Positions 1 to 43,734 of a stretch of DNA of 43,734 nt are shown here, one piece after another. The first letter of the stretch is position 1, and each line of letters starts with the position of its first letter. The position numbers and the translations under genes were made by a program. The notes beneath the pieces were generated by a model. The model was not told the origin of the DNA. It was given only the letters and a program-made list of their open reading frames with translations, and made no database searches. The DNA comes from Actinomycetes bacterium (GTDB lineage Bacteria > Actinomycetota > Actinomycetes > DATJPE01), in contig DATJPE010000058.1 in assembly GCA_035506535.1 (NCBI GenBank), positions 1 to 43,734 of the forward strand, in the 5' to 3' direction.

Positions 1-42
1 CTCATGGACGAACGGCGGCTGCGCGAGAACCGTGGCCGCTGA
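1..42 (+). CDS. C-terminal tail of a probable antitoxin (5' truncated)
   Basis: The window opens inside an open frame that ends with the residues LMDERRLRENRGR and a TGA at 40-42. The stop overlaps the GTG start (32) of the RelE-like toxin downstream by 11 bases, the usual coupling of an antitoxin gene with its toxin. The short, basic, arginine-rich tail fits a Phd/YefM or RHH antitoxin. Only 13 residues are visible, so the family is inferred from position alone. Confidence 0.45.
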   Translation, partial: LMDERRLRENRGR

Positions 43-322
43 GCCTCCCGACGAACCCCCGTACGCCATCGTGCTCGCGCCGGGGGCGCGCCGAGCGCTC
101 ACCGAGACGCTTCTTTCCGCCGCGGCCTTCGCGGCCTCGGAGTTCATCAGCGGACCACTCGCCCAACGACCACGAGCGGTCGGGGTTCCGCTCCGTGCGC
201 CCTTCGAGGGACTGTGGCCCGCGCGACGCGGCGAGTATCGAGTCCGCTACCGCATCGACGACGAGCGCCGCCGGGTCATCGTCCTCGACGTCGACCACCG
301 GCGAGACGTCTACCGGTCCTGA
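32..322 (+). CDS. RelE/ParE-family toxin
   Basis: The 96-residue protein has the RelE fold signature: an N-terminal strand and helix (YAIVLAPGARRAL, residues 11-23), a middle RPRAVGVPL segment (46-54) and the hallmark C-terminal block GEYRVRYRID (67-76) followed by VIVLDVDHRRDVYR (82-95). RelE toxins usually cleave mRNA on the ribosome; ParE relatives instead poison gyrase. The conserved arginine-rich end and closing HRRDVYR favour RelE. Start is GTG at 32, overlapping the end of the upstream frame, which should encode the antitoxin. The length is normal for the family and the gene looks intact. Confidence 0.85.
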   Translation: MAAEPPDEPPYAIVLAPGARRALTETLLSAAAFAASEFISGPLAQRPRAVGVPLRAPFEGLWPARRGEYRVRYRIDDERRRVIVLDVDHRRDVYRS

Positions 323-385
323 ACGCAACACGACGTCGGCGGCTCCCCTGGCGACGATGCCGCACCGCCCCCGGCCGCGCGCCGA

Positions 386-1021
386 TCAGTCGCCGTAGCC
401 GAGGCGCTCGCGCACGACCCGCCGCGCGAGGTCGAGAAACGTCGCGTCGTCGTAGAGGACGAACTTGGTGTCGGCCCCCAACAAGATCGCGTGCAGTTCG
501 AAGGCCAGCTGGTCGGGGTCGGTGTCGTCAGGCAGTTCGTGTTGCTCGATCGCGGCGACCGCGAAGGAGCGGAGCAGTCCGGTGAAGTCCGACTGGATGG
601 CGACCAGCCGATCCTTCACCGGCCCGGGACGCGCGCCCATCTCCAGCGACGTTGCGGCGAAGAAGCAGCCGCCGGGAAACACGCGGCGCCCCACGTAGCT
701 GAGGAACGCGTCGCACACGGCGAGCAGCTGTTCACGCCCCCGCGGCGCCGCAAGGGCCGGCTGCACAACCTCCTCGTCGAGGACCCGCTCGGCCTCCTCG
801 ACGGTGGCCAGCTGCAGCTCCTGCTTGGACCCGAAGTGCGCATACAGGCCGCTCTTGCTGATCCCGGTGGCCGCGGCGAGGTTCCCGATGGACAGGCCCT
901 CGAGCCCGTCGACGGTGGCCAGCGAGGCAGCCGCGCCAAGGATCGCCTGCCGGGTGCGCTCGCCGTCCGACCGGCGACGGCGCGCCTTGGTAGTCGGCGC
1001 TTGAGGGGCGGCGGAACTCAC
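386..1021 (-). CDS. TetR-family transcriptional regulator
   Basis: The 211-residue protein has a basic leader (residues 12-17, KARRRR), then a TetR N-terminal DNA-binding domain at about 20-68. The recognition helix region is ATGISKSGLYAHFGSKQEL (51-69). The C-terminal ligand domain carries the PGGCFFAATSLEMGARPGPVKD stretch, typical of a common TetR effector-domain subgroup. It is divergent from the OsmC gene at 1121, and a long inverted repeat (1031-1078) lies immediately upstream of its own start. It probably represses itself and the OsmC gene, with a small molecule or oxidant as inducer. The effector cannot be read from sequence. Confidence 0.92.
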   Translation of the reverse strand: MSSAAPQAPTTKARRRRSDGERTRQAILGAAASLATVDGLEGLSIGNLAAATGISKSGLYAHFGSKQELQLATVEEAERVLDEEVVQPALAAPRGREQLLAVCDAFLSYVGRRVFPGGCFFAATSLEMGARPGPVKDRLVAIQSDFTGLLRSFAVAAIEQHELPDDTDPDQLAFELHAILLGADTKFVLYDDATFLDLARRVVRERLGYGD

Positions 1022-1030
1022 GTTGACAAC

Positions 1031-1078
1031 TTAGCACGATCGTTCGTACTGTCTATTTAGTACGACCGATCGTGCTAA
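1031..1078. promoter_or_regulatory. Long inverted-repeat operator between TetR and OsmC genes
   Basis: AGCACGATCGTTCGTACT (1033-1050) is matched, with one mismatch, by AGTACGACCGATCGTGCT (1059-1076) across an 8-base AT-rich spacer. The flanking TTA/TAA extends the symmetry outward. Each arm contains overlapping TACGA/CGATCGT motifs, so it could bind two TetR dimers. A TTGACA box at 1023-1028 with TACTGT at 1047-1052 (18-base spacer) is a possible promoter toward the OsmC gene. The operator would overlap it, allowing repression by steric block. Confidence 0.75.
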
Positions 1079-1120
1079 CTCACCGGACCGAGATCTGGTC
1101 CCCGAGCAAGGAGTTCACCA

Positions 1121-1678
1121 ATGACCACCCGCATCCTCAACGGCGTCGACCTCGAGCGGCTCAGCGGAACCGTCGAAGCCGTCACCGCCGAGCCCAGCCT
1201 CGGCCACTTCCAGTTCCGGGCCCGCAACGAGTGGATCGACGGTGGCCACAGCCGCACCACGATCCAGGGGTTCTACGGCGCCGGACAGGAGGACACCAGC
1301 CGCGAGCGGCCGTTCGTGCTCGAGAGTGACGAACCACCGGTCCTGCTCGGCCGCAACCAAGCCGCCAACGCCGGCGAGTACGCGTTGCAGGCGCTCGCCG
1401 CGTGCCTGACCGGCACGCTCGTCTACCACGCGGCCGCGCGCGGGGTCGAGCTCGACGCGGTCGAGTGCACCGTCCACGGCGACCTCGACGTGCAGGGCTT
1501 CCTCGGGTTGAACGGCGAGGTGCGTCCCGGGTACGAGCGCATCCAGGTGACGATCAAGGTCGACGGTGACCTTGACGACGCCCAGCTCGCCGAGGTCGCA
1601 AGCCTCGCGCAGTTCTCGCCGGTCCGGGACACAATCGTCAACCCGGTCACCGTCGGAATCGACGTCACGCGCGCCTGA
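1121..1678 (+). CDS. OsmC-family protein
   Basis: The 185-residue protein is an OsmC/Ohr-fold relative; members reduce organic hydroperoxides or act on other small thiol-reactive substrates. The first redox cysteine is in the conserved helix ALQALAACLTGTL (C95). Where classic OsmC/Ohr proteins have the second cysteine the sequence reads FSPVRDTIVNPV (165-176), so the resolving position is S166. This is the SPV subgroup and probably not a classic two-cysteine peroxidase. An AAGGAG box lies 8 bases before the ATG. The gene is divergent from and probably controlled by the TetR gene. Confidence 0.88.
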   Translation: MTTRILNGVDLERLSGTVEAVTAEPSLGHFQFRARNEWIDGGHSRTTIQGFYGAGQEDTSRERPFVLESDEPPVLLGRNQAANAGEYALQALAACLTGTLVYHAAARGVELDAVECTVHGDLDVQGFLGLNGEVRPGYERIQVTIKVDGDLDDAQLAEVASLAQFSPVRDTIVNPVTVGIDVTRA

Positions 1679-1761
1679 TCCTCCTCGGTGCCGCTGGCCT
1701 TCGGCTCCTCCCCTTCCTAACTCTGGAACGTTGACTCGAAGGCAGGACGCGGCAGGTCGCG

Positions 1762-1896
1762 ATCTTCTCCGATCGTGCCGACGCGGGTCGTCGCCTCGGG
1801 GCCGCGCTGCGACGGGTCACGGGCCCAGACGTCGTGGTGGTGGGGCTGCCTCGAGGCGCCGTCCCAGTGGCGTACGAGGTCGCCGTGGTTCGTGGC
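1762..1896 (+). pseudogene. Phosphoribosyltransferase remnant (N-terminal fragment)
   Basis: One frame here reads IFSDRADAGRRLGAAL followed by VTGPDVVVVGLPRGAVPVAYEVA. This resembles the beginning of the stand-alone phosphoribosyltransferase-domain proteins common in actinobacteria (FxDRxDAGRxLA...VVLGLPRGGVPVA). There is no credible start codon after the in-frame stop at 1732, and beyond about 1896 the frame loses all family resemblance, including the PRPP-binding loop. I infer a decayed fragment. The rest of 1679-1996 shows nothing else I can support. Confidence 0.45.
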
Positions 1897-1996
1897 TGTC
1901 TTCGACGATCCATCTGGGTGGGGTCTGCGGACCCAGGCGGTGTGTCGGATCCACCGCCGACGCTGGTCGCCATCGACAAACGGCACACGGAGCATC

Positions 1997-2758
1997 TCAG
2001 ATGTACTCGCCGATGCTCATCGATTTCAGAACTGCGGCACGCTGGGCGCGGTCCCGTGCCGTTGCCTCAGTCGTCGTCTGCTCATCGATCACCAGCAGGA
2101 CGCCTTTGTCGTCGAGCGCGGTCAAGGTCATGGTGTCGCCAGGCCCGAGCTCGAACTCGTGTCCCAACGGGAGCGCCATGATCAGATCATGGCCGTCCGC
2201 GCATCTGCCCCCGTGCAGCGGCGCCCTCAGGGTCAGCTGCTTTCCAGTCAGTCCCCCGACCGTCACGGTCTTCGGTCGGATGACCGTAAGGCCGTGCAGC
2301 GCTTCCACCGCCGTCACGAAATTGTCGACCGACCCCACCGGTGGACCGGGGGGCTGGTCCTGACACGGATTTGAGAACACGAACGGCGAGAGCACCAGGT
2401 CAAGCACCGCCGGGCCTACGTTGGCGTCACCGTCCGCCGTGCTGAGGAAGACAGCGTACGGGCCGCCCACCTCACTCTTCCAGCCAGCAGGCACGGTGGC
2501 GGACACAGGAACTGGGAACGGATCGGAGGTGACGTACCTCCCAGCATCGAGCGTGGCGTGGCTGTCGCTGTCTCCTGGGAACGGGCTCAGGGTCGAGCTC
2601 ACGCTCACACTCGGACTCACGCTCGCAGGCGAGTCGCTGGCGGCAGCACCCGCCGCAGCGCTGTGCGAGCCGAAATGGATGCCGGCGACCAGCGCGACTG
2701 ACCCCACCACGACGATGCCAGCGACGATGAGGACTGCGGTCCTCGACGGTCGACCCAT
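1997..2758 (-). CDS. Membrane-anchored protein of unknown function
   Basis: From the ATG at 2758 the protein has 253 residues. A short basic N-terminus (MGRPSR) is followed by one hydrophobic helix (TAVLIVAGIVVVGSVALVAG), then a Ser/Ala/Pro-rich linker with SPSVSVSS-type repeats. A globular extracellular domain follows with a VPAGW motif and a cysteine pair (NPCQDQ and GGRCADGHD). This is a signal-anchor protein or one with an uncleaved leader; there is no lipobox. The frame is open to a GTG at 2839, but that extension would put 27 polar residues before the membrane helix. The domain resembles the many uncharacterised VPxGW actinobacterial surface proteins. No function can be assigned. Confidence 0.7.
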   Translation of the reverse strand: MGRPSRTAVLIVAGIVVVGSVALVAGIHFGSHSAAAGAAASDSPASVSPSVSVSSTLSPFPGDSDSHATLDAGRYVTSDPFPVPVSATVPAGWKSEVGGPYAVFLSTADGDANVGPAVLDLVLSPFVFSNPCQDQPPGPPVGSVDNFVTAVEALHGLTVIRPKTVTVGGLTGKQLTLRAPLHGGRCADGHDLIMALPLGHEFELGPGDTMTLTALDDKGVLLVIDEQTTTEATARDRAQRAAVLKSMSIGEYI

Positions 2759-2839
2759 GAGCGCTGCCCCGTCCTCTTGGAAGGCTGTGCACTCGGAGAA
2801 CTCCGGCACTACCGCCGTGCAGGGCCTGGAGGACGTCAC

Positions 2840-3160
2840 CTTGTCAGAGTCGCCATCCCGGACTCGACTACTCGACGCTCCTCGGAGCCGTAACGCGCGA
2901 ATCTAGTCGCGGCCAATCCTCCCGGTCAATGAGCGCGTCTGCCGTTGGCCAGTCGTTGTCGGCCCCGCTTGAGCGGTCGATCTCCCGGTCGCGATCGAGG
3001 CCACCGACGTGCCGTTTTCGTGCTGCCGTTCCCCGGCCGGGAGTGGCCCCGACCGAACTCGCCGGACACGTCGGATCCTCGGTGCGACGGCACAACGTGT
3101 CCGGCTGCTCCTCGCGCCTGGATAGATCGAGCACACCAGCGGCCGCTCCGGTCCGGGCGA
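2840..3160. other. Intergenic stretch with no gene recognised
   Basis: This interval of about 320 bases lies upstream of the membrane-anchored protein and downstream of the phosphopantetheinyl transferase. Short open frames exist on both strands but all are arginine/proline/serine-rich and look like high-GC artefacts. I see no convincing hairpin, promoter or RNA gene. It marks the left edge of the composite cluster. Confidence 0.5.
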
Positions 3161-3931
3161 TCATTCAGCGGGGCGTCGGATCCCAGCCGGGGCCGGTCGT
3201 GAGCCGGCAGCGGTCGAAGGGGACCAGATCAGGACGACCGACCAGTCGCGGGCGACAACATGGGCTGCACGCATGAGCGGCCTCGACGCAGGGACCAGCG
3301 CCTGATCCCTCGACGCCACAACGGGCTGTGTCAGCCGAAGCATCCCGTGGGCGTCGAGGTCCACCTCGATGCCGTGCAGGTCGGGCGGGGCTCCGCCGCT
3401 GGAGCAGCGCCACTTGTAGAAGGCCTCCTTCGCACACAGGATCAGCCGGCTGCGCGTCGGGTCGAGCACCCCCCTGGACCCTGCGTGACGCTCGATCTCG
3501 CGCTCCGTCAGGACCGCGCGCCAGGCGAGCCGCGGCAGCGGCGCCATCTCCTCCAGGTCGAGCCCTATCCCCGACACTGTCCCGACGTCGGCCACGGCGA
3601 CCAGGCACAACCGCGGCTTGTGCGTGATGCTGCCCCGGACCCCCTCCGGCCAGCTCGGCGCACCGGAGGCGTCACTCAGCAGCGGGCCGGACGCCGGCGC
3701 GCCGAGCCCGGCCAGGCACCGCCGAGCGCCGAGCCGTCCAGCGGCGAACTCGCGTGTCCTGGCCGGATCCCCCGCGGGCAGCAGCGCCCGTTCCTCCGGG
3801 AAGAGGTCGCTCGTATCGACCGACCGCGGGTCCACCGCCGCCAGGCGTACCCCCGCCGGAGCCAGCGCCGCCAGTCCGCGCCAGACATCGCCGTCCACCG
3901 ACACGTCCGTGCGCAGGGACCCGCTCGTCAC
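3161..3931 (-). CDS. 4'-phosphopantetheinyl transferase superfamily protein
   Basis: The 256-residue protein is of the Sfp/EntD type, which moves phosphopantetheine from CoA to a serine of a carrier protein. The family blocks are in order: REFAAGRLGARRCL (60-73), SITHKPRL (101-108), the Mg-binding GIGLDLEE (121-128; D125, E127) and the catalytic KEAFYKW (168-174). All key residues are present. It is last in the operon carbamate kinase-FdrA-glycosyltransferase-PPTase, overlapping the glycosyltransferase end by 4 bases. No acyl or peptidyl carrier domain is seen in the window, so its target is either elsewhere or unusual. Confidence 0.92.
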   Translation of the reverse strand: MTSGSLRTDVSVDGDVWRGLAALAPAGVRLAAVDPRSVDTSDLFPEERALLPAGDPARTREFAAGRLGARRCLAGLGAPASGPLLSDASGAPSWPEGVRGSITHKPRLCLVAVADVGTVSGIGLDLEEMAPLPRLAWRAVLTEREIERHAGSRGVLDPTRSRLILCAKEAFYKWRCSSGGAPPDLHGIEVDLDAHGMLRLTQPVVASRDQALVPASRPLMRAAHVVARDWSVVLIWSPSTAAGSRPAPAGIRRPAE

Positions 3932-5118
3932 CGGCCCGCACCGGCCTCGGCGCGCGCCCAGGTGTCGACGTAGAGACCCAGGTGCCGCCGCGCGCTGGCC
4001 TCCCAGGTGTACGTCTCCGCCACCCGGCGCCCCGACTCCACGAGAAGGTCACGCAGCGCCTTGTCGTCGAGCACCCGGCTCAGAGCCGCCGCCAGCGCCG
4101 CATCGTCGCCCACAGGGACGACGAGCGCGTCGCGGTCCGGCACCAGCCACTCGCGGAAGGCCTCCAGGTCGCTGGCCACCACCGGCAGTCCGGCGCACAT
4201 CGCCTCGAGCGCGGCCAGCCCGAACCCCTCCTTCTCGGACGGGAAGGCGAGCGCGTCGGCGGCGTGGTACCAGGCAGATATCTCCCCCGCCGGGACCGTC
4301 CCGACCTCGACGACGTCGATCCCCAGCTCCAGACCCAACGGGCCGAGGCTGTCGAGGACCCGCTCCCTGTAGGCGCGGTGGTCCTGGAAGGAGTGACCAC
4401 CCAGCACCGCCAGCACGGGAGCGGGCTCACGGGTGCGGGCCAGCCGAGCGAGCGCGCGGACCAGCGTGTCGCTGCCCTTGCGCGGCTCGATGCCGCCCAC
4501 CGACAGCAGCAGCGGGCGCGCCGTCGCACCGACACGCGCCCGCAGCTCCCTCACGAGGCCGGCCGGCGCAGGCGCGGCGAAGGAGCCGGCGTCGACGCCG
4601 TTGGGAACCACCTCGGCGGCGACCCCGTAGTCCGCCTGCAGGATCCGTTGCCAGGCATGGCTGACCACGAAGACCTGGTCGGGCTCGAGAATCGCCTGTC
4701 GCTGACAATCCATCAGCACCTGGCTGCTGAAGTCGTCGACGTGGTGCACGGTGCGAAGCACCAGGCAGGCAGCTCGGCCCGCGTCACGGACCCTGGCTGC
4801 GGCCCGGGCGGCGATGCAGTCCTGGGTGTGGAGGAGCGGGTGAGTCGTCGCCACGTCGGTCAGCGCGACTTCCAGGGCATCGATGTTGGCCGCGACCCGC
4901 TCCTCCATCCCGCCGTCGACCTCCGGGGCGTCGACGACCATGGTCGGGACGTCGGTGGCCCGGAAGAACCCCTGCGTCGGGTCGCCGAGCCCGACCACCA
5001 GCACGTCGGTCCCAAGCCGGTGCAGAGCTTCACCGAGGGCCAGCGTGTGCACGACGCCGCCTCGCGGCTTGGTGCTGTAGGTCACCAGCGATACCGGCGG
5101 CAGCCCGGAGCTGCTCAC
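3928..5118 (-). CDS. GT-B glycosyltransferase, MSMEG_0565 type (Nit1C-associated)
   Basis: The 396-residue GT4-like enzyme has an N-terminal block VTYSTKPRGGVVHTLALGEAL (12-32), which I recognise from the MSMEG_0565 family found with nitrogen-starvation (Nit1C) clusters. The acceptor domain is followed by VPNGVDAGSF (171-180), the nucleotide-sugar loop SVGGIEPRKG (206-215) and the E-x7-E motif in FPSEKEGFGLAALEAM (292-307; E297, E305). I chose the GTG at 5118, just after the FdrA stop (TGATGACGTG), because the family block starts there. The frame stays open to 5292, but that stretch is proline/arginine/serine-rich and overlaps FdrA. The sugar donor and acceptor are unknown. Confidence 0.88.
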   Translation of the reverse strand: MSSSGLPPVSLVTYSTKPRGGVVHTLALGEALHRLGTDVLVVGLGDPTQGFFRATDVPTMVVDAPEVDGGMEERVAANIDALEVALTDVATTHPLLHTQDCIAARAAARVRDAGRAACLVLRTVHHVDDFSSQVLMDCQRQAILEPDQVFVVSHAWQRILQADYGVAAEVVPNGVDAGSFAAPAPAGLVRELRARVGATARPLLLSVGGIEPRKGSDTLVRALARLARTREPAPVLAVLGGHSFQDHRAYRERVLDSLGPLGLELGIDVVEVGTVPAGEISAWYHAADALAFPSEKEGFGLAALEAMCAGLPVVASDLEAFREWLVPDRDALVVPVGDDAALAAALSRVLDDKALRDLLVESGRRVAETYTWEASARRHLGLYVDTWARAEAGAGR

Positions 5119-5122
5119 GTCA

Positions 5123-6703
5123 TCACCCGACGAGCTCCGGGCGGCGCAGCGCGATGGCCGCGGCGGCTCGGGCCGCGGAGGCGGCCGTCTCCGGGACCAG
5201 GCAACCGACGGCCTCGAGGCGGGCACGCTGCTCGGAGTAGTGCTGGGGGTCCTCGTCGGTGCCCAGCACGTACGCGACGACCACGGGTCCATCCTCGGCC
5301 ATCACCTCGGCGCAGGCGTCGGCGAGCTCGCCGGCCGGGTCGGGGTGGGCGCCGTAGCCCAGGACCACGTCGAGCAGCACGACCGCGACTTCCGGGTCCC
5401 GAGCCTGTGACTGGATCAGGTCGACCCGCGCGCGCGGGCCGATCATCGGGTGCGGCCGGCCCTGGGTGTACTCCTCGGCCCCGAGGTCCAGCAGGACGTG
5501 CGAGCGCGGCGGTGCGGGGAGGCCGCGGTCGTGGTGCAGCGGCTCGTTGGAGTACACCGCGCCGGCGGCCTCGGCCAGGATCAGCTGCGCCTCGTAGCAC
5601 AGGGTCCCGCCGGAGAAGTACCCGCGGACGGTCTCGCGGCTCGCCGGCAGTGACCGACCGGCGCGACGGACCCGTTCCCGCAGTTCGTCCGTCACCGACG
5701 TGCGCACGGCGGTCCCGGGGTCGGACCCGACGAGCGCGGCCGCCTTGGCCGCCCCCTCCTCGAGAGTCCGAGCCACCTGCGTCCGCCCGGCGCCGGTGTG
5801 CTGGTCCAGGCCGAGCAGCGCCGCCTCGTCGAGCCCGAGGAAGGTGGCCACGACCGGCATCTCGCCGCAGGATGCCAGCACCTGCCGCGCGACCTGGAGG
5901 TCCGGTGGCTTGGAGACCAGCAGCACCGCACGCGTCTCCGGGTCGGCCGCGAGGGCCCGGACCGCGGACGTCGCCATGACACCGCCCACCGCTGCTGACA
6001 GGTCACGGCCACCGACACCGATGACCTGCGAGACGCCGACGCCCCATCGCGACAGCAGGGCGGACACCTCCTGGGCCCCGGTGCCGGCTGCCGCAACGAC
6101 ACCGACCGGCCCACGGCGCACCGCGTTGGCGAAACCCAGTCCCAGACCACCGACCACCGCAGTGCCAGCACCGGGGCCCATGACCAGCAGCCCGAGATCG
6201 CCGGCGCGCTCCTTGAGCTCGCGCTCCTCCTCGACCGGCACGTTGTCGCTGAACAGGAGCACGTGCAGCCCGCGGGTCAGGGCGTGGTGTGCCTCGAGAG
6301 CCGCGTACGGCCCCGGGACCGAGACCACCGCGACCTCGGCCCCGCCCAGCCGGTCGGCCGCAGCGGCCGTCGTCCGCGGCGCAACCGCGGCACCACCGCC
6401 GTCGGCGGCAGCCGCCTCCCGGCCCTCGAACGCCGCTCGGGCGCCGGCTTCGATCGCGGCCGTGGCCCTGTCGGGGTCGTCCGCGACGACGGCCAGGACC
6501 AGGTCGTTGGCTCGTACGTCGACGTCGAGCGTGACGCCTGCCTGGGCGAGCTGCTCCTGCCCGGCCGCCGTCCCCATGACCGCGCCGGCCCACGAGATCC
6601 CTGCGGTCTGCGACATCGCACCAGTGGCGACCAGCAGGCGCAGCGAGTCGCAGTAGGTGTCGGGGACGACCCGGGTCTGGATGGTCGCCGTGGCAGAGGT
6701 CAT
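5123..6703 (-). CDS. fdrA: FdrA-family acyl-CoA synthetase-like protein
   Basis: The 526-residue protein has the succinyl-CoA-synthetase alpha-like fold of FdrA (AllF). Landmarks are VPGPYAALEAHHAL (129-142), FSDNVPVEEE (151-160), VMGPGAGTAVVGGLGLGFAN (174-193) and AAAGTGAQEVS (204-214). In place of the phosphohistidine loop of true synthetases it has GVSQVIGVGGRDLS. In E. coli FdrA/AllF works with a DUF1116 (AllG) and a DUF2877 (AllH) protein as oxamate carbamoyltransferase, feeding carbamoyl phosphate to carbamate kinase. Here it overlaps the carbamate kinase gene by 4 bases (ATGA). The DUF1116 partner lies at 16661-18082 in another operon. I infer a carbamoyl-transfer role on an unknown substrate. 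Confidence 0.9.
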   Translation of the reverse strand: MTSATATIQTRVVPDTYCDSLRLLVATGAMSQTAGISWAGAVMGTAAGQEQLAQAGVTLDVDVRANDLVLAVVADDPDRATAAIEAGARAAFEGREAAAADGGGAAVAPRTTAAAADRLGGAEVAVVSVPGPYAALEAHHALTRGLHVLLFSDNVPVEEERELKERAGDLGLLVMGPGAGTAVVGGLGLGFANAVRRGPVGVVAAAGTGAQEVSALLSRWGVGVSQVIGVGGRDLSAAVGGVMATSAVRALAADPETRAVLLVSKPPDLQVARQVLASCGEMPVVATFLGLDEAALLGLDQHTGAGRTQVARTLEEGAAKAAALVGSDPGTAVRTSVTDELRERVRRAGRSLPASRETVRGYFSGGTLCYEAQLILAEAAGAVYSNEPLHHDRGLPAPPRSHVLLDLGAEEYTQGRPHPMIGPRARVDLIQSQARDPEVAVVLLDVVLGYGAHPDPAGELADACAEVMAEDGPVVVAYVLGTDEDPQHYSEQRARLEAVGCLVPETAASAARAAAAIALRRPELVG

Positions 6704-7644
6704 GCCAGCGCCCGCTCGCGTGCCGCGACGACGCGGGTGCCCACCTGGGCGTCCGGCTGCAGCGCTTCGACGAGGTGGTCGGCCGAGGTGATCACTGCCC
6801 GGTCCCCACCGGCGCGCACGAACGCCAGTGCCGCCTCGACCTTCGGGCCCATGCTGCCCGGCGGGAACTGGCCCCTCGCGTGGTGCCGGGCCATGGCGTC
6901 CACGCTCACCTCGCCGAGCGCCCGGGCCCGCGGGGTGCCGAAGTCCACCATCACCGCGTCGACACCGGTGACAAGGACCAGTGCGGTGGCGTCGAGCTCC
7001 ACCGCGATCGCGGCCGCCGCCCGGTCCTTGTCGATGACCGCGTCGACCGCTGCGAGCGACGGGGCGACCGCGACACCGCCGCCACCGGCGGCGAGCACGA
7101 TCTTGCCGGCGCGCAGCAGCGCCTTGACCGAGGAGACCTCGAGCAGGCCGAGCGGGCGCGGTGACGCGACCACGCGGCGGTAGCCGCGGCCCGCGTCCTC
7201 GACCAGCACCCAGCCACGCTCGCGGGCCAGCCAGGCGGCGTTCTTCTCGTCGAAGAACGGACCGATGGGCTTGGTCGGCGCGCCGAACGCGGGATCGTCG
7301 GGGTCGACCAGGACGTGGGAGACCAGCGCGACCGCCGCACCCGCGCCGCGACGCGCGTCGACGGCCCGGACCAGGGCGGAGCCGAGCTGCCCCTGCGTCA
7401 TGGCGCCGAGGGTGTACAGCGGCTGGGCCGGGACCAGCTCGGCGCCGCCCTCCTGCTGGATGGACAGGTTCCCGACCTGCGGCCCGTTGCCGTGGACCAC
7501 CACCACCCGCCAGCCGGCAGCGGCCGCGGCACAGATCCCCTCGGCCATCGCGGCGGCGTTCGCCTCGATGTCCGGGGCGGCGCCGAGCTGGCCGGGAAGG
7601 GTCAGGGCGTTCCCTCCGACCGCGACGACCATAACCTTGCTCAC
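6700..7644 (-). CDS. arcC: Carbamate kinase
   Basis: The 314-residue amino-acid-kinase-fold enzyme interconverts ATP + carbamate and ADP + carbamoyl phosphate. Signatures are MVVAVGGNAL (5-14), VVVVHGNGPQVGNL (47-60), the PTKPIGPFF region typical of carbamate kinases, AAGGGGVAV and VIDKDRAAA, ending with PPGSMGPKVEAA and VITSADHL. I chose the GTG at 7644, because the normal family N-terminus begins right there and a GGAG lies upstream. The frame is open to a GTG at 7683. It is first of the minus-strand operon. Coupled to FdrA, it would either harvest ATP from carbamoyl phosphate or supply it. Confidence 0.95.
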   Translation of the reverse strand: MSKVMVVAVGGNALTLPGQLGAAPDIEANAAAMAEGICAAAAAGWRVVVVHGNGPQVGNLSIQQEGGAELVPAQPLYTLGAMTQGQLGSALVRAVDARRGAGAAVALVSHVLVDPDDPAFGAPTKPIGPFFDEKNAAWLARERGWVLVEDAGRGYRRVVASPRPLGLLEVSSVKALLRAGKIVLAAGGGGVAVAPSLAAVDAVIDKDRAAAAIAVELDATALVLVTGVDAVMVDFGTPRARALGEVSVDAMARHHARGQFPPGSMGPKVEAALAFVRAGGDRAVITSADHLVEALQPDAQVGTRVVAARERALA

Positions 7645-7712
7645 GACAGGCCCGGCTCCGCTCTCTTCGATCAACGCGTTCACGATAGTGATTCAACTGG
7701 ACAGGAAAATCA

Positions 7713-8372
7713 ATGACTGGGGACCCGGATCTGCAATATCCGACATGGTCCGACGAGGACGCCAGCCGCGCGCGCCAGCTGGCCGTCATCTGGCGCGCAG
7801 CTGCGGAACGCCTCTTCGCGACGGCTGCCGGCGAGCCCGAGCTCTACCGACGCACCGTCCTGCTGGTCAGCGCACTGGTCGACCGACTGCGCGGCGAGCC
7901 CCCGGCACTCGCCTCGCTGCTGACCGCTTGGACCGAGCGTGACCGGGTGCTGTCCGAGGTGGCGGAAGGTCAGCCCGACCTGGCCGCTCCCGCGGACCCC
8001 GAGGCGACCCTCGCCGCGGCCTTCGCCCTGCGCTACAACGAGGTCGTGATGGAGGTTGCCGCGACCAGGAGACTGCGACTGCTGTCAACGTATGACGAAC
8101 CGGGAACCTGGGTGGTGCTCGAGGAGCAGGGCCTGTCGTCAGGGGACCCCTTCCACGCCTACCGGCGGGTGGAGGCCCACGTCGGGACGGGGCGGGCCCT
8201 GTTGGTGACCACCGTGCCGGCCGAGGACCTGGCGGCCTGCACCCACGAGGTCACCCGGGGGCGCGTGGACCTCTCGACCGGCGGGCTCCACTGGGACGAG
8301 GTCTCGACCCGATACGACGACGAGGCGGCACGGGAGAGCGCGGTCGCCGCCGCGAAGGTGGCCGACCCGTGA
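7713..8372 (+). CDS. Conserved-looking protein of unknown function (219 aa)
   Basis: I do not recognise this family. It is soluble with no signal peptide or membrane segment. The N-terminal half (about 1-105) looks all-helical (SRARQLAVIWRAAAERLF, TVLLVSALVDRLRG, LASLLTAWTERDRVL). The C-terminal half reads as mixed alpha/beta (LRLLSTYDEPGTWVVLEEQG, ALLVTTVPAEDLAAC). The ATG at 7713 follows an AGGAAAA stretch, and the region between it and the divergent carbamate kinase is short. It leads the plus-strand unit with the radical SAM protein and the acyltransferase, so it may belong to the same pathway. It lacks the glycine-rich motifs of DUF2877, so it is not an evident AllH. Confidence 0.75.
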   Translation: MTGDPDLQYPTWSDEDASRARQLAVIWRAAAERLFATAAGEPELYRRTVLLVSALVDRLRGEPPALASLLTAWTERDRVLSEVAEGQPDLAAPADPEATLAAAFALRYNEVVMEVAATRRLRLLSTYDEPGTWVVLEEQGLSSGDPFHAYRRVEAHVGTGRALLVTTVPAEDLAACTHEVTRGRVDLSTGGLHWDEVSTRYDDEAARESAVAAAKVADP

Positions 8373-8429
8373 GCCGCGGACCCGGCCGGGGCGTGTCGGC
8401 GAACCCTGGTGCCGGCCATCGGCGTTTCC

Positions 8430-8435
8430 TATAGT
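8430..8435 (+). promoter_or_regulatory. Candidate -10 element before the radical SAM gene
   Basis: TATAGT, close to the actinobacterial SigA -10 consensus, lies 45 bases before the ATG at 8481 in an otherwise GC-rich gap of 108 bases. No clear -35 box is present at the usual distance. It may give the radical SAM/acyltransferase pair its own transcription start. Confidence 0.4.
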
Positions 8436-8480
8436 GGACGCGCAGGCAGTACCCGGCCGTGTCACGCCCAAGGAGCCGTC

Positions 8481-9671
8481 ATGTCCGACACGTTAGACCG
8501 GCCAACAGATCTCGACCCCGCCATCGACCCCACCGAGCTCGCCTCGCTGCTCGCCCAGCTGCAGAGCGCCGGCCTGCGGGTGGTCGGCGACATCGGCGCT
8601 CGGACCGGCGGTGCCGGGCCCGCCGACGCGGGCATGCTGTGGATCGAGGGGGCGCCGGTCACCGTCCCGACCGCAGCCGACTACGTCGCCGACTCGCCGT
8701 ACTCCCTGCGACCGGAGGACGAGGGCTTCGGCGTCTACCACGGGCACACCAGGGTGGCCGGTGCCGAGCTGGCGCCGCGCCCGCGCTACTACGACCTGGA
8801 GACCGCGGACGGCATCCCGTACTGGAAGATCGCGCTGATGCACCTGGACTCCATGGCCAGCACGGTCCTGCAGACCTGCGCCTACTGGGGGACCTCGGAC
8901 CAGTGCACCTTCTGCGGCATCGGCCTCTCGCTCGCCGGCGGCCGGACCATCGCCAAGAAGACCCCGGCGATGCTGGCCGAGGTCTCAGTCGCCGCCCGCG
9001 ACCTGGACGGCGCGGTCGACGTGACCCTGACCACCGGCAGCACGGCGACGCCCGACCGTGGCGCCCTCTACGTCGGCAGATGCGCGGGCGCGGTCAAGGA
9101 GGCCTCCGGGCTGCCGGTGCAGGTCCAGTTCGAGCCGCCGTCGGACCTGTCGGTGATCGACGCCGTCCACGACCTCGGCGTCGACTCAGTGGGGATCCAC
9201 GTCGAGTCCTTCGACCCGCAGGTGCTGGCCCGGGTGGCACCCGGCAAGGCCCGCTGGGGGCTCGAGGCCTACTTCGCGGCCTGGGAGCACGCGGTTGGGG
9301 TGTTCGGCGAGGGCCAGGTGTCGACCTACGTGATCCTCGGGATGGGCGAAGACCCCGAGGTGACCGTGGCGGGCTGTCGCCGAGCCGTCGACCTCGGCGT
9401 CTACCCCTTCATCGTCCCGCTGCGACCGGTGCCCGGCAGCCTGATGGCCGATGCCCACCCGCCGACCCCGGACTACGTGGAGAGCATCTACCGACAGGTC
9501 GTCCCCGCCATGACGGCGCGCGGCCTGTCCGCCGCCAAGGTGCGCGCCGGCTGCGCCCGGTGCCAGGCCTGCTCGGGCATGGCCGCGGTCGAGCGCGCCC
9601 ACGGCGGCTTCGCGGGGCACACGGAAGGAGGCATCGCCGATGGCCGTCGCAGCCTCCCGCTCGCGTACTGA
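8481..9671 (+). CDS. Radical SAM protein, MSMEG_0568 type (NitD-like)
   Basis: The 396-residue radical SAM enzyme belongs to the group found in Nit1C clusters (NitD; MSMEG_0568). The cluster-binding motif is unusual: CAYWGTSDQCTFC, with C133, C142 and C145 (C-x8-C-x2-C). It is followed by the SAM-binding glycine-rich region LTTGSTATPDRG (183-194), QVQFEPP (214-220) and VILGMGED (284-291). A second cysteine group CARCQAC (C358, C361, C364) near the C-terminus could hold an auxiliary iron-sulfur cluster. The ATG at 8481 has an AAGGAG 5 bases upstream. The reaction is unknown; the family is linked genetically to cyanide or nitrile nitrogen use. It overlaps the next gene by 32 bases. Confidence 0.92.
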   Translation: MSDTLDRPTDLDPAIDPTELASLLAQLQSAGLRVVGDIGARTGGAGPADAGMLWIEGAPVTVPTAADYVADSPYSLRPEDEGFGVYHGHTRVAGAELAPRPRYYDLETADGIPYWKIALMHLDSMASTVLQTCAYWGTSDQCTFCGIGLSLAGGRTIAKKTPAMLAEVSVAARDLDGAVDVTLTTGSTATPDRGALYVGRCAGAVKEASGLPVQVQFEPPSDLSVIDAVHDLGVDSVGIHVESFDPQVLARVAPGKARWGLEAYFAAWEHAVGVFGEGQVSTYVILGMGEDPEVTVAGCRRAVDLGVYPFIVPLRPVPGSLMADAHPPTPDYVESIYRQVVPAMTARGLSAAKVRAGCARCQACSGMAAVERAHGGFAGHTEGGIADGRRSLPLAY

Positions 9672-10170
9672 GCCCCACGCACGGTCGGGCGGGGATGCTC
9701 CGGCCTCGTCCGCCCACGACCTGACCTGCCGCCTCGTGGGCGGCCCGAGCGAGCTCGCCACCCACCACCAGATCCGGGAAGCCGTGTTCGTCACCGAACA
9801 GGCACTGTTCAGCAGCACCGACCGGGACCTCGTCGACGACCGGGCCGAGACCCTCCACGTGCTGGGCTACGTCGACGGCGCACCGGTCGGCACCGTCCGG
9901 CTCTACCCGATCGCGCCGGAGCTGCCGGGCGAGGTGTTGTGGAAGGGTGACCGGCTCGCGGTGCTCGCGGCGTACCGGCAGGCCGGGCTCGGCGCACCCC
10001 TGGTCCGCTTCGCCGTGGCCGGCGCGACCCGGCTCGGCGGTGACCGGATGGTCGCCCACGTGCAGCTCGAGAACGTCGTATTCTTCCGCCGGCTGGGCTG
10101 GGACCCGGTCGGTGACCCGGCGCCCTACGTCGGCGTCGAGCACCAGAAGATGAGCATCGGACTCCGGTGA
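9640..10170 (+). CDS. GNAT-family acyltransferase, MSMEG_0567/Sll0786 type (NitE-like)
   Basis: The 176-residue protein has about 28 extra N-terminal residues before the GNAT fold begins at DLTCRLVGG. The block HHQIREAVFVTEQALF resembles the N-terminal helix of acyltransferases of the autoinducer-synthase/Sll0786 type. WKGDRLAVLAAYRQAGLGAPLVRFAV is the acyl-CoA pyrophosphate loop, and HVQLENVVFFRRLGW is the usual C-terminal motif B. A GGAAGGAG lies 9 bases before the ATG at 9640, inside the radical SAM gene. It follows the radical SAM gene as NitE follows NitD in Nit1C clusters. The acyl donor and acceptor are unknown. Confidence 0.88.
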   Translation: MAVAASRSRTEPHARSGGDAPASSAHDLTCRLVGGPSELATHHQIREAVFVTEQALFSSTDRDLVDDRAETLHVLGYVDGAPVGTVRLYPIAPELPGEVLWKGDRLAVLAAYRQAGLGAPLVRFAVAGATRLGGDRMVAHVQLENVVFFRRLGWDPVGDPAPYVGVEHQKMSIGLR

Positions 10171-10205
10171 CCGGCACCGGCGCGCCATCCGCGTCAGCCG
10201 ACCCG

Positions 10206-11165
10206 TCACGGGCGGAGCCGGGTGACCGCCTCCCGGGCGAGGTCGAAGACCGTGACGACCTCCTCGTCCCGGCGCAACCGCACCAAGCCGGTGGTGTCCA
10301 GCGTCCCCACCTGGGCCGCGGCCAGGTCCCGGTCATGGAACGCGGAGCAGCACTCCGCGACCCGCTCGGGCGCTGCCAGCACAAGGAACACGAGGCATGG
10401 GAAGCACCCCAGCCAGTCGGGCAGCGCGACGTCCACCGGCACTGGCAGCAGCGACAGGTCCACCTCGACGCCGAGTCTGGTGGGCTCGAGCAGCATCGCA
10501 AGGCTGCCCACCAGCCCCGCCATGCTGACGTCCTTCGCCGCCTGGGCCGCCCCGGAACGAGCCAGCGCCGGCAGGAGCCGGACGTCCCCGGCGAGGCGAC
10601 CCGCGCGCTCCTCGAAGGACGGGAAGAACGGGAAGTCGGAACGCAGCCGACCCCGCACACAGCCAGCAACCAGCAACGCCTGGCCCGGCGCCGCGCGGTT
10701 AGCCGAGAGGACGGCGTCCGCGCGGCCCAGCCCGAACGCCGCGAGGCTCGGCGGGCCGTCGCTCTCGGTCAGGTGCCCACCGACGATCGGCACGTCGTAG
10801 GCCTCCCCCGCCCACTTCAGCCCCTCGAGCGCCCGCCGAGTCACCTCTCGGGTGCCGACGAGGGTGTCGACGATGGCCAGCGGTCGCGCGCCCATCGCCG
10901 CCAGGTCGTTGACGTTGGCGAGCACGGCACCGATCCCCGCGCCGTAGGGGTCGGCAGCCACGAAGCCGGGCAACATCGCCTCACCCCCGACGACGAGGTT
11001 GCGTCCCTCGTCCTCGACGACCGCGCCGTCGTCACCAGGACCGCCCCACCAGTCGCCCGGGCCGAACACGTCGGCCACGACTCCGATGACCCGCTTTGCC
11101 TGCACTCCCGGCAGCTCACGCAGGTGGCGCGCCAGCCCGGCGAGATCGACGTCGTGCACGGTCAC
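10206..11165 (-). CDS. AIR-synthase-related protein, Sll0787 type (NitF-like)
   Basis: The 319-residue protein has a PurM-like ATP-binding fold like AIR synthase, selenophosphate synthase and HypE. GPGDDGAVV (43-51) gives the paired aspartates, followed by ANVNDLAAMGARPLAIVDTL (83-102) and VPIVGGHLT (125-133). The C-terminal domain has QAAKDVSMAGLVGSLAMLLEPT and ends LRRDEEVVTVFDLAREAV. It matches the Sll0787 component that follows the acyltransferase in Nit1C clusters. Here it is inverted, converging on that gene with only 35 bases between the stops. Start is GTG at 11165. It probably phosphorylates a carboxylate or amide group with ATP; the substrate is unknown. Confidence 0.88.
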   Translation of the reverse strand: MTVHDVDLAGLARHLRELPGVQAKRVIGVVADVFGPGDWWGGPGDDGAVVEDEGRNLVVGGEAMLPGFVAADPYGAGIGAVLANVNDLAAMGARPLAIVDTLVGTREVTRRALEGLKWAGEAYDVPIVGGHLTESDGPPSLAAFGLGRADAVLSANRAAPGQALLVAGCVRGRLRSDFPFFPSFEERAGRLAGDVRLLPALARSGAAQAAKDVSMAGLVGSLAMLLEPTRLGVEVDLSLLPVPVDVALPDWLGCFPCLVFLVLAAPERVAECCSAFHDRDLAAAQVGTLDTTGLVRLRRDEEVVTVFDLAREAVTRLRP

Positions 11166-11245
11166 TGGTCGCTCGTTTCGCGCAGGTCGTGGACGGTGGC
11201 AGGCTCGGGCGCACGCGCGGTCACCCTAACGAAGGAGCTGCAGCT

Positions 11246-12073
11246 GTGACCATGCAGCCCTCGGGCGCGACCGTCGGGGACACCACGCAGCCGGTACGCC
11301 CTGACCGGCCGTCCCTCCCCGGCTTCCTGGACCTGCCGGAGCGCACCGAGAAGCCGCGCGACCACGGGGTCTGCCACGTGCTCGACGGCGGGCTGTCCGT
11401 GGCCGAGGTCGAGCAACGGCTCGCGGCGGCGGGGCCGTACGTCGACATCTGGAAGTTCGGGTGGGGCACCGCGTACGTCGACCCGGCGGTCGTCGACAAG
11501 GTGGAGCTGCTGCGCGAGCACGGTGTCAAGGCCTGCACCGGCGGCACATTGCTGGAGATCGCCTGGCGCAAGGGCGCCGCCCACCGGCTCATGGAGTGGG
11601 CGGACGAGGTGGGGTTCGAATGCATGGAGGTGTCGTGCGGCTCGGTCCCGATCTCCCGTGACGTGAAGAGCCTGATGATCCAGACCGTCGCCAAGACGTT
11701 CACCGTGCTCGCCGAGGTGGGCAGCAAGGATGCCTCGGCCGAGGTCGATCCCAAGCAATGGGCGGCCGACGCCGCGGCCGACCGGGACGCCGGCGCCCAC
11801 TGGGTCGTGACCGAGGGACGCCAGAGCGGCACCGTCGGTCTGTTCAACGCCGACGGATCGGTCCGGTCATGGGTGGCCGACGCGGTCGTGGCCGCCGTGG
11901 GAGTGGAGACGGTGCTCTTCGAGGCGCCGCAGCGCGCCCAGCAAGCGTGGCTGATCAACCACTTCGGTGCCAACGTGAACCTCGGCAACATCGACCCCGC
12001 GGAGGTGCTCGGGGTGGAGTGCCTGCGACTTGGCCTCCGCTCCGACACGATCCGACCCGACGCCGGGCCATGA
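11246..12073 (+). CDS. Phosphosulfolactate synthase (ComA) family protein
   Basis: The 275-residue TIM-barrel protein is of the ComA/XcbB1 family, which adds sulfite to phosphoenolpyruvate to give phosphosulfolactate, the first step to coenzyme M. Family blocks are YVDIWKFGWGTA (65-76), KACTGGTLLE (95-104), FTVLAEVGSKD (152-162), TEGRQSGTVGLF (189-200), LFEAPQRAQQAWLI (224-237) and GANVNLGNI (241-249). One oddity: the block I recall as EISDGS reads EVSCGS (128-133). GAAGGAG at 11231-11237 sits 8 bases before the GTG at 11246; an ATG at 11252 is the alternative. First gene of a six-gene overlapping operon. Confidence 0.9.
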   Translation: MTMQPSGATVGDTTQPVRPDRPSLPGFLDLPERTEKPRDHGVCHVLDGGLSVAEVEQRLAAAGPYVDIWKFGWGTAYVDPAVVDKVELLREHGVKACTGGTLLEIAWRKGAAHRLMEWADEVGFECMEVSCGSVPISRDVKSLMIQTVAKTFTVLAEVGSKDASAEVDPKQWAADAAADRDAGAHWVVTEGRQSGTVGLFNADGSVRSWVADAVVAAVGVETVLFEAPQRAQQAWLINHFGANVNLGNIDPAEVLGVECLRLGLRSDTIRPDAGP

Positions 12074-12981
12074 TCCCCACCCAGTACCGCACCGTCGCGT
12101 TCACCGACGTCCCCGTGCCGCTCGACGAGGAGTCCCTGCGCGCCCACCTGCTGCTGCGGGCCGCCTACCGACGGACCCGGTACGTCGTCGCCCGCAACGG
12201 TTCCGAGGTCGCCGTCGTGGAGCTGGTCAAGGCTGCCGAGGAGGAGCTGTTCGAGCCGATCGTCGAGGTGCGGCTGCTCGCGGGACCCCGCGAGACGGTC
12301 CTGCTGGACCGCCCGGACGTCGACACCGCCGTTCCGAGCCAGCTCGCCCGGGTCGCCGAGGAGGTGCCGAACGCACGGTGCGTCGTGGTGCACGGGCGGT
12401 ACCAGCACGTCAACTTCGTGCTGGACCTCCACCCGAGGCGGGTGCACGTGCTCGACGTGGCTCCGCCGTGGCCGGCGAAGCTCGTCGACCAGGTGCACCG
12501 CGTGGCGGACACGGCCGAGGACCTGCCGGCGACCCTGGTCGTACCCGAGGTGATCGACCTGCAGGACCTGGTGTCGGCGGCGCCGCCGGCCGGCCACTAC
12601 CTGATGCCGTGCCGCGGCGGTGGGGTCGAGGTGCCCGGAGCGACGATCTCGTACCTCGACCAGGTGCCAACGGCGGTGCCCGGGTGGACCCTGGTCGGCT
12701 GCACGCGGTCCAGGCAGATCCACGATCACTTCTACCCGGAGCTCGCTGCCGGCCTCGACCAGATCGACATCTGCCCGCTCGAGCGCGCCCGGCTCACCGC
12801 GCAGCCCGGCGACGCCGTACGCCTCACGAAGTGCTGCCAGCTCGAGGACCACATCGAGACCCAGGACGACATCGTGGTGGTTCCGTGGGGATCCAGCTTC
12901 GAGCTGGTGCGCGAGGGGCTGTACGCGGCCTCCGACCTCGCCGCCGACCGCGACCGTGCCACCCGATCGGCGACGCCGTGA
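12070..12981 (+). CDS. Cysteine-rich protein of unknown function in the ComA operon (303 aa)
   Basis: I cannot assign this soluble 303-residue protein. Its most distinctive parts are CVVVHGRYQHVNFVLDL (104-120), VLDVAPPWPAKL (127-138), YLMPCRGGGVEVPGA (177-191), GCTRSRQIHDHFYPEL (210-225), DICPLERARLT (233-243) and RLTKCCQLEDH (251-261). The cysteines C181, C211, C235, C255 and C256 all fall in these motif-like stretches, suggesting a metal, Fe-S or persulfide site. It overlaps the ComA gene by ATGA and the next lyase by GTGA, so it is translationally coupled to the pathway. A thiolation or reduction role in making a thiol product is a plausible inference, not shown. Confidence 0.85.
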   Translation: MIPTQYRTVAFTDVPVPLDEESLRAHLLLRAAYRRTRYVVARNGSEVAVVELVKAAEEELFEPIVEVRLLAGPRETVLLDRPDVDTAVPSQLARVAEEVPNARCVVVHGRYQHVNFVLDLHPRRVHVLDVAPPWPAKLVDQVHRVADTAEDLPATLVVPEVIDLQDLVSAAPPAGHYLMPCRGGGVEVPGATISYLDQVPTAVPGWTLVGCTRSRQIHDHFYPELAAGLDQIDICPLERARLTAQPGDAVRLTKCCQLEDHIETQDDIVVVPWGSSFELVREGLYAASDLAADRDRATRSATP

Positions 12982-14180
12982 GCGCCCGGATCACCGACTC
13001 GCTCTCCTACGCCCACCTCTGGGGGACCGAGGAGGTCCGCGGTCTGCTCGAGGAGAGGGCCCGGCTGCAGGGTTGGCTCGACGTGCTGGCCGCGCTGGCG
13101 CGGGCCCAGGCGGCCGAGGGGCTGGTGACCGAGCGCGCCGCGGACCTGATCGCCACGCATGCCAGGGTCGAGCGGCTGGACCTCGAGCGCATCGCCGAGG
13201 GGACCCGGGCCACCGGGCATTCCACGCTCGGGCTGATCCAGGAGCTGCGCCGGGTGCTGCCGCTGGAGGCAGCCGAGGTGGTCTACCTCGGCGCCACGGT
13301 CCAGGACGTCACCGACACCTGGACCTCGTTGCTGATGCGCTCGGTCGGCGGGATCGTGTGGCGCGACCTGCGGGTCTTCGAGGCCGCGCTGCTGGCGCTG
13401 GCCGAGGCGCAGCGGGAGACCTTGATCGCCGGACGCACCCACGGACAACCCGGCGCGGCCGCCACCTTCGGGTGGAAGGTCGCGAGCTGGGCCGACGAGG
13501 TCCACCGCCACCTGGAACGGCTGCGCGAGGGGGCCCCGCGATGGCTGGTGGTCCAGCTCGGCGGCGGGATCGGCACCCTGGTCGCCTACGGCGAGCGTGG
13601 GCTCGGCGTGCGGCGCCGATTCGCCGAGCTGCTCGACCTGGGCGACCCCGGGATCTCCTGGCTCTCCGCCCGTGACCGCGGAGCGGAGTTCACGGGGGTG
13701 CTGACGCTGGTCGCCGGCACGCTGGCCCGGGTCGGCAACGAGGTCTACGAGCTGCAGCGTCCCGAGATCGGTGAACTGGCCGAGCCGCTCGCGGAGGCGA
13801 CCGTCGGCAGCATCACGATGCACCACAAGCGCAACCCCGAGATCAGCGAGCACCTGGACACCCTGGCCCGGCTGACCCGGGCCAACGCCGCAGTCATGTG
13901 GGAGTCGATGGTCGCCTCGCACGAGCGCGACGGCAGGGCCTGGAAGGCCGAATGGGTCGCGCTGCCGGAAGTTTGCCTGCTGACCACGACCGCGCTGAGC
14001 TTGGCGGTGCGGCTCGTCGAAGGGCTGGTCGTGGACCCCGACCGGATGCGGCAGAACCTCAGTGCTCACCTGTCCGGGACGCAGTACCCCGACGACCCCG
14101 GATCGGCAGTGCAGATGACCGACTTCGTGCTGGCCCGGGCCCGGGCCCGCCGCGCCCAGGAGCTGCCGACGTGGCAGTGA
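12978..14180 (+). CDS. Aspartase/fumarase-superfamily lyase (adenylosuccinate lyase-like)
   Basis: The 400-residue lyase shows the three conserved superfamily regions: TGHSTLGLI with GATVQDVTDT (79-87, 105-114), AGRTHGQPGAAATFGWK (151-167) and GSITMHHKRNPEISEHL (277-293). The last is the flexible loop holding the catalytic serine (S278). In most relatives this loop reads GSSxMPxKxNP; here HH replaces the proline region. The nearest architecture is adenylosuccinate lyase / carboxymuconate cycloisomerase. In bacterial coenzyme M synthesis, XcbC1 from this superfamily eliminates phosphate from phosphosulfolactate; this protein or the lyase at 15163 could do that. GTG at 12978 overlaps the upstream stop as GTGA. 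Confidence 0.9.
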   Translation: MSARITDSLSYAHLWGTEEVRGLLEERARLQGWLDVLAALARAQAAEGLVTERAADLIATHARVERLDLERIAEGTRATGHSTLGLIQELRRVLPLEAAEVVYLGATVQDVTDTWTSLLMRSVGGIVWRDLRVFEAALLALAEAQRETLIAGRTHGQPGAAATFGWKVASWADEVHRHLERLREGAPRWLVVQLGGGIGTLVAYGERGLGVRRRFAELLDLGDPGISWLSARDRGAEFTGVLTLVAGTLARVGNEVYELQRPEIGELAEPLAEATVGSITMHHKRNPEISEHLDTLARLTRANAAVMWESMVASHERDGRAWKAEWVALPEVCLLTTTALSLAVRLVEGLVVDPDRMRQNLSAHLSGTQYPDDPGSAVQMTDFVLARARARRAQELPTWQ

Positions 14181-15166
14181 CTGGACCACGGACCCTGGCC
14201 CGCGTCGAGCTGGCGCGACTGCCGACGCCCCTCCAGGAGGCGCCGCGGCTGGCCGCTGCGCTCGGTGTCGCCGGCCGGCTGCTCGTCAAGCGCGACGACC
14301 TGACCGGATTCGCGTTCGCCGGCAACAAGGCGCGGCCGCTGGAGATGATCCTCGCCGACGCGCGCCTGCACGACGCCGACGTGCTGGTCACCGGCGGTGC
14401 GCCGTCGTCGAACTTCTGCGCCGCCGCCGCAGCCGCGGCGCGCTGGGCGGGGATGCTCTGCGTGCTGGTCTACGCGGGCACCGCAGAGCCCGCCGGACCG
14501 GTGCACCCGAACCTGGCGGCGGCGCGGCACTGGGGAGCAGCCGTGCGGTGGAGCGGCAGCAGCGAGCGCGACTCCGTCGACGGCCGCCTCGATGTCGTCG
14601 CCGCCGAGCTCACCGGCACCGGGCGCACGCCGTACGTCGTGCCGCGCGGCGCTGCGAGCCCGCTCGGGGCCGTCGGGTTCCTGGCTGCCGCTCATGAGCT
14701 CGTCGACCAGCTCGAGGCGACCGGCCCGGATGTCCGTGGGAACGTCGCCGCGGTGATCGCTACCGGCTCCGGGGGGAGCACCGCCGGCCTCCTGGCCGCC
14801 ACCGGCGCGCAGCCACGGCTGCGCGTCCTGGGCGCCGCGGTGAGCCGCCCCCCCGACGAGACCACGCCACGGATCCGGTCCCTCGCCGAGGCCGCTGCCG
14901 GACTGGCCGGGGCACCGGCTCCGGACCACTCGCGCCTGCAGCTGATCGACGCCCGTGGACCCGGGCACGGCCTGCCGTCCGCCGAGGGCAGCGCCGCAGC
15001 CGATCTCGCGCTGCAGACCGAAGGGCTGGTCCTCGACCCCGCCTACACCGCCAAGGCGCTGGCCGCCCTGCCGGAGCTGCTCGGTGAGCGTCGCCGGGAC
15101 CCCGGTGCCTGCACGGTGTTCTGGCACACCGGTGGGCTTCTCGACAGCGTTGCGGAGTGGCTGTGA
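14177..15166 (+). CDS. PLP-dependent enzyme, D-cysteine desulfhydrase/ACC deaminase fold
   Basis: The 329-residue fold-type II PLP enzyme opens with LARLPTPLQEAPRLAAAL (12-29). LLVKRDDLTGFAFAGNKARPLE (35-56) carries the PLP lysine K51 in GNK. TGGAPSSNFCAAAAAAA (72-88) is the loop around the substrate carboxylate, and ATGSGGSTAGL (195-205) is the phosphate-binding turn. Relatives eliminate sulfide or ammonia from D-cysteine or ACC. In bacterial coenzyme M operons the PLP member (XcbE1) belongs to this fold. The GTGA overlap at 14177 matches the pattern of the operon; a GTG at 14171 is also in frame. Confidence 0.9.
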   Translation: MTGPRTLARVELARLPTPLQEAPRLAAALGVAGRLLVKRDDLTGFAFAGNKARPLEMILADARLHDADVLVTGGAPSSNFCAAAAAAARWAGMLCVLVYAGTAEPAGPVHPNLAAARHWGAAVRWSGSSERDSVDGRLDVVAAELTGTGRTPYVVPRGAASPLGAVGFLAAAHELVDQLEATGPDVRGNVAAVIATGSGGSTAGLLAATGAQPRLRVLGAAVSRPPDETTPRIRSLAEAAAGLAGAPAPDHSRLQLIDARGPGHGLPSAEGSAAADLALQTEGLVLDPAYTAKALAALPELLGERRRDPGACTVFWHTGGLLDSVAEWL

Positions 15167-16668
15167 CCGACGAGACCTACACCGACCGGCACGGCCCTCC
15201 TGTCGAGGGGCCGGCCCAGGAGCTGATCGACAGCGGGTTCGCGCTGGAGAACGCCGACGCGCCGCTGCTGCACCGCGGCCTCAACCTCGCCGACCTGGCA
15301 CACGTCCTCGACCTCCACGAACGCGGTGTCGTCGCGCGGGGGCCCGCGCAGCGGCTGCTCCGTGAGGTCCTCGAGGCCTGTCGGACGCCGGCCGCGGAGT
15401 TCCCGTACGACCCGGCCTACGGGGAGCCGTACAACTCCCGCGAACGCCACTTCGCCGCCCGCATCGGCAACGACGCCGGCTGGCTGCACGCCGGGCGGCC
15501 GCGTCGCGAGGCCGTCCGGATCGCGTTGCGGCTCAACGTCCGCAGCGTGCTGGCGGACCTCGTCGCGGCTGCTGGTGATCTGGCCACGTCGCTGGCGACG
15601 GTTGCTGGAGCCCACAGCCGCACCTGGCTGCCGGACCAGACCTACCTGCAGCACGCGCAGCCCTCGACGTTCGGGCACTACCTGGCCAGCTTCAGCTTCC
15701 CGGTGCTGCGCGACGGGGAGCGGCTGCTGGACGACCTGAGCTGGGTCAACACCAGCCCCGGCGGCGCCGGCTGCGTCAACGGCAGCCGGCTGCTGGACGA
15801 CCGCACCCGGGTCGCCTCGCTGCTCGGATTCGACGGCTACATCGAGCACACCCGCGACGCGATGTGGCAGATCGACGGACTGATCAGCGCTCTCGCCGCC
15901 TCGGCGAGCCTGCTCACCACCCAGAGCAAGCTGGCCGAGGACCTCGAGATCTGGGCGAGCAGCGAGTTCGACTACGTCACAGTCGCCGACGGGTACAGCC
16001 GGTCCAGCGTGTTGATGCCCCAGAAGCGCAACCCCTACGCGCTGTCGATCATCCGCGGCGCCGCCGGCACCCTCATCGGGCGGCTGACCGGGTTCCTGTC
16101 GGTGAGCAAGAGCCCGTCGGCGCGAAGCGACAACCTCATCTACGCCTACGGCGAGGTGCCCCGAGCCCTCGAGCTCGCGCTGCGCACGACCCGGCTCAGC
16201 AACGGGGTCATCACCACCCTCACGATCAACGCAGAGAGGATGTGGGCCTCCTTGGAGTCCAGCTTCTGCCAGGCCACCGACCTCGCCGAGTACGTCATGC
16301 AGACGTGCGCGGTCGACTACCGCACGGCGTACCGGGTCGTCGGCATCGCCGTCAGACGGGCCAGCCGTGAGGGACTTCGCGGCATCGACCTCGACGGGAA
16401 CCGCCTGGATGCCGCGGCGGTGGAGTACTTCGGCCGGCCACTCGGCCTGACGGGGCGGGACCTGTCCGAGGTCCTGGACCCGCGGTGCATCGTCGAGAGC
16501 CGGGTGCTCCCGGGTGGCGCGGCGCCGCCTGTGGTGGAGGCGATGACGCAGCGGTGCGCCGCCGCGGCCTCGACGTTGGCCGAGCGGGCCCGCACGGCAC
16601 GCGCGGGCTTCCAGACCGCCGAGGACGAGCTGGTGGCCCTGGCCGAGGAGTTCGTCGGCCATGGCTGA
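15163..16668 (+). CDS. Argininosuccinate lyase-like aspartase/fumarase-superfamily lyase
   Basis: The 501-residue lyase is organised like argininosuccinate lyase. Blocks: ENADAPLLHRGLNLADLAHVL (29-49), a PYNSRERH segment (89-96), TYLQHAQPSTFGHYL (160-174) with the catalytic-region histidine, SPGGAGCVNGSRLLDDR (198-214) and the loop YSRSSVLMPQKRNPYAL (278-294), which keeps the standard serine-MPxKxNP signature. The C-terminal part (ASLESSFCQATDLAEYVMQ) corresponds to the argininosuccinate lyase tail. It is the second superfamily member in this operon, as in the xcbC1/xcbD1 pair of coenzyme M clusters. Arginine synthesis is unlikely because no other arg gene is nearby. Start GTG 15163 in GTGA overlap. 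Confidence 0.9.
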   Translation: MTDETYTDRHGPPVEGPAQELIDSGFALENADAPLLHRGLNLADLAHVLDLHERGVVARGPAQRLLREVLEACRTPAAEFPYDPAYGEPYNSRERHFAARIGNDAGWLHAGRPRREAVRIALRLNVRSVLADLVAAAGDLATSLATVAGAHSRTWLPDQTYLQHAQPSTFGHYLASFSFPVLRDGERLLDDLSWVNTSPGGAGCVNGSRLLDDRTRVASLLGFDGYIEHTRDAMWQIDGLISALAASASLLTTQSKLAEDLEIWASSEFDYVTVADGYSRSSVLMPQKRNPYALSIIRGAAGTLIGRLTGFLSVSKSPSARSDNLIYAYGEVPRALELALRTTRLSNGVITTLTINAERMWASLESSFCQATDLAEYVMQTCAVDYRTAYRVVGIAVRRASREGLRGIDLDGNRLDAAAVEYFGRPLGLTGRDLSEVLDPRCIVESRVLPGGAAPPVVEAMTQRCAAAASTLAERARTARAGFQTAEDELVALAEEFVGHG

Positions 16669-18082
16669 GCGACCGGTGCCCGCGCTCCCGGACCACCCGC
16701 GGGTGGTCAATGTCGGCCTGCCGCTGTTCGCCGAGGCGGTGCGCAGCCAGGGGGCCGACGTGGCGTCGGTGGACTGGCGGATCCCCGCCGACGGGGACCC
16801 GGCCGTGGTCGCGGCCCTGCGCCGGCTGTCCGGCCCACGCGCCGGTGTCGTCGACACCGCCAACACCGAGGTGCTCCGGCGGCTGGACCGTGGGGCGCCC
16901 GAGCTGGTCGACGTCGTGCCCGCCGGCTCGGTGATCCCGGTCCTCGCGGACGGCCGGGTGCTGCTGCACTGCGGCCCGCCGATCGAGGTCGACCGACTGG
17001 TCGATCCGTTGCGGCGCTCCCTCGCCGCAGCCGCCTGCGCCGAAGGGTGGGCCGACTCGCCGGACCGGGCCAAGGCGATGCTTGACGCGGGCGAGCTGCA
17101 GTTGGAGTCGGCGAACGATCACGGGGTCGTGGTGCCGATGGCGACCGCGATGGGACCGCGCACCCCCGTGTGGGTGGTGACCCTCGCAGACGCCGACGTC
17201 ACGACGTTCGCGCCGGTCGGCCAGGGCTCGGGCGACGTCGCCTGGTTCGGGAGGGACACCCCGGGGGCGGTGGACCGGCTGGTGCTGCTGCGGGACGCGG
17301 TCGGGCCGGTGCTGGGCCAGGCGGTGCGCACGTACGGACCGATCGATGTGATGGCACTGGCCGCGCAGGCGGTCGCGATGGGTGACGACGTGCACGTACG
17401 CACCCAGGCGGCCACCAACCTGCTGCTGCGCAACCTGCTGCCCGCGCTCGTCGGTGGCGACCATCCGCGGCGCGTCGAGGTGGCCTCCTTCCTGTCGGCG
17501 AACCACCTGCTCTTCCTGAGCCTGGCGATGGCCGCCGCCCGCGCCCTGACGACCTGGGCCGGGCAGGTCGAGCACACCTCGGTCGTCCTCGGGATGACCC
17601 GCAATGGGACCGACTTCGCCGCGCGCCTGGGGCGAGGATCCTCCTGGCACCGGACGGCTGCGCCCCCGGTCGGGGCGGCGCTGTACCAGCCCGGCCACGG
17701 AGCGGAGGACGCCGCGCCGGACATCGGCGACAGCGCCGTGCTCGAGCTGGTGGGGCTGGGGGGAGCGGCCGCCGCCGGCTCCCCCGCGGTCGCTCAGCTG
17801 GTCGGCGGCACCATGGCCGATGCCGCCCGGCTGACCGAGGACCTGGCCATGGTGTGCGTGGGTCGGTCCACCCGGTTCACGATCCCGTTCTGGGGGATGC
17901 GCGGCTCCCCGCTCGCCGTCGATGCCCGGGCCGTCGTCGAGCTCGGCATCACCCCGCAGATCACGACCGGCATCCTGCACAGCTCCGACGGCTCCGGCCA
18001 GATCGGCGCCGGCGTGGCCTCAGCACCCCTGGACGTGTTCACCAGCGCGTTGCTGGAGCTCGACGAGTCGCTGCGACCGTGA
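16661..18082 (+). CDS. DUF1116 protein (AllG/YlbE-like), partner of FdrA
   Basis: The 473-residue protein is of the DUF1116 family, found next to FdrA in purine/allantoin clusters and, in E. coli, a component (AllG) of oxamate carbamoyltransferase. Recognisable stretches are NVGLPLFAEAVRSQGADVASVDWRIPA near the N-terminus, CGPPIEV, QAVAMGDDVHVRTQAATNLLL, LSANHLLFLSLAMAAARAL, VLGMTRNGTDFAAR and TRFTIPFWGMRGSPLAVDAR, ending ILHSSDGSGQIGAGVASAPLDVF. The ATG at 16661 overlaps the upstream lyase end by 8 bases. Being the last gene of the ComA operon while FdrA sits in a different operon ties the two units into one pathway. Confidence 0.9.
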   Translation: MAERPVPALPDHPRVVNVGLPLFAEAVRSQGADVASVDWRIPADGDPAVVAALRRLSGPRAGVVDTANTEVLRRLDRGAPELVDVVPAGSVIPVLADGRVLLHCGPPIEVDRLVDPLRRSLAAAACAEGWADSPDRAKAMLDAGELQLESANDHGVVVPMATAMGPRTPVWVVTLADADVTTFAPVGQGSGDVAWFGRDTPGAVDRLVLLRDAVGPVLGQAVRTYGPIDVMALAAQAVAMGDDVHVRTQAATNLLLRNLLPALVGGDHPRRVEVASFLSANHLLFLSLAMAAARALTTWAGQVEHTSVVLGMTRNGTDFAARLGRGSSWHRTAAPPVGAALYQPGHGAEDAAPDIGDSAVLELVGLGGAAAAGSPAVAQLVGGTMADAARLTEDLAMVCVGRSTRFTIPFWGMRGSPLAVDARAVVELGITPQITTGILHSSDGSGQIGAGVASAPLDVFTSALLELDESLRP

Positions 18083-18088
18083 CCGGCG

Positions 18089-18493
18089 TTACCCGCGCTG
18101 GACGTCGAGGGTCGGGGTCGTCGTCAGGGTGCGGGAGACGTAACACACCCGGTTCGCCGACTCCATCAACAGTGCGAGCTGTTCGTCGTCCAGGCTGCTC
18201 CGCACCCGCATGGTCAACGACGCGAAGCTCGGCCCGTCGTACTCCCCCTGGGCGGTGACCTCGAGGTCGGCTGGGAGCTCGATGCCGCGCTTACGGGCCG
18301 ACCAGGCCAGAGCCAGGACGTAGCAGGAGGCGAGCGAGCCCAGCAGGTACTCCGTCGGCATCGGCCCAGCGGAGGTGCCGCCGGACGTCTCCGGCTCGTC
18401 CACGACGAACTGGAACAGCCCCACGGTGACGGTGGCCTTCAGGCCGCCCTCCCAGCGGGCGACCACCTCTTTGGACGCTCCACCTCGTGCCAT
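18089..18493 (-). CDS. OsmC-family protein (short, two-cysteine)
   Basis: The 134-residue OsmC-fold protein keeps both redox cysteines, in LLGSLASCYVLALAW and NRVCYVSRTLTTTP. It could therefore reduce organic hydroperoxides or, like other small members, handle reactive sulfur species. Start is the ATG at 18493, directly behind AGGAGGAG; the frame extends to 18526 without support. It is at the end of the minus-strand unit headed by the flavoprotein and converges with DUF1116 with 6 bases between stops. A strong hairpin separates it from the upstream amidohydrolase, so it may be expressed at a lower or separately controlled level. Confidence 0.88.
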   Translation of the reverse strand: MARGGASKEVVARWEGGLKATVTVGLFQFVVDEPETSGGTSAGPMPTEYLLGSLASCYVLALAWSARKRGIELPADLEVTAQGEYDGPSFASLTMRVRSSLDDEQLALLMESANRVCYVSRTLTTTPTLDVQRG

Positions 18494-18530
18494 CGACTCC
18501 TCCTGTCGCCGCCCGCCTGGGCGCAAGCCA

Positions 18531-18569
18531 CAGGCACGGACCTCGCGGTCGAGGCGGGGTCCGTGCCTG
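18531..18569 (-). terminator. Perfect 12-bp stem hairpin between amidohydrolase and OsmC genes
   Basis: CAGGCACGGACC (18531-18542) pairs perfectly with GGTCCGTGCCTG (18558-18569) around a 15-base loop. It lies between the amidohydrolase stop (18587) and the OsmC start (18493) on the minus strand. There is no U-run after the stem, so it is not a classic intrinsic terminator. A partial terminator or an mRNA-stabilising or processing hairpin are the likely roles. Confidence 0.55.
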
Positions 18570-18586
18570 AGTGGCCGTCTGGTGCG

Positions 18587-19423
18587 TCAGCCGTACACGC
18601 GGTCGTAGTTCTCGGAGAACACCATCCGGCCCAGCTCGGTGTCCCCTCCGGTGGCCTCGACCATGCGGTAGAACTCCCCCGCGTAGTCGCTCCACGGCTG
18701 GTCGGTGGCGAACAGGACCCGGTCGCCACCGATCCCGCGCTTGTCGATCTCGCGGGCCAGCCACAACGGCGCGAAGCCCACCGACCAGGTCATGTCGGTG
18801 TAGACCTTCTTGCCTGCGTCGATCCAGTCGAAGAACCGGCTGCCGGCCAGCTTGATGTGGCCGCTCACGCCGCCACCGAAGTGGACGATGTGCAGCGGCG
18901 TCCGGTCGGCATACCGATCCACCAGGACACCGATCTTGTCGATGTCCGACTGCGCTCCCGGCGAGGAGTGGACATGGACGACCAAGCCGTGGTCGTTGGC
19001 TGCGGCGAAGATCTTGTCGAGCTGGGTCAGGCACTGCTCGTCGTCGACCGAGCCGCCGAGCAGAAAACTGATCTTGAGGGCCTTGACAGGTTCCTCGCCC
19101 GCCAGTCTCAGTGCCGCGTCTGTCATCTCGGCGTCCTGGGGCCGGGGCGAGCACCACAGGGCGCAGACGAGCCGGTCGCTGCTCCCGGCCGCCTCCAGCG
19201 TCGGCTCGTTGAGCGCGAAGGAGGCACCGGCATCAGGAACGCCGTAGTTGGGGATGAGCAGCGCGCGCTCGGTCCCCTCCGCGTCCATGTCGGCGAGCAC
19301 CTCGGCGACCGTGCTCCGGGCGTTGACGTCGGGGTTGACCGGCGGCCCCCCGTAGAAGGGGAACGCTGGGAGCACCCCGAAGTGCCGGTGAGCGTCGATG
19401 TGACGAGTCGGGGCCTTCGGCAT
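18587..19423 (-). CDS. Amidohydrolase-2 family metal-dependent hydrolase
   Basis: The 278-residue TIM-barrel hydrolase has HIDAHRHFG (8-16) with the metal-binding HxH pair H12/H14. It also has VKALKISF (113-120), VVHVHSSPG (148-156), LHIVHFGGG (177-185) and LFATDQPWSDY (237-247) with the conserved aspartate D241. Family members hydrolyse or decarboxylate carboxylates and lactones. ATG at 19423 overlaps the upstream stop as TGATG; the frame open to 19465 lies inside the neighbour. It occupies a place beside the Sll0783-like gene where Nit1C clusters carry a nitrilase, so it may replace that hydrolytic step. That is inference. Confidence 0.88.
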   Translation of the reverse strand: MPKAPTRHIDAHRHFGVLPAFPFYGGPPVNPDVNARSTVAEVLADMDAEGTERALLIPNYGVPDAGASFALNEPTLEAAGSSDRLVCALWCSPRPQDAEMTDAALRLAGEEPVKALKISFLLGGSVDDEQCLTQLDKIFAAANDHGLVVHVHSSPGAQSDIDKIGVLVDRYADRTPLHIVHFGGGVSGHIKLAGSRFFDWIDAGKKVYTDMTWSVGFAPLWLAREIDKRGIGGDRVLFATDQPWSDYAGEFYRMVEATGGDTELGRMVFSENYDRVYG

Positions 19424-19914
19424 CACACAGTCCAGGTGTTGAGCTGGAAGTGGCCTTCCTTCCACGCGGTGAGCGCTGCGTCGAGCACGTCGAGGGGGTT
19501 GAACGCCTGGATCCCGGGGATCAGGTCGTCCTCGCGCATCCCGTAGAGGGCGCCCATCGCGAACCGGCAGGCGTGGATCGTGGCGCCTTCGTCCATCAGG
19601 GTCTTGAGCTGGCGGTTGACCGCGAGGTTGCCCGGGAAGCCCTCGGTTCCGACCTTCGGGTAGCCGCGGCCGGCGGCGCCGAGCAGGACACCGGGGCCGT
19701 ACAGGACGATGGTGACCTTGAACCCCTTACGTACCAGGCGGGTCGCGGTCAACAGGTTGACCAGGGCCACGGACCCCTCGAACGGCACCGTGTGGATGAA
19801 GACGGTCGCCTTCTGACCTTCCTCGGCCTGGATGTCGGGGAACACCTTCTCGCTGGTGTCCCAGTTGACATCGCCTTCTTGCGGAGTTGCGACAGAAACG
19901 GTCTGGCTGGACAT
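19423..19914 (-). CDS. Sll0783/MSMEG_0572-type nitrogen-starvation response protein (NitB-like)
   Basis: The 163-residue protein has a DsrE-like fold with the family-defining block FIHTVPFEGSVALVNLLTATRL (39-60). VTIVLYGPGVLLGAAGRGYP (67-86), HACRFAMGALYG (114-125; C116) and LIPGIQAFNPLDVLDAAL (131-148) follow, and it ends LNTWTV. I recognise this as the Sll0783/MSMEG_0572 family, the first gene of Nit1C clusters. The Synechocystis member is induced by nitrogen starvation and needed for polyhydroxybutyrate accumulation; the biochemical role is unknown. ATG at 19914 follows AAGGAG. It is coupled to the amidohydrolase (TGATG). Confidence 0.9.
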   Translation of the reverse strand: MSSQTVSVATPQEGDVNWDTSEKVFPDIQAEEGQKATVFIHTVPFEGSVALVNLLTATRLVRKGFKVTIVLYGPGVLLGAAGRGYPKVGTEGFPGNLAVNRQLKTLMDEGATIHACRFAMGALYGMREDDLIPGIQAFNPLDVLDAALTAWKEGHFQLNTWTV

Positions 19915-19988
19915 GCGACTCCTTCTTCGGTTGTGGTGGGGGTGGCTCTCATCGGCCGTGGGGCCGGTGGGGTCGCGGGTGGCGGAGG

Positions 19989-20243
19989 TCAGAAGACCGG
20001 CCCCTTGGGCCGAGGGGGCGGCGGCCAGGACTTGCGGTGGCTCCCGGGCATCCGGGCGATCATCGCCGCGCGCAGCTTCACCGGCAGCCGGTGAAAGACC
20101 GGCACGTAGACCTCGCGCCAGAACCGCTCCACTCCTCGTGGCGCGGGCGGACGGTTGGCCCCGAGCTTCTCGCCGATCGTGTCCATCGCCTCGACCATCA
20201 GGTAGTGCTCGGAAGTGCGGCGCACCCACTGGGTGAGGCTCAT
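19989..20243 (-). CDS. Small protein of unknown function (84 aa)
   Basis: This 84-residue basic protein is unrecognised. It starts MSLTQWVRRTSEHYLMVEAMDTIG, has an aromatic middle (ERFWREVYVPVFHRLPVKLRAAMIARM) and a proline/lysine-rich end (KSWPPPPRPKGPVF). The ATG at 20243 overlaps the flavoprotein stop by 4 bases (ATGA), which strongly supports translation. Placed between the flavoprotein and the Sll0783-like gene, it may be an accessory subunit of one of them. Confidence 0.75.
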   Translation of the reverse strand: MSLTQWVRRTSEHYLMVEAMDTIGEKLGANRPPAPRGVERFWREVYVPVFHRLPVKLRAAMIARMPGSHRKSWPPPPRPKGPVF

Positions 20244-21577
20244 GACGACCGCTGGGCCAGCAGGGCCTGGGCGGCCAGGGCGATCGGCTCGTTGAGCGCC
20301 CCGATCGGCGGGCTGTAGACGTTCTCCATCGTGGCCAGCTCGTTGACGGTGATCCCGGTCCGTACGCACATGGCAAGGAAGTCGGCGCGCTCCTTGATGC
20401 CCTCGCCACCCACCATCTGGGCGCCGATCAGCCTCAGGTCGTCGGGGTTGGCGAGCAGCTTGACCCGGACCTGCTTGACGTCGGGGTAGTACCGGGCCCG
20501 CGAGATGCCCTGCGCGTAGCCGACCACGAACGGGATGCCGAGGGCGGTCGCCAACGTCTCGCTGAAGGAGACCCCACCGATCATCCACTTGCCGGCAACC
20601 ATCCCCCACGGGACATAGACGGGGCTGTAGTGCCGGACCCCGCCGGCTGCGGTGACACCCGCGGTCTTGCCCTGCGCGTAGGCGTGGCTGCCGGAGAGTC
20701 CCTGGATCGGGACGTTGGAGACCCCGTGGGGGATCTCAGTGCAGTCACCGGCCGCGTACACATCACGCAGCGACGTCCGCATCTGGTCGTCGACGATGAT
20801 GCCGCCACTCATCCCGGTCTTGACCCCCGCGGCGAGCGCGAGCGCAGTGTTGGCCTCCTTGTGCGTCGCGGGGACGACCAGATCGGCGGGGATCTCGCCC
20901 CCGGTGGTGGCCACGCTGGTCACCTTGCCGCCGTGGCCCTTGAAGGCCGTGACCTTGGTGTTGAAGTGCAGGTGGACCCCCATCTCCTCCCAGGACTCCT
21001 GCACCGGCGCCATGATGTCCGGGTCGGTGGCCATCGACATCCCCCATGGATTGGGGTCGACGAGATGGGTCTCGATGCCCCGATGGGCGAGCGCCGTGAC
21101 CATCTCGGCCCCGAGCGGGGTGCACTCGTCGACGACCGCGGCCTTGACGTCGTTGAGCACGACGTCCCACTCCATCGCGCGTCGGATGTTCTTGACGTAG
21201 TAGATGCCGCCGAGGTCGCCGCCGGGAACGCCCGGGTCGGCGTAGTTGAACCCGGTGGCCAGGACGAGTGAGTCGTAGGGCTCGGTCTTGCCGTCGCCCG
21301 TGGTGACCGTCTTGGCCGTGGGGTCGAAGGACGCCACCGACGTCTCGTACCGGATGTCGAGCCCCTGGTCGACGTAGGCCTGCTTGGTGGCCAGGAACAG
21401 GTTCTCGAAGGAGGGGATCTCCTTGCCGTGCACGTACGGGATCCCGCAGGGGCTGTAGGCGGCGTCCTCGAACTCGGTGAAGACGGTGATCTCGGCCTCC
21501 GGATCGACCCCCTTGGCAGCGCCCGCGGCGCCCATCCCGGCGGCGCCTCCCCCTACGATGATGATCCGTCTGGCCAC
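20240..21577 (-). CDS. FAD/NAD(P)-dependent disulfide-reductase-like flavoprotein (CoA-disulfide reductase type)
   Basis: The 445-residue flavoprotein begins with the dinucleotide motif IIIVGGGAAGMGAA (5-18). The single redox cysteine is in DAAYSPCGIPYVHG (38-51; C44), as in CoA-disulfide reductases and NADH oxidases. The second NAD region (ECTPLGAEMVTAL) has lost the usual GxGxxG. DVYAAGDCTEIPHG is the FAD-binding C-terminal motif. Relatives reduce thiol disulfides or polysulfides. GTG at 21577 has GAGGGG just upstream. Beside a ComA-type operon a role in reducing a thiol cofactor disulfide or persulfide is attractive but inferred. It heads the minus operon and is divergent from the XRE regulator. 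Confidence 0.88.
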   Translation of the reverse strand: MARRIIIVGGGAAGMGAAGAAKGVDPEAEITVFTEFEDAAYSPCGIPYVHGKEIPSFENLFLATKQAYVDQGLDIRYETSVASFDPTAKTVTTGDGKTEPYDSLVLATGFNYADPGVPGGDLGGIYYVKNIRRAMEWDVVLNDVKAAVVDECTPLGAEMVTALAHRGIETHLVDPNPWGMSMATDPDIMAPVQESWEEMGVHLHFNTKVTAFKGHGGKVTSVATTGGEIPADLVVPATHKEANTALALAAGVKTGMSGGIIVDDQMRTSLRDVYAAGDCTEIPHGVSNVPIQGLSGSHAYAQGKTAGVTAAGGVRHYSPVYVPWGMVAGKWMIGGVSFSETLATALGIPFVVGYAQGISRARYYPDVKQVRVKLLANPDDLRLIGAQMVGGEGIKERADFLAMCVRTGITVNELATMENVYSPPIGALNEPIALAAQALLAQRSS

Positions 21578-21615
21578 GATCGATCCCCTCAAGGGTCTTG
21601 GGCTCGACATTGCGC

Positions 21616-21638
21616 ATACTGAAGAATCTGTTCAGTAT
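21616..21638. promoter_or_regulatory. Inverted-repeat operator between flavoprotein and XRE-cupin genes
   Basis: A perfect 8-base inverted repeat, ATACTGAA (21616-21623) and TTCAGTAT (21631-21638), is separated by 7 bases. It sits 38 bases upstream of the flavoprotein start and 72 bases upstream of the divergent regulator start. The AT-rich half-sites stand out from the surrounding GC-rich sequence. It is the natural binding site for the adjacent XRE-cupin regulator, by inference. Confidence 0.65.
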
Positions 21639-21710
21639 CCTCGATGGAAGGTCGCAGACTCGTCAAGGCCGTCACCTGTGCCGCTCGACTGTCCGCCCCG
21701 GAGGAGAACC

Positions 21711-22286
21711 ATGAGCAACCAGGTCGCCCGAGTCGTCTCCTCCATCGGTCCCAAGGTCAAGTCGCTGCGCCTGCAGAACGGGTACTCGTTGCAGGCGCTC
21801 GCTGATCGCGCCGACGTCTCGGCCGCCACCATCCACAAGATCGAGCAGAACGGGATGGTCCCGACCATCACCACGCTGCTGAAGATCGCGGTCGCCTTCG
21901 ACCAGCCGATCTCCTACTTCGTGGAGGAGCCGGAGGACGACCGGCACCCGACCGTCATGACCCGGCCCGACCAGCGGCGGCCGATCTACACGGAGCACCG
22001 CGGCATCGACCTCGCCGGGATCACCGGACCGTACGGCGAGTTCCAGGTCGCCGCGGCTGTGGCCACCGTGAGCGCCGGCGCAAGCAGCGGCCGCAAGCCG
22101 ATGGTCCACGCCGGCGAGGAGCTGCTGTACCTGCTCTCGGGAACCTTCGAGTTCGAGGTGGGCGGGGTCCAGCACTCGCTCACCCCCGGTGACTCGCTGC
22201 ACTTCCAGACCAACCAGCCCCACTCGTGGCGCAACGGCAGCGACACAGACGCGGTCGCGATCTGGATGGCGCTGCGCCCGCAGTAG
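21711..22286 (+). CDS. XRE-family regulator with C-terminal cupin sensor domain
   Basis: The 191-residue regulator has an XRE helix-turn-helix at about 10-68 (LRLQNGYSLQALADRADVS...IHKIEQNGMVPTITTLLKIA) and a double-stranded beta-helix cupin at about 115-188 (MVHAGEELLYLLSGTFEFEV, LTPGDSLHFQTNQPHSWRN). This architecture is typical of local regulators that sense a small metabolite through the cupin. GGAGGAG lies at 21700-21706, 4 bases before the ATG. It is divergent from the flavoprotein operon with a palindrome between them, so it probably controls that operon and itself. Its stop is 10 bases from the convergent amine oxidase. Confidence 0.93.
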   Translation: MSNQVARVVSSIGPKVKSLRLQNGYSLQALADRADVSAATIHKIEQNGMVPTITTLLKIAVAFDQPISYFVEEPEDDRHPTVMTRPDQRRPIYTEHRGIDLAGITGPYGEFQVAAAVATVSAGASSGRKPMVHAGEELLYLLSGTFEFEVGGVQHSLTPGDSLHFQTNQPHSWRNGSDTDAVAIWMALRPQ

Positions 22287-22296
22287 GTGGGCGGGG

Positions 22297-23811
22297 TCAG
22301 GGGTGCGGCGCTAGGCCGATGTCCTTGGCCACCCGCAGGCCCGACCTCACCGCACTCTCCATGTACTGCCCCATGGCCTCCGTGTGCTCCCCCGCGAACC
22401 GCAGCGGGCCGTGCGCCCTCCGGAAGGCCGGCTTGGCCGTCAGCATCTGGCCCGGGCGGTAGTTCGCGTAGCCACCGCCGGTGAACGGCTCATCGGCCCA
22501 CGCCATCGTCGCCGCCGGGTAGCGGTGGTCCTCGTGGTCGAGCACCTCTGGGAACACGCGCCGCAGCTGCGCCTCGACGAGCGCGACCCGCTTCTCCGGT
22601 GTCAGGTGAGTGATCGTCCGACCGGCTGCGCCGCCGCCGGTGAAGGCCACCAGCGCCCCGTTCGGAGCCGAGGGTGTCGAGTCGGTGGCGTCCCACGAAT
22701 AGGTGTACGTCAGGTCTGTCAGCGACTCGCCGGTCCAACCCGCACGCCGCCAGGGATGGCCGCGGTAGGGCACGACGACCTTGGTGATGTCGTCGAGCAA
22801 CGAGGAGTTCACGGCCTCCTGGATCGGCGGCGGCAGCGCAGGGTCGAACGCGATCGCACTCAACGTGGGCGGTGGGGATGCGATGACCACGTGGGCTCCC
22901 GGATAGACCCCGGTCGCCGTCCGCACCATTGCGAGTCCGGGTTGGGTACGGACCGACACGACCGGTTCGCCCAGCCGAAGCCGTACGCGCGACTGGCGGG
23001 CCAAGTACGAGGCCATCGCCTCGGCAAGCCCCTGGTTGCCGCCATGCACGCGAAGGGCTTCCACCACCGCGTCACTCGAGCTGCCGAAGTTCTCCTGCTG
23101 GGCGTAGAAGAGCAGCGAGATGTCCTTCGACGCCGTCCCGTAGTCGCTGACGATGAAGCCAGCCTCCCAGACCCGCCGGCCGACGGCAGTCATGCCGAGG
23201 CGGTCGGCCCACTGCGCCAGTGACATGGCGTCCAGGCGCTCAGCCTGCTCGGAACGCTCGGGGTTCTCGGGATCCACCTGTGCGGCAAGGCGCGCGGTCG
23301 CGTCCGTGACGAGCTGGATGTCGTCATACAGATCGCCGCCGCGCCGCTCCACACGCGCGCTGTAGTCCGCACGCCGGCCGTCCCAGGACAGGGCGACTCG
23401 TTGTGACTTGTCTCGGACGTCGGTCCCCAGACCGAACCGGTCCAGCAGGCCCAACAGCACATGATGATCGCGGTCGATGAACTCAGCACCCATCTCGACA
23501 TGCGTCCCCACGCCGAAGGCGTCGCGCAGCGTGTGCACCCGTCCGCCCACACGATCACGCGCCTCGATCACGTCGACGTCCCAGCCCTGGTCCAGCAGGG
23601 TCAGGGCGCAGGACAGCCCGGCCAGGCCCGCACCGACCACGACCACCCGCTTACGCGTGCCGACATCTGGGCGCGCCGACGTACGGACTGGAGACGCGAC
23701 ACGGCGCGTGTTGTCGTCCGCCCGCCTGGCCACGGCATCCGCCCCCACGGCAGCCGCGCCGAGAACCCCGGCAACCAGCAGGGCCCGACGACTGACTCGC
23801 GGACCGTCCAC
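22297..23811 (-). CDS. Tat-exported flavin monoamine oxidase family protein
   Basis: The protein is 504 residues from the GTG at 23811, chosen because a GGAGGAGG lies just upstream and the Tat signal follows at once: SRRALLVAGVLGAAAVGADAVA (7-28). The mature part begins with the Rossmann motif RVVVVGAGLAGLSCALTLL and EARDRVGGRVHTL, and ends with the FAD motif RFAGEHTEAMGQYMESAVRSG. It contains the usual THVEMGAEFID block. Such enzymes oxidise primary or polyamines outside the membrane, releasing aldehyde, ammonia and peroxide. The substrate is unknown. It sits between the composite cluster and the methylated-amine genes. Confidence 0.9.
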   Translation of the reverse strand: MDGPRVSRRALLVAGVLGAAAVGADAVARRADDNTRRVASPVRTSARPDVGTRKRVVVVGAGLAGLSCALTLLDQGWDVDVIEARDRVGGRVHTLRDAFGVGTHVEMGAEFIDRDHHVLLGLLDRFGLGTDVRDKSQRVALSWDGRRADYSARVERRGGDLYDDIQLVTDATARLAAQVDPENPERSEQAERLDAMSLAQWADRLGMTAVGRRVWEAGFIVSDYGTASKDISLLFYAQQENFGSSSDAVVEALRVHGGNQGLAEAMASYLARQSRVRLRLGEPVVSVRTQPGLAMVRTATGVYPGAHVVIASPPPTLSAIAFDPALPPPIQEAVNSSLLDDITKVVVPYRGHPWRRAGWTGESLTDLTYTYSWDATDSTPSAPNGALVAFTGGGAAGRTITHLTPEKRVALVEAQLRRVFPEVLDHEDHRYPAATMAWADEPFTGGGYANYRPGQMLTAKPAFRRAHGPLRFAGEHTEAMGQYMESAVRSGLRVAKDIGLAPHP

Positions 23812-23929
23812 GACCGCCCACCTCCTCCCCAGGAATCGTCGCCCCTTCAGGATGCTCGCACCGGCCCCGCCGAGGAGCCTGCACCGGCCGAGCCGGACTG
23901 AACCGTCGGTCAGGATAGGGTCGGGGCTC

Positions 23930-26380
23930 ATGGCCGACCTTCCGTCACGGGCCCGCGTCGTCATCGTCGGTGGGGGCGTGATCGGCTGCAGCGTCGCCTA
24001 CCACCTCAGTGCGCTCGGGGTCAGCGACGTCGTCCTCGTCGAGCGCCACGACCTCACGGCCGGGACCACCTGGCACGCGGCCGGACTGATCACCAGCGCG
24101 GGCATGGTCGACGAGACCTCGCTGTGGATGGCGCGGTACTCCCGCGACCTGTACACCCGCCTGGAGGCCGAGACCGGCCACTCCACCGGCTTCCGCCCCA
24201 TCGGCCACCTGCACCTCGCGACGACGCCGCAGCGGCTCGAGACGCTGCGCCGGGAGCGCTCCTTCCAGCGCGGCTTCGGCGTCGACAACGTCGAGATCTC
24301 CGCGGCCGAGGTCGCCGAGCTGTCGCCGATCACCGCGGTCGACGACATCCTCGCGGCGTCGTACGTCGCCGACGAGGGGCGCGCGGATCCGGTCGGCGTG
24401 GCCACCGCGCTGTCGAAGGGAGCCACCGCGCGCGGCGTCACCATCGTCAAGGGCGTGTCGGTCACCGGCGTGCGGACCAGCGCCGGGCGGGTCAGCGCGG
24501 TCACCAGCGACGCCGGTGAGATCGAGTGCGAGACGGTCGTGCTCGCAACCGGCCTGTGGACGCGCGAGCTCGCGCGGCGATGCGGCATCGACGTACCGCT
24601 GCAGGCCGCCGAGCACTACTACCTGCTCACCGAGCCGTTCGACGGCGTGCACCGCGACCTGCCGGTCATCGAGGACCCCGACCGCTACGCCTACTACCGC
24701 GAGGAGGGCGGCGGCCTGCTGGTCGGCCTCTTCGAGCCCGTCGGCGCGCCCTGGGCGCTCGACCGACCGCCGGCCGACTTCGCCTTCGGCACGATCGCGC
24801 CGGACTGGGAGCGCATGACGCCGTACCTCGAGGCCGCCATGCAGCGCTACCCGGCGCTCGCCGACGCCGGACTCCGGACGTTCTTCTGCGGTCCGGAGTC
24901 GTTCACCCCCGACCTGCACCCGATGCTCGGGCCGACCCCGGAGGTCGACGGCGTGTACGTCGCCGCCGGGCTCAACAGCCTCGGCATCCTGCTCGGCGGC
25001 GGGGTGGGAAGCGTGGTGGCGCAGTGGATCGTGGACGGTCGTGCGCCGGTCGACGTCACGCACTACTCCGTCGAGCGGGCACTGCCGTACGAGACCACGC
25101 GGGCCTTCCGTGGGGACCGCGTCCGCGAGAGCCTCGGGGTGCTGTTCGGCGACGGGGTGTGGCCGACCTTCCAGTGGCGGACCGGCCGCGGCATCCGGCG
25201 TTCGGCGATCCACGACCGGCTGGCAGCCCTCGGCGCGCGGTTCGGCCAGTCGAGCGGATGGGAGTACCCGCTGTGGTTCGCGGGACCGGACGCGGGCGGC
25301 GTCCCCACCGAGACCACCTGGGGTCGCGCCGCGTCGTTCGACACGGTCGCGCAGGAGCACGCCGCGGTCCGCGAGGCCGTCGGGGTGATGGACATGTCGC
25401 TGATGTCGAAGTTCAGCGTCGAGGGACCGGACGCGCTGACGCTGCTCAACCGGCTGTCCACCAGCGACATCGACGTGCCGGTGGGGACCGTCGTCTACAC
25501 CCAGTGGTGCGACGTCGACGGCGGGCTGCTGGCCGACCTCACGGTGACGCGGCGGGCGGTCGACCGGTTCCTGGTGGTCGTCAGCGACGTGAGCCACCGG
25601 CGAGTTCAGTCGATGCTGCGCCGGGGCCTGCGGCCCCGTGAGGTCGCGGTCACCACCGACATCACCGCGGGGATCACGCTGCTGACCGTGCAGGGCCCGC
25701 GTTCGCGCGAGCTGCTGCAGGCCCTGTCACCTGACGACTGGAGCAACGAGGCCTTCCCCTACCTCACGGCGCGCGAGGTGGAGGTCGGCACGTCGCGGGT
25801 CCTCGCGCTTCGGGTGACCTACCTCGGCGAGCTCGGATACGAGCTGCACATCCCGAGCGACCAGGGCGTGTCCGTGTGGGAGAGCCTCTGCGCGGCGGGC
25901 CCGGCGTACGGCCTGCGGCAGGTCGGCCTGCTGGCGATGGGGTCGCTGCGGCTGGAGAAGGCCTACCGCGACTACGGCGTCGACATCGAGAACACCGACG
26001 ACCCGCTCACCGCGGGGCTGGCGTTCACGATCGCGTGGGACAAGCCGGGCGGGTTCGTCGGCCGCGAAGCGCTGGAGAAGCGCCGCGGCGACCGCTCGGC
26101 GAGGATGGTGGCCGTACGCCTCGACGACCCCGAGCCGCTGCTGGTCGGCGGCGAGCCGGTGCTGCTCGACGGCCAGTGGATCGGGTACGTCCGCGCGGGG
26201 GCGTACGGGTACACCCTCGGGGCGTCGGTCGGCCTCGCCGTCGTCGAGCACGAGGCCGGCGTGACGTCGGACTTGCTCGCCGCCGGCTCCTTCGCGGTCG
26301 ACATCGCCGGGACCCGGGTCCCCGCCACCCTGTCGCTACGGCCGTTCTACGACCCCGATCGGCTGCGGATCCGCGGTTAG
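23930..26380 (+). CDS. Dimethylglycine/sarcosine dehydrogenase-like FAD protein with GcvT domain
   Basis: The 816-residue two-part enzyme has an N-terminal DAO-type FAD domain (VVIVGGGVIGCSVAYHL, 10-26). TAGTTWHAAGL (43-53) contains the histidine H49 that is covalently flavinylated in dimethylglycine and sarcosine dehydrogenases. From about residue 430 a GcvT-type folate-binding half follows (VREAVGVMDMSLMSKFSVEG..., DYGVDIENTDDPLTAGL), ending in a GCV_T C-terminal barrel. It would demethylate an N-methylated glycine and pass the C1 unit to tetrahydrofolate. A TAGGGT at 23916-23921 only 8 bases before the ATG suggests a leaderless or near-leaderless transcript. Confidence 0.9.
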   Translation: MADLPSRARVVIVGGGVIGCSVAYHLSALGVSDVVLVERHDLTAGTTWHAAGLITSAGMVDETSLWMARYSRDLYTRLEAETGHSTGFRPIGHLHLATTPQRLETLRRERSFQRGFGVDNVEISAAEVAELSPITAVDDILAASYVADEGRADPVGVATALSKGATARGVTIVKGVSVTGVRTSAGRVSAVTSDAGEIECETVVLATGLWTRELARRCGIDVPLQAAEHYYLLTEPFDGVHRDLPVIEDPDRYAYYREEGGGLLVGLFEPVGAPWALDRPPADFAFGTIAPDWERMTPYLEAAMQRYPALADAGLRTFFCGPESFTPDLHPMLGPTPEVDGVYVAAGLNSLGILLGGGVGSVVAQWIVDGRAPVDVTHYSVERALPYETTRAFRGDRVRESLGVLFGDGVWPTFQWRTGRGIRRSAIHDRLAALGARFGQSSGWEYPLWFAGPDAGGVPTETTWGRAASFDTVAQEHAAVREAVGVMDMSLMSKFSVEGPDALTLLNRLSTSDIDVPVGTVVYTQWCDVDGGLLADLTVTRRAVDRFLVVVSDVSHRRVQSMLRRGLRPREVAVTTDITAGITLLTVQGPRSRELLQALSPDDWSNEAFPYLTAREVEVGTSRVLALRVTYLGELGYELHIPSDQGVSVWESLCAAGPAYGLRQVGLLAMGSLRLEKAYRDYGVDIENTDDPLTAGLAFTIAWDKPGGFVGREALEKRRGDRSARMVAVRLDDPEPLLVGGEPVLLDGQWIGYVRAGAYGYTLGASVGLAVVEHEAGVTSDLLAAGSFAVDIAGTRVPATLSLRPFYDPDRLRIRG

Positions 26381-26421
26381 CGCCGTACCCCGGCGCCAAC
26401 CAGGTCGGGCCACGCTTCGTG

Positions 26422-26437
26422 CTGACTGAATGGTCAG
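26422..26437. promoter_or_regulatory. Small inverted repeat upstream of the GcvT-fold gene
   Basis: CTGAC (26422-26426) and GTCAG (26433-26437) form an inverted repeat around TGAATG, followed by an AT-rich AAAATAGTAG stretch that could hold a -10 region. It lies in the 110-base gap between the dehydrogenase stop and the GTG at 26491. The symmetric layout resembles TetR-type operators, but no regulator gene is adjacent. Confidence 0.4.
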
Positions 26438-26490
26438 AAAATAGTAGGGTCTGCGTCAGCCGACTTCCCGCGCGAGCGTCAGGAGTGACC

Positions 26491-27696
26491 GTGGTCCTCA
26501 CCACCCCGTTCCACGCGCGACTCGCCGAACTGAACACGGCGCAGCTCTGGTACCACTGGGCGGGCCACCTGTCCGCCACCCAGTACACCACCGCGCCCAA
26601 GCACGAGTACTTCGGCGTGCGCAACGCCGTCGGGATCTTCGACGCATCGCCGCTGTACAAGTACGCGATCGCCGGCCGGGACGCGGAGCGGTTCCTCGGC
26701 GGGATCTTCGCACGCGACATCCGCGCCTGCCGCCCGGGACGGGCGCAGTACACGGTGTGGTGCGACGACCGCGGCTTCGTCCTCGAGGACGGCGTCGTCT
26801 TCCGCCACTCGGAGAACGACTTCCTGCTCACCGCCGCCGAGCCCAACCTGGCGTTCCTGGAGGGCCAGATCGGGCCCCTCGAGGTCCGCATCGACGATGT
26901 CTCGAGGGACTTCGCGGTGCTCGCGGTACAGGGAAAGCGGGCCAGGGCGGCCCTCGCTCCCCTGGTGCCCGAGGTCGCGGAGCTGCGCTACTTCACGCAC
27001 GCCCCCACGAAGATCGCCGGCAGTGCCGTGACGGTGAGCCGGACCGGCTTCAGCGGAGACCTCGGCTTCGAGCTGATGATCCCCGCGGACAACGCCCTCG
27101 CGGTGTTCGACGCGGTCTGGGAGGCCGGCCAGGGGCACCTCATGCGCCCCTACGGCGACATCGCCCTCGACATGCTCAGGATCGAGGGCGGCCTGCCGCT
27201 GATCGGCCGAGAGTTCACCTCGAGTCGTTATGCCTTCAACGACCATGACCGCTTCACTCCCGACGAGCTCGGGCTGGGCTGGCTGCTCAAGGGCATCGAG
27301 GACGAGACGCGTCCGTTCGTCGGTCGGCGCGCGATCCTCGCCGAGCGAACCGAAGGGACCTCTCGCTGGGCCACCGTCGGGATCGTCGTCGACTGGGCCG
27401 ACTACGACGCGCTCTACTACGACGAGGGGCTCATCCCACCCAAGGACGGGCCGGCCGCGTCCTGGGAGACCATGCTCTACGACGAGGAGGGCGAGCGCGC
27501 CGGCTACGCCACCAGCTACGTCTACTCCCCCATGCTCCAGACGCACATCGGCATCGCCCGGGTGAGACCGGAACTCGCGGCACGGGGCACGCGACTCGCG
27601 GTCGAGCAGACCGTCAACCACGCCTACACCTCGGTGCCGGCCACCGTCACCGCCATGCCGTTCTTCAACCCCGAGCGGAAGACCTCGATGCCATGA
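26491..27696 (+). CDS. Aminomethyltransferase-fold (GcvT-like) protein
   Basis: The 401-residue GcvT/DmdA-fold protein is free of any FAD domain. Blocks: EYFGVRNAVGIFDASPLYKYAIAG (N-terminal GcvT signature), IFARDIRACRPGRAQYTVWCDDRGFVLEDGV, SRTGFSGDLGFELMIPAD and DIALDMLRIEGGLPLIGREF. A DHDRFTPDELGLGWLL stretch precedes the C-terminal barrel. It likely binds tetrahydrofolate and demethylates a small methylated amine or sulfur compound. AGGAG at 26481-26485 supports the GTG at 26491; a GTG at 26485 overlaps that box and is less likely. It is coupled to the next flavoprotein by ATGA. Confidence 0.87.
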   Translation: MVLTTPFHARLAELNTAQLWYHWAGHLSATQYTTAPKHEYFGVRNAVGIFDASPLYKYAIAGRDAERFLGGIFARDIRACRPGRAQYTVWCDDRGFVLEDGVVFRHSENDFLLTAAEPNLAFLEGQIGPLEVRIDDVSRDFAVLAVQGKRARAALAPLVPEVAELRYFTHAPTKIAGSAVTVSRTGFSGDLGFELMIPADNALAVFDAVWEAGQGHLMRPYGDIALDMLRIEGGLPLIGREFTSSRYAFNDHDRFTPDELGLGWLLKGIEDETRPFVGRRAILAERTEGTSRWATVGIVVDWADYDALYYDEGLIPPKDGPAASWETMLYDEEGERAGYATSYVYSPMLQTHIGIARVRPELAARGTRLAVEQTVNHAYTSVPATVTAMPFFNPERKTSMP

Positions 27697-29285
27697 GCGA
27701 GATCCACTCCTACGACGCCATCGTCGTCGGCGGCGGCCACAACGGCCTCACCAACGGGGCGTACCTGGCCAAGGCCGGTCTGAGGACCCTCATCCTGGAG
27801 CGACGCCATCTGGTCGGTGGCGCCGCGATCACCGAGGAGCTGTATCCGGGCTTCAGCTTCACGACCTTCTCGTACGCACTGAGTCTGCTCCGGCCGGTGA
27901 TCGTGCACGAGCTCGAGCTCGTGAAGCACGGGTTCAACCCGATCTACATGCCGACGACGTTCGCGCCCATGGAGAACGGGGACTACCTCCTGCTCGGCGC
28001 GGACCGGGACGAGAACCTGCGGGAGATCATGCGGCACAGCCCGCACGACGCCGACGCGATGGACCGGTACGAGCATGACCTGACCCGTGTGCTGCAGCTG
28101 CTGCGGCCGCTGTTCGACCAGCCGCCGCCCAACATCTTCGGCAAGAGCCCGGAGGACGCACAGGACATCGCCTGGCTGCTCGGGCATCTCGGGTCAGCGG
28201 AACCGAAGGTGGTTCACGACGCGGTGCGGCTCATCACCGGCAGCGTCACGGACTTCGTGGACGACTACTTCGAGTCGGAGATCGTGAAGGCCCATATCGC
28301 GGCCAGCGCCACCACAGGCACGAAGGTCGGACCGATGTCGGCCGGCTCCGGGCTGGTCTTCCTGATGATGGCGATGGGCGAGCACGACGGGAACCTCGGC
28401 AGCTGGTCCTTCCACAAGGGAGGCAACGGCGGGTTCACGCAGGTGCTGGCGAGGGCCGCCGAGTCCTTCGGAGCCGAGATCCGGCTCGAGGCGGCGGTCG
28501 ACCACGTCCTGACTCGCGACGGACGCGCGGTGGGGGTCGTCCTCACCGACGGCACCGAGTTCCACGCCGACATCGTGGTGAGCTCCCTCGACCCCAGGCG
28601 GACCTTCACCGAGCTCGTCGACCCGCGCGAGCTGCCCACCGAGCTCGTCGACAGCATCAACCGGTTCCAGTTCAAGGGCACCAGCGCCAAGGTGAACTTC
28701 GCCCTCGACGGCCCTCCCCTCTACCCCGCTCTGGGCTCACGCACGGACCAGTACAGCGGGTTCATCAGCATCGGGCCCACGATCGAGTACCTCGAGCGGG
28801 CGTACGACGCGTCGAAGTACGGCTGGTACAGCGAGCGCCCATACATCGACGGATGCATCCAGTCCTTCATCGACCCCGACATGGCCCCACCAGGCAAGCA
28901 CGTCATGTCGTGCTTCGTGCAGTACGCGCCGTACCACCTCAAGGGCAGCGACTGGGACACCGAACGCGAGGGGTTCGGTGACGTGGTCCAGGCCACGCTG
29001 GAGTCGTTCTTCCCAGGGTTCTCCGATCTCGTGCTGCACCGCGAGATCGTGACCCCACTGGACATCGAGCGGGTGACCGGTCTGTCCGAGGGCAACATCT
29101 ATGCCGGCGACTTCCTGCTGCCGCAGATGTACTTCTTCCGTCCCGCGCCGGGCTGGGCGCAGTACCGCACGCCGATCGACGGCTACTACCAGTGCGGGTC
29201 CGGAACCCATCCGGGTGGTTGCGTCATGGGCGCGCCCGCCAGGCTGGCCAGCCAGGCGATCCTCAAGGACCGCTCCCGGACGTGA
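27693..29285 (+). CDS. NAD(P)/FAD-dependent oxidoreductase of the phytoene desaturase/PYROXD2 type
   Basis: The 530-residue flavoprotein has the N-terminal motif AIVVGGGHNGLTNGAYLAKAGLRTLILERRHLVGGAA. The middle block FHKGGNGGFTQVLARAAESFGAEI is typical of CrtI-like amine/isoprenoid oxidoreductases. The C-terminal region YQCGSGTHPGGCVMGAPARLASQAIL is FAD-binding. The sequence order and length fit the PYROXD2 group rather than carotenoid desaturases, and no carotenoid gene is nearby. ATG at 27693 overlaps the GcvT-like stop, so the two proteins probably act on the same methylated substrate. The substrate is unknown. Confidence 0.88.
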   Translation: MSEIHSYDAIVVGGGHNGLTNGAYLAKAGLRTLILERRHLVGGAAITEELYPGFSFTTFSYALSLLRPVIVHELELVKHGFNPIYMPTTFAPMENGDYLLLGADRDENLREIMRHSPHDADAMDRYEHDLTRVLQLLRPLFDQPPPNIFGKSPEDAQDIAWLLGHLGSAEPKVVHDAVRLITGSVTDFVDDYFESEIVKAHIAASATTGTKVGPMSAGSGLVFLMMAMGEHDGNLGSWSFHKGGNGGFTQVLARAAESFGAEIRLEAAVDHVLTRDGRAVGVVLTDGTEFHADIVVSSLDPRRTFTELVDPRELPTELVDSINRFQFKGTSAKVNFALDGPPLYPALGSRTDQYSGFISIGPTIEYLERAYDASKYGWYSERPYIDGCIQSFIDPDMAPPGKHVMSCFVQYAPYHLKGSDWDTEREGFGDVVQATLESFFPGFSDLVLHREIVTPLDIERVTGLSEGNIYAGDFLLPQMYFFRPAPGWAQYRTPIDGYYQCGSGTHPGGCVMGAPARLASQAILKDRSRT

Positions 29286-29302
29286 CGCGGCAGAGCGCCT
29301 GG

Positions 29303-32074
29303 CTAGCCGATCGGATCGATGGCGCTCGTCATCAGTCGGCTTGCCAGCTGGGCCCGTGACGTGATCTTGAGCTTGGGGAAGATGCGGTACAGGTGCGAGC
29401 CGACAGTGCGTGGCGAGAGGAACAGCTGCTGGCCGATCTCGCGGTTGGAGAGCCCTTGCGCTGCGAGCCGGGCGATCTGCAGCTCCTGAGGGCTGAGCAG
29501 TTCAGCGACCGCCTCGCCCCCCGAGTCCACGCGGTCCCCGGCGGCGCGCAGCTCTCGGCGGACCTGGGCGGCCCAGGCGGTGGCACCGATGACCTCGTAG
29601 GCGGCGAGAGCGGCGTGCAGGGGCTCGCGGGATTCGGCAACTCGGCGCTGCCGGCGAAGCCATTCGCCGTACGCCTGCTGGATGCGGGCGCGATGCCACG
29701 GCCAACGGCTCAGGTCGGCGGCCAGGGCCTCCCTGAACAGCCGCTCCGCCTGGGCGTCGTCGGCGAGGACCGGCCTCGCGTAGAGCAGGTGAGCTAGCAG
29801 CAAGGGTGACGGCGCCTCCTCATGGACCTTCTCCATGTCGGCCAGGACGACGCGCGCCTCAGGAACCCGATCACATCGAACGGCAGCCTCCGCTAGATAC
29901 ATGAGACCGGAGAGCTGTTCGCGCGAATGATGGCTGGGGTCCCCCGGATCGAAGAGCTGGACGAGGGCGGTGAACGCGTCGTCGTATCGACCGCTGGCGA
30001 GGTAGGCGAAGCCTCGCGCCTGCTGCGCGCAGGCCAGGAAGTCGGTGAGCGCGTGCTGCGCCGGGGCGTTGATCACCTCGGCGGCCAGCGCCAACGCCTG
30101 GGTGCTGTCGCCACGCAGCCCCGCCGCGCGGGCCGCATTGACCTGGTTCCCCGCGTGCCACACGGGCTGTCCGGTGTCCTGGGCAAGCCTGCGCCCCTCC
30201 TCTGAGGCGGCTTCCGTGCGGGTCCAATCACCAAGGTCGAGCCAGATCGCGCCCTGCATGCCGAGGACGTGGATGAGCAAGCCGATACGACCTTGCTCGC
30301 GCAGGCGCCGTTCGGACCGGTCGAGGAACTCGGCCGCGCGCACCTGGTCGCCGACGGCGTGGGCAGCCATGCCCAGCACGCGGAGAGCGTCCGCGTCGGT
30401 GACCGTCTCCACGCGGATCGAATCAAGTGCCCGCAGGACCTCGTCGGCCCTGTGCAGTGGTTCGGCGACGGCCAGCGCGGCGAGGTAGCGCGGGTCGTCA
30501 CGGGCGGATGACAGGGACTCGGCGACGCTCGCGACCGCGGCGTTCGCGTCAGGAGCGGTGCGCGCCCACCAGCAGCGCAGCGCGGCACCGAGGAGGAGGT
30601 TCAGGGCCAGGTCCATGTCCCCCGCGGCAGCCGAGCGCCTGGCGATGGCGCAGAGGTCCTTGACGCGAACACTGTCTCCCGGGATCCCGTCGTTGAAGAT
30701 CTCGCGCAACCATTCCACCCGAGCCCGGTCGAGCTCGGTGAGAGCCTGCGTCTCTGCAGCGGACACGAACCGGTCCACCATGTCGGCGCGACCGAGTCCG
30801 AAGCTCAGCTCGGCAGCCAGGAGGAGGCGTCGACCACGCTTCGTCGAGTCGGTGGTGAGGTCGGCGGAACGCTCCAGCGCGGCGATCGCGGCATCGACCC
30901 AACCACGTCGGGCGCTCTCGACGTGGCTCGTCTCCAGCTCGTCGGCGAGGTCGTCGTCAGGCCCCACGATCGCCTTGGACCGATGCCACACTCTGCGATA
31001 GGACTGATCGCGCAGGCTGGCCGCGAGCGCCTCGTGAGCAAGCTGGCGGCGGGTGACCGTCTCGGCCTGCAGAATGGCCGAGCGCACGAGCGGGTGGCGA
31101 AAGCGGAGCCTGCGTTCGTCGAAGCTGACGAGGTTGAAGGCGGCGGCGGGCTCCAGCTCGGCCAGAGTTGTCCGGCTCCCGCGCAGCGCAGTCGCGGCCG
31201 TGAGGATCTCGGCCAGGTCGTTCTCGTCGTCGACCGCGGCGACGAGGAGCAGGTCACGCGTGACCTGCGGAAGCTCGGGGAGGCGGGCCGCGAACGCCCG
31301 CTCGAGGCGAGCGCTCATCGGCAAGAAGTCGGAGCGTGGTCGCGAGGACAGCGAGGCGCGCTGCAGAGCGGTCGGCAGCTCGACGAGAGCGAGCGGATTT
31401 CCATACGCCTGCCTGAGGATCGCCTCGCGCTCAGAAGGCTCGAGCTCGGCGGCCACGGACTGGAGCAGGTCACGGGACGCGCTCTCGTCGAGTCCCAGAA
31501 GCTCGAGCTCGCGGAGTGTGTCGCCACGCCACTGCCCCGCGCTGTGCCCGGTCCGCAGAGTGGCGACCAGCAGGATCGGATCCTCGCCGAGGCGACGCAT
31601 GACGAAGGCCAGCGTCTCGCTGGTCGCGGAGTCCAGCCACTGCAGGTCGTCGACGAGAACCACCACGGGGCGGTTCGCCGCCACCTCGGTGAGCAGGTTC
31701 AGCGTCGCAAGGGCCACCATGAACACCTGTGGGGGCGGCCCGTCCTGCAGGCCAAGGGCGGTGAGGATGGCCCGGCTCTGTGTGTCAGGGAGCCGGTCGA
31801 TCTCCGGGAGGAGCGGGGAGATGAGCTGCAGGAGACCCACGTACGGCATCCCGGCCTCCGCCTCGATGCCGGTCGTCTCCAGAACCTCGAAGCCGGCGGG
31901 GCTGGCCAATGCACGCGTCTCGCGCAGCACCGACGTCTTGCCGATCCCCGCCTCACCGCTGATGAGCAGCGCACCTCCCGCATCCTCGACCGAGGCGAGG
32001 AGCTCGCGGATGTAGTCGAGCTCGGAGTCCCGGCCGACGAGGGTGATCTCCTGACGCGCCGACGAACGATCCAT
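29303..32074 (-). CDS. LAL-type regulator: AAA ATPase with C-terminal LuxR helix-turn-helix
   Basis: The 923-residue MalT/LAL-type regulator has Walker A GEAGIGKT (40-47) and Walker B VVVLVDDLQWLD. A long alpha-helical TPR-like middle follows, and a LuxR domain fills the last 65 residues (LSPQELQIARLAAQGLSNREIGQQLFLSPRTVGSHLYRIFPKLKI). The ATG at 32074 starts 2 bases after the upstream paralogue's stop; the frame is open further upstream but inside that gene. It probably binds a metabolite and activates transcription in its ATP-bound form. The target is unknown; nearby candidates are the amine-metabolism genes and the MFS transporter. Confidence 0.92.
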   Translation of the reverse strand: MDRSSARQEITLVGRDSELDYIRELLASVEDAGGALLISGEAGIGKTSVLRETRALASPAGFEVLETTGIEAEAGMPYVGLLQLISPLLPEIDRLPDTQSRAILTALGLQDGPPPQVFMVALATLNLLTEVAANRPVVVLVDDLQWLDSATSETLAFVMRRLGEDPILLVATLRTGHSAGQWRGDTLRELELLGLDESASRDLLQSVAAELEPSEREAILRQAYGNPLALVELPTALQRASLSSRPRSDFLPMSARLERAFAARLPELPQVTRDLLLVAAVDDENDLAEILTAATALRGSRTTLAELEPAAAFNLVSFDERRLRFRHPLVRSAILQAETVTRRQLAHEALAASLRDQSYRRVWHRSKAIVGPDDDLADELETSHVESARRGWVDAAIAALERSADLTTDSTKRGRRLLLAAELSFGLGRADMVDRFVSAAETQALTELDRARVEWLREIFNDGIPGDSVRVKDLCAIARRSAAAGDMDLALNLLLGAALRCWWARTAPDANAAVASVAESLSSARDDPRYLAALAVAEPLHRADEVLRALDSIRVETVTDADALRVLGMAAHAVGDQVRAAEFLDRSERRLREQGRIGLLIHVLGMQGAIWLDLGDWTRTEAASEEGRRLAQDTGQPVWHAGNQVNAARAAGLRGDSTQALALAAEVINAPAQHALTDFLACAQQARGFAYLASGRYDDAFTALVQLFDPGDPSHHSREQLSGLMYLAEAAVRCDRVPEARVVLADMEKVHEEAPSPLLLAHLLYARPVLADDAQAERLFREALAADLSRWPWHRARIQQAYGEWLRRQRRVAESREPLHAALAAYEVIGATAWAAQVRRELRAAGDRVDSGGEAVAELLSPQELQIARLAAQGLSNREIGQQLFLSPRTVGSHLYRIFPKLKITSRAQLASRLMTSAIDPIG

Positions 32075-32076
32075 CG

Positions 32077-34650
32077 TCAGAGGCTGCCGTTCCGTGCCTC
32101 GAGGGTGCTCTCGTTGAGGGCGGCGAGGTGTTCGCGAGTGCGGGCAGCCCAATAGCTCGCCCCGATGGCGTCGAAGCCTCGGGCGGCAGCCGCCAGCGCT
32201 TCTCGAGCGGAGTGGGCCTGCCCGGTACGCGCCAGCCAGCGGCCGTACGCTGCTGAGAGCCGGGCCTGGTGCCACGGCCACCTGCTGAGGTCGGTCCTTC
32301 GCGCTTCGGCGAACCGGTCGCCGGCCTGGTCGTCCGCTACGAGCACGGCGCGGGCGTAGTCGAGATGGACGCGCAGCAAGGGCGCTGGCGTCACGACGGC
32401 CAGTCGTTCCATCTGGTGCAGCACCACGGTTGCATCCTGGATCCGGTCAGCGGCCACGGCAGCCTCGGCCAGGAAGGTGAGGCTCGCCATCCCTTCCCGT
32501 TGATGGTAGGCCGGATCGGCGGGATCGAACTGGCGGCGCAGGCACGAATAGGCCTCCTCGGCTCGGCCGGAGACGAGCAGGGCGACGCCGCGGGCCAGCT
32601 GGTGGAGGCACAAGGTGTCGTTGAGCCGCTGCCGGTTCGCCTCCACCTCGGTCGAGGCGAGGATGTCCATGGCCTGCTCCCACGCCCCGCTGAGCGCGCG
32701 GGCGTGCGCGTCGAGGATCTGGTTGTTCAGCGACCAGATGGGTTGCCCGGTGTCCTTGGCGAGGCGATGGACCTCGCACATGGCGGCGGTCGCACCCTCC
32801 CAGTCCCCCAGCTCGCGTCGGATGTTGACCTGCATGCCGAGGACGTGCGGCAGCAGACCCAGCAGAGCCCGCTTTCGCAGAAGCTCCTCGGCGCGGTCGA
32901 GGATGTCGGTGGCGCGCACGGTGTCCCCGACAGCGTGCGCGGCCATGCCGTGCAGGCGTAAGGAATCGGCATCCTGGACGGCCGAGAGATCGGTCCGGTC
33001 GAGTCGTTCGATGACCTCGCGGGCTCGCAGGACCGGCTCGGCGACCGCGAGCGCAGCGACGTACCGGGGATCCGCGGTGGAGACCGACAGCTGGTCCAGC
33101 GTGGAGGCGACGTCTGCGCGCGCCTGCGGGCCGGTGTCGGCCCACCAGCAGCGCAGCGCGGCTCCGAGGAGCAGGTTGAGTGCGAGGTGGTGGTCCGATG
33201 ACGCCGCGGCCACGCGGGCCATGGCACACAGCCCGTTGACGCGGACCGCGTCGCCCGGCAGACCGTCGTGGAAGATCTCCCGAACCCACTGCAGTCGTGC
33301 ATTGTCGAGCTCGCTCAGCTGGGTGCGAGCAGCGTCGTTGACGAGCCGGTCGACGATGTCGTTGCGCCCCATGTCGAACGCGTGCTCTGCCGCGACGAGC
33401 AGCCGGTGACCACGCAAGGACGACGAGGACGTGAGCTCAGCGGACCGTTCCAGCGCAGCGACGGCGGTCTGCACCGCCCCGCGACGCAGAAGCTCAGGGG
33501 CTATCGACTCCAGCATGTCAGCGACATGGTCGTCAGGGCCGACGATGGACTCTGCGCGATGCCAGATCTGGCGCAGGGGTTCGCCGGCCAGGCTGTCGGC
33601 GAGCGCGGCATGCGCGGCCTGCTTCCGGCCGACCGGCTCCGCCTGCAGGATGCCGGAGCGCACCAGGGGATGGCGGAACTCGAGCCGGTCCCCGTCCACC
33701 AGCACGAGGCCGACGCTCGCCGCCTCGTCGAGCGCATGGCGGTCGACCTGGTGGCCGGCCAGCAGCGCGGCGGCGGCGAGGATCTCCTCGACGTCGCCGA
33801 TCGGATCGATCGCGGCGACGAGCAGCAGGTCGCGGCTGTCTGATGGCAGGTCGTTGACGCGCCCGGCGAAGGCCCTTTCGAGGCGCCCTGAGAGCGTCTG
33901 CCGGTCGTCAGGCAGGCCGGGACGCCACTCCTTGGGCAGTTCCATGAGTGCCAACGGGTTTCCGCGCGCCTCGTCGACGATGCGCTCCATGTCCCGCGTG
34001 CTGAGCCGTGCGCCGGATCGTTCGACGAGCTTCACCGAGTTGCCCTGGTCGAGCCCGCGGAGGGTGAGACGCGGCACGTCCGCGTCGAGGAGGGGCCCCT
34101 GATGCCCGCTGCGCACGGTTCCAACCAGCGTAAGCCGCTTCGTCGTCGCGTCCCTGACGAGCGACGCCAGGACCTCGTGGCTCTGCGGGTCCAGCCATTG
34201 GACGTCGTCGACGAGCAGCAGCACCGGCCGATGGTCGCGAGGCTGCTCCTGCGCGCGAGCACACTCAGGATCGACAAGCGCCTGGACGGCCTCCGCGATG
34301 AGGTACAGGCTCGGCGGGGGGCCCTCGTCCACTCCGAAGGCTGTCAGCAGCGCGTCCCGGTGCGCTGGACCAATCCCGGCGATCCGATCCTGGACTGGGG
34401 CAAGGAGCTGGACGACGCCGGCGAACGGAAGCTCCGTCTCGGCTTCGACCCCGACGGCGGACAGCACGGTCAGGCCCGCGCGGGTCGCCTCGTCACGTGC
34501 GGCCTTCAGCAGGGCAGTCTTGCCGATGCCAGGTTCTCCCTCGAGAAGGAGCACGCGGTCACGGCGACGTGACGAGTGGATGAGCTCCCGCAAGGTCTCC
34601 AGCTCCGCCTCTCGACCGAGCAGCGACCCCTCGGCGGTGCCTGATCCCAT
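32077..34650 (-). CDS. LAL-type ATPase paralogue lacking the LuxR DNA-binding domain
   Basis: The 857-residue paralogue of the downstream LAL regulator is collinear through the Walker A motif (GEPGIGKT, 38-45), Walker B (VLLLVDDVQWLD), LSGRLERAFAGRVNDLP and the TPR-like body. Shared phrases include LALNLLLGAALRCWWA, HVLGMQ and DLSRWPWHQARL. It stops at ARTREHLAALNESTLEARNGSL, exactly where the LuxR domain begins in the other copy. It is therefore ATPase plus sensor only. ATG at 34650 is preceded by AAGGGACGG. It may modulate or hetero-oligomerise with its neighbour, or be a decaying copy; the intact frame argues for function. Confidence 0.9.
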   Translation of the reverse strand: MGSGTAEGSLLGREAELETLRELIHSSRRRDRVLLLEGEPGIGKTALLKAARDEATRAGLTVLSAVGVEAETELPFAGVVQLLAPVQDRIAGIGPAHRDALLTAFGVDEGPPPSLYLIAEAVQALVDPECARAQEQPRDHRPVLLLVDDVQWLDPQSHEVLASLVRDATTKRLTLVGTVRSGHQGPLLDADVPRLTLRGLDQGNSVKLVERSGARLSTRDMERIVDEARGNPLALMELPKEWRPGLPDDRQTLSGRLERAFAGRVNDLPSDSRDLLLVAAIDPIGDVEEILAAAALLAGHQVDRHALDEAASVGLVLVDGDRLEFRHPLVRSGILQAEPVGRKQAAHAALADSLAGEPLRQIWHRAESIVGPDDHVADMLESIAPELLRRGAVQTAVAALERSAELTSSSSLRGHRLLVAAEHAFDMGRNDIVDRLVNDAARTQLSELDNARLQWVREIFHDGLPGDAVRVNGLCAMARVAAASSDHHLALNLLLGAALRCWWADTGPQARADVASTLDQLSVSTADPRYVAALAVAEPVLRAREVIERLDRTDLSAVQDADSLRLHGMAAHAVGDTVRATDILDRAEELLRKRALLGLLPHVLGMQVNIRRELGDWEGATAAMCEVHRLAKDTGQPIWSLNNQILDAHARALSGAWEQAMDILASTEVEANRQRLNDTLCLHQLARGVALLVSGRAEEAYSCLRRQFDPADPAYHQREGMASLTFLAEAAVAADRIQDATVVLHQMERLAVVTPAPLLRVHLDYARAVLVADDQAGDRFAEARRTDLSRWPWHQARLSAAYGRWLARTGQAHSAREALAAAARGFDAIGASYWAARTREHLAALNESTLEARNGSL

Positions 34651-34712
34651 GTCCGTCCCTTCGCCCGCCCCGTCGAGTCGACGCTAGAGGCGCTCGATGC
34701 CGGCGCGCTTCG

Positions 34713-34797
34713 GTCAGGTGACTCAACCCCTCGGCGGCCCCGGGGTCCGGCGTCGCGCCCGCAGCCGCGGGTGCAGCCGGTCATGGAGTCAGGTGAC
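34713..34797. promoter_or_regulatory. Two GTCAGGTGAC sites between LAL and MFS genes
   Basis: The decamer GTCAGGTGAC occurs exactly twice here, at 34713-34722 and 34788-34797. Each copy is itself an imperfect palindrome (GTCA-GG-TGAC). They are 75 bases apart, start to start, inside the 185-base divergent region. They are good candidates for binding sites of the LAL-type regulators or another factor controlling both directions. Confidence 0.5.
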
Positions 34798-34835
34798 GGA
34801 AGAGACCGCGCCCTCGACCTCGTAGCGTTCGCAGC

Positions 34836-36299
34836 ATGCGAGCTGCCCTGATGAGGGGCCTCGGGACCCCCAACGCCGTCAACGCGGGCCCGGGCGACTG
34901 TGCGGTCCCGGCCCCGGCGCTGCTCCGCCTGGGGACGCGATCGGGCCGATGGGTGGTGACGGCGACGATCCTGGGCTCGGCGCTCGCCGGCATCGACGGG
35001 TCGGTCGTCAGCATCGCCCTGCCCGCCATCGGGCGCGACCTGCAGGCGTCATTCGCCGGCCTGCAGGCCACCATCACCGGCTACAGCCTCACCCTCGCCG
35101 CCCTGATCCTGCTCAGCGGCGCCGCGGGGGACCGCTTGGGACGGCGCCGTGTGTTCGTCTCAGGCGTCGTCTGGTTCACGACGGCGTCGCTGCTGTGCGC
35201 CATGGCGCCGACGATCGAGCTGCTCATCGCCGCACGGGTGCTCCAAGGCATCGGCGCGGCGCTGCTCACCCCGTCCTCGCTCGCGATCCTGGAGGCGAGC
35301 TTTCGCAGCCGGGACCGAGCATCCGCCGTCGGTACGTGGGCCGGTTTCAGCGGAGTCGCAGGAGCCCTCGCGCCCTTCGTCGGGGGCTGGCTGCTGGCCG
35401 TCGCATCGTGGCGTTGGGTGTTCCTCATCAACGTCCCGCTCGCGGCCCTCGTCGTCGTCGCTGCCGTGAGGCACATCCCCGAATCGTGGGACCGCGAGGC
35501 GACGGGTCGCCTGGACTGGCTCGGCGCCCTCGCCACGGTCGCCTTCCTCGGGTTCGGCACATTCGCCCTGCTACGCCTGAGGGAGGGGACCAGCCACGTC
35601 GCGATCGCGAGCGCAGCTGCCGCGGTCCTGACCTTCCTGGCCTTCCTGCGACATGAGCGACACCAGCCGGCGCCGCTGCTCCCGCTGAACGTGTTCCGCA
35701 TCCGCCAGTTCACCGCCACGAATGCGGTGACGTTCGTCGTCTACGCACCAATCGGTGTGTTCTTCCTGCTCCTGGTGCTGATGCTTCAAGTCGTCGCCGG
35801 GTGGTCGCCGCTCGCCGCGGGGGCGGCCACCATCCCGGTGACCGCTCTCACCCTGTCCCTGTCACGGCCCAGCGCAGCACTCGCACAAGTCATCGGCCCC
35901 CGCCTGCAGATGACGGCTGGCCCCCTGCTGTGCGCCGCTGGGGCGCTGCTCGCCCGCGGACTGGGTCCAGGCACTGACTACCTCGATGTCCTACCGAGCG
36001 TGATCACCTTCGGCCTCGGTCTGGCGACGATGGTCGCTCCGTTGACCGCGACCGCGCTTGCATCGCTACCAGCGACGCACTCAGGTGTCGCGTCCGGGGT
36101 GAACAACGCGGTCGCGCGGACCGCATCCCTGCTCGCGATCGCGGCGGTCCCCGGTCTCGTCGGCCTCACCGGCGACGCATGGCAGGAGCCCGCGCGCTTC
36201 GAGCAGGGGTTCTGCACAGCGCTGGCCATCTGCGCCGTCCTGTTCATCGCCGGGAGCATCCTCGCCGCCCTGACGGTGCGGCGGCCCGATCCGACATAG
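34836..36299 (+). CDS. MFS drug-resistance-type transporter (DHA2 family)
   Basis: The 487-residue membrane protein has about 14 predicted hydrophobic segments. A typical DHA2 opening is GSALAGIDGSVVSIALPAIGRDL (motif D1), then the loop GAAGDRLGRRRVF (motif A) and LLIAARVLQGIGAALLTPSSLAIL with motif B. GFSGVAGALAPFVGGWLL matches the antiporter motif C region. It probably exports a toxic or signalling small molecule with proton antiport. About 35 residues precede the first helix; the ATG at 34836 may be one of several usable starts (a second ATG lies at residue 6). It is divergent from the LAL pair, suggesting co-regulation. Confidence 0.9.
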   Translation: MRAALMRGLGTPNAVNAGPGDCAVPAPALLRLGTRSGRWVVTATILGSALAGIDGSVVSIALPAIGRDLQASFAGLQATITGYSLTLAALILLSGAAGDRLGRRRVFVSGVVWFTTASLLCAMAPTIELLIAARVLQGIGAALLTPSSLAILEASFRSRDRASAVGTWAGFSGVAGALAPFVGGWLLAVASWRWVFLINVPLAALVVVAAVRHIPESWDREATGRLDWLGALATVAFLGFGTFALLRLREGTSHVAIASAAAAVLTFLAFLRHERHQPAPLLPLNVFRIRQFTATNAVTFVVYAPIGVFFLLLVLMLQVVAGWSPLAAGAATIPVTALTLSLSRPSAALAQVIGPRLQMTAGPLLCAAGALLARGLGPGTDYLDVLPSVITFGLGLATMVAPLTATALASLPATHSGVASGVNNAVARTASLLAIAAVPGLVGLTGDAWQEPARFEQGFCTALAICAVLFIAGSILAALTVRRPDPT

Positions 36300-36323
36300 C
36301 GCTCAACGATGCGCCACCGAGCG

Positions 36324-37670
36324 TCATCGCGTGAGCGACGTCGCTGTCTCGGTCACGACGTCGACCGTACTGTCCGGTCCTCCAAAGAGAGAAACGTGGT
36401 GAGCTTGACGCTCGGTCGCGACCCGCTCGGCCCTCGTGTTCAGCAGGAACGTGAGTGTCCAGTGGATGGTCACGGTCAGCCGGTTGCGGTACCCGTTCAG
36501 GGTCAGCAGGTGCACGCCGAGCCACAGCAGCCACGCTGGTGCCCTGGACAGCCTGACTCCGCGGATGCAGGCGACAGCCCGGAAGCGGCCGATGGTCGCG
36601 AGCGACCCCTTGTCCTTGTAAACGAACTCGCCCGGCGGCTTCCGGCCTCTCACGCGCGCCGTGACTACTCTGGCCGCGAAGCGGCCGCTCTGGATCGCGG
36701 CCTGGGCGACTCCGGGTACGCCGTCGCGACGCATGATGTCGCCGACGACGAACACCTCCGGATGGCCTGGCAGGGTGCAGTCCGGCTCGACGACCAGCTG
36801 CCCGGTCCGCGTGGTCGCCGACTCGCTCAGGCCGGCGAGCACTCCCGCCACGGGGGCGGCGGCCACACCGGCCGCCCACACCTTCGTCGACGCAGGCAGC
36901 GTGCGCTCGTTTCCGGCCTCGAGGTAGCGGACGCAGGTCGCGTCGACGTCGATGACCCGAGCGGCCGTGTGCACAGCGACGCCCATCCGTTCCAGGTCCC
37001 TACGGGCCCGCTGGGACAGGCCGGCGCCGAAGGTGGGGAGAAGGACGTCTCCGGCCTCGATGAGCACGACCTTGGCGTCAGCGGGATCGATGTCGCGGTA
37101 GTTGCGTCGAAGGCTCAGCTGCGCGAGCTCGGTGATCTGCCCGGCGACTTCGATCCCGGTCGGGCCACCGCCGACCACCACGAACGTGAGATGCCGGCAG
37201 CGGTCGTCGCGCGTGGGCGCGTTCTCGGCCCTCTCGAAGGCCTCGAAGACTCGCGCACGGATCTCCAGCGCGTCGTCGATCGACTTGAGCCCGGGAGCGT
37301 GCCGAGAGAAGTCGTCTCGGCCGAAGTAGGAGTGGGTCGCTCCCGCCGCCACGATGAGGCTGTCGTAGGGCGTCCGCGTGGGCTCGCCGAACGCCCACGA
37401 CGTCACGACGCGGTTCCGAAGGTCGATGTCCCTGACCTCGCCCAGCAGGAAGTGCGCGTTCCCCTGCTGGCGCAGGATCTCGCGCAAGGGCCGGGCGACC
37501 TCGCCCTGGGACAAGATCCCCGTCGCGACCTGGTAGAGCAGCGGCTGGAAGAGGTGGTTGCCGGTTCGGTCGATGAGGGTGACCTCGACGGGGGAGGCGG
37601 CCAGCTCGCGAACCGCGAACAGGCCGCCGAACCCCCCGCCGATCACCACGACCCGGTGGGGCGCGTCCAC
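36324..37670 (-). CDS. ndh: Type II NADH dehydrogenase (NDH-2)
   Basis: The 448-residue single-subunit NADH:quinone oxidoreductase has FAD motif RVVVIGGGFGGLFAVREL, the NDH-2 block NHLFQPLLYQVATGILSQGEVARPLR, AAGATHSYFG and the NAD motif FVVVGGGPTGIEVAGQI. VFVVGDIM comes next, with the quinone-side AQAAIQSGRFAA. The C-terminal ALLWLGVHLLTLNGYRNRL-type amphipathic region (AWLLWLGVHLLTLNGYRN) gives membrane association. GTG at 37670 begins 2 bases after the stop of the alpha/beta hydrolase, so the two are co-transcribed. It passes electrons from NADH to quinone without proton pumping. Confidence 0.93.
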   Translation of the reverse strand: MDAPHRVVVIGGGFGGLFAVRELAASPVEVTLIDRTGNHLFQPLLYQVATGILSQGEVARPLREILRQQGNAHFLLGEVRDIDLRNRVVTSWAFGEPTRTPYDSLIVAAGATHSYFGRDDFSRHAPGLKSIDDALEIRARVFEAFERAENAPTRDDRCRHLTFVVVGGGPTGIEVAGQITELAQLSLRRNYRDIDPADAKVVLIEAGDVLLPTFGAGLSQRARRDLERMGVAVHTAARVIDVDATCVRYLEAGNERTLPASTKVWAAGVAAAPVAGVLAGLSESATTRTGQLVVEPDCTLPGHPEVFVVGDIMRRDGVPGVAQAAIQSGRFAARVVTARVRGRKPPGEFVYKDKGSLATIGRFRAVACIRGVRLSRAPAWLLWLGVHLLTLNGYRNRLTVTIHWTLTFLLNTRAERVATERQAHHVSLFGGPDSTVDVVTETATSLTR

Positions 37671-37672
37671 GG

Positions 37673-38494
37673 TCAGATCTCGCCGCCGAGACCCTGCTTG
37701 TCGAGCCAGTTCAGGCACGCCTCGGCCACCTCGTGCCAGCCTCCGTCGATGGTCAGCGAGTGGCCGCGGTCGGCGAACTCCATCAGCTCGGTCGTGGCCT
37801 GAGAGTGCTTGTACTGCTTCGCCGTCGACTTCGTGATCGACTCCGGCACCGTGTGGTCCCGGCCTCCCATGACGAGCAGCAGCGGTCCCCGCTGCTCGTT
37901 CTCCGTGTCCACCTTCGCTGGCGAGTGCGGGGAGAAGTTCGCGGTCGCCGCCTCGAAGAGCGGTCGCCCGGGTGCGGGGATCGCCCAGGCCCGGTACAGC
38001 TGGTCCGACTCCTCCTCGGTGAGGGTGTTGCCGAAGCTGTAGCGGAACTGCTCCGCCGTCAGCGAGACGGCCCTGTTCTTGTTCGCCGGGTTCTTGAACA
38101 CCGGCAGGGTCGAACGCAGTGCGGACAACGGAAGCGGCAGCACGCCCTTGATCTGCGCGGCGTCGATGGCGATCGCGGCACGGGCACGATCCATCCCCAG
38201 GAGTTTCTCCGCGATCATCCCGCCGAAGGAGTGCCCGATGACGATCGGGGGGCTCTGGAGGGAGTCGACGACGGAGGAGTAGTGCTCGACGACGTCGTCG
38301 ATGCCGATGCCCGCGACGGACTCCGGGTTCTCACGGGCGGCGTCCACGGTGTCCGGGATGCCGGGCCAACCTGGCGCCGAAGCCACATAGCCGTGCTGGG
38401 CGAACAGGTCCACCCAGGGCTGCCAGGAACTGGCGTGCAGCCACAGTCCGTGGATGAACACAACGGGGGTTCCGGACTCAGGTTCCGTGGTCAC
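37673..38494 (-). CDS. Alpha/beta-hydrolase fold protein
   Basis: The 273-residue hydrolase has the oxyanion region VVFIHGLWLHASSW (11-24), nucleophile elbow IVIGHSFGG (85-93; S89), acid GGRDHTVP and the histidine in DRGHSLTIDGGW. All triad residues are present. I chose the GTG at 38494 because GGAGG lies 6 bases upstream. The frame continues to a GTG at 38545, which lacks a ribosome site. It is probably an esterase or lipase-like enzyme; substrate unknown. It is first of a two-gene unit with NDH-2. Confidence 0.88.
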   Translation of the reverse strand: MTTEPESGTPVVFIHGLWLHASSWQPWVDLFAQHGYVASAPGWPGIPDTVDAARENPESVAGIGIDDVVEHYSSVVDSLQSPPIVIGHSFGGMIAEKLLGMDRARAAIAIDAAQIKGVLPLPLSALRSTLPVFKNPANKNRAVSLTAEQFRYSFGNTLTEEESDQLYRAWAIPAPGRPLFEAATANFSPHSPAKVDTENEQRGPLLLVMGGRDHTVPESITKSTAKQYKHSQATTELMEFADRGHSLTIDGGWHEVAEACLNWLDKQGLGGEI

Positions 38495-38574
38495 GTCGAC
38501 CTCCAGGTGTCGGCCGGCACCCGAATGCGCCGGCAGGACGATCACGTTAGGGACCCGGCGACCGCGACGGCTTC

Positions 38575-38617
38575 AGTCGATCGACTCTCTGATGGCTGCA
38601 GTCGCTGCCTGCAGTCG
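38575..38617. promoter_or_regulatory. Palindrome plus 9-bp tandem repeats between the two hydrolase genes
   Basis: AGTCGATCGACT (38575-38586) is a perfect palindrome. It is followed by two copies of CTGCAGTCG at 38596-38604 and 38609-38617, a 13-base period. All three share the core CAGTCG or AGTCGA. They lie between the divergent alpha/beta hydrolases and look like a multi-site operator. Confidence 0.4.
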
Positions 38618-38694
38618 AACGACCCAAGCCGGCGAGCCGCAATGGTTCCTAGCGTCCGGGACGTCCCGAACACCTGCCATCGAGAGGCTTCGCC

Positions 38695-39558
38695 ATGACT
38701 CAGGTCCTACGCAACGTCGGCTTCTGGCACAAGCTCGGCCTCGGCCTCGCTTGCGCTGCCCTGGTCACCGCCTACGTGATCGGCAGCTCTTCACCTGCCG
38801 CCGCGCACGCGAGCGCGCCGTCGCACGAGCATCTCCCCACGATCGTCCTCGTCCACGGCGCGTTCGCCGACGCGAGCGGATGGAACGCCGAGGTCGCCGA
38901 GCTCCAGCACAAGGGGTACCCCGTCATCGCCCCCGCCGACCCGCTGCGCGGCCTGACCGCCGACGCGGACTACATCCGCTCGATCCTCAAGACCATCGAC
39001 GGACCCGTCGTGCTCGTCGGGCACTCCTACGGCGGCGCGGTCATCACGAACGCGGCGCGCGGTGCGACGAACGTCGTCGCTCTGGTGTACGTCGCCGCCT
39101 TCATCCCTGACGAGGGCACCAGCGTCGCGACCTCCTACGACCCGACCCTGTACCCCGGCTCGCTCCTCGCCCCGAACGCGCTCGACGTCCGCCCGGTCCC
39201 GAACCCCGCGGCTCCTGGCGGGATTGACCAGGACCTGACCATCAAACCGGCTCTGTTCCGCCAGATCTTCGCCGGCGACCAGCCCGCCCAGACCGCTGCC
39301 GTCATGGCCGCCACCCAACGTCCTCTGTCCGCCTTCGCCTACACCGAACCGTCCGGTGCCCCGGCATGGAAGACGATCCCGAGCTGGGACCTGCTCACGC
39401 TGGACGACCGGGCTATCTCTCCCGGGGGCCAGCAGTTCATGGCCGATCGCGCCGGAGCGCGCATCACCACCATCCACTCAGCACACGACGTGATGGTGTC
39501 TCACCCGCAAGCGGTCGTGAACCTCATCGTCAAGGCTGCCTGCGCAACGTCGTCTTGA
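38695..39558 (+). CDS. Exported alpha/beta hydrolase
   Basis: The 287-residue protein carries a signal peptide: LGLGLACAALVTAYVIG (14-30) with a cleavage-like PAAAHA (34-39). The mature hydrolase has TIVLVHGAFADASGW (49-63), the nucleophile elbow VVLVGHSYGGAVI (105-117; S111) and the late histidine in TTIHSAHDVMVSHP. It resembles the salicylate-esterase/EstC-like small hydrolases common in actinobacteria. The ATG at 38695 follows a gap with repeats. The SDR gene begins 38 bases after its stop, so the two are probably one unit. Confidence 0.88.
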   Translation: MTQVLRNVGFWHKLGLGLACAALVTAYVIGSSSPAAAHASAPSHEHLPTIVLVHGAFADASGWNAEVAELQHKGYPVIAPADPLRGLTADADYIRSILKTIDGPVVLVGHSYGGAVITNAARGATNVVALVYVAAFIPDEGTSVATSYDPTLYPGSLLAPNALDVRPVPNPAAPGGIDQDLTIKPALFRQIFAGDQPAQTAAVMAATQRPLSAFAYTEPSGAPAWKTIPSWDLLTLDDRAISPGGQQFMADRAGARITTIHSAHDVMVSHPQAVVNLIVKAACATSS

Positions 39559-39596
39559 CCTCCGTCGGCGCTCCCATTCGGAAGGGACCACCAACC

Positions 39597-40379
39597 ATGG
39601 ACCTCCAGCTCGAGAAGAAGACCGCGATCGTCACTGGCGCCGGACGAGGCATCGGCCTGGCCATCACACGCCGCCTCGCCCTCGAAGGCGCGAGAGTGGT
39701 TGCCAACACTCGCGAGGACACCGGCGACCTGACCCGGCTCGCCGACGCCGATGAAGACGTCCTGGTCGTCGTCGGAGACGTCACCGACCCAGCCACCCCG
39801 CAACGGCTCGTCGACGCGGCGGAAGCACGTGTCGACATCGTCGTCAACAACGCCGGAGTCGCACCAGCGCGACCCGGTGGCTTCCTCGAGATCACCGACG
39901 CCGACTGGCAGGCCACCTTCGCCCTCGACCTGTTCGCCGCACTGTCCGTGATCCGCGCCGCACTTCCCGCCATGCTCGGTGCGGGCGCCGGATCGGTCGT
40001 GAACGTCGGGTCCATCAACGCGAGACTGCCCGACCCGATGGTCCTCGACTACTCCGCCGCCAAGGCCGCGCTCGCGAACGCCACCAAGAGCCTCTCCAAG
40101 GCCTACGGGCGACATGGGATCCGGTTCAACAGCGTCGACCCGGGGCCGGTCGCGACCGATCTCTGGAACGGCGACCACGGCGTGGCGCGCACGATCAGCG
40201 CGACAGGGGCGGGGACACCCGAGGAGATCGCCGCTCGGGCTGCCGAAGCCATGCCCACCGGGCGCTTCTCCCAACCCGACGAGGTCGCCACCCTCGTCGT
40301 CATGCTGGCCAGCCCAGTCCTCGGCAACATCACCGGAGCCAGTTTCGTGATCGACGGCGGCATGCAGCCCTCGCTGTGA
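39597..40379 (+). CDS. SDR-family oxidoreductase
   Basis: The 260-residue classical short-chain dehydrogenase has TGAGRGIG (13-20) for NAD(P) binding, GDVTDP (60-65), VNNAGVAP (83-90), catalytic S139 in VVNVGSINAR and Y152/K156 in DYSAAKAAL. It ends with the typical ITGASFVIDGGMQ. The absence of a basic residue right after the glycine motif does not settle NADP or NAD use. ATG at 39597 follows GGAAGGG. Substrate unknown; it likely shares a transcript with the exported hydrolase. Confidence 0.92.
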   Translation: MDLQLEKKTAIVTGAGRGIGLAITRRLALEGARVVANTREDTGDLTRLADADEDVLVVVGDVTDPATPQRLVDAAEARVDIVVNNAGVAPARPGGFLEITDADWQATFALDLFAALSVIRAALPAMLGAGAGSVVNVGSINARLPDPMVLDYSAAKAALANATKSLSKAYGRHGIRFNSVDPGPVATDLWNGDHGVARTISATGAGTPEEIAARAAEAMPTGRFSQPDEVATLVVMLASPVLGNITGASFVIDGGMQPSL

Positions 40380-40441
40380 CGTCCGCCGCCTGAGACCGAT
40401 GTCATGCGCGCCCGGCGCAGGGTGGGTGGAGCGTCGATCGG

Positions 40442-40849
40442 CTACGACGTCTCCGCCTGCTCGGCGCCGGCCGCGTCGGCGTACTCCTGGTCCGTGACGT
40501 GCTCGCCCCAGTCGGCGTCGTCATCCTCCCACATGCCGAGGTGGACCATGAAGTGCTCAGGTCGCGCGCCGTGCCAGTGCTCCTCGCCGGGCGGGGTGTA
40601 GACGGTGTCGCCGGGACGCAGGACGATGACCTGGTTCCGGCTGACGACCAGTCCGATGCCATCGGTGCCGTGCAACGTCTGGCCCAGGCTGTGGCTGTGC
40701 CAGGCGGTGCGCGCGCCGGGGCTGAAGCGCACCAGGTTGACGCGGATGCGGGACTCGCCCTCACCTCGGGCGATGACGTCGAAGTAGGCGTCGCCGGTGA
40801 AGATCTCCGCCGACCCCTTGACGGTGGGTTGCTTCTTCAGGAGATACAC
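40442..40849 (-). CDS. Small cupin-domain protein
   Basis: The 135-residue single-domain cupin has metal-ligand positions in AWHSHSLGQTLHG (H51, H53, Q57) and EEHWHG (H91). This H-x-H-x3-Q...H spacing is the one I recall from manganese cupin hydroxynitrile lyases and related carboxymuconolactone-decarboxylase-linked cupins. The proline-rich RPGDTVYTPPGEEHWHG is the second cupin motif. GTG at 40849 follows GAGGACGAGGAA. Enzymatic or binding role is open. It converges with the SDR gene with 62 bases between stops. Confidence 0.85.
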   Translation of the reverse strand: MYLLKKQPTVKGSAEIFTGDAYFDVIARGEGESRIRVNLVRFSPGARTAWHSHSLGQTLHGTDGIGLVVSRNQVIVLRPGDTVYTPPGEEHWHGARPEHFMVHLGMWEDDDADWGEHVTDQEYADAAGAEQAETS

Positions 40850-40939
40850 GTTCCTCGTCCTCTCAGGCGACTTCGGCCATGCCGACCGGCGACGATCGGT
40901 CCGACCGACGGGAGTGGGCCCAACGCCCTCATCTAACCC

Positions 40940-42112
40940 CTAGCCGGCGCCGCGGGCGCTGCTGCCTCGCAAGGTCGGGGACGTCGCAGGAACCCAGACC
41001 GACACGCGGGTCGGCTCGAGCGTACGGTGCACGACATCGGTCATCTCGTCGCGCACGGAGTCGAGAGAGAGCGAGCTCTGCAGCCGTTGCGCGAAGGCGT
41101 CCACGGTCCGCTCGGCGTCGTACCGATCGCGGTTGAAGCGGTGGTCGACGACTCGCTGCACACGACGGCGCAGCGGGTTGAACAGGGCCGCGACCGCCAA
41201 GGTCGACAGGGCCACCGCGATCGAGGAGTAGGCCGGGAGGGCCCGAGTGGCCAGCAGGACACCCCCCGCGTACGTCGCGACGAGCAGCCCGGTCACGACC
41301 GCGTAGGACAGGGTCCGCGAGATGATCCGGTCGATGTCGTACAGCCGGTACCGGAGGATCGCCACCCCGATGCTCACCGGCAGGGCGGCGAGCCCCAGCC
41401 ACGCAGGGCCGAAGCCTGCGCCGGCCAGGAACCCGCAGGCCAGTGCGACACCTCCGCCACCGGCGAGCCACTTCACCTGCTGGCGGCGATCGCCGTGGGA
41501 ACGGCGCCAGCTGCCCGCCTGGCGAGCCACTGCCGCGACCCACAGGTGGACCGCGCCCGCGATCGTGACCACCTGGACGACGGCGAACAGGCCCGATGGT
41601 CTGTCCAGCGCGACCAGCCCGCCGGTGGCGTCGAGGCGCAGGTGCCGGGCCACGAGCGCGCGCCCGGCCACGACGTCCATGGCAAGGATGTAGCCGGCCA
41701 CGACGATGAGGTACGCGCTCAGCACCCACCGCCAGACCGGTGACTCCAGCCGACCGTCAGGGAAGAGGAGAACGACAACCCCGAGCAGCAGCAGACCCGG
41801 AGTCCACAGCTCGTACAGGAACAGGGCCGGTCGGCCGAGGACCAGGTCGCGGCCCTGCAGGAAGACCATGTCGGCGTAGTCGCCGCCATCGGAGCTGAGG
41901 ATCAGGCAGGCGGCGATCGCCTGGAGCAGCCATCCGATCGGGTTGTGCGGCTGTTGCCGACTGATCGCGACTCCGACCACGGCAGACGGAAGCCCGACCA
42001 CGAGCGCCGTGACCCCGAGGCCAGGCTGCTTGGCGAGCACCGTGAGGACGGCGAGTGCCAGCGTCGCGGCCGCGAGGAAGGTGGCGCTGGCCGAGGCCGT
42101 TCCCCGTTCCAC
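40940..42112 (-). CDS. Integral membrane protein resembling the sensor half of a histidine kinase
   Basis: The 390-residue protein has about 9 to 10 hydrophobic segments in the first 300 residues (SATFLAAATLALAVLTVLA, ALFLYELWTPGLLLLGVVVLLFPDG, SYAVVTGLLVATYAGGVLLATRAL). A cytoplasmic tail follows, FNPLRRRVQRVVDHRFNRDRYDAERTVDAFAQRL. That tail and the DIDRIISRTLSY segment are typical of membrane sensor kinases of actinobacteria, but no HisKA or HATPase domain follows: the protein ends about 60 residues later (SVWVPATSPTL). It is either a sensor without a kinase or a truncated kinase. Start is GTG at 42112. Confidence 0.8.
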   Translation of the reverse strand: MERGTASASATFLAAATLALAVLTVLAKQPGLGVTALVVGLPSAVVGVAISRQQPHNPIGWLLQAIAACLILSSDGGDYADMVFLQGRDLVLGRPALFLYELWTPGLLLLGVVVLLFPDGRLESPVWRWVLSAYLIVVAGYILAMDVVAGRALVARHLRLDATGGLVALDRPSGLFAVVQVVTIAGAVHLWVAAVARQAGSWRRSHGDRRQQVKWLAGGGGVALACGFLAGAGFGPAWLGLAALPVSIGVAILRYRLYDIDRIISRTLSYAVVTGLLVATYAGGVLLATRALPAYSSIAVALSTLAVAALFNPLRRRVQRVVDHRFNRDRYDAERTVDAFAQRLQSSLSLDSVRDEMTDVVHRTLEPTRVSVWVPATSPTLRGSSARGAG

Positions 42113-42278
42113 GGCTCAAGGATGCGCCCCGACCGTTCCGGGATCGTTACGGCCCGTGGGTGTCGGGATCGCTCGCCATGCCTACACCGGAAGCGTTCGC
42201 CGGAGGCGAAACGGTTCGTCATTGGGTGCGCTGGACTGCGGGGCAGAACTGTCGGACCCTCGAAATACGTTGGGGTGC

Positions 42279-43466
42279 ATGGAGAACGACGGCATCGCTC
42301 GCCCTTCGTCCTCGCCCTTCGGCTCGGAGGTCGCGCAGCTGCTCGACGAGGCGCGCCGTCTGGTCACCCAGCTGACCGAGACCTCCTGGTGGGCGGTCGG
42401 CGATGCCGACCTGCTGGCGGGGCTGCATCAGCTCGAGGCCCTCCGGCGACGACTGGAGGCCGTACGGCTGACCGCGATCGGCGAAGCGGACTCGCGCGGC
42501 GTCACCATCTCGACCGGGGCACGGACGACCGCTGCGTGGCTGGTCGACCGGACCGGCGTCTCGCGCGGAGATGCCAACCGCAGCGTGCAGCAGGCTCGCC
42601 GGATCACCGTCATGTCAGCGGCCACCCGTGACGCAGTCCGGTCCGGAGGGCTGTCCCTGGACCATGCCCGCGTCGTCCGCGACGTGGCGAGCACCTTGTG
42701 GCAGCGCAGCATCCGGCTCGACTCTCCGCTGACGGCCGATGTCCGGGCGGAGGCCGAGGCGACCCTGATCGACCTCGCCGGCTCGCTCGACCCCGGGCAG
42801 CTGGCGCTGGCCGGGCGGTACCTGGTGGAGCGTCTCGATCCCGACGGGGAGCCCGACGAGGAGGAGCAGGCCCGGCAGGAGGAGCTTCGCCGGCGGTTCA
42901 CCTGCACGCCCACACCCGACGGCGGCGGCCGCTTCCACGGTGAGCTGGACGCGGAGGGCTTCGCGCTCGTCTTGAACGCGCTGTCACCGCTGTCCGCCCC
43001 CCGGCCGACGACCGCCGAGGGGCCGGATCGGCGAACACTCTCGCAGCGCCAGGGCGACGGGCTCGTCGAGCTCGCCCGCCGGGCCATCGAGTGCGGGGAC
43101 CTTCCCGAGGAGGGTGGTCTCGCCACGGCGGTCGTGGTCACCACAGACCTCGCCACGCTTCGCGGGGAGCTGTCCGAACAGGCCCCCACCCTGGACACGG
43201 GGGTCGAGGTCTCCGTCGAGTCACTTCGACGGATGGCGTGTGACGCCCACATCATCCCCGCGGTCCTGGGCTCCACCCCCGCCGCGCTGGACATCGGCCG
43301 GTCGAGCCGGGTCGTCCCATCGGCCATGCGCCGGGCGCTCGTGGTCCGTGACCAGCGGTGCGCCTTCCCGGGGTGCCAGATCCCCGCCGCCTGGTGCGAC
43401 GCGCACCACGTCGTCCCGTGGGCCTGTGGCGGGGTGACGGCGCTGTCCAACCCCACCAGTCGCTAG
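42279..43466 (+). CDS. DUF222/13E12-type HNH endonuclease, C-terminus cut short
   Basis: The 395-residue protein of the actinobacterial 13E12-REP family has a DUF222 domain over most of its length (LHQLEALRRRLEAVRLTAIGEADSRG, TAAWLVDRTGVSRGDANR, LSLDHARVVRDV, GELDAEGFALVLNAL). An HNH nuclease start follows: RCAFPGCQIPAAWCDAHHVVPWACGGVTALSN. At that point family members continue with a CxxHH segment completing the zinc and catalytic site. Here the frame turns into PTSR and stops at 43466. The nuclease is therefore probably inactive. The break may be a recombination junction, since a new ATPase gene starts 67 bases on. Confidence 0.88.
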   Translation: MENDGIARPSSSPFGSEVAQLLDEARRLVTQLTETSWWAVGDADLLAGLHQLEALRRRLEAVRLTAIGEADSRGVTISTGARTTAAWLVDRTGVSRGDANRSVQQARRITVMSAATRDAVRSGGLSLDHARVVRDVASTLWQRSIRLDSPLTADVRAEAEATLIDLAGSLDPGQLALAGRYLVERLDPDGEPDEEEQARQEELRRRFTCTPTPDGGGRFHGELDAEGFALVLNALSPLSAPRPTTAEGPDRRTLSQRQGDGLVELARRAIECGDLPEEGGLATAVVVTTDLATLRGELSEQAPTLDTGVEVSVESLRRMACDAHIIPAVLGSTPAALDIGRSSRVVPSAMRRALVVRDQRCAFPGCQIPAAWCDAHHVVPWACGGVTALSNPTSR

Positions 43467-43520
43467 TACCACCCCTGGCGGGACCGCCCATCTCAGCGCT
43501 GAACCCCATTGTGATCAAGC

Positions 43521-43526
43521 TAGGCT
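43521..43526 (+). promoter_or_regulatory. Candidate -10 element giving a leaderless start
   Basis: TAGGCT at 43521-43526 ends 6 bases before the ATG at 43533, and no ribosome-binding site is present. This spacing would place the transcript start at or next to the ATG, a common leaderless layout in actinobacteria. Confidence 0.4.
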
Positions 43527-43532
43527 CGGCTC

Positions 43533-43734
43533 ATGACGCTCTTCGGGATCTGGTCGGACTTCGGCTTCCGCGAGAACCCTTACAGCCAGGACACACTGGC
43601 CGCCGACGAGGCGGGTGACGCTCTTCTGGTTGGGCGCGACAGCGAAGTCGGCGAGATCCAACGCAGAGTTGGCTCCGGTGGGGCACATCCCACGCTTGAA
43701 GGCCCCGTCGGTATTGGCAAGACGAGTTTGATCA
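43533..43734 (+). CDS. N-terminus of an AAA/P-loop ATPase (runs off the window)
   Basis: Sixty-seven residues are visible, starting MTLFGIWSDFGFRENPYSQDTL. A GRDSEVGEIQRRV segment, typical of the region just ahead of ATPase cores, is followed by Walker A GPVGIGKTSLI. The FGFRENPYS opening resembles the FGL..NPF start of ExeA/ORC-like AAA ATPases often linked to mobile elements or defence loci. The frame is open to the last base. The sequence is somewhat less GC-rich than its neighbours, consistent with acquisition. The domain beyond the P-loop is not visible. Confidence 0.75.
   Translation, partial: MTLFGIWSDFGFRENPYSQDTLAADEAGDALLVGRDSEVGEIQRRVGSGGAHPTLEGPVGIGKTSLI

Follow-up and report, generated by a model that had tools for sequence, protein, structure and literature searches.

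A coenzyme M-type biosynthetic operon in an actinomycete lies within a conserved neighbourhood of cyanide/nitrile-type and carbamoyl phosphate genes

The described role of coenzyme M (CoM) is in alkene metabolism in bacteria and in alkane and methane metabolism in archaea (PMC12068725). The Xcb route of Xanthobacter autotrophicus Py2, Nocardioides sp. JS614 and Mycolicibacterium chubuense NBB4 comprises five protein families, all of which are represented in the locus described here, and the CoM clusters of JS614 and NBB4, in which an XcbA relative lies between comA and xcbD, share its gene order. XcbC performs the phosphate elimination step in Xanthobacter, whose second CoM cluster lacks xcbE. 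Oxamate carbamoyltransferase (FdrA-AllG-AllH, with FdrA as the partner of AllG) functions together with carbamate kinase in allantoin/oxalurate breakdown; FdrA/AllG have a known role on oxalurate, and we know of none for thiocarbamates. The Nit1C cluster (nitBCDEFGH; MSMEG_0565-0572 / sll0783-0787) serves cyanide assimilation in Pseudomonas (PMC11049912). Pseudomonas carries Nit1C genes without xcb.

The window analyzed here, a 43,734-nucleotide stretch of an Actinomycetes bacterium genome, contains comA-xcbA-xcbD-xcbE-xcbC on the plus strand at 11246-16668, with each gene overlapping the next by 4 nt. A ComA/XcbB-type phosphosulfolactate synthase (11246..12073; PF02679, 267 bits) is followed by a 303-residue XcbA family protein (12070..12981; NF052538, 277 bits, cut-off 150; Pfam DUF7714, 272 bits, cut-off 25), an XcbD-like aspartase/fumarase lyase (12978..14180; NF052536, 531 bits, cut-off 600), an XcbE-like PLP enzyme of the D-cysteine desulfhydrase fold (14177..15166; NF052537, 247 bits, cut-off 450), and an XcbC-like enzyme of the argininosuccinate lyase family (15163..16668, with an alternative GTG start at 15157; NF052535, 433 bits, cut-off 575); for each of the last three, the family named is the best match. 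The original prediction of a CoM-type operon gave the genes and overlaps correctly but took the 303-residue gene to be an addition, whereas NF052538 and DUF7714 place it in the XcbA family that is also present in JS614 and NBB4. Its coordinates for the five genes hold as well, but the operon does not end at 16668: a gene for an AllG-type subunit of the oxamate carbamoyltransferase family (16661..18082, plus strand; PF06545, 195 bits, above the Pfam cut-off) begins 8 nt inside xcbC, to which it is translationally coupled. Because the gene set and its order recur in dozens of genomes, the operon is not a chance arrangement.

The window proteins share conserved residues with those of alkene-type CoM clusters and form sister clades with them in trees. 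Residues invariant among alkene-type homologs are retained at 82 of 84 positions in XcbC, 45 of 51 in ComA, 105 of 123 in XcbD and 57 of 84 in XcbA. The XcbD-like protein is missing about 45 residues near the C-terminus; the same deletion is common to the L033-L038 clade, which rules out an assembly error. XcbA (DUF7714) has invariant residues C181, C235, C255 and H218. Its AlphaFold2 model is confident (pLDDT 96.4) but matched no fold in the PDB (best TM about 0.3), and no function was therefore inferred from the fold. In a ComA phylogeny, the check proposed with the original prediction, the window protein falls in a 99*-supported clade with actinobacterial alkene-type ComAs, whereas the ComAs of B. 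subtilis and M. jannaschii and further ones from actinobacteria fall outside it; for the families included, a sampling without plant HSA32 sequences, this rules out a YitD-like or other ComA family identity and favours the original prediction. In a concatenated ComA-XcbA-XcbD-XcbC tree, too, the proteins of this and related loci and the actinobacterial alkene-type proteins are sister groups (99*). In the XcbC tree, the alkene-type locus L059 is placed inside the clade of the related loci. An exchange of XcbC genes between the two contexts was considered and dropped, since an AU test did not reject a single clade (p 0.154) and the concatenated tree separates the contexts. We conclude that the operon probably makes CoM or a CoM-type thiol, a prediction well supported by homology.

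The surrounding genes, which with the operon span about 3.9-22.3 kb of the window, differ from those of alkene-type clusters: epoxyalkane:CoM transferase (EaCoMT), 2-ketopropyl-CoM carboxylase/oxidoreductase and the CoM dehydrogenases are absent, and FdrA/AllG, carbamate kinase, Nit1C-type genes and OsmC are found instead. On the minus strand upstream are an MSMEG_0565 family glycosyltransferase (3928..5094, start approximate; TIGR04047, 355 bits, cut-off 260), a succinyl-CoA-synthetase-like FdrA-type subunit (5123..6682, start approximate; NF004760, 395 bits, NCBIfam cut-off 433) and a carbamate kinase (6700..7683; TIGR00746 arcC, 307 bits; PRK12352, 270 bits, cut-off 266). The FdrA match covers residues 370-880 of a long 888-aa open reading frame (5123-7789), which was ruled out as a single protein; its N-terminal part overlaps the carbamate kinase gene in another frame. 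Three Nit1C-type genes follow a cluster-conserved 219-aa protein (7713..8372, plus; 34% identity to an ORF recurring in 20/51 large loci): an MSMEG_0568 family radical SAM protein (NitD; 8409..9671, plus; TIGR04043, 380 bits, cut-off 304), an MSMEG_0567/Sll0786 family N-acetyltransferase (NitE; 9640..10170, plus; TIGR04045, 100 bits, cut-off 68) and an sll0787 family AIR-synthase-like protein (NitF; 10206..11165, minus; TIGR04049, 241 bits, below the cut-off of 321).

Downstream of allG, the minus strand encodes an OsmC-type protein with both conserved cysteines (18089..18526; PF02566), of which Cys68 is kept in 78/78 relatives and Cys128 in 77/78; an Amidohydrolase_2 family protein (18587..19465; PF04909), 71-75% identical to its counterparts in L033-L037; an MSMEG_0572/Sll0783 family DsrE-like nitrogen-starvation protein (19423..19917, start approximate; TIGR04044, 194 bits, cut-off 110); and a CoA-disulfide-reductase-like flavoprotein (20240..21610; TIGR03385, 232 bits, below the cut-off of 579), whose redox Cys55 is kept in 51/55 relatives. 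An XRE-cupin regulator (21711..22286, plus) is 53% identical to one recurring in 37/51 large loci. The window thus shares the radical SAM, GNAT, AIR-synthase-like, DsrE and MSMEG_0565 glycosyltransferase genes with the Nit1C cluster but lacks the Nit1/NitC nitrilase, and it adds xcb, FdrA, AllG, carbamate kinase and the disulfide reductase. No AllH was found in the window. Unlike other AllG copies of the phylum (at most 44% identical), the window AllG belongs to a subfamily (at least 54% identity) that follows xcb genes and, within the sample, is confined to xcb genomes.

Of 80 related loci from several phyla, a biased sample of top-scoring loci, 76 lie in the same supercluster of operon and neighbouring genes, which is also present in nine of the ten DUF7714 carriers among 396 genomes, a less biased sample in which the remaining carrier could not be scored. 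Supercluster-type AllG and DUF7714 occur together in 7/8 genomes (Fisher p 1e-12); in the eighth, the supercluster is broken by a contig end. Partners were counted in 51 non-alkene loci of at least 20 kb. OsmC is the most conserved (48), followed by FdrA and AllG (42 each), disulfide reductase (41), AIRS and DsrE (39 each), carbamate kinase (35), and nitrile hydratase and AllH (30 each); XcbE was not found within 10 kb in 11 of these loci. None of the partners is present in the alkene-type reference loci. Alpha, beta and accessory subunits of a cobalt-type nitrile hydratase, passing NCBIfam cut-offs, are encoded in about 30 of the 51, and the motif CTLCSC is present in 38/38; a Nit1C nitrilase accompanies xcb in the Methylocystis and Nitrobacter relatives. 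Within the window's own genome, a search for PF02979 nitrile hydratase gave no match (the controls of that search were silent), leaving a nitrile-hydrating step here without an assigned enzyme. The five CN-hydrolase genes of the host genome are all on other contigs, and the amidohydrolase is not supported as a strict substitute for nitrile hydratase, as L074 and L095 carry both.

Inferring the product, the reactions outside the Xcb steps and their order from gene content, conservation, family membership and trees, we propose as the best overall explanation, and hold tentatively, that the Xcb operon makes CoM or a close thiol-sulfonate and that this thiol carries cyano and carbamoyl groups for its neighbourhood. 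Hydrating a nitrile and then forming carbamoyl phosphate from the product makes sense only if the nitrile is bound to S, N or O, and the cluster is predicted to make a thiol. The case for a functional tie between the thiol and the nitrile/carbamoyl-phosphate module, with the thiol as a putative carrier, seems to us evenly poised. A more speculative and rather unlikely extension is CoM-dependent nitrogen scavenging, in which a cyanide-derived cyano and then carbamoyl group would be borne on CoM and FdrA-AllG and carbamate kinase would yield ATP, ammonia and CO2. CoM, or a very close thiol-sulfonate, would be formed by the bacterial XcbA-E route, OsmC would oxidize CoM-SH to the disulfide, and cyanide or an equivalent would cleave the disulfide to the thiocyanate CoM-SCN. 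Hydration to S-carbamoyl-CoM could be catalyzed by cobalt nitrile hydratase in most relatives, by the Nit1C nitrilase in Methylocystis and Nitrobacter, and perhaps by the amidohydrolase in the window. FdrA-AllG would then phosphorolyze S-carbamoyl-CoM to CoM-SH and carbamoyl phosphate, as succinyl-CoA synthetase acts on a thioester, with carbamate kinase converting carbamoyl phosphate to ATP, NH3 and CO2 and the CoA-disulfide-reductase-like enzyme regenerating thiol. This exact CoM-SCN cycle is unlikely to hold at every step. The roles of the radical SAM, GNAT and AIRS proteins are not accounted for by the cycle, and the known oxalurate role of FdrA/AllG, the Nit1C genes that occur without xcb, the sub-cut-off Xcb scores, the loci lacking XcbE and the shortened XcbD also count against the proposal. 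In the literature accessible to us, no paper connects CoM in such a role to Nit1C, nitrile hydratase or carbamate kinase.

Had the pathway drifted, it would supply another sulfonate or thiol with a role of its own, such as a sulfoacrylate-cysteine adduct, sulfolactate or cysteate. The scores of XcbC, XcbD and XcbE under their NCBIfam cut-offs, the loss of XcbE from 11/51 loci and the modest residue retention of XcbA could be read this way, but XcbC and XcbE of JS614, from a genuine alkene cluster, also fall under the cut-offs (378 bits with NF052535, lower than the window XcbC, and 315 bits with NF052537), with JS614 XcbD passing that of NF052536. The near-complete conservation of XcbC and the lack of xcbE in the second Xanthobacter cluster likewise argue against drift, which we regard as unlikely. 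Of the two outcomes allowed by the original prediction, a different purpose for CoM, the product predicted from sequence, is favoured over synthesis of a different sulfonate. An ordinary alkene or epoxide pathway with its consumer encoded elsewhere would fit the sharing of Xcb families with Xanthobacter and JS614, but is nearly refuted. The absence of EaCoMT originally noted for the window extends to the whole genome, where the best match to the Xanthobacter enzyme is 23% identical (E 2e-4), and the partners are wholly different from those of alkene-type clusters in a context that is the same in dozens of genomes.

CoM might instead be a general redox thiol serving the OsmC peroxidase and the disulfide reductase, in which case the nitrogen genes would make no use of CoM and would lie beside the operon as part of a common stress regulon. 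The rank of OsmC as top partner and a reductase with its conserved cysteine in 41/51 loci agree with this; we nevertheless consider it quite unlikely, given that FdrA and AllG are conserved nearly as well, that AllG is coupled to xcbC, and that alkene-type clusters lack OsmC. The glycosyltransferase, GNAT and radical SAM proteins are all present as potential tailoring enzymes for a secondary metabolite bearing a sulfonate and a nitrile or carbamoyl group, but carbamate kinase, FdrA/AllG and nitrilase/nitrile hydratase indicate breakdown, the Nit1C part is the cyanide-assimilation cluster known from Pseudomonas (PMC11049912), and the gene set spans several phyla, making such a product improbable.

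Protein families, the order of the genes, phylogeny and conserved residues all support the original prediction of a CoM-type operon lacking EaCoMT, but that prediction overlooked the candidate use for the thiol in the neighbourhood. Its conservation suggests an undescribed job for CoM alongside genes apparently built to convert cyanide- or nitrile-type nitrogen to carbamoyl phosphate, and it names FdrA-AllG, nitrile hydratase, OsmC and the disulfide reductase as candidate CoM users. The question is testable in strains available in culture, among them Pseudonocardia dioxanivorans CB1190, Ruegeria sp. THAF57, Geodermatophilus ruber and Methylocystis iwaonis. If these operons make CoM, most sampled actinobacterial carriers use it for something other than alkenes. 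If the carrier role is true, a small-thiol cofactor enters cyanide and nitrile nitrogen use, and, should the nitrogen-scavenging reading hold, bacterial CoM synthesis would often serve a non-alkene purpose in several phyla.

The five genes comA (11246-12073), xcbA (12070-12981, 303 residues), xcbD (12978-14180), xcbE (14177-15166) and xcbC (15163-16668) were confirmed where the original prediction had placed a coenzyme M (CoM)-type operon. Neighboring genes overlap by 4 nt each, and comA through xcbC constitute a translationally coupled operon; allG follows as the sixth gene (16661-18082), sharing its first 8 nt with xcbC. The second gene had been regarded as an addition, but its product belongs to the XcbA family, matching NF052538 with 277 bits (cut-off 150) as well as DUF7714. 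comA and xcbD flank a relative in Nocardioides JS614 and on both M. chubuense NBB4 plasmids, and the conserved 308-aa gene named xcbF1 in vinyl chloride clusters (PMC8727900) is probably of the same family. A confident AF2 model of XcbA based on 61 sequences (pLDDT 96.4) matched no solved structure. Cys181, Cys235, Cys255 and His218 are invariant, Cys211 and Cys256 are nearly so, and the modeled protein may have a novel fold that includes a cysteine site. DUF7714 also has a match in a control genome, that of the CoM-dependent methanogen Methanosarcina acetivorans.

The top families for XcbC, XcbD and XcbE are CoM models, with scores under the curated cut-offs; these are tight for XcbC and XcbE, since their JS614 counterparts, from a genuine alkene cluster, do not reach them either, and the window XcbC scores higher (433) than that of JS614 (378). 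In the ComA tree, the phylogenetic check originally proposed, the window protein groups with ComAs from similar loci, and these form a joint clade (99) with actinobacterial ComAs of alkene-type clusters, which encode an epoxyalkane:CoM transferase (EaCoMT). The B. subtilis and M. jannaschii groups and the other groups from actinobacteria fall outside this clade, and Xanthobacter ComA is on a different branch. A concatenated tree likewise places the actinobacterial alkene clusters and the window-type loci as sister groups. Residues invariant among alkene-type enzymes are retained at 82/84 positions in XcbC, 45/51 in ComA, 105/123 in XcbD, 71/95 in XcbE and 57/84 in XcbA. The window XcbD, together with those of loci L033-L038, lacks ∼45 residues near the C-terminus that alkene-type enzymes retain, and xcbE is absent from 11 of the 51 non-alkene loci that span 20 kb or more, as it is from the second Xanthobacter cluster; the last pathway steps may therefore differ. 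We consider it likely that the operon product is CoM or a CoM-type thiol.

Conserved surroundings extend from ∼3.9 to 22.3 kb. One flank encodes an MSMEG_0565 glycosyltransferase, FdrA, carbamate kinase, a 219-aa uncharacterized protein, MSMEG_0568 radical SAM, MSMEG_0567 GNAT and sll0787 AIR-synthase-like (AIRS) proteins; the opposite flank encodes OsmC, an amidohydrolase, MSMEG_0572 DsrE, a CoA-disulfide-reductase-like flavoprotein and an XRE-cupin regulator. The radical SAM, GNAT, AIRS and DsrE families are shared with the Nit1C cluster, which Pseudomonas requires for cyanide assimilation (PMC11049912). Farther along, FAD-oxidase/GcvT-type proteins of the sarcosine/dimethylglycine demethylase kind adjoin a CrtO-like gene (23477-27696), and two large proteins, of which one has a LuxR-type domain at its end, resemble TOMM kinase/cyclase fusions (29303-34650).

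An XcbC scan of 84,980 species genomes yielded 161 relatives. Partners of this supercluster (xcb operon plus FdrA/AllG/carbamate kinase, Nit1C-type, OsmC and disulfide reductase genes) accompany 76 of the best 80, a set that is not a census because query and ranking favor window-like sequences; two others are clear alkene-type clusters (L059, L094), and L075 is a short contig. Of the best 80 of 161, 51 non-alkene loci span 20 kb or more; the gene counts among these were OsmC (48), FdrA and AllG (42 each), disulfide reductase (41), XcbE (40), AIRS and DsrE (39 each), XRE-cupin (37), GNAT and carbamate kinase (35 each), nitrile hydratase alpha and AllH (30 each), glycosyltransferase (28) and radical SAM (26). 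Carriers include Actinomycetes, Acidimicrobiia, Ruegeria, Nitrobacter, Methylocystis, Paraburkholderia and MAGs labeled Acidobacteria, Chloroflexi and Dormibacterota. No supercluster partners occur in the alkene-type or candidate loci L028-L032, L059, L094 and L109, the last having XcbC beside a protein only weakly EaCoMT-like (29%). In a less biased sample of 396 genomes of the phylum, DUF7714 occurs in 10, nine of which, including the window's own, have supercluster genes; in the tenth (G124) a contig edge ends the locus. Supercluster-type AllG (at least 54% identity) is present in eight other genomes of this sample, seven with DUF7714 (Fisher p = 1e-12); in the eighth (G155) the supercluster is present, a contig end truncating xcbC. 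Locus L017 (9254-14338; genome G052) has xcbA-xcbD-xcbE, together with an xcbC in the opposite orientation and, close by, a CitE/HpcH-like lyase; both alkene and nitrile partners are absent, and it possibly represents a third context of xcb genes. The system in the window is a real, conserved one and not an isolated oddity. Upstream of the operon in Pseudonocardia and relatives (L051, L058, L069, L074, L083, L087-L092, L099, L100, L102, L110, L112) are LarE and LarB/LarC-like genes, of nickel-pincer cofactor synthesis.

Three recurring families adjoining the operon in relatives form a nitrile hydratase trio, all over cut-off: alpha (TIGR01323, 298 bits), beta (TIGR03888, 211 bits) and accessory protein (TIGR03889, 75 bits). 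The CTLCSC metal site is present in 38/38 of these nitrile hydratases. PF02979 (nitrile hydratase) had no match in the window's genome, and the control genomes were equally silent for it. The Nit1C nitrilase set is joined to the xcb operon in Methylocystis and Nitrobacter (L027, 8024-9037; L106; L107); a Methylocystis iwaonis plasmid carries a Nit6803-family nitrilase, radical SAM, GNAT, AIRS, OsmC, FdrA and the full xcb set side by side.

Nitrile hydratase yields an amide, FdrA-AllG belongs to a carbamoyltransferase family yielding carbamoyl phosphate (as also stated in the Pfam AllG entry), and carbamate kinase converts carbamoyl phosphate to ATP, ammonia and CO2. For the hydratase product to feed FdrA-AllG, the cyano group must sit on sulfur, nitrogen or oxygen. 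Because of this constraint, because the operon probably makes a thiol, and because FdrA is related by family match to succinyl-CoA synthetase, which converts thioesters to acyl phosphates, we infer a CoM-SCN cycle. Cyanide would react with CoM disulfide to give CoM-SCN, disulfide cyanolysis being ordinary chemistry; hydration would give S-carbamoyl-CoM, and phosphorolysis would release carbamoyl phosphate and CoM-SH. OsmC, with both cysteines retained, and the CoA-disulfide-reductase-like enzyme, whose Cys55 is retained in 51/55 relatives, would govern the balance of thiol and disulfide. The Xcb part itself corresponds to a known pathway in variant form; its combination with nitrile and carbamoyl-phosphate genes is, as far as the literature searched shows, undescribed.
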